Below the pieces are notes generated by a model. That model saw nothing but the letters and a program-made list of their open reading frames with translations. It was not told where the DNA came from and did no database searches. The position numbers and the translations under genes were made by a program. From Physcia stellaris (lineage: Eukaryota > Ascomycota > Lecanoromycetes > Caliciales > Physciaceae), in assembly GCA_018902385.1 (NCBI GenBank), contig JABSSW010000016.1:62001-126000 (forward strand): a stretch of DNA of 64,000 nucleotides, written 5' to 3'. Positions 1-64,000 of the stretch are shown in pieces (within the stretch, counting starts at the first letter, position 1; each line of letters opens with the position of its first letter).

Positions 1-1625
1 CAAAAAAAAAAAATCACAACAAAAAAATAACGAAAAAATTAGCGAGCGTTCAATATCAAATCGAAAAAATCATAACGAAAACATACAAAACGATTTCGAA
101 AAAAACGTTCAATATCGAAATCAATTCAATGTTCATGCATTTACGTTTAAACAAATTCATCAATGCGTTCGCAATGAAATTGATAACAAACTCAACATAC
201 GACACGATTATACGCGATCGTTTTATCAAAAAATCGAAAAACGTCAATTCATTGAAAAAGTTAATGAATAAATTCGAAAAAAGACGAACATCAAAGCACA
301 CGATATAAAAAAAAATTCTATTTTTTGTCGCATCGTCATGATGAACATCGTCAATTGCACGTATCATGAAAAACAAAAAGAAAGCAAAAAAATATCACAA
401 AATACAATTAGCAACGAATTCGATCAATTACATATACACAAATAAAAGCGACATTAACGACAAAATGAATGCAACAGCGATATTTTCAAAAACGAAATTT
501 ATTACAACGAGAGCGTATTTGAAATTCATTACGTCATACACGATTTATTTTGTTGAATTATATGACATCGTTTTAGCATTGAATATGCGATTGCATTCGT
601 TTTTGAAATTTGCAAAAAAATCGAAATTCGTCATATCATCGACAATCAGACAGCAATTCAAGCGATATACAATTCGAAAATCAATTTCGATCAATATTTG
701 ATGAAATGAATAGTTTGATTGATCAACGAATTGCGAAGCAAATATATTGAAATAAAATTGCATTGAATTTCGATTCACATCGATATCGTGAACAACGAGC
801 AAACAGACGTTGCGATCAAACAAATCACGAAATGAAAATTGAAAAAACGAAATAGAAGAAAGAAAAAAATGAACATCGATCACAAAACACAACAAACGAA
901 CGTGCAAATGCTGAAAAGCGTCGTCAAAATCGTGATGAATAAATCGATAAAATAACAATGAAATCAAGAATGAAAAAATTGCAACAAAAAAAAAAATTTG
1001 TACAAAATTACATCGAAATTCAATAAAACAATATTGCGATTACACGAAAAATTCACAAAAAAATTCAACGTCATAGCAATACAACTTCGCACGATCAAAA
1101 TAAATTTACGAACGTTTTTATACAACAAAAAACAAATCGAAAATTTCATGTGTTCATGCATATGTAACAAACAAACGATCAAGCACGTGCTTTTCGAATG
1201 CAAAAAACTGAAAAAATTTCGCAAAAATTTATGAATTGACGAAATTAAAAAAACGAAATGAAAAAAAATGAAATTGATGAACGTATTGATCAATTCGATC
1301 AATTTGACGAAAACGACAAAACTCATCGAAAAATTCGAATTTATTGACTATTTACGAGTTTCAGTAACGAACGACGAGAAATAGAGATTGCAAAAAAGTC
1401 GCATTGAATTAGAAATTTTCGTACAAAATGAAAATGAAAAAAAATCATGAAAATAAAGATGTTTGAAGTGGTTTGTTCGAATAGAAAAACAAAACATCAA
1501 GAACAAATAATTTTGTATAGAGTCAAGAACTTTCTAGAAGGTGATTGACTCGATTGTTTTTAGTCGCATAACGGATTCTTAAGGTCGATTTCGAGTGCTT
1601 AATAAATCAATCAATCAATCAATCA
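1..1625 (+). mobile_element. Decayed LINE (Tad-like non-LTR retrotransposon), 3' end
   Basis: Very AT-rich block with no long intact reading frame. The plus strand encodes a recognisable C-terminal part of a LINE reverse-transcriptase protein (about 998-1350), and the block ends in a four-base tandem repeat tail at 1604-1626, as LINE 3' ends often do. The 5' part lies outside the window. No CC or GG dinucleotide was seen from position 1 to about 1455, although CA, TG and CG are common; GG reappears only in the last 170 bases. This is the extreme form of the CpY mutation signature described in the findings. The element ends inside the 5' LTR of the next element, so it probably inserted there. 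Confidence 0.7.
998..1350 (+). pseudogene. LINE ORF2 C-terminal remnant (post-RNase H cysteine motif)
   Basis: The translated segment contains LRTIKINLRTFLYNKK, then a cysteine pair and HVLFECKKLKKFR. This matches the C-terminal signature of fungal Tad-type LINE proteins, where a conserved 'RTGKIGL..FL' segment is followed by a Cys/His motif and 'LL.C..F..LR'. After a TGA stop, a second conserved patch (TTKLIEKFEFIDYLR) continues near 1300-1345, matching the last conserved helix of the same proteins. The frame is broken by several stops, so no product is expected. Identification is from recognised family motifs only. Confidence 0.6.
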
Positions 1626-1626
1626 A
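1604..1626 (+). repeat. (ATCA)n tail at the LINE 3' end
   Basis: About five and a half copies of ATCA directly follow the LINE 3' region and directly precede LTR sequence. Such short tandem tails mark the 3' ends of many LINEs and are read here as the element boundary. Confidence 0.6.
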
Positions 1627-1700
1627 TGTACATAGAATCGTCATTCTTACACATTACAATTGATCTGGTTTTGATCTGGTTTCTATCAAATACTTCAACA
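1627..1700 (+). repeat. Partial 5' LTR of the non-autonomous element
   Basis: This is the 3' 74 bp of the 5' LTR and ends TTCAACA at 1700. It differs from the 3' LTR at five sites, and each is the first C of a CC pair on the plus strand changed to T. The missing 5' part coincides with the LINE end at 1626. Confidence 0.7.
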
Positions 1701-1716
1701 GATTATGAGTCTGGGC
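1701..1716 (+). promoter_or_regulatory. Candidate primer binding site (half-tRNA type)
   Basis: Directly after the 5' LTR the sequence reads GATTATGAGTCTGGGC. It resembles the complement of the initiator-tRNA-Met anticodon arm (GGTTATGAGCCC-like), the kind of half-tRNA primer known for Drosophila copia. The large copia element in this window has a related, mutated sequence at the same place (45749-45762). The tRNA match is from general knowledge and was not checked against this genome. Confidence 0.4.
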
Positions 1717-1739
1717 TATTCGCTCGTTATATACGCAGT

Positions 1740-2080
1740 AGCAGTCATGCGACGCTCTATTACAAAGAGGACAGTCAATTCGGCGCTTTACTACATATCG
1801 CGTTGTTGGTTTTACTACATATCACGCTGCTTAGTGGCTTTATTACATATCACATTTCTGTGGCGAGGGCAGTCAATTCGGCGCTCTATTGCAAAGAGAA
1901 CAGTCAATTCGGCGCTTTATTACATATCACGTTGTTGTGGCTTTACATATCACGTTGTCGTGACTCTACTACATATCACGTTGTTGTGGCGAGGTCACCA
2001 ATTAGGCGCTCTACTATATCACATTTCTGTGGCGAGGTCGTCAACTAGGCGCTCTACTATATCACATTTCTGTGATGTAA
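1740..2080 (+). repeat. Imperfect tandem repeat array 1
   Basis: The motifs CAGTCAATTCGGCGCT and TACATATCACGTTGTTGTGG recur several times with variable spacing. Two plus frames stay open across the array only because the repeats lack stops; the translations are themselves repetitive and match no family I know, so I do not call a gene. Confidence 0.7.
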
Positions 2081-2439
2081 GATTGTATCATTGCATCAAA
2101 ATCAACTAGACGCTTTCTTATATTTCTGTCGGTGATTGTTGAGGCGTTTTTTGATTTCGTCGATTTAAGAAATCTCTTCACCAATACGCTCGTTGTGGGC
2201 TCGACGACTCGGTCATTTGATATGAACATTTGGCTCGTCGTTCAATTGAGTTGCGAGCATGAAGTCAAGAGGAAACTTTCAACAATCGCTGACAAAGAAG
2301 AGATGTTTATTGCAATCTTTATACTATACATCTCGATGCATTGCGTCAGGGGGGGAATTTACAGCCTCAATGTCTCTCAATCAATCAAACATTCTATACA
2401 ATTTAGCTAACGGTTTCGGCAGTCTTTTCAGTAGCTTAT

Positions 2440-3060
2440 ACAAGTCAGTACAGTCTTTGCAGTCATTGCAGTCATTGCAGTCATTGCAGTCTGCAACATA
2501 TCTTTTTATCGCGTCACGGTTTCACGGTTTCGGCCGTCTTCAATAGTTTATACAATCTTTACATCTTTTGCAATCTTTGCAGTCTTTGCGATCTTTGCAG
2601 TTTGCAACATATCTTTTTATTTCGTCACGGTTTCACGGTCTCGACCGCCTTCAATAGTCTATACAGTCTTTACATTCTCAGCGGTCTTTGCAGCCTGTCT
2701 TATCGTTTCACGGTCTCGATATTCTTCAATACGCTATACAGTTTTTACACTTTCAACGGTCTTTGCAGTCTGCTTTATCGTTTCACGGTTTCACGGTCTC
2801 GGTATTCTTCAATACGCTATACAGTTTTTTACATTTTCAGCGACCTATACAGTCTTTACATTTTCAACGGCTTTGTAGCCTGTCTTATCGTTTCACGATT
2901 TCACGATTTCACGATCTCGATATTCTTCAGTACGTTATACAGTCTTTACAACTTTTACAGTTTATACAGTCTTTACACTCTCAACGGTCTTTGCAGTCTG
3001 CAACATATCTTTTTATCGTGTCACGATTTCACGATTTCGATATTCTTTTATCAGTCTATA
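2440..3060 (+). repeat. Imperfect minisatellite array 2 (about 90-120 bp units)
   Basis: About five or six diverged units, each with a TTTGCAGTCTG-type block, a TATCGTTTCACGGTTTCACGG block (a doubled TTTCACGG), a TATTCTTCAATACG block and TATACAGTCTTTAC. The repeats are contiguous with no unique spacers, so this is a minisatellite and not a CRISPR array. Confidence 0.75.
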
Positions 3061-3240
3061 CAAGTCTTTGTCGTTTATCTGGTCTTGTTACAGTTGTTTA
3101 CGACGTTTTGTTTTTCATTTTTGATTATTACACTCTTTTTTTTTTACGTTTCGGCTTTTTCTCACAGGGTTTTGCCAGACGAAAGGTTTTAATGAGGTTT
3201 AGTTACTGTCTTTTTGTATATTTACAGCCCGAACCCGGTT

Positions 3241-3248
3241 CGAGGGGG
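3241..3248 (+). other. Polypurine tract of the non-autonomous element
   Basis: CGAGGGGG lies immediately 5' of the 3' LTR start TGTTGCAG, the position required for priming plus-strand DNA synthesis. Confidence 0.6.
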
Positions 3249-3416
3249 TGTTGCAGTATACGATTCACGGGTTGGTGCTGTTATACGGAGGTGTATTAAG
3301 CCGAGTCACGTGATACGTTTAGCTCTACATAAACAGGTTTTCTGTACATAGAACCGTCATCCTTACACATTACAATTGACCTGGTTTTGACCTGGTTTCT
3401 ACCAAATACTTCAACA
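3249..3416 (+). repeat. 3' LTR of the non-autonomous element (168 bp)
   Basis: Begins TG and ends CA. Its last 74 bases match the partial 5' LTR. All CC and GG pairs in this copy are retained, so it serves as the less mutated reference. The left target-site copy is not visible, so no duplication can be confirmed. Confidence 0.7.
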
Positions 3417-3679
3417 AGAGAGGCAAGACTCCATGGAAATTTCCGAAATAAAACTTGAAGTAGGCTGGGAAATTTTTCAAGAAAAAACCCCTTCATTGTG
3501 CGCCTTCACACGGTTCCACGACTAGGATGTAATCGTGGAACGAGTTCGGAACTTGTCTCAGCTACATGTACCCAGACCCCTGGCTAGTCAAAAAGCCAGT
3601 GTAGGTAAGATGCCCGAGCCCTGCGACGCTATCGGCTACACGGCCCGAGACAATTCGGAACGACTCAAGTGTTAGAGCT

Positions 3680-4244
3680 GACCCCCTACCCGGAAGCCTC
3701 CCCGGAGCCACCCCGGAACCGCCCTCGGGGACCTTCCGGCCCATATCTCCTGCCAAAGTTCGATCTTGCCATACAAAAGTGACCTTTCTGTTGGAGATAC
3801 CTCAAAGCAATCTATCTACTATCTACCTGTCTACCTAGCTCCTACCTTTCTACCTTCTTACCTCCCTACCTCCCTACCTCCCTACCTCCCTGCTTTCCTA
3901 CTTTCCTACTTATTTACCTGTTCATCTACATTCCTACCTGTTTATCTTGGTGGGTAGATAGGTGGGTAGATAGGTGGGTGAATAAGTGGGTAGATTGATA
4001 GGAGACGCGGGAGATAACTTCATGTTTCGCATCTAATCATGGCTTTGTCTCTGCATTTATCCCGGACAATAACATGAAGTGTTGAAATGGTTGAGTGTCT
4101 CCAATGAAAATGGCCTTTTTGTATGGCAAATTCGAGCTTTGAGAGGAGATGGGGGTCGAAGGACCTCCGGGCTGGGTTCCGCGGGGGCGAGGACGGTTCC
4201 GGAAGGCGCGGGGGCGGTTCCGGGGTGCTTCCGGGTAGGGGGTC
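3680..4244. repeat. 565-bp inverted repeat with mirrored CCTA/TAGG microsatellites
   Basis: The left arm (about 3680-3815) reads as the reverse complement of the right arm (about 4085-4244) with some mismatches and short indels. The outer ends match closely (GACCCCCTACCCGGAAG against CTTCCGGGTAGGGGGTC). Between them a CTAC/CTCC-rich run (about 3830-3950) faces a GGTGGGTAGATA run (3950-4005). The structure could fold into a long hairpin. It may be a MITE-like element or an inverted duplication; no transposase is present. Short reading frames across it are not believable genes. Confidence 0.7.
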
Positions 4245-4344
4245 CATTTACCGAACGCGGGGCGTCCATTTACCAAAATGGGGGGTCCGTATACTGGCAG
4301 CCTTGTTGTATGCATAACATCCAGGGTGATACTTTGGGTCTTAT

Positions 4345-4534
4345 GGAGGTCTACACCAAATGAGTTGGCTAGGGTTATTTAGGGCTACTGCACAGACCGC
4401 ACGGGCTGCATGCCCCCCAAGTAGCCTAACCACCACCGGGACATCGGCACCCCTAGCCCGCATATTGTCTGGACCAATGCCCCTCTGGTACACCCATAAA
4501 TGCCAAGAAGCCAACACATATGGTGTAGACCTCC
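4345..4534. mobile_element. MITE-like element with 27-bp terminal inverted repeats
   Basis: The ends are 27-bp inverted repeats at 4345-4371 and 4508-4534 with two mismatches (outer part GGAGGTCTACACCA). The 190-bp body has no coding potential. No convincing target-site duplication was found, so the class of transposase that might move it is unknown. Confidence 0.6.
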
Positions 4535-5488
4535 GTACTGGGAGTTGAGACATCCGCATGATTGATCGAGCTTCGAAATGAGTTGCTGAAAGCTCGAGTC
4601 ACTGATCAGGAGAGTTCTGTGATGCTGCTTTCACTCTGTTCGTGAGTTGATGAAATACTCCTGGCAGGCCTCGGCTACAGACAGTAACAGCATTCAGGCC
4701 CCAAGCGAAGTGTTTGTCAACAAGCCTCCACTAAAAAGCACTAAAGACTAGAGGCGTGGGATGGTCCCAACGTCAAAGGCTAAGCGCACCCATAGCAGCA
4801 ACCCAAACGCCTTTCATGATGCCATCGCACAGATTCTTTTGCAGCGGAGAAATGCCACGAGGTCACTGCAGGTTATCCGGCGCACAGGAGGTTTAATGTT
4901 CCTGCACCGTCCACGTTTCCTTTGATCGTTCCTCGCGATAACCTACATCGCAGCTGCAACAATGCTACAATCATCCGCAGCCAGCTGTGCAAACAATGTC
5001 CGCCCGGTAATCACTCGCGCTTGCTATGGCCCGCGAGACCGCGACCGAGGTTTTCTGTCCATGGAACCACAGACTAGACCCGTCCAGAGCTTTTAGCAAA
5101 ACAGCTAACTCGTGCTAACAGGCACGAACCGCATGGCAGTGAGGCACTCACTGCCGATGATGTCAAAACCGAAGATTATCCTGTCTTACCCTGGGGCTTC
5201 TCTTCCTACTGGAAGGGCTCACGATGGCCAGCTCGGGAGGCTTGTGAACTAGACCTCGCTGGCAATAGATCTCGGTCCATGCTTTTATCCCACGCAACCA
5301 GAGATCCTTAGTCGAGAAGTGCGGAGCAGTGCAGAGAGTAGGTACCTAGCTATGGGGACATCGTGGCGACTGGCGACCGCTCGTAATTTCTTTAAGTTCG
5401 TTCCCTCTCTCTCTCTGCTGCTACACAAGTAGATCCTTAACTGGCATGTCGATAATCTCCTTTCCTCTCATCTTGACTGATCACTCTG
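4535..5488. other. Intergenic region upstream of the rhodopsin-domain gene
   Basis: No open frame or repeat that I can support. A pyrimidine-rich CT run at about 5404-5420, shortly before the start codon, is typical of fungal promoters and 5' leaders. Confidence 0.5.
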
Positions 5489-6822
5489 ATGTCTCAAACA
5501 ACGCCAGTCAAGCCACCGGGCGTGTTCCCTGCTCCGCCAGGTGTGACACCAAACTACACAAATCCCGAATTGCGCACCGTTGGTCTCGTTCCTTTGATAG
5601 GCATCTTTACATTTCTATCCACCGTCTGCCTAGTGCTTCGACTGTACACAAAGGCCCGGATCATAAGGATATTTGGGTGGGAAGATGTAGCTGTCACCGT
5701 TGGTTGGATGTGCACTGTAGCCGGGATGGGGTTATTCCTCGCAGGACTGCGTGTGGGCACCGATGCGCACTTGTGGGATATGAGAATTGATCAATTCGAT
5801 CGCTATAACAAGGTATGACGCTCTGCATTCTCGCAATTAAACCTCAGGACTAAGTAAACAACATACTGACTTCCCGAAAGATAACAGTTGCCTTAATCCT
5901 ACTCAACGTACCCTCAGCATCGCTCCCAAAAGTCGCCATCCTGATGTTCTACCTCCGCCTCAACCCCACAAAGAGCTTTCGCTACAGCACGATCGCAGTC
6001 CTCCTAATAACATGGGGCTACCTCATCTCCCTCGAATTCGCACAAATCTTCGGCTGTTCGCCCCCCCAGAAATTCTGGAAACCCTTAATAGACGGCAAAT
6101 GCATCGACCGCAACCCCATCTACCTCGCCATCCCCATCATCAACGTCATCATCGACGTCCTCGTCCTCCTTCTCCCAATACCGATGCTAGTCAAACTCCA
6201 AGTCCCGCGACGAACTAAACTCGCACTCGGTGCGCTGTTCGCCGTATCCAGCTGCACCGTCGTCGTGAGCGCTTTGCGCGTCTGGGCTATCACCCGTGTA
6301 CTGAATGGAACGGACTTCACCTGGGACGCCGCGCCGAGCGACTCCATCCAGGTCGTCGAGCTGAACATGACGGTCGTGTGCGCCTCCGTGATGGCGCTCC
6401 GGCCCTTCTGCCGCCGCCATCTCCCATTTCTGCTCGGAGGAGGGAATACAGGCGATGGAACCCCTGGCGCGAGCAAGACCCTCAACTTCGACGGCCCCTC
6501 AGGACCGAAGTCGAAAAGCAGTTACCGCACCAAGGTCAGTGGCGGCGACGCGTCGAAAATGGGCAAGCGAACTTTTTGGACGAGCCTCGGTAGCACGCTT
6601 GGTAAGGAAGATGAGGAAGACATGGAGAGTTTGAGTACTGAGCTCAAGAATGTTCCGCCCCAGGTGCGAGAGGAGAGAAACGGGTCCACTCGGCATACGC
6701 TTAATTTAGATCCAGAGGCGGTGGGCGTTGCGCGTTCAGATATGCAAGACCCGTATATGAGGTCCAGAGAAGGGGATCTGGAGAATGGAATCGTGAAAAC
6801 GATCTCGTTGGATATACGATAG
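5489..6822 (+). CDS. Fungal rhodopsin-domain integral membrane protein (PTH11-like), 421 aa
   Basis: Two exons, 5489-5812 and 5881-6822, joined by a 68-bp intron (GTATGA donor, CTGAC branch, AG at 5880); the join keeps frame and gives 421 residues. The protein has about seven hydrophobic segments and features of the fungal rhodopsin-like family: R(L)YTKARI followed by FGWEDV after the first helix, GTDAHLWDM before the third, FGCSPPQKFWKP, and a conserved AIPIINVIIDVLVLLLPIP helix. The last 130 or so residues are a polar, probably cytosolic tail rich in Ser, Lys and acidic residues. Relatives include PTH11-type receptors, but most have no assigned ligand and this one lacks an obvious CFEM domain. 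It converges on the RING-like gene. Confidence 0.85.
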
Positions 6823-7577
6823 AAAGAAAGAAAAAGCATCATGACATAGCCTAGTGCGCTGTGTGGTGCAATATAAATTAGTTACCTATAATCTTTCTTG
6901 ATGCATTCGAGAAATGATTTCGCAGAGAGTCTGCGACAGATGAATCTTTGTTTCTATCAACTTGAGAGAGAACTTTTTGAAAACTCGCTAGTATGTGCTT
7001 GAGGAATTCCGTTGATAGCAAGCAAGACCAGGAGAGATGACTGTTATATGTCAAGGCTGGGGTGAGGTTCGACGTCGACAGTAGTCTCTACACCCGCTTG
7101 ACTTTGCAACGTCGGAAGCCGTAGATGAATGAACTTTTATGTAAATAATATAAAAAGCAAAACAAAAGCTCAAACACATTCAATTAACTTAGAGGTAAAA
7201 TACATTTGTGTCTATTGTTCCCAAACCGTGTATAACACAGACCAGATGCCCGAAGTAGCGAGGACAAAGAAGAACAAGACTGGCCAAGCAAGAGGATGCG
7301 AATCGTCAGGAGGTAAAGGTAGTGGATCGAAGCGAGGAGAAGAAACATAGGAGTCTAAAGATTGAGCAGGCATATAGAGCGGGAAAGGACGCCGGAAAGA
7401 ATGAGATAACAGAGTGCATTAAGGATTCTGTGAATAATAATGTGAGATTTCAGTGGGAATTTTAGATGCGCTACTTAATTACGCGCTAAACGGTCTATTC
7501 CGCAGAGACAACCTTCAAGGGTAATCGACACCCTTCCATGCAACCCTCATCAGGATATCCATGGCATGCAGAGCACT
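6823..7577. other. Intergenic region between convergent genes
   Basis: Contains the 3' flanks of both neighbours. The only open stretch (7129-7350) is a low-complexity Lys/Gly/Glu-rich frame without recognisable features; I do not call it. Confidence 0.5.
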
Positions 7578-8441
7578 TCAAGAAGTAGTGTCCCAAGGAT
7601 GCGGAGCCTGAGTCGGGAAATCAAAGCTCCAGCGATCAACCTTCATATCCCACATACCGCGGACCTCCGGCCAACTCCTCCGTTTCTCAATCCCGTAGAC
7701 ATCCACCATGTCGCAATCGCCATTAGACCCATATCGCTTATCATCCAGATACGCGAGGATATCCTCGCTGTTGAGGTAAGGCTCCACCAACTGGACCAAC
7801 ACCTTCTCGCTCAACTGGTGCCGGATGACCCACGCCACGGCCTGGATGGTGCACATCTCGATCCACTTCTCCATCGAAAAGCTCATCCGGGTAGCATCCA
7901 TCTTGGTTTCGAATTCCAGGGGATAATGCAGCGTGCTGCGGTGCAGCCGATGCGCTTTATACTGCTCTTTCTCAGCGCGCAGCTCAGCGATCTTGGCCTC
8001 GTCTTTCGGATTCTCCTGTTCAGCTGCGACGAGCTCATAGTGAAGCACGCTGTATCTGCCGAAGTCGAGATCGCGGAGCAGCTTCTGCGCCATCGGGTAG
8101 TGGTATCGCTGGAGCAGGAAGAAGAGGTAGCGGGTGATGTCCACCGAGCGGTCCCGATCCATTTTCATTAAGGTCGTGCTGCAGACCGGACAGCTTGCTG
8201 TGGTGGCTGTTTTGCTGAGGAGTTTCATCAGACAGTAGGTGCCCACGATGTGCGTGCAGGGGAGGCGGATTGCGACATCGGAATGGTCGTGAATGAATGT
8301 GGGGGCGTAGTGCTCTTCGCACATTGGGCATGCATCGCTTGGGAGACTGAGCGGTTCGAGGCTGCAGACGAAATTTTCGATTTGGTGGGATAGATTTCGG
8401 ATGGGAATTCTGTCGGCGGGGCATGGGGTGGAGTCGGACAT
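7578..8441 (-). CDS. RING-finger-like protein, 287 aa
   Basis: Single-exon gene with ATG at 8441. A RING-like motif lies at residues 38-87: C38-x2-C41, C62-x-H64, C70, then C84-P-V-C87. One zinc ligand of the canonical eight, expected about three residues after C70, is not obvious (Lys there), so it is a degenerate or variant RING. The rest, about residues 95-287, has an Arg/Glu-rich, probably helical stretch around 135-165 and no domain I recognise. Proteins of this type in filamentous fungi are usually annotated as putative E3 ligases of unknown substrate; the ligase role is inferred from the motif alone. Convergent with the rhodopsin-domain gene. Confidence 0.75.
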   Translation of the reverse strand: MSDSTPCPADRIPIRNLSHQIENFVCSLEPLSLPSDACPMCEEHYAPTFIHDHSDVAIRLPCTHIVGTYCLMKLLSKTATTASCPVCSTTLMKMDRDRSVDITRYLFFLLQRYHYPMAQKLLRDLDFGRYSVLHYELVAAEQENPKDEAKIAELRAEKEQYKAHRLHRSTLHYPLEFETKMDATRMSFSMEKWIEMCTIQAVAWVIRHQLSEKVLVQLVEPYLNSEDILAYLDDKRYGSNGDCDMVDVYGIEKRRSWPEVRGMWDMKVDRWSFDFPTQAPHPWDTTS

Positions 8442-9096
8442 TTTGCCTCTGAGTTTAGTTGATGAGGTTGGTTTTCCGTGTGATGTTTTCTGCTCGATTT
8501 GATTGGATTTCGGTCTGTTTTCTTGTGGTGAAGCTTTCGGTCTTTGGTCAAGGATGGTACGTTTTGGAGTAGCAGTCTCTTGGAGATAGACTCAGAATCG
8601 AAGAATTCGTCGTCGAAGAGCACTTAAGAATTGTCAGAGTAGCTCTGAGGATCTAAGGCTTTGTGAATTCCTTCTTTGTTTGGGAAACCTGGCTCAGAGT
8701 GAGGCGAACAATCACATTGTCTGTGCTGACAAAGAACCCACGGGGGAATGAACGGACCCTTATCGTCGGCTGTTGAGCGTTCACTGATTGTATGATGCAA
8801 CGCTCGTTATTTTTGGTCTTTCACGAGTCAGGTGCCGGAAAGGTGTTACTAACGACCAATGAGTGACTTGACAAAAATAAGCAAAGTCATGACTTTTTGA
8901 TTCAACAATGATACTACGTACTTCAACTCACTAGACAAGGGAGAGTGAGATTCCATGGTCAAACAAAAAGCTTGCAATACACGTAACGACCAATAGAATC
9001 GACAAATGGCTGTCAACAGTCCGCACTTTTGATTCACTATTCTCATTATGAAGAAACTGCCCGAAATCATTCATTGGCTCGATCAGACCTTTCCTA
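8442..9096. other. Intergenic region
   Basis: Upstream flank of the RING-like gene followed by sequence in which I see no coding region or repeat. Confidence 0.4.
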
Positions 9097-10450
9097 CTAA
9101 AATCGCCAACCTGGGATGGCAGGTTGGAGTCCGGGCAATCGATTTTGCCTAGGTTGGTTGAACTCCCTATCTGCTCGACAATAGTCTTGATATAGTTCCG
9201 ATACACATATGATAGATCCGCTAATTACTTGGCTTAACTCGTCTTGTAAAGTTATCCTAACCGGATGGTTTGTAAGTCCTAGAAGATAATATACACAATC
9301 TCGAGAATTAGAGAGCCTATACGATCTTGCGTTGTATACTGAAGCCTGGAACTGCTGCCACTGCCTCAAACTAGAGCTACCCTCGTCAGGGGTAGGATTA
9401 AGGACACTGCTTTACCTCTTTGGATCTGAGCTCTCATAGACTTGATGAACTGTATATGCCGCAAGTAAAGTCCGAGAGATTACCTGGGGGCATGTCTCCG
9501 TGTGTCACTAGCGTCAATAACGTCAAGTTCTGCGCCATACGATAGAGATTCCATCGACGTGGGCTTTTCTACCCACGTTGAACGACTACTTTCGAGGAAA
9601 ATGCAACCTCTCGAATGATCCAAGCTCGATGGAACTACAGTCGTCTTCGCAAGCATTTGCGTAGATAGTATAGCTCGAATCATAGGCGCAATCGCATGCT
9701 AGACAAAATTGTCACCCTTTCGAGGCCCTACAACTCAGGATAAAGAGTTTTGTATTTGAGTATTTTTGTGTGCAAACCAGTCTACTATCTTATCAAGGCA
9801 ACGATCTTTTGCGCTCTGCGGTAGATTTCTCGCATTAGCGGAACCTTCTGGCTTTGCTCATCGACATCTTGCTGAAATCGCGTGGGACTCAAAATCCATG
9901 ATTCGATATTCTAGACTTGAGGTAGCGCAAGGCCGTTAGCGTAAGAAAACTTTTCACGAACTCATGCCAATGCGAATCTTGGCACTCATCATCTGACTCT
10001 GTAAAGATTTTTTCAAGAAATCTCAATAATCGACGATTTGGTTCTTCAATCAAGTTGTCTTCCGGCTGGGCTGATAAGATCTCGAGCATGGATTACCGAA
10101 AAGATGAGTAAAAATTGGAAAGCCTGAGTTACATACAAGGAGAGCGAGTTTTTGTTGCTTCTTCAACTGCATCTCGAATTCTTCGGATGATCTAATGTGG
10201 AGGTCTCTACGGATTAAAACAGATAGAACTCTGCCTCTGCAGTGGTTTAACAGAAATCGAATGCTTGTCCTCGAGGGGGTCTTTTATGACCACATAGAAA
10301 AGTGCGTGCTACAAAAGCACGTTCAAAACAATAGAGATATATGATGAGAGCTGTGTACTTCATGAAGATTTTCATGGTACAGACTTTGATGACAAGCTCT
10401 CTGCGAAAGGCTTTGAAGGAATCTTGAAGAATAGCGTCATAAAGAACCAT
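9097..10450 (-). pseudogene. HET-domain gene remnant, probably decayed
   Basis: Minus-strand fragments in order look like a HET protein. A start-like segment near 10450 (MVLYDAILQDSF) is followed by 10089-9889 with a Leu-rich segment. Then comes a piece that translates QQDVDEQSQKVPLMREIYRRA, which matches the HET core 'Q.DV.E...QV.LM..IYR.A'. A later piece (9369-9097) has SNSRDCVYYLLGLT, matching the 'D.RD.VYGLLGL' motif. In the core block the usual W-I-D-A-(I/L)-C-I-N-Q becomes WILSPTRFQ. The pieces lie in different frames and some junctions lack good splice sites, so I favour a pseudogene; a fast-evolving, intron-rich gene is the alternative. Confidence 0.45.
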
Positions 10451-11658
10451 GTACTGACGAAGCTGAAAGGCTCTTACCCTGGCGCTCTGGAAAGGGCGCT
10501 AGTGCCCCTGAAGGCTCTTGTATAGAGACTTTGGTGGTTGGACGAACACCGCCTATGCAAGAAACCACCCACATAGGCTCTGCTAGGCAATAGCATCGCT
10601 GATTAACTCCCTTATTTAACGCGATCTGGCTATGAAGTTAATCTGCACAAGTAACCACTCCCCAGAAGGAGGCGCACACCAAAAGTTCTAAAGAATGTAG
10701 AATAGAAAAGAGAAAACAAGGGGCGGAAGCCTGCAATATAACAAGCAAAAGGTTCAAGCATTTCCCCTGGCGGTTGGGCATCCTTGCGCCTTCCCTGCGT
10801 CTGCACCCTTGTCCAGCAGGCCGATCAACCTAGAGGGGATAAACGGACGCCTCAAATCGGGCGAGTAAAACTCTATCCGGCGCTTCCTTCGGCTTTCGCA
10901 CACCGCCTCTGCTATCTCCGCCTACTTATCTTCGGCTTCTAAGGTATTTGGATATCGATGGATTGGCTCGCTCCCGTCGACTGCCGAGAGTTCGCTGCCA
11001 ATGAATCTGATTTCATGCTAAAATTACTGCAATCAATGATGCTGTTTGGAGTCGAGAAATTCGAGGTCAGCGAAATGCGAAAATCCTTCAAGCTTTGCAG
11101 AGGTCTTTGATCGTTCTAATCGATCAGGAAAATTGCATGTAAAATATGAGCGTACGTCAGCAAAACGCCGCAGAAGCAATGCATAGATCATTCCCATGAC
11201 GTTTAGAAAGCAAAGAAAAGAGCCAACACCACAGGATGAAAAAACAATCTCGCGTAACAGCATAGCACCAAGTGGCGTGCCGAGCTTTCTAGTTTGATAC
11301 TCGACTTTCCGAATTCTTTCCTGAAGTAAATCTCGGGTCTGGTTGGATGGCCAAGATACCGTACTTCACCAAAAGTCCTTGAGTCTGGATCTAATCTACT
11401 TTCTGCGGCAAAGAGTGCCAATGCATTCTGCTATATGTAGTAAGAACCACTACCTATTTTTCCATTGGCCATAGCAAGATTGCAGTGGTGAAGACATCTT
11501 GTTCCAGTCTTTGAAGGTCCCGGGTCTCATCAGCAAGAGTCTTGTGTCGAGTTAGAAATAGGATTTGCATGCTCGATGCAGTATGGTGTCCTGTAAGCCG
11601 CGTAGCTACAGAAGAGTCACGATTGCTCGATGCAGTTTGAACGAAAGACGACCACTGT
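10451..11658. other. Region with weak coding signal downstream of the HET gene
   Basis: No supported gene. On the minus strand about 11033-11600 holds neighbouring open pieces that read like protein (for example RTFGEVRYLGHPTRPEIY and a hydrophobic stretch SFLCFLNVMGMIYALLL), which might be a small membrane protein gene or a remnant. I do not recognise the family. From 10451 to 11030 I see nothing. Confidence 0.3.
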
Positions 11659-13804
11659 TCAAATAAGAATAACCGTGTACGTGCCTTCTCCGTGGTACTC
11701 CAAGTATCGTGTCTCTGCGAGCTTGGTAAGCTTCGCCTCAGTCAGTACTCTGTGCCTATCTTTGCTGAGATCAAGCCGTCCGATCCGCTGATAGTGTCCC
11801 TTTCGCCCTGTAACGGGCTCTAGGAGAAGGCATGCAGCCTCAGAACTGTCTGGGTCGTCAGTGTCGAGAATCAGTGGCATGCAGAACAAAGAGGATGACT
11901 TGGTCTTGGCGGCGGTTTCAATATCTAGACTAGCGACATTGTGACCGTCCACAGTGAGCATCCTGTCTTGCCATTTGATTCTCGCCAGATCAAACAGCTG
12001 GTTTGGCGACCGACCTGGAAAATCAAGGTCGACTTCGAATACCTGTGCTTTCATAATGGCTTGGGCTGATTTGACTTCACAGAAGTCATCGTCGGTAACG
12101 TACTCAATATTCAAGCACAGAACTTCTGCAAGAGACGAATAATGCTCAACTGTCTCCAAAGTAGTCCTATGGTTATAAATGGTGCCTTCGACTGATGCCC
12201 AAGACCATGTGGGCGCACGATATGTCTGTGGCCTTGAGGTGTCCTGACCGTAGCTGACCTTCCACAGCATATGCAGTAGCAGATGGCGTCTCCAGAGGCC
12301 GACTACGTATTTATCTTTGATTGAAAGCCTTGAGTGAATGTCCTTTGCTAAACCAGAGATTGCGACGAGTTTGTCTCGGGGCTGTGTTAGCTTTCGAGAG
12401 GTAAATGCATTAACTGAATTCATCCATATGCGGTAAAGCTCATAATCTGAATGTAGCGAGCTCTTTGAATCGGTCTTAGAGTCAGTCTGGGCGGCAGAGA
12501 TTTGGCGTATCGTGAACAATTGTCGCCCACCACCTATGAGATGTTGTGCTGGAGCTCTATGACCTGCGCAGAGTTCGGAACACTCCCAGATCCATTGGTG
12601 AGGGGTGAAGTATATAACTCGCGGAGCCAATAGCACCTCTTGTAGAACCCAAGCTCGAGACTGCAGTACTGAATATTTAACATCGGTTGCGTAGCTCTCC
12701 TGGTTGCTCACTTCGAAAAAGCTACTTTCAGGACTACTGATTTTGGCCTCAATGACGCATTTATGCGCAGCATAAAGATCACACTCCCAAAGAAGTCCAA
12801 AGCGACTGTCAGGTCCAATGCATGCGGCGAGGTTGCAGAACGAGTAATGATAGATATTCGCCATATTGCTAGCCTCTTTCATCCAATCTTCTTCTGAGTC
12901 CTGAACAATGCAAAGAGCGTCGATCCATAAGTATTGAACATCGAAGACTGCCTGTATTCTTCTGGTAAGCATTATCGCGTTCCTGAAAGTAAGTGGCAGA
13001 AGGCCCCAGGGAATTTGTTTCTGGAAACCCTGCTCCAGAAGCCCTGTGAGTTTCATACCCAAGCCGTTGGGCCCCCAGCAATGGCTTAATGTTACATAAG
13101 AGAAGTCCGATGGCAGGTCCTTCGCAAGACACAACCTAATATCGGAAAAGTCGTCTTTTTCACCGACTGCAATTAGGCGGCTTGGTTTGGGGCAGCTGTC
13201 CAGAATCATTCGGCAACACATTTTGTGATTGACAGAGCAATTCAAGATCCACGATGCCGCAACACCCCAAGAATGAAGCAGATCAAATTGCGATGCACAG
13301 GTTTTTGGATCACAAAACGTGCCTGGAGTTTATCAGCCCAATCCGTAGATGTGAAAACTTCAACAGACTCTCCGAGGTTCGTATATTAAGCCGTGGCAGA
13401 TCAGGTAGGTGAGAATGACGCTGCCTGAGTTTCCAGAGTATAGGATGTTTCAAATACAGATCATAACGACCAGCTTGGCGGTGCTGAGCGTCTTGAAGTC
13501 CTATCTCGAGAGCTCGAGTTGAGCTCTCATTCTCAAATGCTGCGAACACTTGTCGCTCCTTTGGCGATACTTGCAGCATGAATAGAGCGCAAAGGTGACA
13601 ACAACCACTTCTAGCCGAACTCATGAAAGCACGGAATGAGGGCCAGTGCGGAAACCAGTGAACTTTTTGCATCGGCTTGTCGCTCACCTGACTCCAGCGG
13701 GTTACGTTGCCGCCCTCTCGAGTTGTCCATCCGGGTCGATTTCCAGGGTACTGGACTTGAGCGAAGAACGAGCGGCAATGCGAACAAAGATGATCGTTGG
13801 GCAT
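11659..13804 (-). CDS. HET-domain protein (heterokaryon incompatibility family), 699 aa
   Basis: Two exons, 13804-13369 and 13322-11659, with a 46-bp intron (13323-13368, GTCTGT donor, CCAG acceptor); the join keeps frame. The start is the first ATG; the open frame upstream has only a TTG. The N-terminus has a C-x2-C pair (CSHC). The HET domain spans about residues 215-370, with YVTLSHCWG, LPLTFRNAI and YLWIDALCIVQD followed by NIYHYS. After it come a W-V-L-Q-E-V segment and a region ending in a 'PRDKLVAISGLA' motif typical of the family. HET proteins mediate non-self recognition and cell death after hyphal fusion; the partner and trigger here are unknown. A HET remnant lies just downstream on the same strand, suggesting a local family undergoing birth and death. 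Confidence 0.88.
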
Positions 13805-16326
13805 AGAGAATCTCCTCAATCAGTTTTTGTCTCCAATGTGTAAAATCTCTTAATAACAAGTACTTCTTTTCACTAGCGTTCTGAAGAGTTTGGCGCTTGA
13901 TATTGGCTGCCAGTCAGCGCACCCCACTTCCTGGTACGCGCAGTCCTCATTCCATAACGCGCACTTCACAGCACAGTTTGTGCGCCTTCTTTGCCCTAAC
14001 CCTGCGGCTATACCAACTTTTTGTATGTGGTGTTGAAGTTTTTTGATACTTCTCCCTCCTGTGCTGCATGTGCAACGATACTTTTGATTGATGTGGCCTG
14101 CATCGTCATCGGCGAACAATCCGTATCAATCAAGCGCTTCGTCGCCAACGGGAGAACGTTCAATCAATACGAGAGATAACCCCTTAAAAGTGCATACTCT
14201 ACACCCAACCAGGACTTTATCTCTGCAGTTATTTCGAATCGTAACGTGATCTACTAAAATAATTGAGTATCCCAACAGCAAAATTCATTCTGTAAGGCGA
14301 AATCCAACATTGGCCGGAGATGGAAAATGAGTGTCGGATGAGGTCCGAGGGCAGCTCGGGAGATCCTCCAGTGAAGAGGGGTGCGCATACCGGAATGGGA
14401 GGTGCGCTGTCTCCTCGAATTCCTCAGTTCATGACCGCCATTACTCTATCACAGTCTCTCCGACCTTGTCTTCACAAGTGAAAAATGTATACGACTCGTA
14501 TTGGAAAAGCGAATAGATCTAGTTCTCCCAAGGGCGACACTGATTTGAGAGGTGCTTTTTCACTAGTCTATGCAGGCAGACTTTTCGACCTTTCGTCCCG
14601 TCGTGAATCCAATTAACTAATAAGTGTCTCCTTGCCGCAAATGCCTCCACATCCATCATGATATTTCGCTAGCATACAACAGTCTCCCTGTACCTCTCAA
14701 GGCTCGTATTAGTTCCAGGACTTTTCATTCCCTACTGTTTCCCAGACTAAGAACTGCTCATTCCTATGGTTTCCGGTGCCGTGTAAATTTCCTGTCACAC
14801 TATACTCAAGAGGGCAAATGCCATGATCATCAATCCCAGTTTGAGTGCTCAACGCCGCTCATTACTGGATTCCTCCATAAAAACCAAGTACCTAAATCGT
14901 CGCATTGGATGGTGATTGGAATTCGCTTACCGGCGAGAAACAATGACAATCAAGCGTGTGGGCTCTCACGCGAATGATTGCAATCCCTTGATCTTCTGAA
15001 TGGGTATCTTTTGCGGCGGTCTCCTTCAATAGCGTTTGCAATTTCGAAGTAGGAAAGGTGTCGAACAAAATGGGCGCATAGCAAAGGACTCGCTTCAAAG
15101 CAGGCAGAGTGGACATCAAACGAGAATTTGCGGCGACTGCAGACGCCCGAGGCATATCATTTCCATTATTCCGGGTTGTTACAATGTTGCCCCGGTTCGC
15201 GTGTTCAGCCATAGCCCCACGGGAAATGTATCCGGAATTTGCATCCAACAGCACAAACGAGGATATGATGTTTTCATTGGGCCAGGGTCGCTCAATGCCC
15301 AAGTCGTGAGTCTTCACCAAGATGATGGTGTAGGGCCTGGGGATGTTCAAGCGACGGGGAAGATGCAAGGTGCATCCGGGCGGCAGGCTGCAACCACTAA
15401 TCTAGCTAGCGTGGCATGACCACATATGTACTTTCTGTTTCATGCCAATTAGACTGTTTTTGAGCCTATGGCTAAATCGTAAGGATGGCTGTTCGAACGG
15501 GACATTGCATCCACCCCTTGAAAGCCTATCAACTTACAGGCGAACACGAGCGCTGAGACTGCAGCACAGATCCCCGTTCCAATTTTTCTGCGGTCAGCCC
15601 CTTTCCCAAAACTCCCTACAAGGATTCTAGATAGGGAAATGCACGACTGCCGATCAGCTCGTCACCAATGGTGAGCATATGTGGCGTGATAGCGATACCG
15701 AATGGCAGGAACGACTCCACCTTTGTCTCAGATTTTTCCGAATTTCGTCCCAGCCTCATGTCGGCTGCGACCAGTAGCCGACGGTATTCTCGAACGGGAC
15801 GACATGATCCCCGGAGGTGGGCGTCCAGTCCATGTTCTCCGAGCCATCAACGCTTACCTCAGTGTCAAAGCGCGCGAATGATGATTCTTGCCGTAAGATC
15901 AACGATAAGACCTGGGTGCACAGACTCTGGATACCGAAGGGGACTTTCGCCTTAACGCTAGGGACTAATTGGGGAGAACTTCTTTGGCCCCCCTTCATCC
16001 GTTCTTGGATACGGTCTTGAGCGCTGCTTTAGATCTCATCACCAGTAATTTGCCAACGCCGGCTTTCATAAATGGGTTCGAAATTATGCAACGAAGTTGG
16101 CAAGCAGCGACAGAATGTTATCCATTTTGTGATTGCTTCGAGCATTTGATTTGGTTGATCAGAACAATGGTGTGGCCGGATGGGCAATGAGCAACACAGT
16201 CGAGCAATGGGAAGCATGCTAAGCTAGAATTCCTTCTGAAGTTATCCAAATTTAGTTTTACCAAAGTCCCATATCCCTCCAGACTCAAGCATGACGTGTG
16301 CATGATGATTCTCTATCGAATACTCT
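13805..16326. other. Long region without a supported gene
   Basis: Scattered minus-strand open pieces, the longest at 14892-15368 and 15756-15998, read moderately like protein (for example LIGSRAFPYLESL near 15640), but starts are not ATG, frames change and splice sites do not connect them. I do not recognise a family. A decayed gene is possible. Confidence 0.35.
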
Positions 16327-19300
16327 TTAGGGTAAGCATGTCAGCTTCTGCTGCAGACACCGAGTGCAACGCTTTTCCATGGGGAGCTTCTCACAAGCTG
16401 GTTTGTGTTTCGATGCCCGACAGTGCAAGCAAGGTCTTTGCTGTGATGCTGTATTCACAGACCCCATCTGCCTGGCGCCCCGACCGGGAGAAGTGATCCG
16501 ACGTTGTGCGTTGGTTGTAGCCCGTTCGCGCAACGGACCGGTCAATAACGTATTGGAATCGTTGTCTGGACGGCTAAACTGCTGATCAAGATTGTACTGA
16601 TCCGAGTCAGCGTGTGTCCGGTCATCTTGGCCGCGGAAATGGTCCGTAGGTTGGTGAATTGTTCGAACACGATACCCCGATACGTCAAAAGCACCGGCAA
16701 CGTTATCGATGTACTTCTCGTGACATAAACCGCCAGCGTTCTGACCATTATGTCCCATAAACTTTCCATATGGCGGAACGATCAGTCTATAGGTGAAGCG
16801 AACTCCGTCGAAAATCATCTGCACCTCGTATTCAAGCTTCACGTACTTTCGGGCTGGTTCCAGCTTCTCATATTTACTGCGGTCGACATTGTCGAAGGGA
16901 ATATTCAAAGAGCCGACTTTTTCGATACCAGCTTCATCATAGTCAGTGTATTATTAAAGTAAGCGTCTCGCTGTTGTCACTTACGTGTATTTACTTTCAT
17001 GTGATCCCTGTCGTGGATGTAAGACCTATAGATGTATTCCCTGATGGACGTCGGCCCAGTGAGAGGAACAAAGCGATATCCTCTTGCTCGCAGTGTGATC
17101 GCCGAATTTTGCGGTATTTTCTCGTTCTGACCTATGAGCAGATGTCTTTGCCTGGAATGCCGACCAACATACCACTTTGCACAACCATTTGACTCGGTCC
17201 CTGACCTTGTTGAAACCCTCGTGTTCGTCTTTTACACAACTGACATTGCCATGTTGTTCGGGATCATATTCCTCGTCGCGTTTGATCCCATAGCTAAGAG
17301 CCAAGATTTTATTGCCAACAGGTTTATGAAGAGCTCTCAACAAAGCACCGCGTGCAATCAAGGTAGAGCTAGCTTTCAGTTAGCCTAGAGAGCCACGAAC
17401 ACTGGGTAACCCACGAAGGTTCTGCTGGCTTGGTCACGGTAATGTGATAGCCGGCGAATGAGTCTGGCCCAGAGCAAGCGTTGACGATTGAATCGTAAAA
17501 GTATTGATTTTTGCTGAATCCACCCACGAGTAAGATATGCTATGGACCGTTAGTATTGACTTTAATCCACTTCAATAATATCTTGCCTGAAGCCGTGTAT
17601 CAGCGGCGTCACCATGTACTCTGTTAAAACTCAACACCTGCTCTTTGAGCATGCTTAGAATTCCACGGATCAATTCGTCGAAGAGCTCTTTGATATCCTC
17701 CCTGTCCAAGTCAGCTAGCTATTCACATTATCAAACCGATCCAAGCTAGTAACCATGGTATCTCTTCTTCTCCATAGCCCTGTCTATTACGAGACATGGC
17801 GTATCTGGCTTCTGAGTCTTCAACTCGTATCCAAAATGGCTTCTTTAAATTTTTGCTTATTGCGCTTCCGAAGTTTTTCTTTCTCTCTTCAAATTGTTTG
17901 AGAGCTTCGAAGTCAATAGCCGAATTCTGGAGCGCTGTGTATTTTTTCTGCCGACCCATATGAATCGAAGCCGCATCAGTGGCATCACTCTGTCTCAGGC
18001 GAGAGCGAAATAATTTCAAGAACATGTGATTCAGTATCCCGGATCCATAAAGTCCAGCTGATGTAAATTAGCAATGGATTTCCCGAGTAGTCTGAGTGAT
18101 ACAGTACCATTGCCACGGACACCTTCGTCAATAAGAAAGTCTCTATCTTGCGTTGCGAGCCTATAGGTTACAAGATCCTTCACCTTGATGTTAGTGCTCT
18201 GGACACTACCATAGAACCAGGATAGTAAAGGGCACCGACAGCGGTTCCGCATCCGACATCAAGTATCATAATGGATTTAGATGACTGTTTCGGCGTCAGC
18301 ATTGCAATCAATAGTTCTGATGCTTCCGTAAAGCCTCACTTACTTGAAAAGGTGAGTCCACTGCAGGTCGCCTAAGCCCAGCGCCTGAAGGGTCGAAAGA
18401 TCTAGGCTGCTTCTCGCAATCCCCCGAAAGCAGAAGATCGCTGCCGCCTCAGGTTCATGGATGAGGGAGAGCGTTGTAGGAAGTCCCGCTTGTATTGCTG
18501 CATTTACTAAGGGAGATTTGCGGGTAAGCATTTCCAGATATGAGTGACTGAGAGTCTGCATGCCTGATCTCAGGTGCGGAAGATATGGGAAGAAAACATA
18601 TGTCACTCTGAAGACACCTACTCATTCTCTGATTCAAATCTGGGCTCCAAAGCCTATAGACGGTCAGTTATTCATCGATCCTTGAGGTCTCTCTAACTTG
18701 GGCACGATGAGCGTACTTTGGAACGCCGATATAGCAGTCAACCTCGTAGTCCTCCAGAATAACACCACTTGAGCGCATTCGTTCCCGTGAATCGTGCCAG
18801 AGCATCTTTAGATAGAGTGAGACAAGGCGTTCAGGCCAAGGCATATCAGGATGCCCAAGTTTTTCCCACGCAAGTGCTGGCAATCGGTCAAGTTGGCCTT
18901 CCACTCGCTCACGAGTACTCTTGGCCAAGGAAGAATTCTCGAGACAGAGTTTAAACATTTGGATGCGATCCGACTCCATAATTTCCCTTTGCTCAACCAG
19001 CTCGTCTACAGCAGAACCTGAAAGAAGTGCTGAGTCAGTATGGCGATTGGAGAGAAGTCTGATGTGCTCAGGAATGTTGCTAGAGATGATGAGGCAGGAG
19101 GGAAAGCAAATGCCCGAAAGATCACTTACCCCAGATCCACTCCTCTTCTTTACTGTCATAGGCCAACTGGCTGGCTATCTGTGGTTCCCTGTCGAAGTCA
19201 ATAGACTTTAAATCAGAAATAAAGACTTCGCCGAGCGCCAAACCGATGGCTCTCTGATGAGCGGTACGCTTATCGATGAAATAAGCTACAGAGGAGTTTG

Positions 19301-19370
19301 CTGTTCCGAAATCAATTCCGACTATTAATTTCTGCAACTGGTGGGTAGCCGGAGAGCTATCGGTCGGCAT
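16327..19370 (-). CDS. HSPA12-like Hsp70-family ATPase with C-terminal Zn2Cys6-like cysteine cluster
   Basis: Intron-rich gene of about a dozen short exons. The start is ATG 19370; exons 19370-19130, 19017-18717, 18653-18622 and 18506-18344 join in frame. Actin-fold ATPase motifs appear in order: VGIDFGTANSSVAY (phosphate 1), VPKLWSPDLNQRM, LIHEPEAAAIF (connect 1), ILDVGCGTAVKDLVTY (phosphate 2, with Cys in the usual GGGT), a GLYGSGILN motif, and ILLVGGFSKNQYFYDSI (adenosine). One intron (17540-17586) uses GC-AG with a TACTAAC branch. The final exon ends in six cysteines spaced C-x2-C-x8-C-x8-C-x2-C-x6-C (16330-16431), close to a fungal Zn(II)2Cys6 cluster. At 18344/18284 no splice choice keeps frame, so either a one-base error or a lesion is present. 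Function is unknown; family members are thought to be divergent chaperone-like ATPases. Confidence 0.8.
17540..17586 (-). other. GC-AG intron in the Hsp70-like gene
   Basis: A 47-bp intron with donor CAG|GCAAGA, branch TACTAAC and acceptor ATAG. Using it joins 'GDAADTRLQ' to 'HILLVGGFS' in frame at a conserved place. No GT donor nearby does so. Confidence 0.7.
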
Positions 19371-20101
19371 TGTGTCTACGATGGTGCTGGAAACGTCAAC
19401 AGCTCTTGTTGTTAGTTCACAAGGCCTGAGAATTAGCACACTAATCAATTGTTGGCGTACAGAGCGAAAAGTCTTTGATGCAAGCCGCAATCAGAAGAGT
19501 CAAAGCCAGCCTTGTTGAAAATGGGGGCACAAATCTTTGATGAACTCTCGTAAGTAGGTTTTGAGTGTCCAGACACTCGAGATCGGAGGATCAAAATATG
19601 GAAGAGGTTAGGGGACCTTCACGAAGAACAGAGGACATCGAGAGCAAAAGCGTCCCTCAATGTTTCACTTCGTATTGACAAACACGATGATCGTTTGATT
19701 CTGCAGAATGACTCACCCAGGGCGCATCCGCTGGCCAGTACATCTGTTGACCTCGCGACCGGAAGCAGAGCCTGCAGCGACAAGGATTGGTATCGGATCT
19801 TCTAAACCTGTCAATTGCTCTTTCCCTTCCTCTGTGAAACGCGTCTTATTTACTCAAGCTTAAAGCGGCGGTAATGTCGGCCACCCCTGTTGGGTGGTCT
19901 AAGCGAGAGATTCCGAGGGACAGCTAAAGGGGCAGGCTTCGCAATTTATTGTGGCCTTCCACTCGTTCGCAAGATCCCCCTTCTCTACCCGTGCTGACTT
20001 TGTTGTTGTTGTGCATCGCCCGTAGTGTCACACCTGCTGGCTCGCATTCCTGATCCCTTCACGCCACCAAGACCCTTGTCTTCCATCTTCTGGCAAGAGC
20101 C
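19371..20101. promoter_or_regulatory. Shared divergent promoter region
   Basis: 731 bp separate the start codons of the Hsp70-like gene (minus) and the unknown gene (plus), so both promoters lie here. The open stretch 19371-19490 upstream of the Hsp70 ATG starts only with TTG and is treated as leader. I see no distinct regulatory motif. Confidence 0.45.
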
Positions 20102-21691
20102 ATGGGCCGGGGTCGCTGGACTCATTTGCATACAGTATGCTTGGTTGACTGCCTTGATGAAGACAAAAGGCCAGGCTACTGGGACAAACAACAACGTCTC
20201 ATCGTGCATAAGAAAATTCAGCAGCGAATCCAAGCCTCGGAAGAGAGCACTCCTAAGAGCATTCACGACATAGAGACGCGAATTAGGACAGTGGGCCGCG
20301 GTTGGACAACACCTCGCCTCTGTAAAAAAGAGACATTATACCATTATGGCTGGGCTGCTATGAGACCCGAGTGCTCAAGAGATGCTCTTTTGTCCGATCC
20401 TCACGGAACCTATAGACCTTCGACAAAGCATGAGAGTCTGTTGGAAAAACCTGTGGAAGAATGCAGTCGGATCCAAAAGTGAGCTATGTCAAAGCTCGCC
20501 ATCTTTAGCTGCAGACTGACGACCCACCAAGCCGAGATGCTAGAGCTATTGATACAGATAACGGTAAGTGTCTGATAGAGCGTGCGTCGCAATGCGGCCT
20601 GCTGCTAATGAGATGGATATCACATTCAGATTTCAGGCCTCACCGATCTCCCATATGCTTGATTGAACGTCAAGTTCCCAATAACAATGTTACAGCCACT
20701 GAGCCGAGGGCAAGACTAACTAATCCGCTTGGGCAATTTTACGCAGCTAGTACAACGGAGGATTGTCTCGAGCATCCAGGGCGACAGTACCTATCGACCC
20801 CCTCTACCATTAAGAACATCAGGAAGAGCTTGATATCGGCTATTGATGAAGCTGTATTGTGTCTCCTAAAAGGCTCTCGGACTCTATCCATCCAAGAGCC
20901 ACAATTGCAGAATACCCTGCGATTTGCGGAGCCACACCAGCGCAATGGGTGTTGTTATCCCTTCTTTCCCCGCATTCTAAACCACGTGTATGGAACCACT
21001 AGCGAGCGACAGTTGGTGGATGTCCTTACTAGGAACGCAGGGTCAATGCTTGATCTTGGGCAGCTGCTGAGGGTTACATTGGGTGCAATTATCTCGATGT
21101 GGGTTCTTGACAAAGACCATGATGTGATACTAGAGGATCCAACCGAGAGAAACAAAACAGCCACCGAGAAAGAATTTGAAAGGTGTAAGTCTCTACTTCC
21201 CAAACTTCTTGATACAATTGGCGATCACTAATGAACGTCTAGTACTCCCCGCGGACTATGAAAAGAGTCTCCGCCGCGAAAGGTATATCTTTGTAAAAGA
21301 AAAGATCGGTTGGGGCGCCCTGGTCGAACGGCTTTCAAGCGATTTTTATTTCGAAACTCAAACATTCCTGCGCAACAACCTATTGGATTTCAACAGAAGC
21401 GCAGGCGAGTGGATGGATGCTCTTCGCTCCGTCTTTTACACCGCACTTGAGCTCGAGGGGCAGCTGCTACTGTGGGACACACAGGTTGAAGTGATCTGGC
21501 CCCACTTCGGGGATAAAGTTGATCGGATGCTTATGATAACAGAAGGCGGACTGGAAGAGCCATGCGACGAAGTGGTTCGCGCTACACTTTTCCCGGGTAT
21601 TGTCCAGAAGGGGGCTGAAAGAATTGAAAGATCTGGATCTTATCGTTTTGAGGGTTTGGTGTTCCGTGCTTTGGTCATGTTGCAGTCGTAA
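20102..21691 (+). CDS. Protein of unknown function, multi-exon
   Basis: The last intron is clear: 21185-21242 (GTAAGT donor, CACTAAT branch, TAG acceptor), joining EFER to LLPADYEKS in frame; the last exon ends at 21691. An intron with donor GTAAGT after about 20570 ends in TTCAG near 20630. The first exon begins at ATG 20102 (MGRGRWTHLHTVCLVD) and has a Trp/His-rich, basic start with 'DIETRIRTVGRGW', vaguely like a Myb/SANT or trihelix DNA-binding segment, but this is weak. The boundary between about 20330 and 20520 is unresolved. The C-terminal 150 residues are mixed helical with WMDALRSVFYTALELEGQLL. I recognise no family. It is divergent to the Hsp70-like gene and may share its promoter. 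Confidence 0.55.
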
Positions 21692-22449
21692 TGCACTCTG
21701 TACTTCTTCTTCCAAAGTAAGCCATGTACGTAGGCTACATGCCAGAAATTTGGGAGTTGGTTTCCCTGCACAGCTATGACAGCGAGATATGGGGAGCATG
21801 TGCGAGAGATGCGGTGGAAAACGTTTGGTTGGAGTCACGGTAGTACCAGTCAGGACTTTGTGTGACGTCAAATGATCGGTAGTAGACTTGCTCCAAGGGT
21901 ATTTCTCGCGCTCGGAATCGACGACTAGATGGTTAGTCGCTCCTCAGATGAACCCACTACTGGTTTGTCAATTTCGAACCTGGTCCAGTGAGATCCCTAT
22001 CCTCATGTCCAAGAGCAGACTGTGAATGTATATCAGCACTGGGAAGCCTTCGAGAGATAGTCAAAATTCCGAATGGCATCACAGTCTTGCGGACGTGGCT
22101 GTAGTAGCTGGCAGGAAGCGTCGCCCCTCCATTAATCTGAGCCTCGAGCCAGTCCCTTCGTTTCGTCGATCAAGGTCGTGACCATTTCGGAGACGTGGTA
22201 AGATCACTAAAGCTGCACCAATTTGTGAACACTCTTGCGGTAAAAGTGATCTAAGCAATGGATCTAAGAACGAGGTTTGGATTTTCTTCTCTAACTCTGA
22301 TAATCGAACCTGAAGTAGCAAACCGACTTGATTGATTTCTATAGAGGTGCAGGCAATCTATCCTTTGTGCGCTTGAGAATCAGAAAGCTTCGGCGCTATT
22401 ATGCTTTGAGTCTCCCTCTCGCTGAACAGGCTGAGTATGCTGTGCTCTG

Positions 22450-23222
22450 TACAACTCCATAGTATCATTCATTAATTGTTGTATTGTATTGCCTTTGAGA
22501 CTCCCACTGAAGCATAGCTCCCAATCAAGTCTGCTTCAGAGCCTTCCTTGACGCCCTCCGGAGCGTAGCTCTCTCTGGAGTCTAATTTCAGAGTCTTCCA
22601 TTTTTATTGAGACTTCGTTTGAAGCACTACTCGTTCGGGAGTCTGCTTCGGAGTCCTTAGTGTACATTTTGCTTTGTAGGCTCCTTGAACCCGCCATCCT
22701 CGCTCGTAGGAGAACTCGGGAAGAGTATTATGGACGGCCTGCTCGATGCAGGGCTTCCGAACTCGATGAATGTGGATTCCACCGCGCCGTTGACGATTTT
22801 CAATGGTAGCATGGCCGATTGTGCTCTTCCGCGTGCTTCCGCCTCCTTATCCGCTTTAGGATACTCGATAGGTAGGTTGCTGAATGCCTGCTCCATGCGG
22901 GGCTTTCGTGAAGCGTGTTCTATAGCATAACTTCGAGACGCTCCGGCCGAATGTTTACAGCCGCGTAGGACTGCGGAGTGAGCTTGCTCAATATCGTGGC
23001 TTCGGCTGCGGCGATGACCCTGCTTTGGCTCATCGCGATACATCGTAGGTACACTACGAGAGAAGTCCCTGCATAGGTTACTGCGTAGCCAGTCGACGAT
23101 AAGTTTGCCGCTGAATTGTTGAGCGTTCTAGTCCAGTCCCAGTTTGCCGCGTAACATTCACGGTTCGAATTTCAGGCTTAGCGTGCCTCCGTGCTCCGAT
23201 CAATCTAATCTAATCTAATCAG
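22450..23222. repeat. Possible old transposon fragment with (CTAAT)n end
   Basis: A stretch with repeated AGTCTGCTTC/GAGTC phrases (22500-22660) and a minus-strand open frame (23043-22657) ends in three to four copies of a five-base CTAAT repeat at 23202-23222, as some LINE or SINE ends do. A B-box-like GGTTCGAATTTC occurs at 23160. No reverse transcriptase motif was found, so the nature is uncertain. Confidence 0.3.
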
Positions 23223-25903
23223 CTTGGCGGCTGAGTCAGATCTCTGAAATCGTTGATTGAGCACCCTGCTTACATACACACCGACAAACATTCGTCACGA
23301 ACAAATGACAAGAAAGCCTGCACGCAGATCTCAAATTGACTGCGAAGTTTCGACAACGAACAGGACTAGACTATGTACTCTCATACCCACAGATTTGGCG
23401 CCTGAATTTCCAAGAGCGGCGCTTTTGTCGGGCAGCACAAAGAGCTGTCTGCATGAACGATTTCCTAATACCGTTTACCCAATCCGTAAAATGCTAAGAA
23501 TAATCGGCGCTAATGAAGATAGAGATGCTATGACCTTTCGTTCGGCGACATAGCACCAAATGAGGCTGCAATCTTAAGTACTAATTTCTACTCAGGCAAT
23601 TTAAATCCGATGAAGCATGGATTGGTCGGTGACTCCTACGTCCGCGGTGTAAAGAATGGTGAGGCTGTAGAAGATGCTGCAGTAAAGGAAGAATTCCACC
23701 TCGTCTGACCTCGCAAATTTATCTGAGCGGCGAAATAGATATGTGAAAGGGAAACGAAACGCACTTTCACTGGCAGCTGACAGAGACGAAGTCGAGCCGA
23801 CCTTATGTATCCGAAACGAACAGAAGCATTCCATGGGCCACAACCTTAGCCACGAACATGCGAAGCGGATTCGGAGCTGTTGCGACATGCAACAAAGAAG
23901 CGTTGTCCAAACAAATCTGCTCACACTCTTATGGTTGTCCCAAGCCTCTTCTTCAGATGTCCCAATCAGGTACCCAGTGGTTTGCTAATTGACTTTTTAC
24001 TGAATTGGACTAATAAATGAATGTTCTACTCGGTAGGGTCAAGTATCAAAGCCGTTCAATCAGATATTGGTGACAACGCTACCATTGAAATTCTTATGCA
24101 ATTTCGAAACATCGGTATAACGGGTCTCATGACGCTGAATCTAGGGGAATGAAGAATAATATAGACTAATTAACGAAGCTGATGTAGACTGGAATTCATT
24201 GCATGAGTTTGCCAATTGGCGATCAGGCTTCTCACCGGATTTCGATGCAGTCAAATTTGTCGTGCGTCGCAAATATTCTATCTAAGGACGAAGCAACAAG
24301 TATTCCACGCATCACTAGAACGGTTGATGAGTTAAGATCAATCACAACGGAAATCAACCTGCTAGACAGAGGGATCGATGCAAAAGAAGCACAACAATAA
24401 GAGAAATGCCCGAAATCTCTGCTTCCTATAATGTAGACGCTTTTTCGTTGTCTATCACAAGAAAAACTAGATATAATGCTCGAAACCTTTACACTATCTA
24501 CAAGAGATGGAGAAAATGACACAGAGCCATCATGCATAACCTTTGGCAAGTGCAAATTCGAACTGTGAGACTTGATATCAATATCGTCATTCGCAAAAAT
24601 CGTGACTTGTAAGCGATTGACAACCATAATTAGCAGAGAATTGTATCGTGCTTGGAGTGTTTGTAATCATGTTGTGCTTATTAAGTCGACGTACTAATTC
24701 AGGATGGATTTTTTCGCTTTGTGACCTGGGTTAATGGAGAACCGTGGATGTTGCGTGAGGGGTATCGGCTGTTGAGAAGTAAGTAGATAGAGATCTCGTC
24801 TTATAGTTTTTTTTACATAATAAATCATTCTACTGCACCTCACATTATCATGCCGTTTGAAAGCTTGCTCAGTGCCCAAAGTAGCACTCCTCATAATTTT
24901 CCCCGGATCCACTGCGATCTGGAAACGCACGCTCCCTAGTTTGTTAATGTTCTGTAGCATAAGATAGAGGAAACGAGACTCTCGAACCTCATCATGAGCG
25001 CTTATTTCTTACTTCAACCTCTTCCTATCACCCGTACACTCCTTATATCAAGTCATCGTTACAACCAGCATTCTGAAGGTGGATCAAGCACCTCGATGTC
25101 AATTCCATCCACTCTACAACGCTGACTATCTTTACAGAATGCAGAAGGACCAATAGAAGTCGAGACATCATCTCCAACCTTTGATCCAACGGAGGAGTAG
25201 CTACATGATGGGGCCAATTCTCATTACAGCCAAAATCTCCTCAGAATAGTCCATTCGTCAGTTCAGGATGATCACGCTAACACTTTCTTCATGGTGCATC
25301 TTCGACGTCCGGTGCTGCGAATAGGTCAGTTTCAGCCGCTAGTGCCCCAGGGCATACGGCCTGCTAGAAATTACCATTCATACAATGCAAAACACGTGAT
25401 AATCACGCCCCTCGATGCCTAGTAGGCGGTTTACCACAAGGCCTGCTCTAAGGGAGATTGAGTTCAACGTGAAGCCAAGATATTGCCACTTCAGCTCTAC
25501 GTCCTTGTGGACCATCAGATCAAGATTTAGTGCGCATGAGCGCAGTTTTGGCGATGTGCCTAGCGAAAATTCTTATTTTCTTCCAATTGACCACAAGTGG
25601 AGAATCTCTTTGGCGCTTTGAAGCGTGGAGCAAGAAAAACAAGACTCGTGTCAGAAAGAGGCAAAGCATATGACTGAGGGATCACTAACGTCGAGACTCG
25701 AGAACATTGGAAGTTCGCCGTTCTGTTAGATCATCCCTGGGTATTTCAATTGGCTTTCGGTATCCGTAGGCTGTGTTTACCTAGAAGAAAAAACCTTCTG
25801 GGAGTTCTGATGTTTGATTCATGGTATCCTATCTACAGAAAGTGTTGACCGAGGAAAATATTGATTTCGATAGATTCAACGTTGTCTAGGCTACTCATCG
25901 TAG

Positions 25904-25963
25904 GGGTCAGGACCACACCAAAACTCAAGGCCTCCCTTTAGAGTTTAAGTGTGGTCCTGACCC
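25904..25963. repeat. 60-bp perfect-arm hairpin at the 3' flank of the hydrophobin gene
   Basis: A 15-bp arm GGGTCAGGACCACAC at 25904-25918 is exactly complementary to 25949-25963, with an additional AACTC/GAGTT pairing inside. Partial complementarity (GTTGTC/GACAAC) continues outside. It lies 40 bp beyond the hydrophobin stop codon. It could be a tiny MITE or a 3' end structure. Confidence 0.7.
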
Positions 25964-26002
25964 ACGATTTGACAACATCGCTATTCTATCACTGCCATCC
26001 GC

Positions 26003-26409
26003 TCAGTTAGGTCTCTGACAAAGACTACCTTGTCCAAGCTATGCATGCCAATGATTAGTAATCGCGGGTTGGTGGAGGGAGGGTAAAGGGAATTCACTAT
26101 CGGTAAAACGCAGCACGCCGCCTCCTTTCCAATGGACGCGCACGCACCCTTGAAGTCCTCGACTGTGGTGGGTACATCGGGGGCTGAGTGCCGTGTCAGT
26201 AATCTCTTGAGTAGGAAGATGAAGGAGTGGGGTTGCATACGGTTACCGCAATCGAGATCCGCAACGCCCAAGACGTCGGTAGCGCAGCATTGGGGATTGC
26301 TGTACAAGCCGGCGGCGCAGATGGGGGAGACGCCTTGGCGCTTCATGGGAGGGGCGGCGAGGGCGGTGGCAGAGGCGAAAAGGAGGGTGATGAGGGTGGA
26401 GAAGTGCAT
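26003..26409 (-). CDS. Class II hydrophobin, 94 aa
   Basis: Three exons, 26409-26247, 26183-26098 and 26038-26003, total 285 nt. The mature pattern has all eight cysteines: C-x9-CC-x11-C-x14-C-x8-CC-x10-C. A signal peptide (MHFSTLITLLFASATALA) is followed by a KR dipeptide that may be a Kex2 site. The second intron separates CCVLPI from LGQGSLC; without splicing the frame runs on to an unrelated tail, so the continuous open frame is misleading. Class II hydrophobins are secreted amphipathic proteins that assemble at air-water and hyphal surfaces. Length and spacing are normal for the class, though the C4-C5 spacing is slightly short. Flanked downstream by the 60-bp hairpin. Confidence 0.93.
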
Positions 26410-28412
26410 GGTGAGTCTGGAGTGCTTTGTTTTGCGTGTGGTATTGAGGGCGAGGGGACTTTTAGTGCTATGGAAGAGATGATCTCCTTGGTCTGGGAAG
26501 CTTGTGTGCCTTCAGATGATGGGTATTCGGGGAAGGATCGAGGTATGTCGGGCGCTTTATAGAGAGAATTGTGAGTAAACTGATCGTTCCGGATTCCGCG
26601 TCCGACGTCCGAATGGGGTTGCCGTGGCGCAGCCACCGGGGCACGCGAGATCCTATCGGCGATCGCGATCCAGCGAGCGTCGAACAATGAACTTTGGGTG
26701 GGGTACCGTCTGTGGTGTCGTCATTCCTCTTAAGTCGCAGAATCCGTGATTCATTCAAAGAAAGGAGCATCTATCTTGGGAAGCTAGAGAAATCCCAAAA
26801 TCTAAGGAGGACCACTTGGACTTCCCCTCTAAACGACCATCGTGAGCTTTAGCTGAATGACCTTAATTAGCTGAAAGATAGCGCCGATGGGGAATTGCTG
26901 GTGATTGCGATACCTATGAATGCTGTTAAACCCATTTCGAGGTGTGAAAATGTCTACCACTTAACATTGACTCGATAGCCAATCACAACGAGGTCCTACA
27001 TTGTTTGGTCGTCACATGGCTTCAGCTTTGCACACCGTCAAAGATCGGCGGCGACCAATCATATTAGTAGCGCTTGCAATGCGATGTCTTTCTTCAAGCT
27101 TTCGGGCTTCAAAGCACATAGCTGGCCATTCGTAGGTGAGTACTGTATGTGTTTATTGTTGCACCTGGGACGTGGCAAGTGAGCGATGGATGTCCGATCT
27201 GTAGTACTATGGACCGAAGCGTCGGACTAGGGGCGATGGAGATGTATGAAGGATGATATCATTCAAAGTAGTGCCGGACAGAAAATTGTCTCCGCGTCAT
27301 AATAGGCAGTTAGGACATCCTGCCAAGAGCAGTCCGAAGTACTCCGTAGGCCAGGGACCTTGCTTTTTGTCGGACTCCGCTTCGAGTTCGGTCGATGCGA
27401 GGCGAAAGCTGGTTGGGGGGGAGGGAAATGACGAGGTGGCTGAGGTGGTTGTCGAGCAGAGCCACAGAGGTTCAGAGAACATCATGAGGCTTGCGAGCGC
27501 AAATCTCCATTTCCTCTAAGCCTCATTTGATCTGGGACTGCTCGTTGAAGCATTATTGAGGATGTAGGGTTGAGGATGGAGGGCAATACGAGGCCTAATC
27601 GGGTATCCTAAGCGATAGGTGCCCCGTTCATCGCGCGTGTCTTGGCACGATCCAGATTAAAGGCAACCCCGACTTATCTAAATCATCGATACATGCCCAT
27701 CGTCACCTTCCTTTGCTTCAGTATACATCTCTGCTGCTCTAATATCGAGATGTCAGAGGCTGGATTCCACAACGCATAGGTGGCGGCGTGGAGTGTTTTT
27801 CGATTTTAGCATCGAGGCAGGCTAATGACTAAGCAGCACACATAAAATAGTCTGCACCTCCTGTAGTTTATCAATTAATAAGTCGTTTTGCAATTTCAAC
27901 AGCCCACTCATACAAATCGTGAAGAAAAAGGCTCTGCACCACGAAAAGTTCGTCCAACCTGTAATCCTCCTGCTGAGCGCTTCTGCTGCTTCTGCAACCG
28001 CAAACCAAGAAAACCAAACATGAAAAACGGGGAAATGGGAAATGGGAGAAACACGAGGCATTAGTTTTCCCTTTGACGAGAAGATCTGCTTTTCGTTTCG
28101 TCGTCTACCGACGTTGAGCCTGGACGATTTCCCTCCTCCATCATCATCATTCACCACGACGCCAAAAAAGCTCTTAGCGATGTCCAAAAAATAAAGTACT
28201 TAGACTAGGCAACACACCGAACACCCAACGCCGTGCGCCAAAACAGCGAGAGTCCCTATCGCCAGCCACGACGTGACGAACCCCCATTCGTTTTGTCCAT
28301 ATTGCCATCGCCATTACCGTCTTACGCGTCTTTCTTCATTCTTGATTCTGTTAATTGTAGCACCATCCTCTCAGCAGTACTACCGGTCAAAAGCATCGTC
28401 AATTAGCGGCCA
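26410..28412. other. Intergenic region
   Basis: Hydrophobin promoter side and the 3' flank of the glycosyltransferase gene. No frame here has convincing features; the open frames at 26343-26770 and 27253-27519 are low-complexity. Confidence 0.5.
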
Positions 28413-31400
28413 TCAACCATTTGAAGTCGAGTTGAGACGGACACGTGATGTATCCGCCCGAGTGGACAGCTTGCTGGAGCGCGCAGAAGCGGGAGTAACG
28501 ACGCTCCTTCCTGGTGGAAGAGGAAACATATCTTCGGCTTTGGCTTTTTGGAGTCTGGAACCGCGGCACAGTTGTCGTCCGCGGGTGGGGTGCTCGCTAG
28601 GGGGCGAGGAAGGGCTGTTGGTCGGAGGGGTGGTGGTAGAGGTTGAAGATGGGGGAGGCTGTTGTTGCAGTGGTTTTTGCTCAGACCTTCGAACCCCGTG
28701 CCGTAGCTGTGTACCAGAGAAGTATGCAGGCGCAGGTTCAGATAGAGCCGCCATCGCAGGATCAGTTCTCATCGATACCGCCGGTTTCGCGGTGGGGAAG
28801 GTAGATCCGGGGACGGGCCAGGCAGATGAGAAGGGTGATAAAGCGTGGGAGCCTTCGCGGAGTGGCCATGGTGCATTGCTGGAGGGATTCGTAATGACTA
28901 CTCCGATGGTACGACTGTGCCTCGCGGGTGTCTCGGTTCGGGTTGGCTTTGCCGTTGGGGTGTCCTGGGAGCCTGACTGCGACGAGCCGCTGCGCTTGAG
29001 AGGAGGGAAGGACGAGCCGCTGCGCTTGGGAGGAGGGAACGACGAGCTGATGCGGTCAAGTGGAGCGAACGACGAACCGCTGCGCTCGAGGGGAGGGAAA
29101 TAGGACCCCTGAGGACGTCCAGTGGATGGCGTTTGACGAAGCCACGATCTAGGGTGAGATCGAGTGAGTGGTGATGGAGTGCTTAGGTTTGATATTGGTT
29201 CGGGGGTCGTGTACAGTCGCGGAGAAGAACTGGCCGCAAAGTCAAGAACTTGTACGCCTTCCGTCAGAGAATCAACTAGGACGTCCGTTTGCGTAGTCCT
29301 CAGTGCGGAGTCGAGAGTTGTTCCTACGGCTGTGATGCTATAATGTCGTGGCCGATTCTCGGTGGTCCCATCATCCTCGTCTGAGTCAGCGGTCGGTTTG
29401 GTCTCGTTCTCTTCCAGCTTCAACACGATCGCCACGGCGTTTTCATCTTCAACCACCTTCGCGTGGCGCTTGGCAAAATACTTTGCGTACTTGTAGATGC
29501 TGTAGTAGCATGATGCAATGTTGACAAATGTAAGGATGAGCTTGTAGGGCATGTAGTATAACAGGCAAACGACGGAGACCATTTCGCCGCGAGAGCGCAA
29601 ATGAACGTAGTTGAAAATGACAACGTTTAGAAAGTATAGTGCCAGTGTGGCGGCGAAGAGATAGGCAGAAAAGATCGGTCTGACGATGAAGGAGATGGGA
29701 AGGACAAAAGGTGCAAGGAGGTACAGGAGTGTTTCGTACACTTCTTGAAATACGAAGATTTTGGCGCCAATCTCCCACCAACCTAGCCGCCAGTTCTTCA
29801 AAATGTAGGCCATGTCATAATACATACCGTTGACGAAGAAAAAGTTCCATCGGAAGAATCGTTGTTTCCATATGGTCATCTCACCGAAACCGCCCCGAGC
29901 GCCACCGTTACTGTAGAAAATAGCGCTTGGCGTTTCCGTTTCCACAAAGCAAGAGGTGCACATCTGGATTCGACAGCCGAGCTGCCGTGCGACGTGTCCA
30001 AAAAACCAGTCCTCACTAACAGAGAAACCCGGGTGCTCCTGAAAAGTTTTTAAAAGCAATTCCCGATCCCAGATGCTGATAGCGCCGTGCGGGAAGGTGG
30101 CACTACCAAGTTTGCCAGCAAAAGCTCGCTGGATACCTGATAGCTTATACTCAACGTCTTGTGCTTGCTGGCATAGCGTTCCTTTACTTCTATTTGGCCC
30201 CACGCTCTTGATTGTGTAGCCGATACATTGTACCTTGCCACGAAGGCGTTCCGTGACAAGTGGGAAATTTGGGGGAAGAAGACAGTCATCATCGATGAGT
30301 AGGACGTAGGGGAATCTTTTGGCCACGTAGGTTCCGACAAATTGCGCAATGATTTTCGATCCCAGAGGCGACCATGTATGTGAGACACCATATTCCTCGC
30401 ATACAGACGCTGTATTGTCTAAGGGTGTTGGCGAGTTGCCGTTTGCTATTACCTGTCCTTTCATTAGCTCGCTTTATCTACATCGTCCGGGTTGACAAGA
30501 CATACAAAGATATTTTCGGGTGGGAAGATCTTTAAAGCAGCTTCCAGAGTACTGGCAATGAGGTTTTCTGACTTGTAGCATGGAATTAAGAGTGCGGTAT
30601 CATTTTTCCGACTCGTACCCCGTTGAGGCACCCCGGGGTGTGGAGGGAACATCGGTCGCTGAGGGACCATGGGGGCTGGTTTTTCGAATGATATCAGCAG
30701 GGGTAAGTAGGCATACCTAGTTCAGATTAGATATAGTATCCAAATCCGTGAGGACGGGAAAACGTACAGGAAACCAATTCCAAGGAAAACTGCAGTTCCG
30801 GCTGGAACCACAAGATAGCGCATAAAGACAATGTAAATATACCAGACTACACCATCCCAGAGTGGCCTCCCCACAAACACAAAATATATGACTGCAGCGA
30901 TAAGGAGGTAAAAGAAGTACTCAAAAGCATATTGGGCCACTGGCGATCTCTTGATTTTGACCTGGCGAACCTTGGCCTTTTCGTACATCTCCGCGACCGA
31001 GGATTTGCGGCCGGGATGCAGGACTGCAGCTACGGCATTCTGTACACCGTCGACAGTTCTGTCTACCGCATTTTGTACAGCGTCGACAGTATTGTCTACC
31101 AGAACACTAGCACGCCGCGCAAAGCTTCGTGTAGAGAAGCGACTTTGGTTTGAGTTGTCTCTTGCCATCGGTGGTCGTGACTGGGTCTCAGGTGGTTCAC
31201 CGTCCAAAGCGTCTCCCTCGGCGAATTGGACCGGTTCCTGCTCCTGTGGTCCATCCGCCCTGGAAAAAGCGAAATTGTTGAGACTTTGAAACACGTAGGT
31301 GTTTTCGAGGTCAGACCCCTCCAAGACCTTCAAGGGTTGAGAGTTTTGGACGGGCTGAAAGCGTTGTATAGGTTGAAAGCGTTGTATGGGTCGCTCTGTC

Positions 31401-31819
31401 CTTGGTTCCTCGGAAGATGTGTGCTTTGACCCTGGCCTTGACGCTTCGTCGATGGATGAAAGTGCAGCGCCCATTGGCTGGAAGCCATAACTTGCCAGCG
31501 TCGGATCACTCGTCGCTCTTGACCTTCCCAGTCCTCCGAGACTGATGGCCCTGGATCGCGATGGTACTGACGGTGTTGAGGAGACAGGTATCACGTCTAG
31601 AGTATTACCTCTCCGGCGCGATCTTGGGACATCATTGGGGGCCACGCACGGTTGGTGATCCTCGATGTGGACCTGAGCTGCCGCTTGAGCCGCAACTTTG
31701 GTGACATCGAAGCTCTCTTTGCCGGGCTCTCGATTCGCATCGCCAGAACTGCCGTCGTCCTTTGGTCCACCCCAGTGGTTCAGCAGTGCTGTCGGAATTA
31801 CTACCTTGTCTGCAGACAT
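28413..31819 (-). CDS. Membrane glycosyltransferase family 2 (ZtGT2/Cps1-like polysaccharide synthase), 1100 aa
   Basis: Three exons, 31819-30768, 30716-30506 and 30452-28413; introns of 51 bp (GTACGT) and 53 bp (GTATGT) join in frame to 1100 residues. The start is ATG 31819; the longer frame upstream begins with TTG. Residues 1-290 are Ser/Gln-rich and probably disordered, followed by two membrane helices (about 305-360). The GT-A domain shows ALLIPCYKSENL, LLIDDDCLLP (DxD region near 474), SVSEDWFFG (ED catalytic base, near 567) and KQRFFRWN (QxxRW near 617), then several membrane helices. The last 250 residues are Pro/Ser-rich with a repeated RSGSSFPP motif. The motif set is that of processive synthases. 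ZtGT2-like proteins are needed for hyphal extension on surfaces; that role is inferred from family resemblance. The polymer is unknown. Confidence 0.9.
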
Positions 31820-32034
31820 TATGCGTCGAGGCTCCGCGCAGCGCAACTATGTGGGTTGAGCTTCTAGGACCGAACAGGCACACATCCGCTGTATATAATC
31901 CATCATAAGATGGCCTTCCCTTACCAAGGTACAATGACACTAAGTCCATTTCCGCGCAGCAGCTTCTCGACAAGTGAATCGTACACGTGTAACCTCTACA
32001 TGTTTATTGTCGTGATTCGCCATGGACCCAGCCC

Positions 32035-32312
32035 CGGGGGAGCTCGGTGGGCGCTAAGAAAGCTCAGCAATGGCCCTACTCTCGAAATATTGAGGATCTA
32101 GAACTGATGGAAAGGTCTTTGATACGATTATGAGAGCACGAACTGAGCATCTTGATGATGCGGGCATCTCAACCCACAGGGTAGCTCCGTAGGCACTAAG
32201 AAGGCCCAGCGATAGCTCTACTTTCGAGAGATGGAGGATCTGGACCAGATGGGATTCACCTTGCTAGGAGGAGAGAGCAGGAACAGAGGATCTCGATGAT
32301 GCGGGCATCCCA
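32035..32312. repeat. Diverged tandem duplication, about 140 bp x 2
   Basis: Copy 1 (about 32035-32172) and copy 2 (about 32173-32312) share ordered phrases: GGGAGCTC/GTAGCTC, CTAAGAA, CCTACTCTCGA/CTCTACTTTCGA, GAGGATCT, and a nearly identical end TCGATGATGCGGGCATC. Neither is coding. Confidence 0.55.
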
Positions 32313-32875
32313 ATGCAGCGACTGCCGGCGTCATGCAGCTGATCAAAAATCTCCGATTGGATACGCCCACAAACAGATCGGGTTAAAGCCTAGCCATGTC
32401 GACCTTGGAGACGCGGAGCATCCAGAACCAGGAAACGACCACAAATTGATGTGCCACTAACGGAAATGACACCGCTGATTATCTGATTCGTCGATTATGG
32501 ATCATGTCTCATTTGGAAGCTCTGTGCCCACAATGCCTCGCACTCGCGCATCGAGTCTGCAGATTAGCCATCTCCACACGCCCCACCGACTAGGTAGACG
32601 ATGTCTTACCTCTTTCGTGCCTCGTATTGGCAAATGGGATACCCAGCGCATGGTTATGAGGCACAAGCTCGATGGCTATTTTAAGAAGAGGTGCGATGAC
32701 AGGGGTCTTGTTTAAGCTTCAACGTCTAATGCCAAGCTCGACTGACATCTACATAGGCTATTTTCGATTGGCTCGCTTCACACCCTCAGGGTCCTACGCT
32801 TATGCATGATTCTATCAGTTGTCAAACTCTATTCGCATGAGTACCGAGGATACACTTACCTATCTAGTACGAGGT

Positions 32876-32930
32876 ACGTACCTCACTCACCTACCTCCCT
32901 CCTTCCCTACCTACCTACCTACCTCGGAGG
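32876..32930. repeat. CCTA-type microsatellite
   Basis: A run of ACCT/CCTA units ending in four perfect copies before CGGAGG. The same unit dominates the centre of the inverted repeat at 3830-3950. It is not the ascomycete telomere repeat (TTAGGG). Confidence 0.7.
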
Positions 32931-34915
32931 CATTATTCGTACGCACCTCATCATCGAAGTATGGAGCAACTACATTGGCCCGAAGAATAGTCTGCAAGAC
33001 CGCAACTGCAATTCGATCTCTTGGTGTTCGCGTTTCCGCTGGTCCCCCCTAACCCCCCAGTCCATCTCTCGCCGTTTCTCCCCGCCAAGTGTTTAAAAGC
33101 CGTATTGCATGATAGAGGACCCTGACGCGCGATGAATCGTGCCACAAATGCGCGTCAAGCAAATCAACACCTGTGACACAAGAATAGGAGATGATATGAT
33201 CGTTTATGCAGTCGATGCAGATTAGAACAAATAATGATCGAGGGCGGCGGGGGGAGCATAAGCACCGAGGGAAGGATGGTGGCACTCCGGATTTCGCCTA
33301 CTGGTTCCCGGCAGCGGAGCCCTCTAGGCGGCATCCCGGGCCTCGCTCCAATTGGTCCTCGGCTTTGTGTCACCGGAGATTGAAGTGCGACAAGGATACA
33401 GTGATAAAGTAGTTACGAAGTCGGTGTGATGGGTAAGCGACATAGGGACTCACCAATTAAAAAACGAGACACCGCGCTCTGTAATAAAAACAAAGAATAG
33501 GACTCTAGAAAGCCCGATAGAAGGTGATTATCTACTTACACTACAAGCAAGTCTTTGGCTAATCTCATTAGATTCATACCTAGAGCCGCTAATGCTGTAT
33601 TCTCCCTTCCTATTCGACTTACAAATTCTTGATGTTTTGAGTCTTGGCCTGCCTGTAGGCCTTCTATTGAGCGTATGTAGCCTACCTACTAGAGCACTTT
33701 TCGAATGCGACCACTTTCCCCATCTCTGCGGTCGAGCTATGAAAGGAATAGAACAAAGACACTCAAGGCGACGGACAGTGCCGAAGCGAAGCCGTGCAAA
33801 ACAGGAGTGCAGAAAAAGACGAAAGAACGAGAAAAGAGAAAAGTCGAGACGGGGATCTCTTTCTTCCTATATATCAAGAGGTCTTGCTGGTCTCAGCCAG
33901 GTAAATTCAATAAAGTTTGTACCCCCTTTTCTCGTACTCTTGCGTAGACGGATCCATAAAATTCCCCCAATATCGGAAAATCTTTCTCTCGAAATCGATA
34001 ATCACGACCACCAGATGAAAAGTCGATAGCGAAATCAGCGTTTTGCATATCGTCGAGTCTGCTCTCGGTTCCGAAGTCAGTCGACTGGGTATTCGCGCCC
34101 TGTTCTAAATGTTTTCTTAGGGGAGGGGGCGAAAAATTGATCATTTCCGACAAAATTGTGCTAAAAGCTGGCCGTAGATATTCGAAATGAGAAATCCTGT
34201 ATCCGAGTGCGGGGAACACTGCAACAACGAAATCCAAAAAACTCTCGAATCAAAAATCATCATCTCCCCTACCACCCCTCTCCCCACTCTCCAACCCAAG
34301 CCCCCAACAACCCCCGCACCGACTCTCCCAAACCCCACAAATATCAAATCATCTACCTCCATCCCAAAAACCTTAATAAACTAGTCCCTTTCAAAATACC
34401 ACGGACGCACCTCCATAGCCAAGCCTCCCAACCCCATCCATCCATTCATCCATCCATTCACTCCCACTCTCCATATCCTACAAACCTCGCATACAACTCC
34501 CCACAAACCTTCAAACTTTCCATGCATCAGCTACCAGCGACCCAAAACCCCAAACCCCAGCTTTGACCACGGGCGCGAAGAGCATGTGTCTATACCCGCT
34601 GATCCAAACGTTTACGGAGTCGGTTCGAAGCAGCTGCTTTCCACGCCCAGTGCACTAAATGGTCCTGGATGTGATGTTCTTGGATGCTAAGGGTCGTTAA
34701 ATATATTTTGCGGAGCGCGAGGGAAGAAAGGTACAGTAATTTAGCGGTTGGTCGGGAGGTGGGGGGTGACGATAATTTGGCTCGAAAATCTTTGTTATGA
34801 TGCCTGGATAGTCCTTCCAGTAAACATGGAATATGCCCCTACTGATTCTACTGCTGAACAATGTACACCATCGCCCCCCATCCCCTCCCCTCCCCTCATC
34901 CACCCTTAACCCCAC

Positions 34916-36737
34916 TCACCCCCTACGCCTCATCAACCCCCTCCCCACATTCACCACCGCCTTAAGCAGCACCACATCATCATCCTCCCCCAGCGCGCGC
35001 TTCGTATAATTCGCAATCGGCGCCAACGCCTCCACATCCGTCTTATTAGCGAAGAGCGAGAACGAAGGCTCGCACTTCGTGTTCGGCGCCGGAAGCGTGC
35101 CGTTGACGAAGTAGGCCCTGATGGCTTTAGCGGTGCAGAGGGATGGTTGGGCGGTTGAGGTGTGCTTTTTGCTGGTTAGTTGATGCGAAATGAAGGGGAC
35201 TTACATGATAGCAATAAAAAGGCGGTATGAATGTACGAGAGAAGATGAATGTTGGGAGGGGGAGGGGATGCAGCAAAAAGAGGACTTACCCCGTAACCAC
35301 CATGCTGCAGAACCACACTGCCTGGGAAACTGGTGCTTGCGTTGATCGCTGACACCAAGGGCGTGAGGGGATCGACATCGCTGCCAACAAACAGGATGGG
35401 GTTTCTGGTTTTGATGTCGCACCAATCGCCGGTGTAAGCCCCTTTGGCGTGGAAAGGCCATTGCGCGTAATTGAAGGTGTTGGCCGAGAGCCAGTCGCCG
35501 AAGATCTGGCTCCGGGCGAAGAATGTATCGATTATCGGCAGAAGGCTTGTGAGATTGTTGGTTCGAAGTGTGGTATCGCTGGCGCGGATCCCTTGCGTGG
35601 CTTCTGGCCCGAGGTTGGGGTATACGGGCGAGGAAGCCAGGATGGTGGCTGACGATTCGAGGAAGGCGGTTAAATTCCCTGTCAGTAGACCGTGCAGACC
35701 GTTGGCGAGGATGGACCAGGCGGCGGGGTTGTACATTGCTTGCGTGATGGGCGTCTTGACCGCTTGGTAGTCGATGATGGTGGTACCTGCTACGAGTGGC
35801 TGGTACTTGATGGAATAAAGAATGGCATAGAATTTCTGCTTGAGTATCTCTCCTGTTGCACCGTCTTGAGCCAAAGCGCATTCAGTTGGAGCTGCGACGC
35901 AGCCCTCGAAAAACCCATCGAAAGACACGTCTGAGTCAATTACTTCTTCGTAGTCGAGTCCAGCGTAGTAGAGTCGCGGGTTCAGGACTCCGTCAAGTAC
36001 GACGTGACCCATTCGGTCTGGAAACATGGCAGCGACGGTTTCGCCAAGCGCTGTTCCGTAGGAAAAGCCCCAGAAGTGGAGAAGACCGTCTTCGTGCAGT
36101 GCATCGACGATTTGCATCATGTCGCGTGCGACGTATCCCGTGCCTACAAGCTCCCCCACATCCTTTTGGGTTTGATAGCATGATTCCGCTAGAACCTTTG
36201 CGGAAGCCCATCTGCCTCCTATGGCAGCATCAGAGGAGTTCAGAAAGGCTGGAAATTTCGAGTAGTAGTTCAGTCTGTCTGTGGCATTACTGAAACAGGA
36301 GAAAGGGGTTGTCTGGCCAGTGCCTCTACACCATCGTTAGCGGTCTCTAAGCACGTTTTTAGAACTGTATAGATTGGGTGAACTTACCGTGGATCGAACC
36401 CAATAATGTCGTACACGCCGCCTGTAGCAATGAGTATATCTTGCGCTAGGAACCCTGCAAGAGTCTCTCGGCCACCGTCTCCTGGTCCACCCGGATTGAT
36501 CAGGATACTTCCTTTTTTTGGCTGCTTTACGGCTGAGATTTTATTTAGCTGTAAGGTGAGCGACCGATTGGAGTTAGAGTCCTCGTAGTCGAGTGGGACC
36601 TTCAAGGTCCCACATGTCAGTGGAAAAGTACCATTTTGCTGGCACGGAAACCAGTCAATGTTACTGGTAGTAGAGGGTAGTGCTGAGATCAAAGAAGGTA
36701 GGAATGGTAAGAAAATAATAGCTGCCTTGGAAAACAT
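34916..36737 (-). CDS. Secreted TAP-like serine hydrolase / tripeptidyl aminopeptidase, 544 aa
   Basis: Three exons, 36737-36388, 36325-35290 and 35164-34916, join in frame to 544 residues. The first 20 residues form a signal peptide. The alpha/beta-hydrolase fold shows the oxyanion motif NPGGPG, DIIGFDPRGTGQT, the nucleophile in GFSYGT (Ser near 205), the acid in FVGSDVDPLTP (Asp near 433-435) and LQHGGYGH supplying the histidine (near 458-463). The second intron splits GYG from HTS and ends in the CAAAAAG acceptor, with CTAAC upstream; reading through it gives a false C-terminus. The C-terminal TAP-like domain (SLCTAKAIRAYFVNGTLP) is complete. Relatives release short peptides from N-termini or act as proline-type peptidases; the substrate is not known here. 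Several N-glycosylation sequons fit secretion. Confidence 0.9.
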
Positions 36738-37556
36738 GTTGAACAGTTTGGAAAAAGGCCGGGAAGGCTAATTAATACAGAAGGAGATGAACAGGAACAG
36801 CTGCAGAGAAGAGATGGAAGATTTCCATCCTTTATACGTTTCCTCATTCTGCTCTGTGGTCACCGCCCCCTCTCGAGGAATAAGATATCAGGACTACAGG
36901 TTGGAGCTACATGGTAGTTAGATGACGACGGTGAGACTACAGCGCCTTGACCGACAGACATAGCCCTCAAAGCAGTAAGATTCCCACGTCCAGCAACCGA
37001 GGAATCATTGGGTGAGAGGTTGGGTTGGACGCTCTGGCTGTCAGCTGTATAAGCTAAAGCTGGGCCAAGTGCGACTAGGACAAATCGGGAATTATGCAGC
37101 GCTCGGAGATGATTCTCACCAGGGTGCCTCGACTAAGTGCGGCAGTAAGAAGGCACAGTTCGAAGGATCTACTCAGTTTAATCCCTACTAGAGACCCATC
37201 AGCGGCTCAAAAAAACGTCAGGAGTCTGCCTTGACACATCATGGAAGGAGTGAGTAGCTAGAGCCAATTAGGAAAGTTGAGGCGCTGTTGGGTTCTGTAC
37301 TCTCGTAAGCATCGCCAAACCGTGGCTTCAGAGCGTCAGAGCAGAAAGACTGGCCGAGAGTCAGTTATGAACAGACCTTCTGCGCGGCCAATGATACGAG
37401 CTTCGCTAACCTATGGCTGAGTGTTCTCCAATTTATGGCTTCGCGTGGTTGCTACGTTAATCTGACATATCAACATTGCTCCGTGACCATTCAAGTCAAC
37501 GCTATCAGCACGAACTAATCCACAAATTTCAAACCTAATAACATGCATTGCAAAAT
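36738..37556. other. Intergenic region
   Basis: Promoter of the hydrolase and 3' flank of the GGA gene; no other feature seen. Confidence 0.5.
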
Positions 37557-39948
37557 TCAAGCAACACCCAGCGGTGGGACTTCACCTTGTTCGTTCGCAG
37601 GCTCACCTGCAACCTTATAAGAAGCTTTCCACCGCATTTTGACCGCACTAGTTTGCCCTTTGGCAACACCGTGGATTTCAATGCTCTGTGTTATGCCGTT
37701 CAGCTGACTAGGCTGCAGTGTCCGGCCTGACTGTGGGATGAGTTTGAGCGTGTAAGCCTGCTAATTTTAGCCAGAATTCTCGTAAATTGACTATGATAGC
37801 AGCAGGGATAGTAGCGTACCTTAGTAACAGCGACCTGGAAAGTGTACTCTGTCACTAATTTGGCGGTTTTATTTGAGAAGGAGGCAGCGATTTGGATAAC
37901 CGAGTCGCTACTAGGTGGCCTTGAAATCTTGAATGAAATAGAGACATGGCTGCCGTGGATAGACAGGTCATTGACTGACGGCAAATTGGGGCCCTCCTCA
38001 GGCAACGCTGAGCTGAAGTTCCACTCGTCATCCGCTGATGCGCCATTGGCTTGCTGTTGAGACTGGTGTAGGGTCTGATGACTGGGTGGTTCAAAACCGA
38101 AGAGTGAAGGCGGAGGCGTCGATACGGGAGGTGGAGATCGTAGGGCATTGAGTGAGGGGGATGGTTGAGGAGGTGCTGAGGATAGAGAGGCAAAAGGATC
38201 TACAGGTTTCGATGGCTGTGATGATTGCGAGAAATTCGGTGCTGGCGTTGTCGTTCGCGATGACTGAAGTGAGCTTGAGATGGCAGAAAAAGGGTCATAG
38301 TTAGGTTTGGTGAGTACAGGCCCTTGTTGAGGCTGAGTGGCAGGATTGGGGGATGGCGCTCGCGCAGTGTTCTGCTGCATCGACGAAGATAGTAGGGATG
38401 GCCCAGGCACATCTAGACAAGTTATTCAATGGCCAGCTCTTCAGCAAGGTAAAGTAACCTACTTGTATTAGCACCAAAACCTAGCGCGATGCCTCCACCC
38501 TGGCCATAGGTATTATCTTGCAAGGACAAGCCGAGCAGGTCATCTTGCATTGAATCGGTCTTACTTGTGTTGGCGCCATTCGCATTTGTGCTTGAGCTGA
38601 TGCTGGCTCATCTCCCCCAAAGTCGATGAGAGATAGCTCATTGTCGGCATTCTTGCTAACGCCTGTTGATGTTCCCAAAGTACCCTTGGGAATTTTGGAA
38701 GCCGCTTCTACATCCCCTTTCTTGATCAGTTTGTATCTTTCAATGGTACGATGTATGCTGTCGTTTATCTCGAGGAGCTTGTTGACTGCTTCTGCGTCAT
38801 CTGACTCCTCTTCGCACATCCTTTGAATCTTAGGCTGTGCACTCTGCAGAGCATTTGCAAGATCCTGCGTACGTGTCAGTCCGTCGGAGTAACCAACTCT
38901 GGGCGCCGAAACGTACCTCAAAAACATCTCCTTCTGTGACCGTGTCGCCCTCCTTAAAATTTTGGAGTCGCTCTTCCAACAGCTTCGCTTTCTGCTGGAC
39001 TTTGGAAACTTCCTCGGCAGCTTTTGCTCGGTAATCTGTCTTATGCCTTGTATCGTAGCCCGCCATAACCTTCATCAGCCGGTTCGCTTCCTGTAGGTCT
39101 TCAGGTCCACCCCGCCGTATCAACTCCTGTAGTTTGGCTGATTGTGCTGCTTCCTCCTCCTTCTGCATCTCCTCAGCCGATTGTAAATTCTAGGAGTCTG
39201 TCAGAAAGCAGCACACCGACCGAGGACCGTAGAGCATACATCGCTTGGGTTTAATACTGCCGCATCCTCTCTTCTCACCTCGGGGAACATGTATCCCTTG
39301 AAACTCAGCAGCCGATGCATGTCCCGTATAAACCCCAGATCTTCTTTGTACCGAGACGTCTGACATATCGTCTGCCGCCATTCTTCTATTGCCTCTAATA
39401 TCTTAAGCTGCACCCTAGAGGGCCGTATAGGTGGTCTTTCGGGAAAACGACGAACGAGTTCGTTTAGAAATTCTTTGGTAGAGATTTGAAGGTGAAAGGG
39501 ATAGCCGCAATTTTTGACGCAAATGTCTAGGAGCTGAAAAGCAGTGAGCACGAGTCTTGAGAGATCTCTTTCTCTGGCGTACAGTGAGAGCCAGCAGTGA
39601 CACGTTGGGATTCCGATTGTTGACGTAGTTGACAATGGCCACTGCAGCTTCCCGAGGGCTAAGCTTCTGTCAGCTCTTCATCGGGTATATACCGTCCCCC
39701 TACATACGCATTGCCCTTCTTTGAATTGATCAAGTCAGCTATTTCGAGGTCGAGAGCCAGATTGGGCTCGAAGTTCATTGGGTCCACGGCATTTTCTAGA
39801 GTGATTGTTAGCGATGTTCAGGTTTGAAAGCTATGCAAAGGCTCATAGTCTGACACATACGTATATAGCGTTGCAATGGGGTTTGCGCCGGCTCTCCAAA
39901 GCCCCCAAAGCGGTCCCTCGCTGCATATCGCGCCGAGGCGGCCTCCAT
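37557..39948 (-). CDS. GGA: GGA-type clathrin adaptor (VHS-GAT-hinge-GAE), about 671 aa if frame restored
   Basis: Eight exons: 39948-39861, 39795-39708, 39658-39583, 39533-39240, 39189-38917, 38864-38463, 38412-37820, 37757-37557. The VHS domain (residues about 20-160) has NFEPNLALDLEIADLIN and NPNVSLLALTLLDICVKNCG, the GAT region follows with RRGGPEDLQEANRLMKVM, then a hinge with a clathrin box DLLGL, and the GAE ear ends with MRWKASYKV. GGAs bind Arf-GTP, cargo sorting signals, ubiquitin and clathrin at the trans-Golgi for transport to endosomes. All splice phases agree except in exon 6, which is 402 nt where 403 are needed: after LIDFGGDE (near 38604-38609) the frame shifts and hits a stop, while the clathrin box lies in the next frame. 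Confidence 0.9.
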
Positions 39949-40268
39949 ACTGGTATAAGAGATCAGAGATGAGGAGATAGCCTCTACTGAACTCTTCTAA
40001 AGAGAGATTGAGTAGAGAGTTCCCGAGAATAGAAGCTGTGTCAAATACAGACAAGCCAAATATCGAAGTGTCCGATTAGGTGGAAGGGTAGCAATGCCAA
40101 GCCCCTCCCTCGGCTTCATGTATCGGCCCGCCAGCCCCGCCGAGGCACATATCAAGATGTCATTGTCGATACCGTAATGCTGCCTTTCTCTTGTTTTTGA
40201 CATTCCCATTCTCAAGACCTTAAAGTAAGAATCAGAAGCAACAGTACCCTGCTCTATAGTCGCTCACC
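39949..40268. promoter_or_regulatory. Divergent promoter between GGA and TSR3
   Basis: 320 bp separate the two start codons, so the two housekeeping genes share a short bidirectional promoter. No motif is singled out. Confidence 0.5.
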
Positions 40269-41449
40269 ATGGTCCGCCATAAAAAAGACAACTTCTCCAA
40301 GCACAAATCCCCTCGCCATTTCCACCGCCCCTCGGCTCAAGAATCCAACCCCGAAGCCCCCAACCGCCGCCCTCCTTTCAAAGCCGCCTGCTGGGATTTA
40401 GAGCATTGCGATCCGAAACGATGCTCCGGCAAACGCCTCATGCACTTTGGCCTAATGCGGGAGCTGTCTGTCGGGCAGAAATTCGCTGGCGTGGTTATCT
40501 CACCCAACGCGAAGCGCGTCATATCGCCGGCTGACCGAGAGCTGATGGAGCAGTACGGGGCAGCGGTAGTGGAGTGCTCGTGGGTGAGGATAAAGGAAGT
40601 CCCGTGGAGGAAGATTGGAGGACAATGCGAACGATTGCGTATGGTGCAACGAAGATCCTAGATGTACGGCGGGATGCTAATCTTATGGTAGTGCCGTATC
40701 TGGTCGCCGCAAATGCCACGAATTACGGTCGTCCCTGGCGGTTAAATTGTGCTGAAGCCCTTGCTGCTGCCTTTTTCATCTGCGGACACGAGGACTGGGC
40801 GCACGAGGTTCTGACGCATTTTTCATATGGCGAACCATTCCTCGAAATTAACGGTCAGATATTGAAGAGATACGCAGCTTGTAAGAGCGAGGATGAGGTT
40901 AAGAAGGCGGAAGAGGTCTGGTTGGCGAAGATCGAAAAAGAATACAAGGATAACCGGGATGGAGAAGGTGTTGGCCCAGAAGATGACCCATGGAGTGGCG
41001 GCAACATGAATAGGCGGCCTGTAGTTGACTCCAACGATGAAAGCGATGACGAGGAAGGCTCGGATGATGATAAGAGCGACGCGGATGGCGAGGATGAGGG
41101 AGGCGTAATCGTCAATGGCGACCTTCCGGCAGAGTCTGATGACGATGAAGAAGAAATGGCAGCATTACGCGCTCGTGTTCTAGCATCAAAACCATTCTCA
41201 AATCCCAAAGCCAACGATGCGAAGGTTCAGCCGGAAAAAATCATGCGACCAAATCCGCCACCGCTTCTTGAGGACTCGGATGCGGAGTCGGGCTCAGACA
41301 TTGGTGACAATGATGCTTTCGATAACATTATTGACGCAACGCCTGTGACCGACAGGACGGGTATTCAGGCAAAACAACGGCTACGAGACGATCCCAATCC
41401 CGGCGCTGTATTTTCGCGAAGCGTAGTAAATGCACCTAGGAAATGGTAG
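40269..41449 (+). CDS. TSR3: 18S rRNA aminocarboxypropyltransferase Tsr3, 375 aa
   Basis: Two exons, 40269-40638 and 40692-41449, with a 53-bp intron (GTATGG donor, GCTAAT branch) that joins CERL to LPYLVAANATNYGRPW in frame. The N-terminal half has CDPKRCSGKRL and ISPNAKRVISPADRE, and the SAM-binding core has LPYLVAAN.TNYG.PW followed by LNCAEALAAA; these are highly conserved in the family. The last 130 residues are very acidic (runs of Asp/Glu/Ser), as in fungal orthologues. Tsr3 transfers the acp group from SAM to N1-methylpseudouridine in the 18S rRNA decoding region (yeast position 1191), the last step of that hypermodification during late small-subunit maturation in the cytoplasm. Divergent from GGA. 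Confidence 0.95.
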
Positions 41450-42280
41450 CATACTTGTGTAGGATCAATCAATCGCTATTCTGAATTATCAGTAAAGAGA
41501 TTGTCGTGCTTTTAACCATTTCGAGATGGTCGATGGTGTAGTTGGTCCCGAGATGATATTAATGCCTGCATTTTCGAAGCGGAGGCTGTCCATGCCAAAG
41601 AAGTGCAATTTAGCGTCATGTCTTATTGGAATTAATGCTAAGGTGGATTGAAGCTCCCCATTCGTTTTTAACCCAATTTGCTGCCTCCGCTACATTTATC
41701 CGTTGTCAAAACTTATCCTCGTCCTGGGAACGAACATAGACAAAGCAAATCGAGCGAGTCCTTCCGTTCAGAGTCCATCCCAAGCCAGGTAACCGCCCTT
41801 GAATAGGCTGCAGCAAGGAAAGCCCTCGCAATAACAGAATAGGAACCTACATGCGGACTTTGGTTGTATAATATATGGCTTCAGCGTAATTGTCACCCTG
41901 CGTTGACTCTTTGAAATCAATTCTTAGACCCTGGGCGACCCCATGGGGGCAAATTCAATGCGTTCGCGATGTAGCCATTCGTCATTCGGGATTTGTTCCA
42001 GGCAATGACTGGTGGAGTAAAGCTATCCGGGTCAGCAGTCCTCTGTCTTCACCTGCACCACCACTCAACCAGACTGTGGGACTGAAGACCCAGTCCTCGT
42101 ACCGCTATTCATGTCGCCTATTGCCTCTTTGGGATTGCAACTCGATAGCAACAAAGAAGATAAAAAGCTTGCGAGATTGTGGAATTCCCGTACGGTGGTT
42201 GATGGGGGCTCCATAGTCTAGCCAATGAATTGTAGACCTGAGGTAGTGCGCAAAGTCCTGAATACACGACGATACCAACA
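41450..42280. other. Intergenic region
   Basis: Convergent flanks of TSR3 and the CorA-like gene. An open frame at 41890-42216 has no features that support it. Confidence 0.5.
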
Positions 42281-44622
42281 TCATAGGCTTTGAACTCTAG
42301 CCTTCCGCTTTACGAACTCTCTGTCGTCCCAAATCCATGCATGAAGTCTATTCTTGAACCCGAATAGAACCGTCATGCTCACGACGAAGACCGTTACACT
42401 ACCACATACAGCCCAGAAATAGCGCTCTGTTCTGTCTGTATTAATAACGCCTTTGAGATTCATCCCAAAGTACGACGTGAAAAACGACAGTGGGAGGAAA
42501 ATGATGGTTACGATTGTGAAAACAAGGATGGCTTTGTTATTCGATTCTGCGATGATGGCGAGTTCATTCTGCTCGATTGTGCGAAGTTGGAAGAGCTGCG
42601 GAAAGAATACTTTATCTGATAAGGCCTTTGAGATTGGAGTATAAGAGAACTTACCACATCGAGCGAGCTCTTCAAGTCGTCCTGCAGTCGTGGCAGATTT
42701 TTGTGCGTCAGGCAGATAAATTTGATAGTATCATCAATTGATCGTCTCACCTCCCCCATCCTTTGGGGGTCCATGGAACCATTTGCGTGGAGTTGCTCTT
42801 CGAAAGATTGCCATTGATCGCGGATATCTTCAAGGAATTTGACTCTTTGCTCAGATATTTCAAAAATGTGAGCAATTTCATTCATGCAAGTTATGTATTC
42901 ACGGACGAGGTTAATAGACTCGTATCGTTTGAATTTCAAGCCCCGTCGTCTTCTCTATTCCCCGTTAACTTGCTTGCTTCCGACTTTGATCATCACCTTA
43001 CCAGATCGCGAACAATAGGAATGTATGCATCTTGTATTGCGGAGACACCTTTTCCAGACTGTGGGTTGGTCGGGGTCCATTGGAGTGTGACGAGTATGGC
43101 TAGCATCAGGCATTCGGTGTTTGGAGCTGACCAGTCTCTGAATTTATCATCGAAACAGCCTATGTTTGGGCCCCGATACCTCAGATATTCCAAGATATGA
43201 TACTCTCTATCATGTATTCCGGCATTTGGAGGTGTTCGCAGAATCTGCAAGGATTCTTGATCTAGATTATGAACACCATTGGCGGCCGACATTGTGAGTA
43301 ACATGCCTAGAGAGGACTTAGTGATGGTACTCTTTAGGGTACATAGACACTTACCATCGCGACGAAGGAAGCACCGGAACGAGTCACGAACTAAAACGGC
43401 ATCCGAGTAAATCTTGTGCCGTGAAAGCATCTGCTCATCAATCTCGGGTGTTGGCTGCATGTTTGGCTCACTAGATGGACCACCAGCACCTTCAGTGAGC
43501 TGTCCAGGCAGGTCTGAGCGGGCAAGATCCCAAAAGCCGGAAGTTGTCCCATCACGCTTTGCACGCCACTCAATGTCCATCAGGAGGTTATCGTTACGGT
43601 CCTTGGCCCAATTGGTTGAGTCGAGTTTCTGCCTTAGAGTGGGAATGTCACGAAGGATATTGAAGACATCTATCTGGTCTTGCAGATACCGCCGATCCCG
43701 AAAATTCAATATCTCGCAGCGAGGAAATCGTGTCCCATCACTACCAAAACAGTGTAAATCACTAGGCCCTTCGTACAGAAACATTTCTTCTAGGCTCTTT
43801 GATGAGTATCACATGATTAGTCTTGAGGGCTCCGATGAATGTTGGAGGAAGCTGAATATTTACCAAAGACAATGGACCAAGACCAATTGGGACGTGTCTA
43901 GATCGATGATAAGCAGGGGGGATATAATTCGACTATTGCACGCTTACATCCAACGCTGAGTTGCCCATTGTGGTTTCGCCGCCCAAACTAGCACAAACTT
44001 TTAGGAAAGAAAGTCACTCATTCATTGAGCGAGTAACATACGGCTTTCGATCTTACCAAGGGTTTCCTCGAATCTATTGAACCGACCAGTCGCGTAATCG
44101 CACACAACTACTTTCAGTTCCGCACGAGGAGGAAAATAGTAGTTGGCAAGCGAAAGCAGGTCACTCTCATCCGGACAATCTGGTCGCCTTGGGTACCCGA
44201 TATTACTCAAAAGGAACTTGCTTAGAGATTTGTGACGATTCGCGTCCCAGTGATGCCATGCCTTCAATCTTTTTAGTACGTCGCGGTGCTTCTCCAGCTC
44301 CTTTCCAGCTGAAGCGACAAGTCCAGACCTTTTTCGAGCTGCTATTTCTTCCTCTTGCCGTCTTCGACTGAAAGGACTATTGAATGGAGTGTCATTGACC
44401 CAAAAACTATTGGGGGCTGACGTATTGCTAGTTCCATAGATAGCCGAGCCCAGTGAGGTGATTTGGTGCCCCATAAGGCTCCTGAAGAACGTCTCCGCGT
44501 TGAGAGAGATATGAAAAAGCTCTAGAATCTGATTGTGAATCTACCAGGGCTGGTTGGGTGACCACACTCTCAAGCGGTGCTGAGCGGACTTCCCCCTGGT
44601 AATGGGATTCTTCGTCGGACAT
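42281..44622 (-). CDS. CorA-like Mg2+ transporter family protein
   Basis: Multi-exon gene with about seven short introns. The C-terminus has the two CorA helices: FTIVTIIFLPLSFFTSYFGMN, including the GMN signature, and FWAVCGSVTVFVVSMTVLFGF. Before it lies a long helical cytosolic stalk (FLEDIRDQWQSFEEQL). The N-terminal domain includes KVVVCDYATGRFNRFEETL joined through two introns to KPQWATQRWIHVPIGLGPLSL, as in fungal CorA-like proteins with WI-x-V after an 'RP.WA..RW' segment. ATG 44622 is chosen because an intron with GTGTGG donor and CTAG acceptor links it in frame to ETFFRSLMGHQ; ATG 44474 is the alternative. Transport of Mg2+ or other divalent ions is inferred from the family. Many fungal members have no tested activity. 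Confidence 0.82.
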
Positions 44623-45590
44623 TATGCTTCAACTATGCCATGAAGCAAACATCTGATCGGACGGCTTTTCATTTCTTTATTATCACAGTCTTCGAGTTAG
44701 AGTTCTGAGAAATCCTTCTGATTACGTCGTTCGGCTATATCGAAGCCTGCCGCTAGAGTGCAGACGTCAAGGTCTAGCTGGATTGGGATCTGAATCGTTG
44801 AGAATATTTGGTCGATATTTGGTGTGAATTAGAAGCCTTCTTCAGCAATATCTCGACTCATCAGAAATGGTATTTCTGATACGTACGGACACTACATAGG
44901 TACGAATACCAGTCTCAGTACTCCGAACCTGCACTCAGCCACTGCTAAGTACGTGACCTAGTCGGAAATAGCCTCCAGCCCAATTTAGCTTGGTGCGGAC
45001 GCGTGGGTGAACGGGCCGACTTAGTATCCGATACGTACTACCGTACCTTGTACTTTGTGGATATGCCGAATCCAGCGAAATTGAGTAAAACTGTATTTTG
45101 GAATCGAGTCCACTTGAAGGGCGCTCATCACACGCTAGACAATAACCCTTTTACTACTGTGTCAACGTACTATGGCCTTTGCAGGCGCGCAGACTTCGTA
45201 GGAAGTGATTCTGGGTGACTGAATTGTATTGCTTAAGGTTCTATCTACTGGCCTGCAGAAGGCGGTATATATACACGTTCGGCCTGTTGTTGCAACGTAT
45301 ACAACAATAACCTGATACACGGCATGTAATGCGTATATCGCATATATCGCATATGCGGGTGTATTCTATTAATTGACGAAACCACCAGTCTTACGATATA
45401 ACGGCCTGGTGTTTCGAGCCTGTATAGCCTGGGGGGTAGGATGTTACCGTTGTTTCGAGTCGCAGGCCTATTGGTCAGTTCATCAGGGTTTGAGCTGTGG
45501 GTCTATTGCTAATTTGCTACTCGAAGTGGATGTGTGTTAGCTGGAAATAGACCTGGAACCTATAGGTGGGATGATGCAAAAAATGCCATG
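44623..45590. other. Intergenic region up to the copia insertion
   Basis: CorA-like promoter side followed by unique sequence with a small ATATCGCATATATCGCATATGCG palindromic patch near 45336-45358. No gene seen. Confidence 0.45.
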
Positions 45591-45595
45591 GATCT
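45591..45595. other. Target site duplication GATCT (left)
   Basis: GATCT directly precedes the 5' LTR and is repeated at 50850-50854 directly after the 3' LTR, as expected for a 5-bp integrase stagger. Confidence 0.85.
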
Positions 45596-45748
45596 TGTTG
45601 GAGTAAACTCATCACCAAAGGCAATGCCAAGGCGTTATTCTATTATAGGCTAGCGTGCAAACTCTGTACAATAATCCACATTCATCACATGTACGATAGA
45701 TAGTATTATCATAAATATAAACACGTTGCACTTTACATATTTGTAACA
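45596..45748 (+). repeat. Copia 5' LTR (153 bp)
   Basis: Starts TGTTGGAG, ends TTGTAACA. Against the 3' LTR it carries the mutated base at only four sites, all in its last 36 bp (45713, 45721, 45733, 45741). Confidence 0.92.
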
Positions 45749-45762
45749 AATTATGAATTCGA
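45749..45762 (+). promoter_or_regulatory. Candidate copia primer binding site
   Basis: AATTATGAATTCGA follows the 5' LTR. Allowing C-to-T and G-to-A changes, it matches GATTATGAGTCTGG at the same place in the non-autonomous element except at one base, consistent with initiator-tRNA-Met anticodon-arm priming. Confidence 0.35.
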
Positions 45763-47329
45763 CAATGTTTGTTAGACATTATTCGAATCGATTCATATTA
45801 TTTTACAACGTTCAAACGTTGATTTCATGCATCGATCGAAAAATTTCTGATGAATTAAACGACAATCAAATTCGAAAACATCAAGTTGAATTCACAACGA
45901 ATTTATCGTCATTTAGTGTCGTCAGTAGAATGTATATTGTTTATTTTAACGATCGTCATTTAATTTTTCAAAAATTCAAAAAATTAACATCGACGTCGAT
46001 CGATGAAAACGTCATTTATCGTTCAAGCGAACGTCAAATCCGAACGCACGATCGATCATTCGATTTCGATGAAAACGTTTTCAAAAACACGAAATTTCAC
46101 ATACACGATTCGATAACTCAATGAACTCGTCATTGTTTCGAATCGATGTTTCGAATTATTTGTTACGAAATGAAAAAAAAAACAAATACGACATGAAATT
46201 CACACGTTTTACACGATTTCACGAATCACATACGTTTTATTTTTTTTTATTTTTTTCATTTATACGATTCAAATTTTCAGACTCAAACATCACAATGATT
46301 ACGTCAAACATCATTCACAGTTTTGTCGTTTTCATCTCAAAGTCAAAACAGTATTTCAATTGAGAAATCGACGTCAAAAACGATTTTCGAATCAATCACG
46401 TTGAATGAACAATCAATTTATCAATAAAATCAATGTTTATCGTCGAGTCTTTACACGACAAAAATATCGATTGAAATTTCATCGATGCAAAAACGAAAAT
46501 CAAATTCACGAATTTCATCATCGTCGTCGAGAAACACGAACGAAATTTAAATAAAATTTTTTTTTATTTGTTCAATGCAATGAACGTCAATCATCGTTTT
46601 TTTATCATTGTCATAACGAATTCAACATCATTGATTTATTGAACAAAAATAGCAAAACGTTTCAAAAAAAATATTTTCGTTTTTCTCGTCGATATCATTT
46701 TCGATTTCATTGATCGATTTGTCATTTTAACGAACGTCGAATTTTACATCAAAATCGTCGAATCATTACACAATCAATTGATCATCGAAAAAACTGATTC
46801 GAAATTTATTGTCGACGTATTTTGTCAAAATATTTTGCTGTTCAAAATGCACAAATTAATTCATTTCAATTATTTCGTGACTCGTCAACGTGACGAGTGA
46901 ATTTTCGAAAACACAAATCTCATCGAAATCGAAATTTTTTTTTTGAATTTCGTTAAAATTATCATCGATACGATAACAAAATCAAATTCAATTGCACTGA
47001 TCGTTGATCGTTTCGAAAAATCTAAACGTATTCGTTTCAATATATCAAGATTTGAATACATCGATTTTTTTTGCATCAATCAAAAATGCATAGACAACGA
47101 TTTCATCAAACATGATTTTGAAAAATGTTACTATAATCACTCAAAAAGCGCTTTCAAGAAATAAATTGACAAAAACATGTTTGATCATTCATACGGCAAA
47201 ATTCTGAAAAAAATTCAAAACTCACAATAACAATCAACGTCGTTGATTGAATTTTGAAAACAAATTCTGTTCATTAATCATTCAATCAACGATATGTTGT
47301 GATACACAAACTCGAACGTCAACATTTAC

Positions 47330-50300
47330 GTGTGCAAAAATCGAAATCTCATACATTTTTTCATGTTTCACATCGAGCATGTTGTAATTGCAGACAAAGC
47401 TCGCTTCACTGTTGAAAAAAAAAAAATAATCAAATTACTGTTCGTTTTTTTTTACAACAATGCAAATGATCAATTCATTGATTTGTCAATTTTTTACATG
47501 TCAAACTCGTCAGCAAATTTGCTGTCAATATCAACATTCGAAAAACAAAACGTTTATTGAAACATTGAAAATCACATTTTCAAACATCAAAACAAGTCAA
47601 TCGAATATGCTTTTTTGCAAAACAACGAATTATACGTTTTGAAATTGCAATCACATCAAATGATTGCATTGTCAACAACATTATTATTATCGTTCATCGT
47701 ATGACATCGAAATCTGAATCACACATGAGTTTTTTTTTATTACGTCAATATTTAAAGAAATTGAATCACTTTTATCAAAACGATTGCAAAAATAATCATT
47801 GCGATATTTGCAAACTAATCAAAGCAAAAAAAAAAATCGAATAGAAAAAAATATTCATCATGTCGAAAAAACGTTTCATATTATTCACATTGATTTAATA
47901 TCAATAACGATCGAAAACTTTGAAAATGAACGTTATTACATCAATATTATCGATGACAAATCACGCTGAACGAAAATATACATCGTCAAAAACAAACACG
48001 AATGATTACAATGTTTTATCAAATACATCAATTGAATCAAACGTCAATTCGATATTGACGTCAAAATCGTACGTACAAATTATGACAGCGAATTTCGCAA
48101 CACGCAATCAATCAATTATTTTGACAATCAAAACATTGAATTCAATTCAATTTCAACAAATGCTCAAAACGTCAATGATGTAATCGAAACACATCAACGC
48201 ATTTTCATCATCATGATCAAAACAACGTTATTGACGAAAAACATATCGAATTTTTTGTGATCAAACATCACACATGCAATGACGTATATCAAGAATCGAC
48301 GCTCAATTTCGTATTTGAAAAATCAATCATCGTTCGAAAATATTTACGAACAATTTTCGAAATTGACGAACATGTATTCATTCGAATCAATCGTTTACGT
48401 CGTCATCAACAAAAAAATCAAAAATCATTTTAAATCGAACGTCGAAAAAAAAATTTTCATCGAATATGACGATGACATCATTTATCGAATTTACATATCG
48501 ATTAATCAGAAAATCGAACGCGTCAAAAATTTCGATATTTATGATCACAAATCAACATCAAAAATTGACATCGAATTCGATGAGAATTTTATCGAATCAA
48601 TTGTTGATTCAACAATGATGAATTTTTCTGTTATTCACATTGAATTCATTGCAAAAAAACAAGAAATTCAATCTCAAATTTTTCAAAACATTGAAACTCG
48701 ATCACATATCAAAATCAAATTTTCAAATATCATCATACAAAAATCAGTGACGTCACAACAACAAAAAAATTTTCAAAAAATTTCACAAAAATACGTTACA
48801 ATGCGTTCAAACAGAAAAACAATTCGAATAAATTTTTTTATGAATTTTATCGTTTACAATGTCATAACTTCTGTCAGTTTCACGATGTTTCACTTAGCAA
48901 TGCGTGAGTTGCTCGCAAATTAAAACTCAAACTCAAATGATTTAATTGCTTTGTTCGACAGCATTGCTGATTCTCAGTCAATTTCAATTACAGACGCTGA
49001 GTCTGATACGATCAATCTCGTCTCACTGTTGATCGATTACGTCGAAAACATCGACGTTTTCTCGCTTGAAAAATTCATAACAATGCTGACGATTGACGAA
49101 AAAAAATCAAATAATTACAACGACGTCGCACGAAATTTCCATTTCTCACAATGACTAAAAGCAATGAGAAAAGAACTCGACTCTCTATTGAAAAATCACA
49201 TTTGAAATCTAGTAGATTTTACGCTCGATGAAAGAAAGTCGCTGAACGATAAATGAATTTACAAACTCAAACGCAATGTCGATGACGTTGTGATACGATA
49301 CAAAACTAAATAATGCGTTAAAGATTTTTTATAACAATACGACATTGATTTTGATCAAATTTTTGTTTTCGTCGTCAAATCAATGATTTTCCGAATTTTA
49401 TTCGTCGTTGTCGTTTTTCTGAATTTGAAAATTGAACAAATGAACGTGAAAATTGCGTTTCTATACGAATTCATTGATTCAAATATTTACGTTAAGTATT
49501 CGATTGAATGTGACAATGACAAAATTATTTGCAAACTGAACAAAACATTGTATGATTTGAAACAATCACTCAAATTCTGATATAAACGTCTGTTCGAATT
49601 TCTTTTACAAAAATTAATTTTCAATTTTTTCGACGCGAATCAGAGCATATTCGTCACGAATGTTGATTTCAAGAATTTTATTATTATTACATGAGTCGAT
49701 GATATCAAAATCATTGTTTTCAATAAAATCATGTTTAACAGAACAAAAACAGAACTCAATAACGTTTTCGACATGATTGATCTTGAATCAATAAATTTTT
49801 ATTTTGATATGATCATTTTCAAAAATCGCGAAATGCACATAATTCGTTTTAATCAAAAGACATATATTCAACGCGTCGTTAAAAAATTCGATTTACAAAA
49901 TGCGAAGTCAATTCGAACATTCATGAAAAAATCATTTGATTCAATTTTCAACGTTAATCAAATCATCGATCAAAATATCAAACAATATCAAACAATGATA
50001 ACTCAATCATGTTTGCAATGATAAAAATCAAATCAAATGTAACGAATGCGATTTTCATAATTAATCGATTTGCTCAAAATTTCAGTTCTAGTCATATCAA
50101 GACAGTCAAGCGTGTTATAATTTATCTCAATTTCACGATCGATCTTTGCATAGTTTACGACGATAATTTCAACAAAAAATTAGACATCGAAACATATTGC
50201 GATGCAAACTGAGCTCGTGACAAAATTTCCAAAAAATTCATCGAAACATATCTGTTTCTATTAAACGACGATTCGATAAATTGAATGTCAAAACTTCAAT

Positions 50301-50570
50301 TCATCGTGATCACGTTTATTTGCGTCGTCGAATATATGATCATATCATTCGTCGTCAAAAAAATTATCTGACTCAGACAATTGCTCGTTGATTTACGAAT
50401 TCAAAATCAATCGAACAATTACGTCAAAATATTGATAAATATTGACAGTCAGAACGTCAAAGCACTCAGTGAAAATTCAGTACATCATGATCGCATCAAG
50501 CACGTCGATATCGTATATCATTATGTAAAAACGAAATTAAAAAAAATTACATTGAATTCAAATATATAAC
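47330..50570 (+). pseudogene. Copia pol remnant (protease-integrase-RT-RNase H)
   Basis: A protease-side segment (47380-47560) has VIADKARFTVE and LLSISTFEKQ. Integrase (about 47880-48250) has HIDLI, YINIIDDKSR and NAQNVNDVIE, matching HTDL, 'FTDD.TRW' and 'PEQNGV.ER'. RT (49240-50020) has YKLKRNVDDVVIRYK, LNKTLYDLKQSLKF, VDDIKIIVF. RNase H (50150-50570) has YCDAN and SKLQ..., VVEYM. About seven conserved Trp codons are TGA (for example after LKQSLKF, before VDDIK, and after YCDAN) and one is TAA. No functional product. Confidence 0.88.
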
Positions 50571-50696
50571 GATCGACATCATGTCAGTCGACGATTTCAT
50601 CAAATTTTTATTTTCGTTCAAATATCAACGATTTATCGACATGTTCGAAATGAATTAAACATCATGATTTTATATCTTTGCAAATTCGAAAAAAAA

Positions 50697-50849
50697 TATT
50701 GAAATAAATTCATTATCAAAAACAATGTCAAGACATTATTCTATTATAAGCTAGCGTGCAAACTCTGTACAATAATTCACATTCATCACATGTACGATAG
50801 ATAGTATTATCATGAATATAAGCACGTTGCACTCTACATATCTGTAACA
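50697..50849 (+). repeat. Copia 3' LTR (153 bp)
   Basis: Begins TATT (mutated from TGTT) and ends CTGTAACA. It carries thirteen derived changes, all between 50698 and 50777; the outer 72 bp are clean. An A-rich purine run (CGAAAAAAAA) directly precedes it and is the likely mutated polypurine tract. Confidence 0.92.
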
Positions 50850-50854
50850 GATCT
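50850..50854. other. Target site duplication GATCT (right)
   Basis: Direct repeat of 45591-45595; marks the right end of the insertion. Confidence 0.85.
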
Positions 50855-51103
50855 AGAACGAAAATCAAGTTGCGTCCTGAGTAGTAGATATTCGCCAAAC
50901 ACGAAGCGCTTGTCAGTCGGCTAATGGCAGCCATAATCCCACTCACAGCGGGATATTGTGGTCAGATCTAATTCTTTCTCAAAGCTAGCAATCATGCGAT
51001 ATCCTTGATTTACAGAAATGGACGAGTCTGGAGATCTGATCCAGCTCTCACTCTCAGTCAAGCTTGCTAGGTCGCTGGCAATCTGTCTTCGACAGGCAAC
51101 AAC

Positions 51104-52624
51104 ATGAGATTCCAGCCTCACCCTCTGGCCATCCAGGTCATTCAATCTTGTATGCTGGTAGTCCTCTGTGTGGAACTTCCTCCACCTGAGCCAAGACAGC
51201 CTACTTCAAACGATTTAGCCTCCTATGATCCACGAAAAAACATCACATGTCTTGGAGATGAATCCGTTATAGGCTGGAATATTGGACCGGCACGATATCA
51301 AGGTACATCTATGCAAAAGTTATGCGCTGATCCACAGTACGGTGGAGACAGCAGTGGGCCTAATCTCCGAGGTTACTGCCACGAAGGGGACGTGTTTTTC
51401 GGAAACAATATTGTGAGAAGTCCCTTTCAAGAAAACCGGTTTGCCAGCAATGTACAATTCAACCCCATGACGGCCGTGGACTTGGCTAGATCTCTCCGAA
51501 ATTACCTAGAATGTAGGAACCGATGTTTCTGCAACTACGGCCTCGAAGATCCCTCCCCACAACCTCGACACGTCGCTGAAACCCGCAAAACGTTCGATAA
51601 TCCTACGCAATCCATCGATTGGACCATCAGGCTAGATACGCAGGACAAGGCAGAAAAGGCGGTGTCAGCTGAACTGACAAGATTATACTTTTTCGATAAC
51701 TATTTCCTTCGCCCTGGCCTCGATACTTTTGCCTACCGACATGAAGACGTTGGCATCGACGTCTCAAATCGAATAACGTGCGACGGCCCCTTGCCTACCT
51801 TCGCACTCCCTGCCCCCTACGACATCCACAACTTCGCAGATAATCAAGCCCTCTGCGCCACACAGCTTTCAGGGGGAAGCCCGGCTGCTAATGCTGGTGC
51901 CTATTGTCATCAGAAACTATACCTCAATGGAGAACAACCAATAGTCAGTTTCGCGGACGATCAAACGCCTCGTCTAGACTGGACTTGGAACCCCGGATCC
52001 GGGGCTGCGTTCTTCAAAGCTGCGTCATTGCGTTTCCATTGCTGGAAGAATTGCGCTTGCTCGTTTCCTGGACGAGTGAAGAACTATGTCGATCCGACGC
52101 TGTGGATGTGGGAGTGGATGGTGGGGAACATGCCGAAGAATTCGATCTCGACGACGAAAGGGAGCAGATACCCGATGGGATCTTCCACGGATGAGAATGG
52201 CGTGATCTTGACAACGTACAAGGGGGGTAGCAGTAGGAACCAGCGATGCGCGGCCAATGCCGATAAGCAGGGCTGTGACATTCCGTGGCCGGTGGAGATT
52301 CTTGGTCCGGTGCCGAAAGTTGTGATGAGGGCAGCGGTCACACATCCTCAGGCCCCTACTATTGAAGCGGGGGAGACGAAAAAACTGTGTGGTAATAAGT
52401 GTTCTGGGATGGAAGATTGTGGTGAAGATTGCTTATGTAGGACGCCCTCGACAGAGGAGGCGAGAGCTTTGGGCGTTGATCCTATTGTGCCGGCAGCTTT
52501 GTGTCTGGGCTTGGCATCGGTGTTTGGGCGAGAGCTGGGCAGCCTGGAGGAGCAGGTTGATTGCCTCTGTAATGCAACATATATAGCGCGAGCATGCTGT
52601 CATTCCAAGGACGGCATGGTCTAG
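51104..52624 (+). CDS. Secreted cysteine-rich protein of unknown function, 506 aa
   Basis: Single exon, ATG 51104 to TAG. The N-terminus has a short hydrophobic stretch (VIQSCMLVVLCV) after a polar start, probably a signal peptide or anchor. About two dozen cysteines are spread through the protein, with two repeated-looking halves: each has a 'LCA.....G......G.YCH' segment (residues near 80-105 and 255-270) and a 'R..C....CFC/CACS' segment (near 145 and 310). The C-terminus is very Cys-rich (CGNKCSGMEDCGEDCLC and DCLCNATYIARACC). Such large Cys-rich single-exon proteins occur in many filamentous fungi, mostly uncharacterised. The copia element ends 254 bp upstream, so its promoter may be affected; the gene itself shows no sign of mutation. 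Confidence 0.8.
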   Translation: MRFQPHPLAIQVIQSCMLVVLCVELPPPEPRQPTSNDLASYDPRKNITCLGDESVIGWNIGPARYQGTSMQKLCADPQYGGDSSGPNLRGYCHEGDVFFGNNIVRSPFQENRFASNVQFNPMTAVDLARSLRNYLECRNRCFCNYGLEDPSPQPRHVAETRKTFDNPTQSIDWTIRLDTQDKAEKAVSAELTRLYFFDNYFLRPGLDTFAYRHEDVGIDVSNRITCDGPLPTFALPAPYDIHNFADNQALCATQLSGGSPAANAGAYCHQKLYLNGEQPIVSFADDQTPRLDWTWNPGSGAAFFKAASLRFHCWKNCACSFPGRVKNYVDPTLWMWEWMVGNMPKNSISTTKGSRYPMGSSTDENGVILTTYKGGSSRNQRCAANADKQGCDIPWPVEILGPVPKVVMRAAVTHPQAPTIEAGETKKLCGNKCSGMEDCGEDCLCRTPSTEEARALGVDPIVPAALCLGLASVFGRELGSLEEQVDCLCNATYIARACCHSKDGMV

Positions 52625-53257
52625 TCGCCATGGAGTTGCTTGGCTTCGCCCACCGGCCAGTTTCGCGGATGCCTTCACTGCTCACTCAGAAATCACCTAT
52701 AAAGCATTTCATAAACTTTCAGCATATGAGGGTCAAACTCTCCTTCGTGTCTACTTTCGAAGAGGACGTGGTGATAACATAGTGAACGGAGCCCGCGCAA
52801 AGAATGAATCCTTCTAGAGGAGCAAAAGAACGTTTCGTGTTCAATTGAGGTCATGAGAAGAAGGCTTGGTTGATTAATTCTAATTCATTAAGCATTCGGA
52901 CGGGCCTTGAATGGGGTCCGTGATGCGACTAAACACCAACGCAGCCAATCACTCCTAGGAGATTCTTGGCTCTATACAGACAAATTTACCCCTTGGTGTT
53001 CTGTTTAACTGTTCGAACAGGCCACTTCAAGCACCTTTACACCCATGGCCCTCACATGATTTGAACTAGCCGCCGGAGAAAAAGCGAAAATACGATAGCT
53101 CGACTTGAGAAAAACGATGAGTTTAAACTTCATTCATACCAATCTATACTTTTAACACTTAGGACGGATAACCTTAGTCTGACGAGTGATTCCTATGCTC
53201 TATCGGAACCACCAGCACTCAATATCTTCTGGGGCCGAGTAACGGCAAGCTCATCGC
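52625..53257. other. Transition from gene DNA to the right AT-rich block
   Basis: No gene seen. Normal CC/GG content persists to about 53330, within the first tandem repeat copy, and then drops. Confidence 0.5.
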
Positions 53258-53978
53258 TAATGCTGCGTACTTCCTTCATTGTTATGTACAAAATTCTTGG
53301 TGTTTTGGGCATGGCCGGCCTGTAAGCAATGATTTTGCAGAGCAAAGTGACTTTGCAAAATCGATTTCGCTGAACAAAGTGATTCAACAAAACAATTTTC
53401 AGAATTTAATTACTTTTTTTGTTTTTGCGACTGAATTACGAAACGAAAAACAAAAGTCTTCAAAAAAGATGAAAACGTCGAAAAAGTCAAAAACAAAAAG
53501 TGAATGAACGAGACAAAAAAAAAACGAAAAATGAAAAATGAAATAGATAAAACATTGATTTTCTATTTAATTAGAAAATCAATTTCTTCAAATTTCTTAT
53601 TAATGTTGCGTACTTTTTTTCATTGCTATGTACAAAAATCTTGATGTTTTGAACATGAGCGATTTGTAAACAATGATTTTGCAAAACAAAATGATTTTGC
53701 AAAGTCGATTTCGCTGAACAAAGTGATTCAACAAAACAATTTTCAAAATTTAATTATTTTTTTTGTCTTTGCGATTGAATTACGAAACGAAAAAACAAAA
53801 GTTTTCAAAAAAGATGAAAACGTCGAAAAAATCAAAAACAAGAAATGAATGAGCGAAACAAAAAAAAGACGAAAAATGAAAAATGAAATAAATGAAACAT
53901 TGATTTTCTATTTAATTAAAAAGTCAATTTTTTCAAGTTTTTTTCATTTCGTCATTTTTGCATTAACATTCATGTTTA
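53258..53978 (+). repeat. 343-bp tandem repeat, copies A and B
   Basis: Copy A begins at 53258 (TAATGCTGCGTAC) and copy B at 53601 (TAATGTTGCGTAC), a period of 343 bp. Copy A keeps CC and GG in its first 80 bp; copy B has lost almost all of them. Copy B is interrupted or ended by the gypsy element at 53979. A third, partial copy (C) lies beyond the gypsy at 61438. Confidence 0.8.
53974..53978. other. Target site duplication GTTTA (left)
   Basis: GTTTA directly before the gypsy 5' LTR, repeated at 61421-61425 after the 3' LTR. Confidence 0.8.
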
Positions 53979-54132
53979 TGTTACAAATCGACTTCTGTCT
54001 GATCTGAAGAATTTGCTTCTGTCTGATTTCATTGATTTGACTAGTCGACTTGACATTGACATTTATTCGAGTTTTTGTATTTAGCATTCGATCATTTTCT
54101 TACTATTTCATCAATGAATCAATGTCTTTACA
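53979..54132 (+). repeat. Gypsy 5' LTR (154 bp)
   Basis: Starts TGTTACA and ends TTTACA. Differs from the 3' LTR by 13 transitions and one single-base indel. Confidence 0.92.
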
Positions 54133-54134
54133 AT

Positions 54135-54142
54135 TGATAGCA
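54135..54142 (+). promoter_or_regulatory. Candidate gypsy primer binding site
   Basis: TGATAGCA two bases after the LTR resembles TGGTAGCG, the complement of the initiator-tRNA-Met 3' end, with two G-to-A changes. Plausible but short. Confidence 0.35.
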
Positions 54143-54423
54143 TCATTTTATCAATCAATCGTTATTATCGCATCAATTGATTGCGTAATAACATCAATCA
54201 AATCAGCTTTTGTAATTTACTTGCAAAAGCTTTTTGTTTTTTTTCAGTTCGTGTTACATCGATCGATTTCGTCAATTTATTTATCAAGCTTTTTTTTTTT
54301 TTTCATTGTATGAATATTTTATCTCAATTTCATCTTGATTCATCAACAACAAATTGTATTTGTTTTTTTGTGTGTTAGAAAATTTTTCACAATTCGTTCA
54401 AGCTGATTTTTATCAGCAATTTC

Positions 54424-56410
54424 GTGTCATCAATTCTCATTTCGAAAACACACGAATTTCATCGCTTTTTTCAAATTAAACATCGTGAAATCGAAAAATT
54501 TAACGAAGAGATCAAGCAAATCATAATTGCTATCGTCGTTTCGAATTTTTTTTTAGTCGTTTTGCATTCAGTTCTCGAAATACAGTCAGATCAGTTTTTT
54601 CGAAATCGATCGAATTTTTTGTCGAGTGAAATACGAATATCAATGTTTTTCGACGAATTGCTCGGAAATTTCGTGAGTATATTATTGTTTACAGAGTTTC
54701 AGTTATCTTTCGAAACTTTTTGAATTCACACATTACGAATTCAGTTTTCAGCAATTTCAATTCGTCGAACGATTCGTCAATTACAAAAGCTTTTTGAATT
54801 TCACGTCATCGTGACGCTTTGCTACAGTCGATTGTAAAGACAATCGAACGACGACGAGTATTTACGCTCAACTTTTCGTCAATTATCAATCAAGATCAGC
54901 GAAGTCGAAATCTATTTTTATTCGAGTCTATTCGATTCAACGATATCAATAGCAACTTTGCAAAGACATTTGATTCAAATTTAGCTGATACTCGAATCAT
55001 CTCAATTATTGAAGAGATCCCTCGTGACAACATGAGTCAGAATACGCAAATTGACAATTCAGTTCAGTCGTTTGCGTCTGATTTCAACGAAACTCAACGT
55101 CGTGAAATAGCGAAGATCGTTGTTGTCGCTTTAAAACATCGACGTCGTGATCGAAATGACGATGAAAATTCAAATTACAATTCGTCGAATTTCGACAACA
55201 ATTTTCAATTTTCAGCTGATCATAACAACAATGCTGACGAGTGAAAAGTGAAAAATGTTGACTTTTTCGATTCTGACTACGATGATGACATTGCTGTCAA
55301 CGTGAATAAATCAATAAAGTATTTCGACAAACACATTTATTATGTCGATGTTTATGTTTTCGTCGATCGTTTGAAAAATTTAATTTCGTTACGAGATGAA
55401 AACAAATTTCGTATTGTTTTGTCACAATGTTTTCGCGATTACGTTCAAAAGTAACATTTATTGATATTGTTTGAGCTGAAAAAGAATTTGTTGCGAATCG
55501 TTTCGTTAATCATTTGATATCAAATTTTAATCAAGTCATTCAAAAAGCGAACAATTCAAACATTACAAAATTTGCAACGAAAACGATATATCATGTCAAA
55601 CGTTAAACAGCAACGTAATTCTCGTATGTATGTTCAAAACATTTTTCGACATGTCAAAGTCGTTGAGTTCGAATCTGTTTTCAATCAATTTATTTTAATT
55701 TGATTTAATTTTGATTATAAATTTCGACGCGACATTTCAAAATCAAAGTCGAATATTACGATACGAACTTTTCTTGATCATTTGAAAAAGAAGTTCGACA
55801 TATGATTCGACATGATTAGCAAGCCCGTTTTTAGCTCGAAATTTAACAATAACAATCGTTTCAATAAGCAAAACAGACGTGATCGACAAAACGAATTTTC
55901 TCAATCGTCAAATGAATTTAACGCTTTTTTCTTTCAAGCTTATCGTTTTGCCGATTATTTCGTTTTCGTTCAACAAAAACAAGCTTATCAGAAACAATCG
56001 TTCGTTCAATCAAAACGTCGTCAAATCGTTTTGTCATTCGCAAAGCAATCACTGTTGTTAACGTCAAAAACGCGTTCGATTTCAAGAATCAGTCACGTCA
56101 ACAAAAAGAGAAATTTGACGATCGTGATGACAAAAATTTCAAACGTAAAATCTATGTTCTGAATGAATTTGAGAAAAAAAACGATCAAAAATCAATTGAG
56201 AAAAATTTTCTCATCGACGAAACTAGCGAGAATCAATCAACATATTATTTCGAAAATTTAGTTTATTATGATTTTGATCATTCTGACGACTTTGATCATG
56301 AATCGACAATTAATCATTTCATTTTGTCAATCGTCTTTATTTGTCGTCGTTGTACAAAGTTTTTCGTTTCAAACAACAAGTTTCATAATCACATTCGTAA
56401 TGTCGAATGC
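54424..56410 (+). pseudogene. Gypsy gag remnant with zinc finger
   Basis: Open pieces joined by stops, all plus strand. A middle segment (55240-55440) has VKNVDFFDSDYDDD and RLKNLISLRDENKFR, and 55700-55830 reads FDYKFRRDISKS then FDMI, both typical of fungal gypsy gag. Near 56340 a finger CRRCTKFFVSNNKFHNHI (C-x2-C-x11-H-x3-H form) is present. At least three TGA stops sit at family Trp positions. Confidence 0.7.
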
Positions 56411-56639
56411 TTTGATTTTAATGTTCGATTGAGAAAGTTTTTCTCAAATCAGCAATTGAATTTTTCTAGAGAAATCGAAATCGATGTTATCGATTCACAT
56501 GTCGTCATTACTTTTATTACTAAAATTATCAAGAGCTCATCTGAGTCAAATTTTAATCATGATTCAATATCGATTGTTTCGTCAAATGTTGATTTTTCAA
56601 AAAATATTGAAATTGACTGTGAATATCGTGACTGAAATT

Positions 56640-59600
56640 ACGCGAAAATTGACGTTGCTCTGTTCGAAAAAATTGAGTTAGAGTTCGTTTGCATTGATAT
56701 TGAATCAAAAGTCATTATTGCGAATCGTCGATTCTTTTTTCGTCAGAATTCTGATCTGCTTATTCGTATTATGACTACATTTTTCATTGTACGAGAGATA
56801 ATCATTGATCAACATCAAACTTCTGAGTACGTCATTGCTTCGATGTACTTTTTTGATCAAAAAAATGACAAAATCGTCAAAACTATGATTCGTCGCGAAA
56901 TTCATTTGATGAATAATTTCAAAATCAACATGCTCATCGACAATGATGTCATTGACTTTGAAAAGTGAAACATTGACAACGAGCATAGCAAAACTACGAT
57001 TGACAATTGCGACGTTATTATTTTTATTGACATTCGTCGTCGATTGTCAATTGATCAGTCGATGCACAAATCAATGCATATCAAAAAAACAATCATTGTT
57101 TCGTCGCAATCAAAAATGATCATTTCAATTCATTATTTTGTCGACAATATTTTTAATGATCGAAATTACTTTTTCGAATCAAATGAAACTGAATTTATTT
57201 TGTATGTTCATTTTATGAACATCTTTATCGAAGCTATTTTTGTTCGCAATGACGACAAACAAACTGTCAAAATTTCACGTAATTATCGCTTAAATTATTT
57301 CACTGAATTCGATTATTCAAACGCGTTTTTCGTCAACGACGATAACGCTGATTTGATCATGAAAACATCGCGCACTACTCACAAAATTTCGTGATTCAAA
57401 AAAATTATTGTCATTTTCGTCACGACGCTAGTCGCTATCACTGTCGTCGTTACGTCAGTTCAATTAATCATCATCGCTATTTCGTTGACGATACGCATCG
57501 AGTCGATTTCGTTTTTGATCAATGTTGACAACGTTAATTTGTCACAAGCTTTCATTTTATTTAGCGATTTGCGAAAGTTTTTCGATTTGCGAAAGTCTTT
57601 CGATTTGCGAAAGTTTTTCACAGATCAAATTTTCGACTTTTCAGAAAAATTAAAATTCTCGATTACGTTTATCATTTCATCGTCGAACATTGTGTTATTC
57701 AATGATGTCATTATTTATTTTTTCGACGAAGCGAAAGTTTTTCGCAATTTGATCGTTGAGTTTTCGATTTTGTGAACAGACAGCGAATTTGCTGACTTAT
57801 CGAAAAAAAATTGAATGAAAATATTTCTTAAAACAGACTGAAAGAATAAAATTCTTGAAAAAATTAAAATGTATCTTTTGAAAATTAAGAATTGTGCTTT
57901 TGTCGATAAAATTTTCGACGAATTACACGATTTAAATCGATTATTCTGAATCAACGAATTTATCTCATTCAGTTATTCAGTGTTTTGTGTTTGAAAGAAC
58001 GTTAATGAAAAGCGTAAAGATCGCGTTGTCGTAAATATTCGAAAATTTAATGTCATCATTCAATCGAATGTTTACTTTTTGTCGTTTCAAATGGAAATCA
58101 TTTCAGTCGTCAAGAATTGTTTCTATATTATTGTCGTGAATGCATTCGCTTTTTTTTATCAGTGACGAGTACATTCAGATGATCGACACAAATTCACTGT
58201 GATGAATTATCGAGATCAGAAATCATTCAACGTTGTCGTAATGAAATATAAGAATTCGTCTGTTTACGTGCAACGACAAATTGATCGATTATTTCGTGTT
58301 TATCGAAAATTTGTCAAAGCATACGTTGATGATATCGTCATTTTTTCACGAATTTGACAAAAACACGTTAGTCATTTGCGTCAGATATTTATCAAGTTGA
58401 TTAACGTTAATATATTCATCAAATTTATTAAAGCATTCATTGATTACTCGTCAATGCAATTATTGAATCAAAAAGTCGACTCGCTTGATTTATTCACTAG
58501 TGAGAAAAAATTGAAAATCATTGCTAAATTTCAGTTTTTTCGTACTTTTCGTCAGCTGAAAATCTATTTTGATTTTATTGATTGAATGAGAAAATACGTT
58601 TCATTTTACGTCGACGTGTCAAAATCTTTACAAAAAAATTATTTTGCTAAAGTTTGCTTTCAAAAAAGAAAGCGCTAAAAAGATTTTCGTTAATCGAATT
58701 AAAGTCGACAATGCAACGTCAAAAAACGAACTTCATACGAAATATTTCAATTTTTATTTTCGAAACTTTTTTATTTCATTCATCATGATTCGAAACGTCA
58801 AATTTATGTGAATTTGAATATCAGCAAAAAATTCGATATCGACGCTGTAATTTATCATGTTAAAAAAAAATTTATCAAGTCAGACGAATATTCAGTCAAA
58901 TCGTTTATTCAGTCAATAATGTTTTTGTTCAGATTATTGAATTCGATCGAAACTCGCTATTGATCGACTGAAATGAAAATCGCTGACATAATGTGAGTAT
59001 TGCGAAAGATTCGTCATTTCATCGAATTATTCATTTCGTTTATCGTTATTTACATTGATCATGACGTTGCGTTAGACATAGTCAAACAGATTATTTTTTC
59101 GTTTTCGTCGACAGATAAATTGAATTTTCGACTAATTCGTGTCAGCGATTATATTCAACGTTTCGATCTGAATATTCGTCATAAGTCAAACAAGTTTCAT
59201 TTTGTGTCGAATGTCTTGTTTAAACTCGTTAATTTCAACGATTCACAGACATCGTCGAAAAAAATTCGATGTTTTTTTCATTTTCGTCGACGTTGACACA
59301 AATCATTCAAATGCTGACGTATACTTTATTTGCTCGTTAATGAAAATGAATGATGTTTTTCGATTAAAAATTCTAAATGATTACAAAATCGATTTTAGTT
59401 GAAATCGAATTTTGAACGTCTTAAATATCGAGAACGACGTCAATTTTTCTTTTGAAAAAAAAAATCATGAGTTTATTTTTCGCGTTGATGACACTATTGA
59501 CGATCACGTTTTCGTTTTTCGTCGATTTTGTATATCGAATGCTGTCGTCAAAAATGTGTTGAAAATCGTTCATGACGACTCAAATGATCATTCAGAATAC

Positions 59601-60820
59601 GCAAAATGTTATGAGCAAATCGTTTCGACATGATATATTCGTGATCTGATTCGTCAATTACGCGATTATTTGAAATATTGTTCAAAGTGTCAAATTAATC
59701 GAATTAAACGTCATCAGTCACACGATTCGTTACAATTTATTTTGTTGTCAATCATTTTTTTTTTCACACGTTTAATTTAAATTTCATTTTTGCGTTGTCA
59801 ATATCACGCGTCGAACAATTCAACGTCGTTATGTCGATTACGTGCAAGTTCACGAAGCGAATTATCATTGTGTTAAACAAAAATATTTGAACAATCGTCG
59901 AATGAAATCGAATTTTATTGAATCAACTTGATTTCGACGATTGAAAATTATTTAAAATTTTGATATTTGATCGAGATCGAAAGTTCATGAAAAATTTTTG
60001 ACGAGAAATTTTCATTCGATTTGATGTAAAATTATTGTACAATACAATTTATCATTCACAAATCGATGAACAATCGAAAAAAATTAATCAAACAATTGAG
60101 ATTGTTTTCAAATTTTTCATTAGTGTGCTGAATAATCTCGCAGACTGAATTGAAATTATATTTGATATTCAACGAGATATTAACAATTCAATAGTCATCG
60201 TTATTGACAAAACGTCTAACGAGATTTCGTATGAATTTATTCTCACGCAAATTTTCGATTTGTTGAAATTTTTCGAAAAATCGTCGCTATCGTTATCGCA
60301 AATGACTCGATTAGAAATTGCAAATGTTTTGATTTTTGCACAAATGAATTTCAAGTTTTATTACGATCGCAAACATCAATCGATTAATTTCGTCGTCGAC
60401 GATTGAACACAAATTCGTTTTTACAAAAATTACGACATTTTTTCGATCGCAATGTTAAATAACAAATTTAATCAACAATACATTGTTTTTTTTTCGTGTC
60501 ACGAAAAAAATCGATAAATTAATTTATCGATTGAATATTTTCAAAAAATGAATTATTCATTCGATTTTTTTTATCGTTCAATTGAAATCATGTTTTGATT
60601 CAATTAAAATTTTTTTCGACGTCATCGTTTTATTCAATCGAATTTTGTTTTCGTCGAAAAAAACATTGATTTGATCAAATTTTTTGAATTGAAACGTATC
60701 ATCAACAAACGAATGATTGCTCGACGTGAAATCGAATATTTAATTAAATGAAAAAATTATGATTCAAAATATGATGTTTGAAAAAATCTATCGAAATTGA
60801 ACGATGTCATGAATTTGATA
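56640..60820 (+). pseudogene. Gypsy pol remnant (PR-RT-RNase H-IN-chromodomain)
   Basis: Retropepsin-like region about 56640-57150. RT about 57950-58600 with DRVVVNIRKFN, SVYVQRQIDRL and AYVDDIVIFSR (the YVDD motif). RNase H region with STEMKIAD and VIYIDHDVALDIV (about 58960-59240). Integrase with an HHCC region (HDDSNDHSEYAKCYEQ ... YCSKCQ), IFDRDRKFMKNF, and HSQIDEQSKKINQT (about 59540-60350). A chromodomain-like segment at 60690-60830 has REIEYLIK, KNYDSKYDV, KNLSKLND, each block followed by TGA where YLVRW.GY and W.NL are expected. I count about fifteen Trp-to-TGA positions here; none is TAG. Confidence 0.88.
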
Positions 60821-61265
60821 CAGAAATATGAAAATTCAATTCGTCACATGATCGATTTGTTTGATCGTCATCGTTTGTCGAAATCAATCATGCTGAGAAA
60901 GTTTTTCGCAAATCAAATTAAAGCAATTTTCGTTGACATCAAATTTATTATTAGAAAGTTTTTCGCGAACAAAACAAGTTTCGTCAACAACAAGATTACT
61001 ATTTCGTCATCGATTTTCGCTTTTCGATTTTTAGTCGTCGTGTCACGAAAGTTTTTTTCAATTATTTTGTCGACGTCGCAGATATCGCTAATTTTCTCGT
61101 TCGAAACGCTGATGTTACGTCGCTCGAGTCGATTAATTAAAGATTGAAAGATATTTGAAGAAAAGTTATTGCTAAAAAAAACGTATGACTAAAAGCTTAT
61201 TGAGACATGACTAGAATGATTAAAAGTTACGAAAACGTAACTGACTTTTCTTTATTGAGACAGAC

Positions 61266-61420
61266 TGTTACAGATCGATTTTTGTCTGATTTGAAAAATT
61301 TGCTTTTGTCTGATTTCATTGACTTGATTAGCCGACTTGACATTGACATTTATTCGAGCTTTTTGTATTTAGCATTCGATCATCTTCTTATTATTTCATC
61401 AATGAGTCAGTGTCTTTACA
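61266..61420 (+). repeat. Gypsy 3' LTR (155 bp)
   Basis: Starts TGTTACAG and ends TTTACA; one base longer than the 5' LTR. Mutations relative to it fall on both copies. Confidence 0.92.
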
Positions 61421-61425
61421 GTTTA
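61421..61425. other. Target site duplication GTTTA (right)
   Basis: Direct repeat of 53974-53978 right after the gypsy 3' LTR. Confidence 0.8.
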
Positions 61426-61437
61426 ATTTGAACGAAT

Positions 61438-61600
61438 TAATGTTGCGTACTTTTTTCATTGCTATGTACAAAATTCTTGATGTTTTGAACATGATCGATT
61501 TGAAATCGTGATTTTGCAAAACAAAATGATTTTGCAAAGTCGATTTCGTTGAACAAAATGATTCAACAAAACAACTTTCAAAATTTAATTATTTTTTCAC
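61438..61600 (+). repeat. 343-bp tandem repeat, partial copy C
   Basis: Begins TAATGTTGCGTAC as in copy B and follows it for about 160 bp to the AATTTAATTATTTTTT stretch, then diverges into the recombinase region. No CC or GG left. Confidence 0.75.
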
Positions 61601-62446
61601 AATTTCAAAACACGTCGAGAAACGACGTCGTCGTCAAAAAAACGAAAAAAAAACAATTCAGTCGTTTTGATAATGTCGCGATATTTGAAAAATGTATTTT
61701 CTGTTGTTTTCGATATACAACAAAAACGTTTCGAATTTTCATTTTTTAAAAATTTGATCAAATCGTCAAAAACGTTTGCATTGCGAATTTCAATTGTAAC
61801 GTTTCGACGAAAAAAATGATTTGAATAATGATTTTCGAATTTCAAATTCGTAATCGCGTTTTGTAATACGATGATAACGTAATTTGCATTGAAAAATTTT
61901 GATTGATCGATTTGAAATAAAAAAAAAACGTTGAAACAAAAAAACGTTCGAAAAATTGCGTAATGAAATTAACGCACAAACGACATCGTCAATGATCGCA
62001 ATGAATATCGAAATTTTTTTGCGAAATGAATCGATTTTCGAAAAAAAAACGTCAAAATGAAATGATCGTCGAAAAATCATCGAAAAACGAATAACGTTTC
62101 ATTTGTTGAATTCGAAAATACGATCAACATTTGATCAACTAAACTCATTAATACGCAGAAAATTTGCAAAAATCAAACAGAATGCGACGTGCAACGTTGC
62201 ATTTTTTTTGATGCGAATATCGAAAAATTGCAAAATATTTAGCAAAATATCACGAATAATAATTTTTTTTTCACGTTTTTCGTTTTTTTTATACATACGT
62301 TTGATTTTATCGATTTCGCGTTGCAACAAAAACTCGTTGAAAATATTGAAATTGAAATATTTTCGATTTACGCAAACAAAACGTAATGTCGTGATGTAAA
62401 TTTTAATAATTTTCGATTTAAATCGTTGTATATTCAACGAATTCAC
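61597..62446 (-). pseudogene. Tyrosine-recombinase (Crypton/phage-integrase-like) gene remnant
   Basis: Two minus-strand pieces in the same frame (62446-62135 and 62080-61790) and one in another frame (61845-61597) line up with the fungal tyrosine recombinase family. LHVAFCLIFANFLRINEFS, then a TGA at the conserved Trp, resembles 'LHAAFCLAFAGFLRI.EF.W'. FFSKIDSFRKKISIFI resembles 'PSSKTDPFRKGV'. DDVVCALISLRNF resembles 'DDACAVAALRNLF'. SNHFFRRNVTIE matches the HxxR box 'SGHSFRRGA'. The frame change and stops mean it is dead. Such genes belong to Cryptons and related DNA elements. Confidence 0.6.
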
Positions 62447-64000
62447 TCAATCGTCGATAACGAAAATGAAAAAAAAAATGTTTGAATGTCATCAAATGCG
62501 CAAAATTTCACGTATAATTTAATTGCGAAATTGTATATTTTGCGAATGTTCGAAATCAAATTTCATCACAAAAAACGTGTTGTCATTTTGTTCAACGAGA
62601 TTTGAACGTATCAGTATTCTGAAACATCGTCGTTGAATGCGAAATTTAATTCGCGAATTGATCATGACGAATTTGCAATTGTGAATATTCGTCAACGATT
62701 TTATCGTGTTTATTTCGCGAAAATAAATCAATCAAATGATTGAATTTCGAATTTAATCATTTCATTTCAACGATGATATCGTGAAAAACAAACAACATAA
62801 CGATGTTTCGAAACGACGTTATTGTCGAATCGTGTATCGTGTTTTTGATGAATTTAAAACAAACGATTTGATTATCGCAATGAATGATAATTTTGTTATT
62901 TTCGAAATGAAATAATTATTGACGCAAAATTTTCAACACGATTCGTATTTTTTTGATTTGAATATCGAACATGCGATTACGATAACGAATTGAATATCGT
63001 AAATTGAATTTTTCGAAAAATTCGTTTTGACGATTTCGAAATCAAAAACTTTTTATGTTTCAATTGTTTGAAACATTTGTTCAAATGTGATTCGAAAATC
63101 GAAACGAAATCGTTCGCAAAATTTTAACGTCGTTTCATTGAAATAAAAACGTTTGTCATCATTGCAAATTCAAACGCATTGTTTCAATAATTTTGCAAAA
63201 TTTGTTGACGTTTCGAATTCGATTTCGAGTGATGTAAAATGAAATGAAAAAAAAACGTCTCGAAACGACGATTCTCGTGCAAAAAAACAAAAAATTCACG
63301 AGAAAATCGATTTCGCGATACGTGAGAAATTTTTTAATGAAAATTTCGTTGACAAATTTCATTGTTCTCGTCAATTTTGTTGAAAAAAATTTGATTTTTA
63401 TAGTTTCGTTGTCGAATTCGATGTCAAAAAATTCGAGTTTTGTGTCAAATTTCTTTTTTTTCTCGTTTGTTTCGAGATTGAGATTTTGACAAACATGTTG
63501 TCATATTTTTTTGAATGATTTCGAATTCGTGAAAAATTTCATAATAATCAAAAAATCGTTTAAATAATGAAAAATTATGCGAAATTCGCAAATTTCGATC
63601 AAAATTCAATGCAACGTTTTAACAAATAAATCGAATAAAAAAAAAACAATACGTAAATCGAACGATAAAAACAATTTCATATAATACATTTTCATTCATT
63701 CGAAATCGAATAATCAACGATTTAAAAAATCATCGAAACGTGTTTGAATGCATTGACGAAATTTTTTTGAACATAACGACATTTCGTTTTTGAAATATGA
63801 ATATTGCAATGATTTCATCGAACGTGACGTATTTCAAAATTTTTGCATTTTCAATAATGTTTTCATGAATTGAGTCGTTTTTCGAATACGAAAAATCGTG
63901 AATACGTTTTCATTCGTCGTCATGTTTGAATATCAAATTTAGAAATGAGCAAATGTCGTGTGAAAAAAAAACATTTTTGATATTCGTTGAACAATTCGTT
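62447..64000. other. AT-rich continuation of the decayed element
   Basis: Probably the upstream part of the recombinase element. Short open pieces exist on both strands but none is recognisable. I saw no CC or GG dinucleotide from about 61441 to 64000. Confidence 0.5.

Follow-up and report, generated by a model that had tools for sequence, protein, structure and literature searches.

Dense C-to-T mutation of both DNA strands in repeats, with destruction of transposons, characterizes the RID-dependent, CpA-directed RIP known from Neurospora crassa and from most Pezizomycotina, and the order of contexts in N. crassa is given as CpA>CpT>CpG>CpC (PMC5496416). Experimental crosses in Trichoderma reesei, where CpA and CpG rank above CpT and CpT above CpC, demonstrate that the preference varies by species (PMC5496416). 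CpT is also a C-to-T context in the transposons of three RID-bearing ascomycetes, Botrytis cinerea, Sclerotinia sclerotiorum and Magnaporthe oryzae, alongside CpA and with no occurrence of CpC in the main text of the report (Amselem et al., 2015, PMC4352252). In the CpA and CpT RIP of Anisogramma anomala, CpT to TpT is a dominant change, and the repeats show a 6.7-fold excess of TpA (PMC10998396). Microbotryum-type Basidiomycota show context-specific C-to-T mutation of transposons of a CpG type (PMC4352252). Among lichen fungi, AT-rich or RIP-scored repeat compartments are described for Endocarpon pusillum (PMC3897900), with a TpA/ApT ratio of 1.47 and a substrate index of 0.70 that are of the CpA type, and for Cladonia rangiformis (PMC12542154), where the mutated DNA has its peak near 16% GC. 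A screen from 2025 that covered 1,239 fungal species describes a CpA preference as common to RIP-like defences and places 130 species with strong recent signatures in four classes, which as reported there do not include Lecanoromycetes.

The repeats of Physcia stellaris share with the Neurospora-type process the dense two-strand C-to-T mutation, the destroyed transposons and the presence of RID-like and DIM-2-like genes in the genome. They differ in the target: CpC is mutated more than CpT, and CpA and CpG stay near background, so that the least preferred context of N. crassa is the most preferred one here. TpA falls (observed/expected ratio, o/e, 0.41) rather than rises as in N. crassa, and is likewise depleted where A. 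anomala accumulates it. Only CpC and CpT are hit, unlike in T. reesei; CpC comes first and CpA remains near background, unlike in the three ascomycetes with CpT alongside CpA; CpG is retained, unlike in Microbotryum; and neither the CpA-type indices of Endocarpon nor the low GC peak of Cladonia is matched (23-32% GC in 20 AT-rich loci). CpT mutation has thus already been described beside CpA in other fungi, and the novelty lies in the sparing of CpA and CpG and in the lead of CpC. In the literature searched we found no RIP that spares both CpA and CpG. We consider it likely that P. stellaris repeats are mutated by a RIP-type genome defence that targets CpY (CpC > CpT) and nearly spares CpR.

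The window analyzed here is a 64,000-nucleotide stretch of one contig, with a retrotransposon at positions 53979-61420 of the forward strand. The original prediction, based on an alignment by eye, was of 13 transitions between its LTRs, 12 at CpT and 1 at CpC. Software alignment of the 5' LTR (53979-54132, 154 bp) with the 3' LTR (61266-61420, 155 bp) gave exactly the same result, without transversions and with one 1-base gap. There were 0 changes at CpA and 0 at CpG, and the claim that many such sites are intact also held: counted over the two strands, 24 CpA, 8 CpG, 9 CpT and 0 CpC sites are unchanged. If changes were random over the 54 C sites, all 13 would fall on the 22 CpY sites with p = 4.5e-7. 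Five LTR pairs of the same family together have 64 CpT, 1 CpC, 4 CpA and 1 CpG changes, 5 further transitions without a common 3' neighbor, and 5 transversions. One divergent pair (C63) is the source of three of the four CpA changes, the CpG change and all five transversions, and four of the five pairs combine 63 transitions with 0 transversions.

The preferred target cannot be read from an LTR pair alone, because a saturated context disappears from the pair, and CpC is scarce among the LTR differences because it has already been consumed. The whole element has o/e values of 0.02 for CpC, 0.51 for CpT, 1.18 for CpA and 2.68 for CpG. Its internal part (54133-61265, forward strand) is heavily mutated, the longest stop-free frame listed being 237 codons (55922-56632) and devoid of P, G and W. 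No domain match inside this copy confirmed the "Gypsy" label that it had been given.

In order to polarize the changes, GC-normal transposon copies were compared with AT-rich copies of the same family. In the first pair (L033 versus L020, 5002 columns, about 5 kb), C-to-T changes were found at 652/684 CpC, 511/627 CpT, 46/668 CpA and 28/646 CpG sites, compared to 76/2371 changed A/T sites. In the second, a DNA transposon (L037 versus L041, 1971 columns), the corresponding counts were 187/202, 168/246, 15/245 and 15/242, with 38/1021 for A/T sites. CpC was thus changed at 95% and 93% and CpT at 82% and 68% of the sites, so that the predicted CpY context stands, with one correction, namely that CpC is affected more strongly than CpT. 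Overall, CpY changed at 79-89%, CpR at about 6% and A/T sites at 3-4%. Expressed as hazards, CpY exceeds CpR by factors of 38 and 25 in the two pairs, and A/T sites by factors of 67 and 41. The sparing of CpA is imperfect, as L033 versus L005 has 25/98 CpA sites changed (A/T sites 24/342).

A 344-bp tandem duplication in the window follows the same rule. With the less mutated copy (53275-53598) as polarity reference, the more mutated copy (53619-53943) has C-to-T changes at 6/7 CpC, 17/23 CpT, 0/42 CpA and 0/19 CpG sites; a third, partial copy that adjoins the 3' LTR (61438-61597, all three on the forward strand) has 8/8, 11/14, 0/27 and 0/8 relative to 53258-53418. A preference for CpY instead of CpA is therefore polarized in two transposon families and in one tandem repeat within the window, and CpA dominance was seen in none of the repeat families and loci tested.

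Composition gives the same picture. In 142 low-GC bins versus 258 normal bins, o/e was 0.03 versus 0.94 for CpC, 0.37 versus 1.07 for CpT, 1.22 versus 1.10 for CpA, 3.01 versus 0.88 for CpG and 0.41 versus 0.72 for TpA. Since CpA and CpG are plentiful and CpC is consumed, composition and polarized counts remove the doubt about saturation. In all of 20 further AT-rich loci (on 19 contigs), CpC is almost absent, CpT depleted, and CpA and CpG retained. Conversion is complete in some 2-kb stretches: L051, L053 and L059, each 2001 bp long, lack CC/GG and CT/AG altogether but have 171-240 CA/TG and 139-147 CG. CpG as the changed context, which would characterize MIP or CpG methylation-deamination of the Masc1/Masc2 type, was not found (28/646 and 15/242 in the polarized pairs, o/e 3.01).

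As in RIP, the C-to-T changes are dense and transversions are at background. CpA is not the preferred target, however, and TpA/ApT is not raised, nor is (CpA+TpG)/(ApC+GpT) lowered. Low-GC index windows have a product index of 0.42, a substrate index of 1.34 and a composite index of -0.93, normal ones 0.72, 1.25 and -0.53; by the usual thresholds, 0 of 34 and 0 of 87, respectively, are RIP-positive. The usual indices, which presuppose CpA, miss the mutation in this genome.

Stop codons provide further support for the CpY preference. CpY change yields stops solely by converting TGG to TGA, and an excess of TGA therefore reflects CpC change in TGG. We counted 250 TGA, 33 TAA and 3 TAG in 150 reverse-transcriptase matches, and 44 TGA and 3 TAA in 10 DDE_1 matches; the 36 TAA or TAG among 286 stops in the former again show that CpA sparing is imperfect. 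A nuclear code with TGA for Trp, suggested by the preponderance of TGA, was rejected, as GC-normal matches have long stop-free frames. Frames between Trp codons stay open because CpY stops come from TGG alone, and may end up in protein sets as odd entries devoid of P, G and W. A public protein database does contain frames from other contigs, some of them possibly of the same species, in which P, G and W are missing while H, Q and R are kept. DNA of relatives was also sought in viral contigs, where none of 62 + 5 pattern matches was confirmed.

Mutated and unmutated blocks alternate along the contig. The AT-rich, CpY-depleted blocks are at 1-1900 (o/e CpC 0.18, CpT 0.46, CpA 1.25, CpG 2.49), 46000-50800 (0.02, 0.34, 1.39 and 2.65) and 53600-64000, which contains the LTR element (0.02, 0.42, 1.20 and 2.90), and the last two are separated by an unmutated island of normal CpY density (50900-53300). 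Mutated DNA was repeated where tested (at few loci): the LTR has 12 matches in the genome, counting the two of the window, and the stretch 47500-49500 has 40 scored matches from 65 candidates, self included, 35 of them at 91-95% identity and many partial. The two single-copy or nearly single-copy stretches tested were both unmutated, namely the ORF at 51104-52624 in the island (other matches 68% over 381 bp and 84% over 56 bp) and the GC-normal reverse-transcriptase locus L035, for which a DNA search of the genome found no second copy. The 344-bp tandem duplication is mutated, though it adjoins a mutated element. Two GC-normal repeated copies of about 5 kb, L033 and L034, are 96% identical, differ (4%) without context bias and have escaped mutation; the process is therefore incomplete, recently inactive, or in need of higher identity.

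Among other explanations, slow decay fares best, but is unlikely. A CpY-preferring DIM-2-like enzyme would methylate heterochromatin, followed by long-term spontaneous deamination rather than RIP. A DIM-2-like gene (L010) is present in the genome, and the table of a 2026 review ascribes to DIM-2 "all CpN contexts, CpT preference". DIM-2 as described does not exclude CpA and CpG, however, and the 67- and 41-fold excess of CpY over A/T-site change, against a background that includes older divergence, speaks against slow decay, as does the lack of transversions in four of the five LTR pairs.

If repeats were attacked as single strands by an APOBEC/AID-like cytosine deaminase, C-to-T changes with few transversions would result, as observed. 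The APOBEC/AID family reads the 5' neighbor, which is without effect here: RCY (779/898) and YCY (739/861) changed alike, as did RCR (43/772) and YCR (61/1029), on both strands. There was also no APOBEC_N match in the genome, a weak point as control genomes lacked a match as well. We regard such a deaminase as very improbable. UV damage on the exposed lichen thallus causes C-to-T at dipyrimidines, and CpC and CpT are dipyrimidines, but UV mutagenesis targets all dipyrimidine cytosines, TpC included; it is refuted because the identity of the 5' base makes no difference, YpCpR being at background and RpCpY mutated as much as YpCpY, and adjacent single-copy DNA is unmutated. Ordinary CpA-type RIP, with LTRs left to differ at a secondary context once CpA was exhausted, could invoke the RIPCAL authors' report of CpT > CpA among Neurospora Tad1 copies in one strain, but is refuted by the small polarized CpA losses, and a CpA o/e of 1.22 in low-GC bins and the fall of TpA also speak against it. 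An artifact of a single, Nanopore-based assembly is very unlikely, considering the 30x Illumina coverage also reported, the alternating blocks on one contig and the P/G/W-less frames from other contigs, some possibly of the same species.

For a RIP-type defence with a CpY target, candidate enzymes are encoded in the genome. The look-up of RID/Masc1 and DIM-2-like methyltransferases that the original prediction proposed found two RID-like genes and one DIM-2-like gene. The RID-like C5-methyltransferases are RID1 (C5:499307, EQT motif) and a second paralog, RID2 (C6:791557, EET motif); by their motifs both would presumably belong to the RID/Masc1 class. No named RID occurred in the solved structures or NCBIfam names that the searches returned. 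RID2 is divergent and makes up a separate set with 27 other sequences, including one of a Heterodermia MAG; a few Eurotiales sequences are more distant. RID1 and RID2 would be about equally likely as the acting enzyme, and the DIM-2-like protein less so. Repeats may be recognized in the sexual phase, as in RIP, and then be methylated or deaminated by a RID-type enzyme; the CpY rule could stem from an altered target-recognition part of one of the RID-like or DIM-2-like enzymes.

The P. stellaris genome plainly contradicts the CpA rule of the 2025 screen. As the specificity is near all-or-none, the nucleotide read after C can be treated as a character and traced on RID-type sequences. Indices based on CpA would miss genomes of the CpY type. 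Tentatively, this lichen-fungus lineage might have recoded RIP from CpA to CpY, in nearly reversed Neurospora order, by a switch in one of the two RID-like enzymes, perhaps the EET paralog, and such a class, scored as "no RIP", might be commoner than known. The repeats of P. stellaris are likely subject to a defence against mobile DNA whose aim is unlike that of textbook RIP.

Software alignment of the two LTRs of the AT-rich retrotransposon at 53979-61420 (+), 53979-54132 (5') against 61266-61420 (3'), gave 13 transitions, 12 at CpT and one at CpC, with no transversions and a single 1-base gap. The original prediction had counted 13 of 13 by eye and taken them as mutation at C before a pyrimidine (CpY) rather than at CpA; the count proved exact, and no CpA change was found. 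Sites unchanged in both copies comprised 24 CpA, 8 CpG, 9 CpT and no CpC, which bears out the claimed sparing of CpA and CpG (p = 4.5e-7 for all 13 falling on CpY, if the C sites of this pair are drawn at random). Five LTR pairs were tabulated (the window and contigs C4, C6, C23 and C63), with 64 CpT, 1 CpC, 4 CpA, 1 CpG and 5 transitions without a common neighbour, and 5 transversions. The C63 pair holds all five transversions, three of the four CpA changes and the sole CpG change; the remaining four together show 63 transitions and are free of transversions. Pairwise comparisons of nine element pieces ran in the same direction (5472 CpT, 160 CpC, 1304 CpA, 692 CpG and 765 unassigned transitions; 860 transversions), in totals that count common history repeatedly and include elements nested inside some pieces.

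The window LTR has 12 matches in the genome. Some LTRs of the same family have a chromodomain match roughly 420-440 bases upstream (G000, the genome itself: C23:205071-205220 and C33:10720-10869), a placement that fits a Ty3/Gypsy chromodomain element; the window copy itself gave no domain match. The genome analysed, of Physcia stellaris (Physciaceae, Caliciales, Lecanoromycetes), has 43.97 Mb in 147 contigs, the window being C16:62001-126000. ORFs in the window matched a HET (heterokaryon incompatibility) domain (11659-13245, -), a fungal rhodopsin domain (5944-6822, +) and glycosyltransferase family 2 (28413-30464, -). The genome paper, in the portion available, gives 46.57 Mb, 184 scaffolds and a scaffold N50 of 594.86 kb, so the 43.97-Mb set is a portion of that assembly or a different version; in the paper's text on RIP (repeat-induced point mutation) and repeats we found no description of RIP in Physcia.

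An LTR pair alone can mislead: once both copies are saturated at the favoured context, the differences left between them lie at a secondary context, and composition and polarity therefore needed testing. The RIPCAL authors, in the part of their text available, describe a CpT excess of this secondary-context kind in Neurospora Tad1 copies. Composition was scored for the window and 17 loci, cut into bins of 500 bp (L001-L012, L019, L021 and L022 being excluded as short or overlapping), yielding 142 bins below 36% GC, 258 at or above 42% and 14 between. In the low-GC bins, a non-random sample because 7 of the 17 loci were picked for carrying the window LTR, observed/expected ratios were 0.03 for CpC, 0.37 for CpT, 1.22 for CpA, 3.01 for CpG and 0.41 for TpA; the bins at or above 42% GC gave 0.94, 1.07, 1.10, 0.88 and 0.72, respectively. 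The exhausted context in low-GC DNA is CpC, and CpA and CpG are still present.

Polarised comparisons used GC-normal copies as reference. Between L033 (GC-normal, C5:1164500-1169500) and L020 (AT-rich, C33:4000-12000), over 5002 aligned columns, C-to-T change affected 652/684 CpC, 511/627 CpT, 46/668 CpA and 28/646 CpG, and 76/2371 A/T sites were altered. A second GC-normal copy, L034 (C12:58300-63300), gave nearly equal fractions as reference; it differs from L033 by about 4%, without context bias. In a DNA-transposon family (8 loci taken, the polarised alignment coming from L037 and L041 only), 187/202 CpC, 168/246 CpT, 15/245 CpA and 15/242 CpG had changed over 1971 columns, with 38/1021 A/T sites. 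Within the window, 53275-53598 against 53619-53943 gave 6/7 CpC, 17/23 CpT, 0/42 CpA and 0/19 CpG, and 53258-53418 against 61438-61597 gave 8/8, 11/14, 0/27 and 0/8. Both strands were mutated in the two long pairs, whose pooled counts (RCY 779/898, YCY 739/861, RCR 43/772, YCR 61/1029) mean that the base 3' of the C decides and the base 5' is without influence. The CpY hazard was 67 and 41 times the A/T-site hazard, a background that contains older divergence; this ratio argues for a mutational burst over slow deamination. CpA is less well spared in the more diverged comparison of L033 with L005 (720 columns; CpC 88/92, CpT 75/85, CpG 8/91, CpA 25/98, A/T sites 24/342) than in the long pair of L033 with L020. 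Some CpA change above background appeared in more diverged copies, this one and L017 (C63:157600-166000), perhaps from a weak secondary context or from age.

Twenty stretches near reverse-transcriptase hits, hand-picked from 150 rows, all stop-bearing and on 19 contigs, carried the signature without exception (observed/expected CpC 0.00-0.11, rounding to 0.00 in 17, CpT 0.00-0.50, CpA 0.98-1.47, CpG 2.28-5.52, TpA 0.32-0.58; GC 23-32%). Three of them (L051, L053 and L059) had no CC, GG, CT or AG in 2001 bp each; their CA/TG numbered 240, 214 and 171 and their CG 147, 139 and 140. Stops from CAA, CAG and CGA depend on mutation at CpA or CpG, and TAG from TGG on mutation at CpA, which leaves CpY change a single route to a stop, TGG to TGA. 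Among the 150 reverse-transcriptase matches scored of 527 candidates, 140 contained stops (250 TGA, 33 TAA, 3 TAG), with TGA the sole type in 112 of the 140; ten DDE_1 matches had 44 TGA, 3 TAA and no TAG. Since TAA and TAG do occur, change at CpA is low rather than absent. The predicted CpY context thus held in the polarised counts, in all 20 picked loci and in the TGA-dominated stops.

A CpY-mutated 264-aa frame matched 256 proteins, which may partly be P. stellaris itself. Among the 120 listed (P0198-P0317), proline, glycine and tryptophan together made up less than 2% in 108, 2-8% in 11 and more in one; the 108 averaged 3.5% Q, 2.9% H and 5.0% R. Such frames from mutated transposons thus stand in public protein sets; several retain a small number of W, perhaps because gene callers read TGA as Trp. 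For the 31 closest matches listed (63-86% identity), residues were set against codons of the GC-normal copy. Proline was retained at 0/396 positions, and of 149 CCR codons 95 appeared as S, 39 as F (requiring a third base unlike the reference) and 14 as L; H was retained at 103/139 (Y at 7), CGN-coded R at 255/304 and Q at 190/253. These residue changes fit CpY change. The pattern was less clear in 72 more distant matches, where P had become S, F or L and H was retained at 165/326. Distant reverse-transcriptase frames (P0245-P0317, mostly about 40-57% identity, many of jgi/ncbi contig origin) have few P, G and W, some on contigs above 400 kb, and one or several fungi behind them may have a similar context preference. 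Protein matches show existence on other contigs, not frequency, because the query was CpY-mutated and open frames select against Q-to-stop change.

Along the window, CpY density shifts near 50.7-50.9 kb and near 53.3-53.5 kb, over a span of about 300 bp. The mutated block at 47500-49500 has 40 scored genome matches including itself, 35 at 91-95% identity, and an ORF in the unmutated island between mutated blocks (51104-52624) is nearly single-copy. L035, a GC-normal reverse-transcriptase locus, found only itself in the genome DNA search. Mutation fades over the block border, as the outer copy of a 344-bp tandem duplication there (53275-53943) is less mutated. The data fit repeat targeting, resting on few loci. 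Against it, L033 and L034, about 5 kb, 96% identical and GC-normal, escaped CpY mutation; the process may be incomplete, presently off, or in need of higher identity.

The original prediction had proposed a look for RID/Masc1 and DIM-2-like methyltransferases. A DNA_methylase search gave four matches in three genes, two of them putatively RID-like by motif and one a DIM-2-like candidate. An EQT motif is characteristic of the RID/Masc1 class, whereas most such enzymes carry ENV. RID1 (C5:499307; 932 aa in the P. stellaris record) has SPPCQ and EQT motifs; in RID2 (C6:791557; L009, C6:790057-794028, at 850-2055 plus later exons) EET replaces EQT, and with two short introns inferred the frame is readable to its end. 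Both are putatively RID-like, a label drawn from motifs; their similarity to solved methyltransferases is confined to the catalytic part, and NCBIfam gave the general DNA (cytosine-5-)-methyltransferase superfamily and one very weak subfamily match. The third (C3:340323; ENV motif, long N-terminal part) best matched 9bap (1456-aa chain, 680 residues, 604 bits; DNMT1 chains at most 123 bits), annotated merely as DNA (cytosine-5-)-methyltransferase, which we take to be Neurospora DIM-2. In a tree built rapidly from 79 of 87 rows (8 lacked PCQ), RID1 and RID2 fell into different sets. Besides RID2 itself, its set comprises 27 EET sequences, of which one comes from a Heterodermia MAG; farther out it joins four sequences, including proteins of the Eurotiales Aspergillus candidus and Talaromyces islandicus, with 87% support, deep joins being unsure because of long branches. 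One EET sequence, from Pseudocyphellaria aurata, falls within the RID1 set.

By the usual index thresholds, none of the 34 low-GC and none of the 87 gene-rich 1-kb windows of the 64 kb was RIP-positive. The low-GC windows (mean product index 0.42, substrate 1.34, composite -0.93) were farther from the thresholds than the gene-rich ones (0.72, 1.25, -0.53).

Clutterbuck's work of 2011 is a main comparative study. The portions available of other papers report CpT together with CpA in three species (Amselem 2015, PMC4352252), CpA and CpT in Anisogramma (PMC10998396), dominant CpT-to-TpT where transposons of control genomes capable of RIP were aligned (van Wyk 2021) and, in Monilinia, CpC-to-TpT double changes alongside CpA. 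The order is CpA>CpT>CpG>CpC in N. crassa, and CpA and CpG > CpT > CpC in Trichoderma reesei, in excerpts of PMC5496416; Badet and Croll 2025, likewise in part, give CpA preference as common to RIP-like defences. We found no description of RIP sparing CpA and CpG in the openly readable literature searched, so that priority would be provisional. Wherever the P. stellaris genome was tested, the CpY finding is real and strong. The best reading is RIP with an altered target, putative in enzyme and timing: the process would work like RIP, but fails the CpA test used to recognise RIP.
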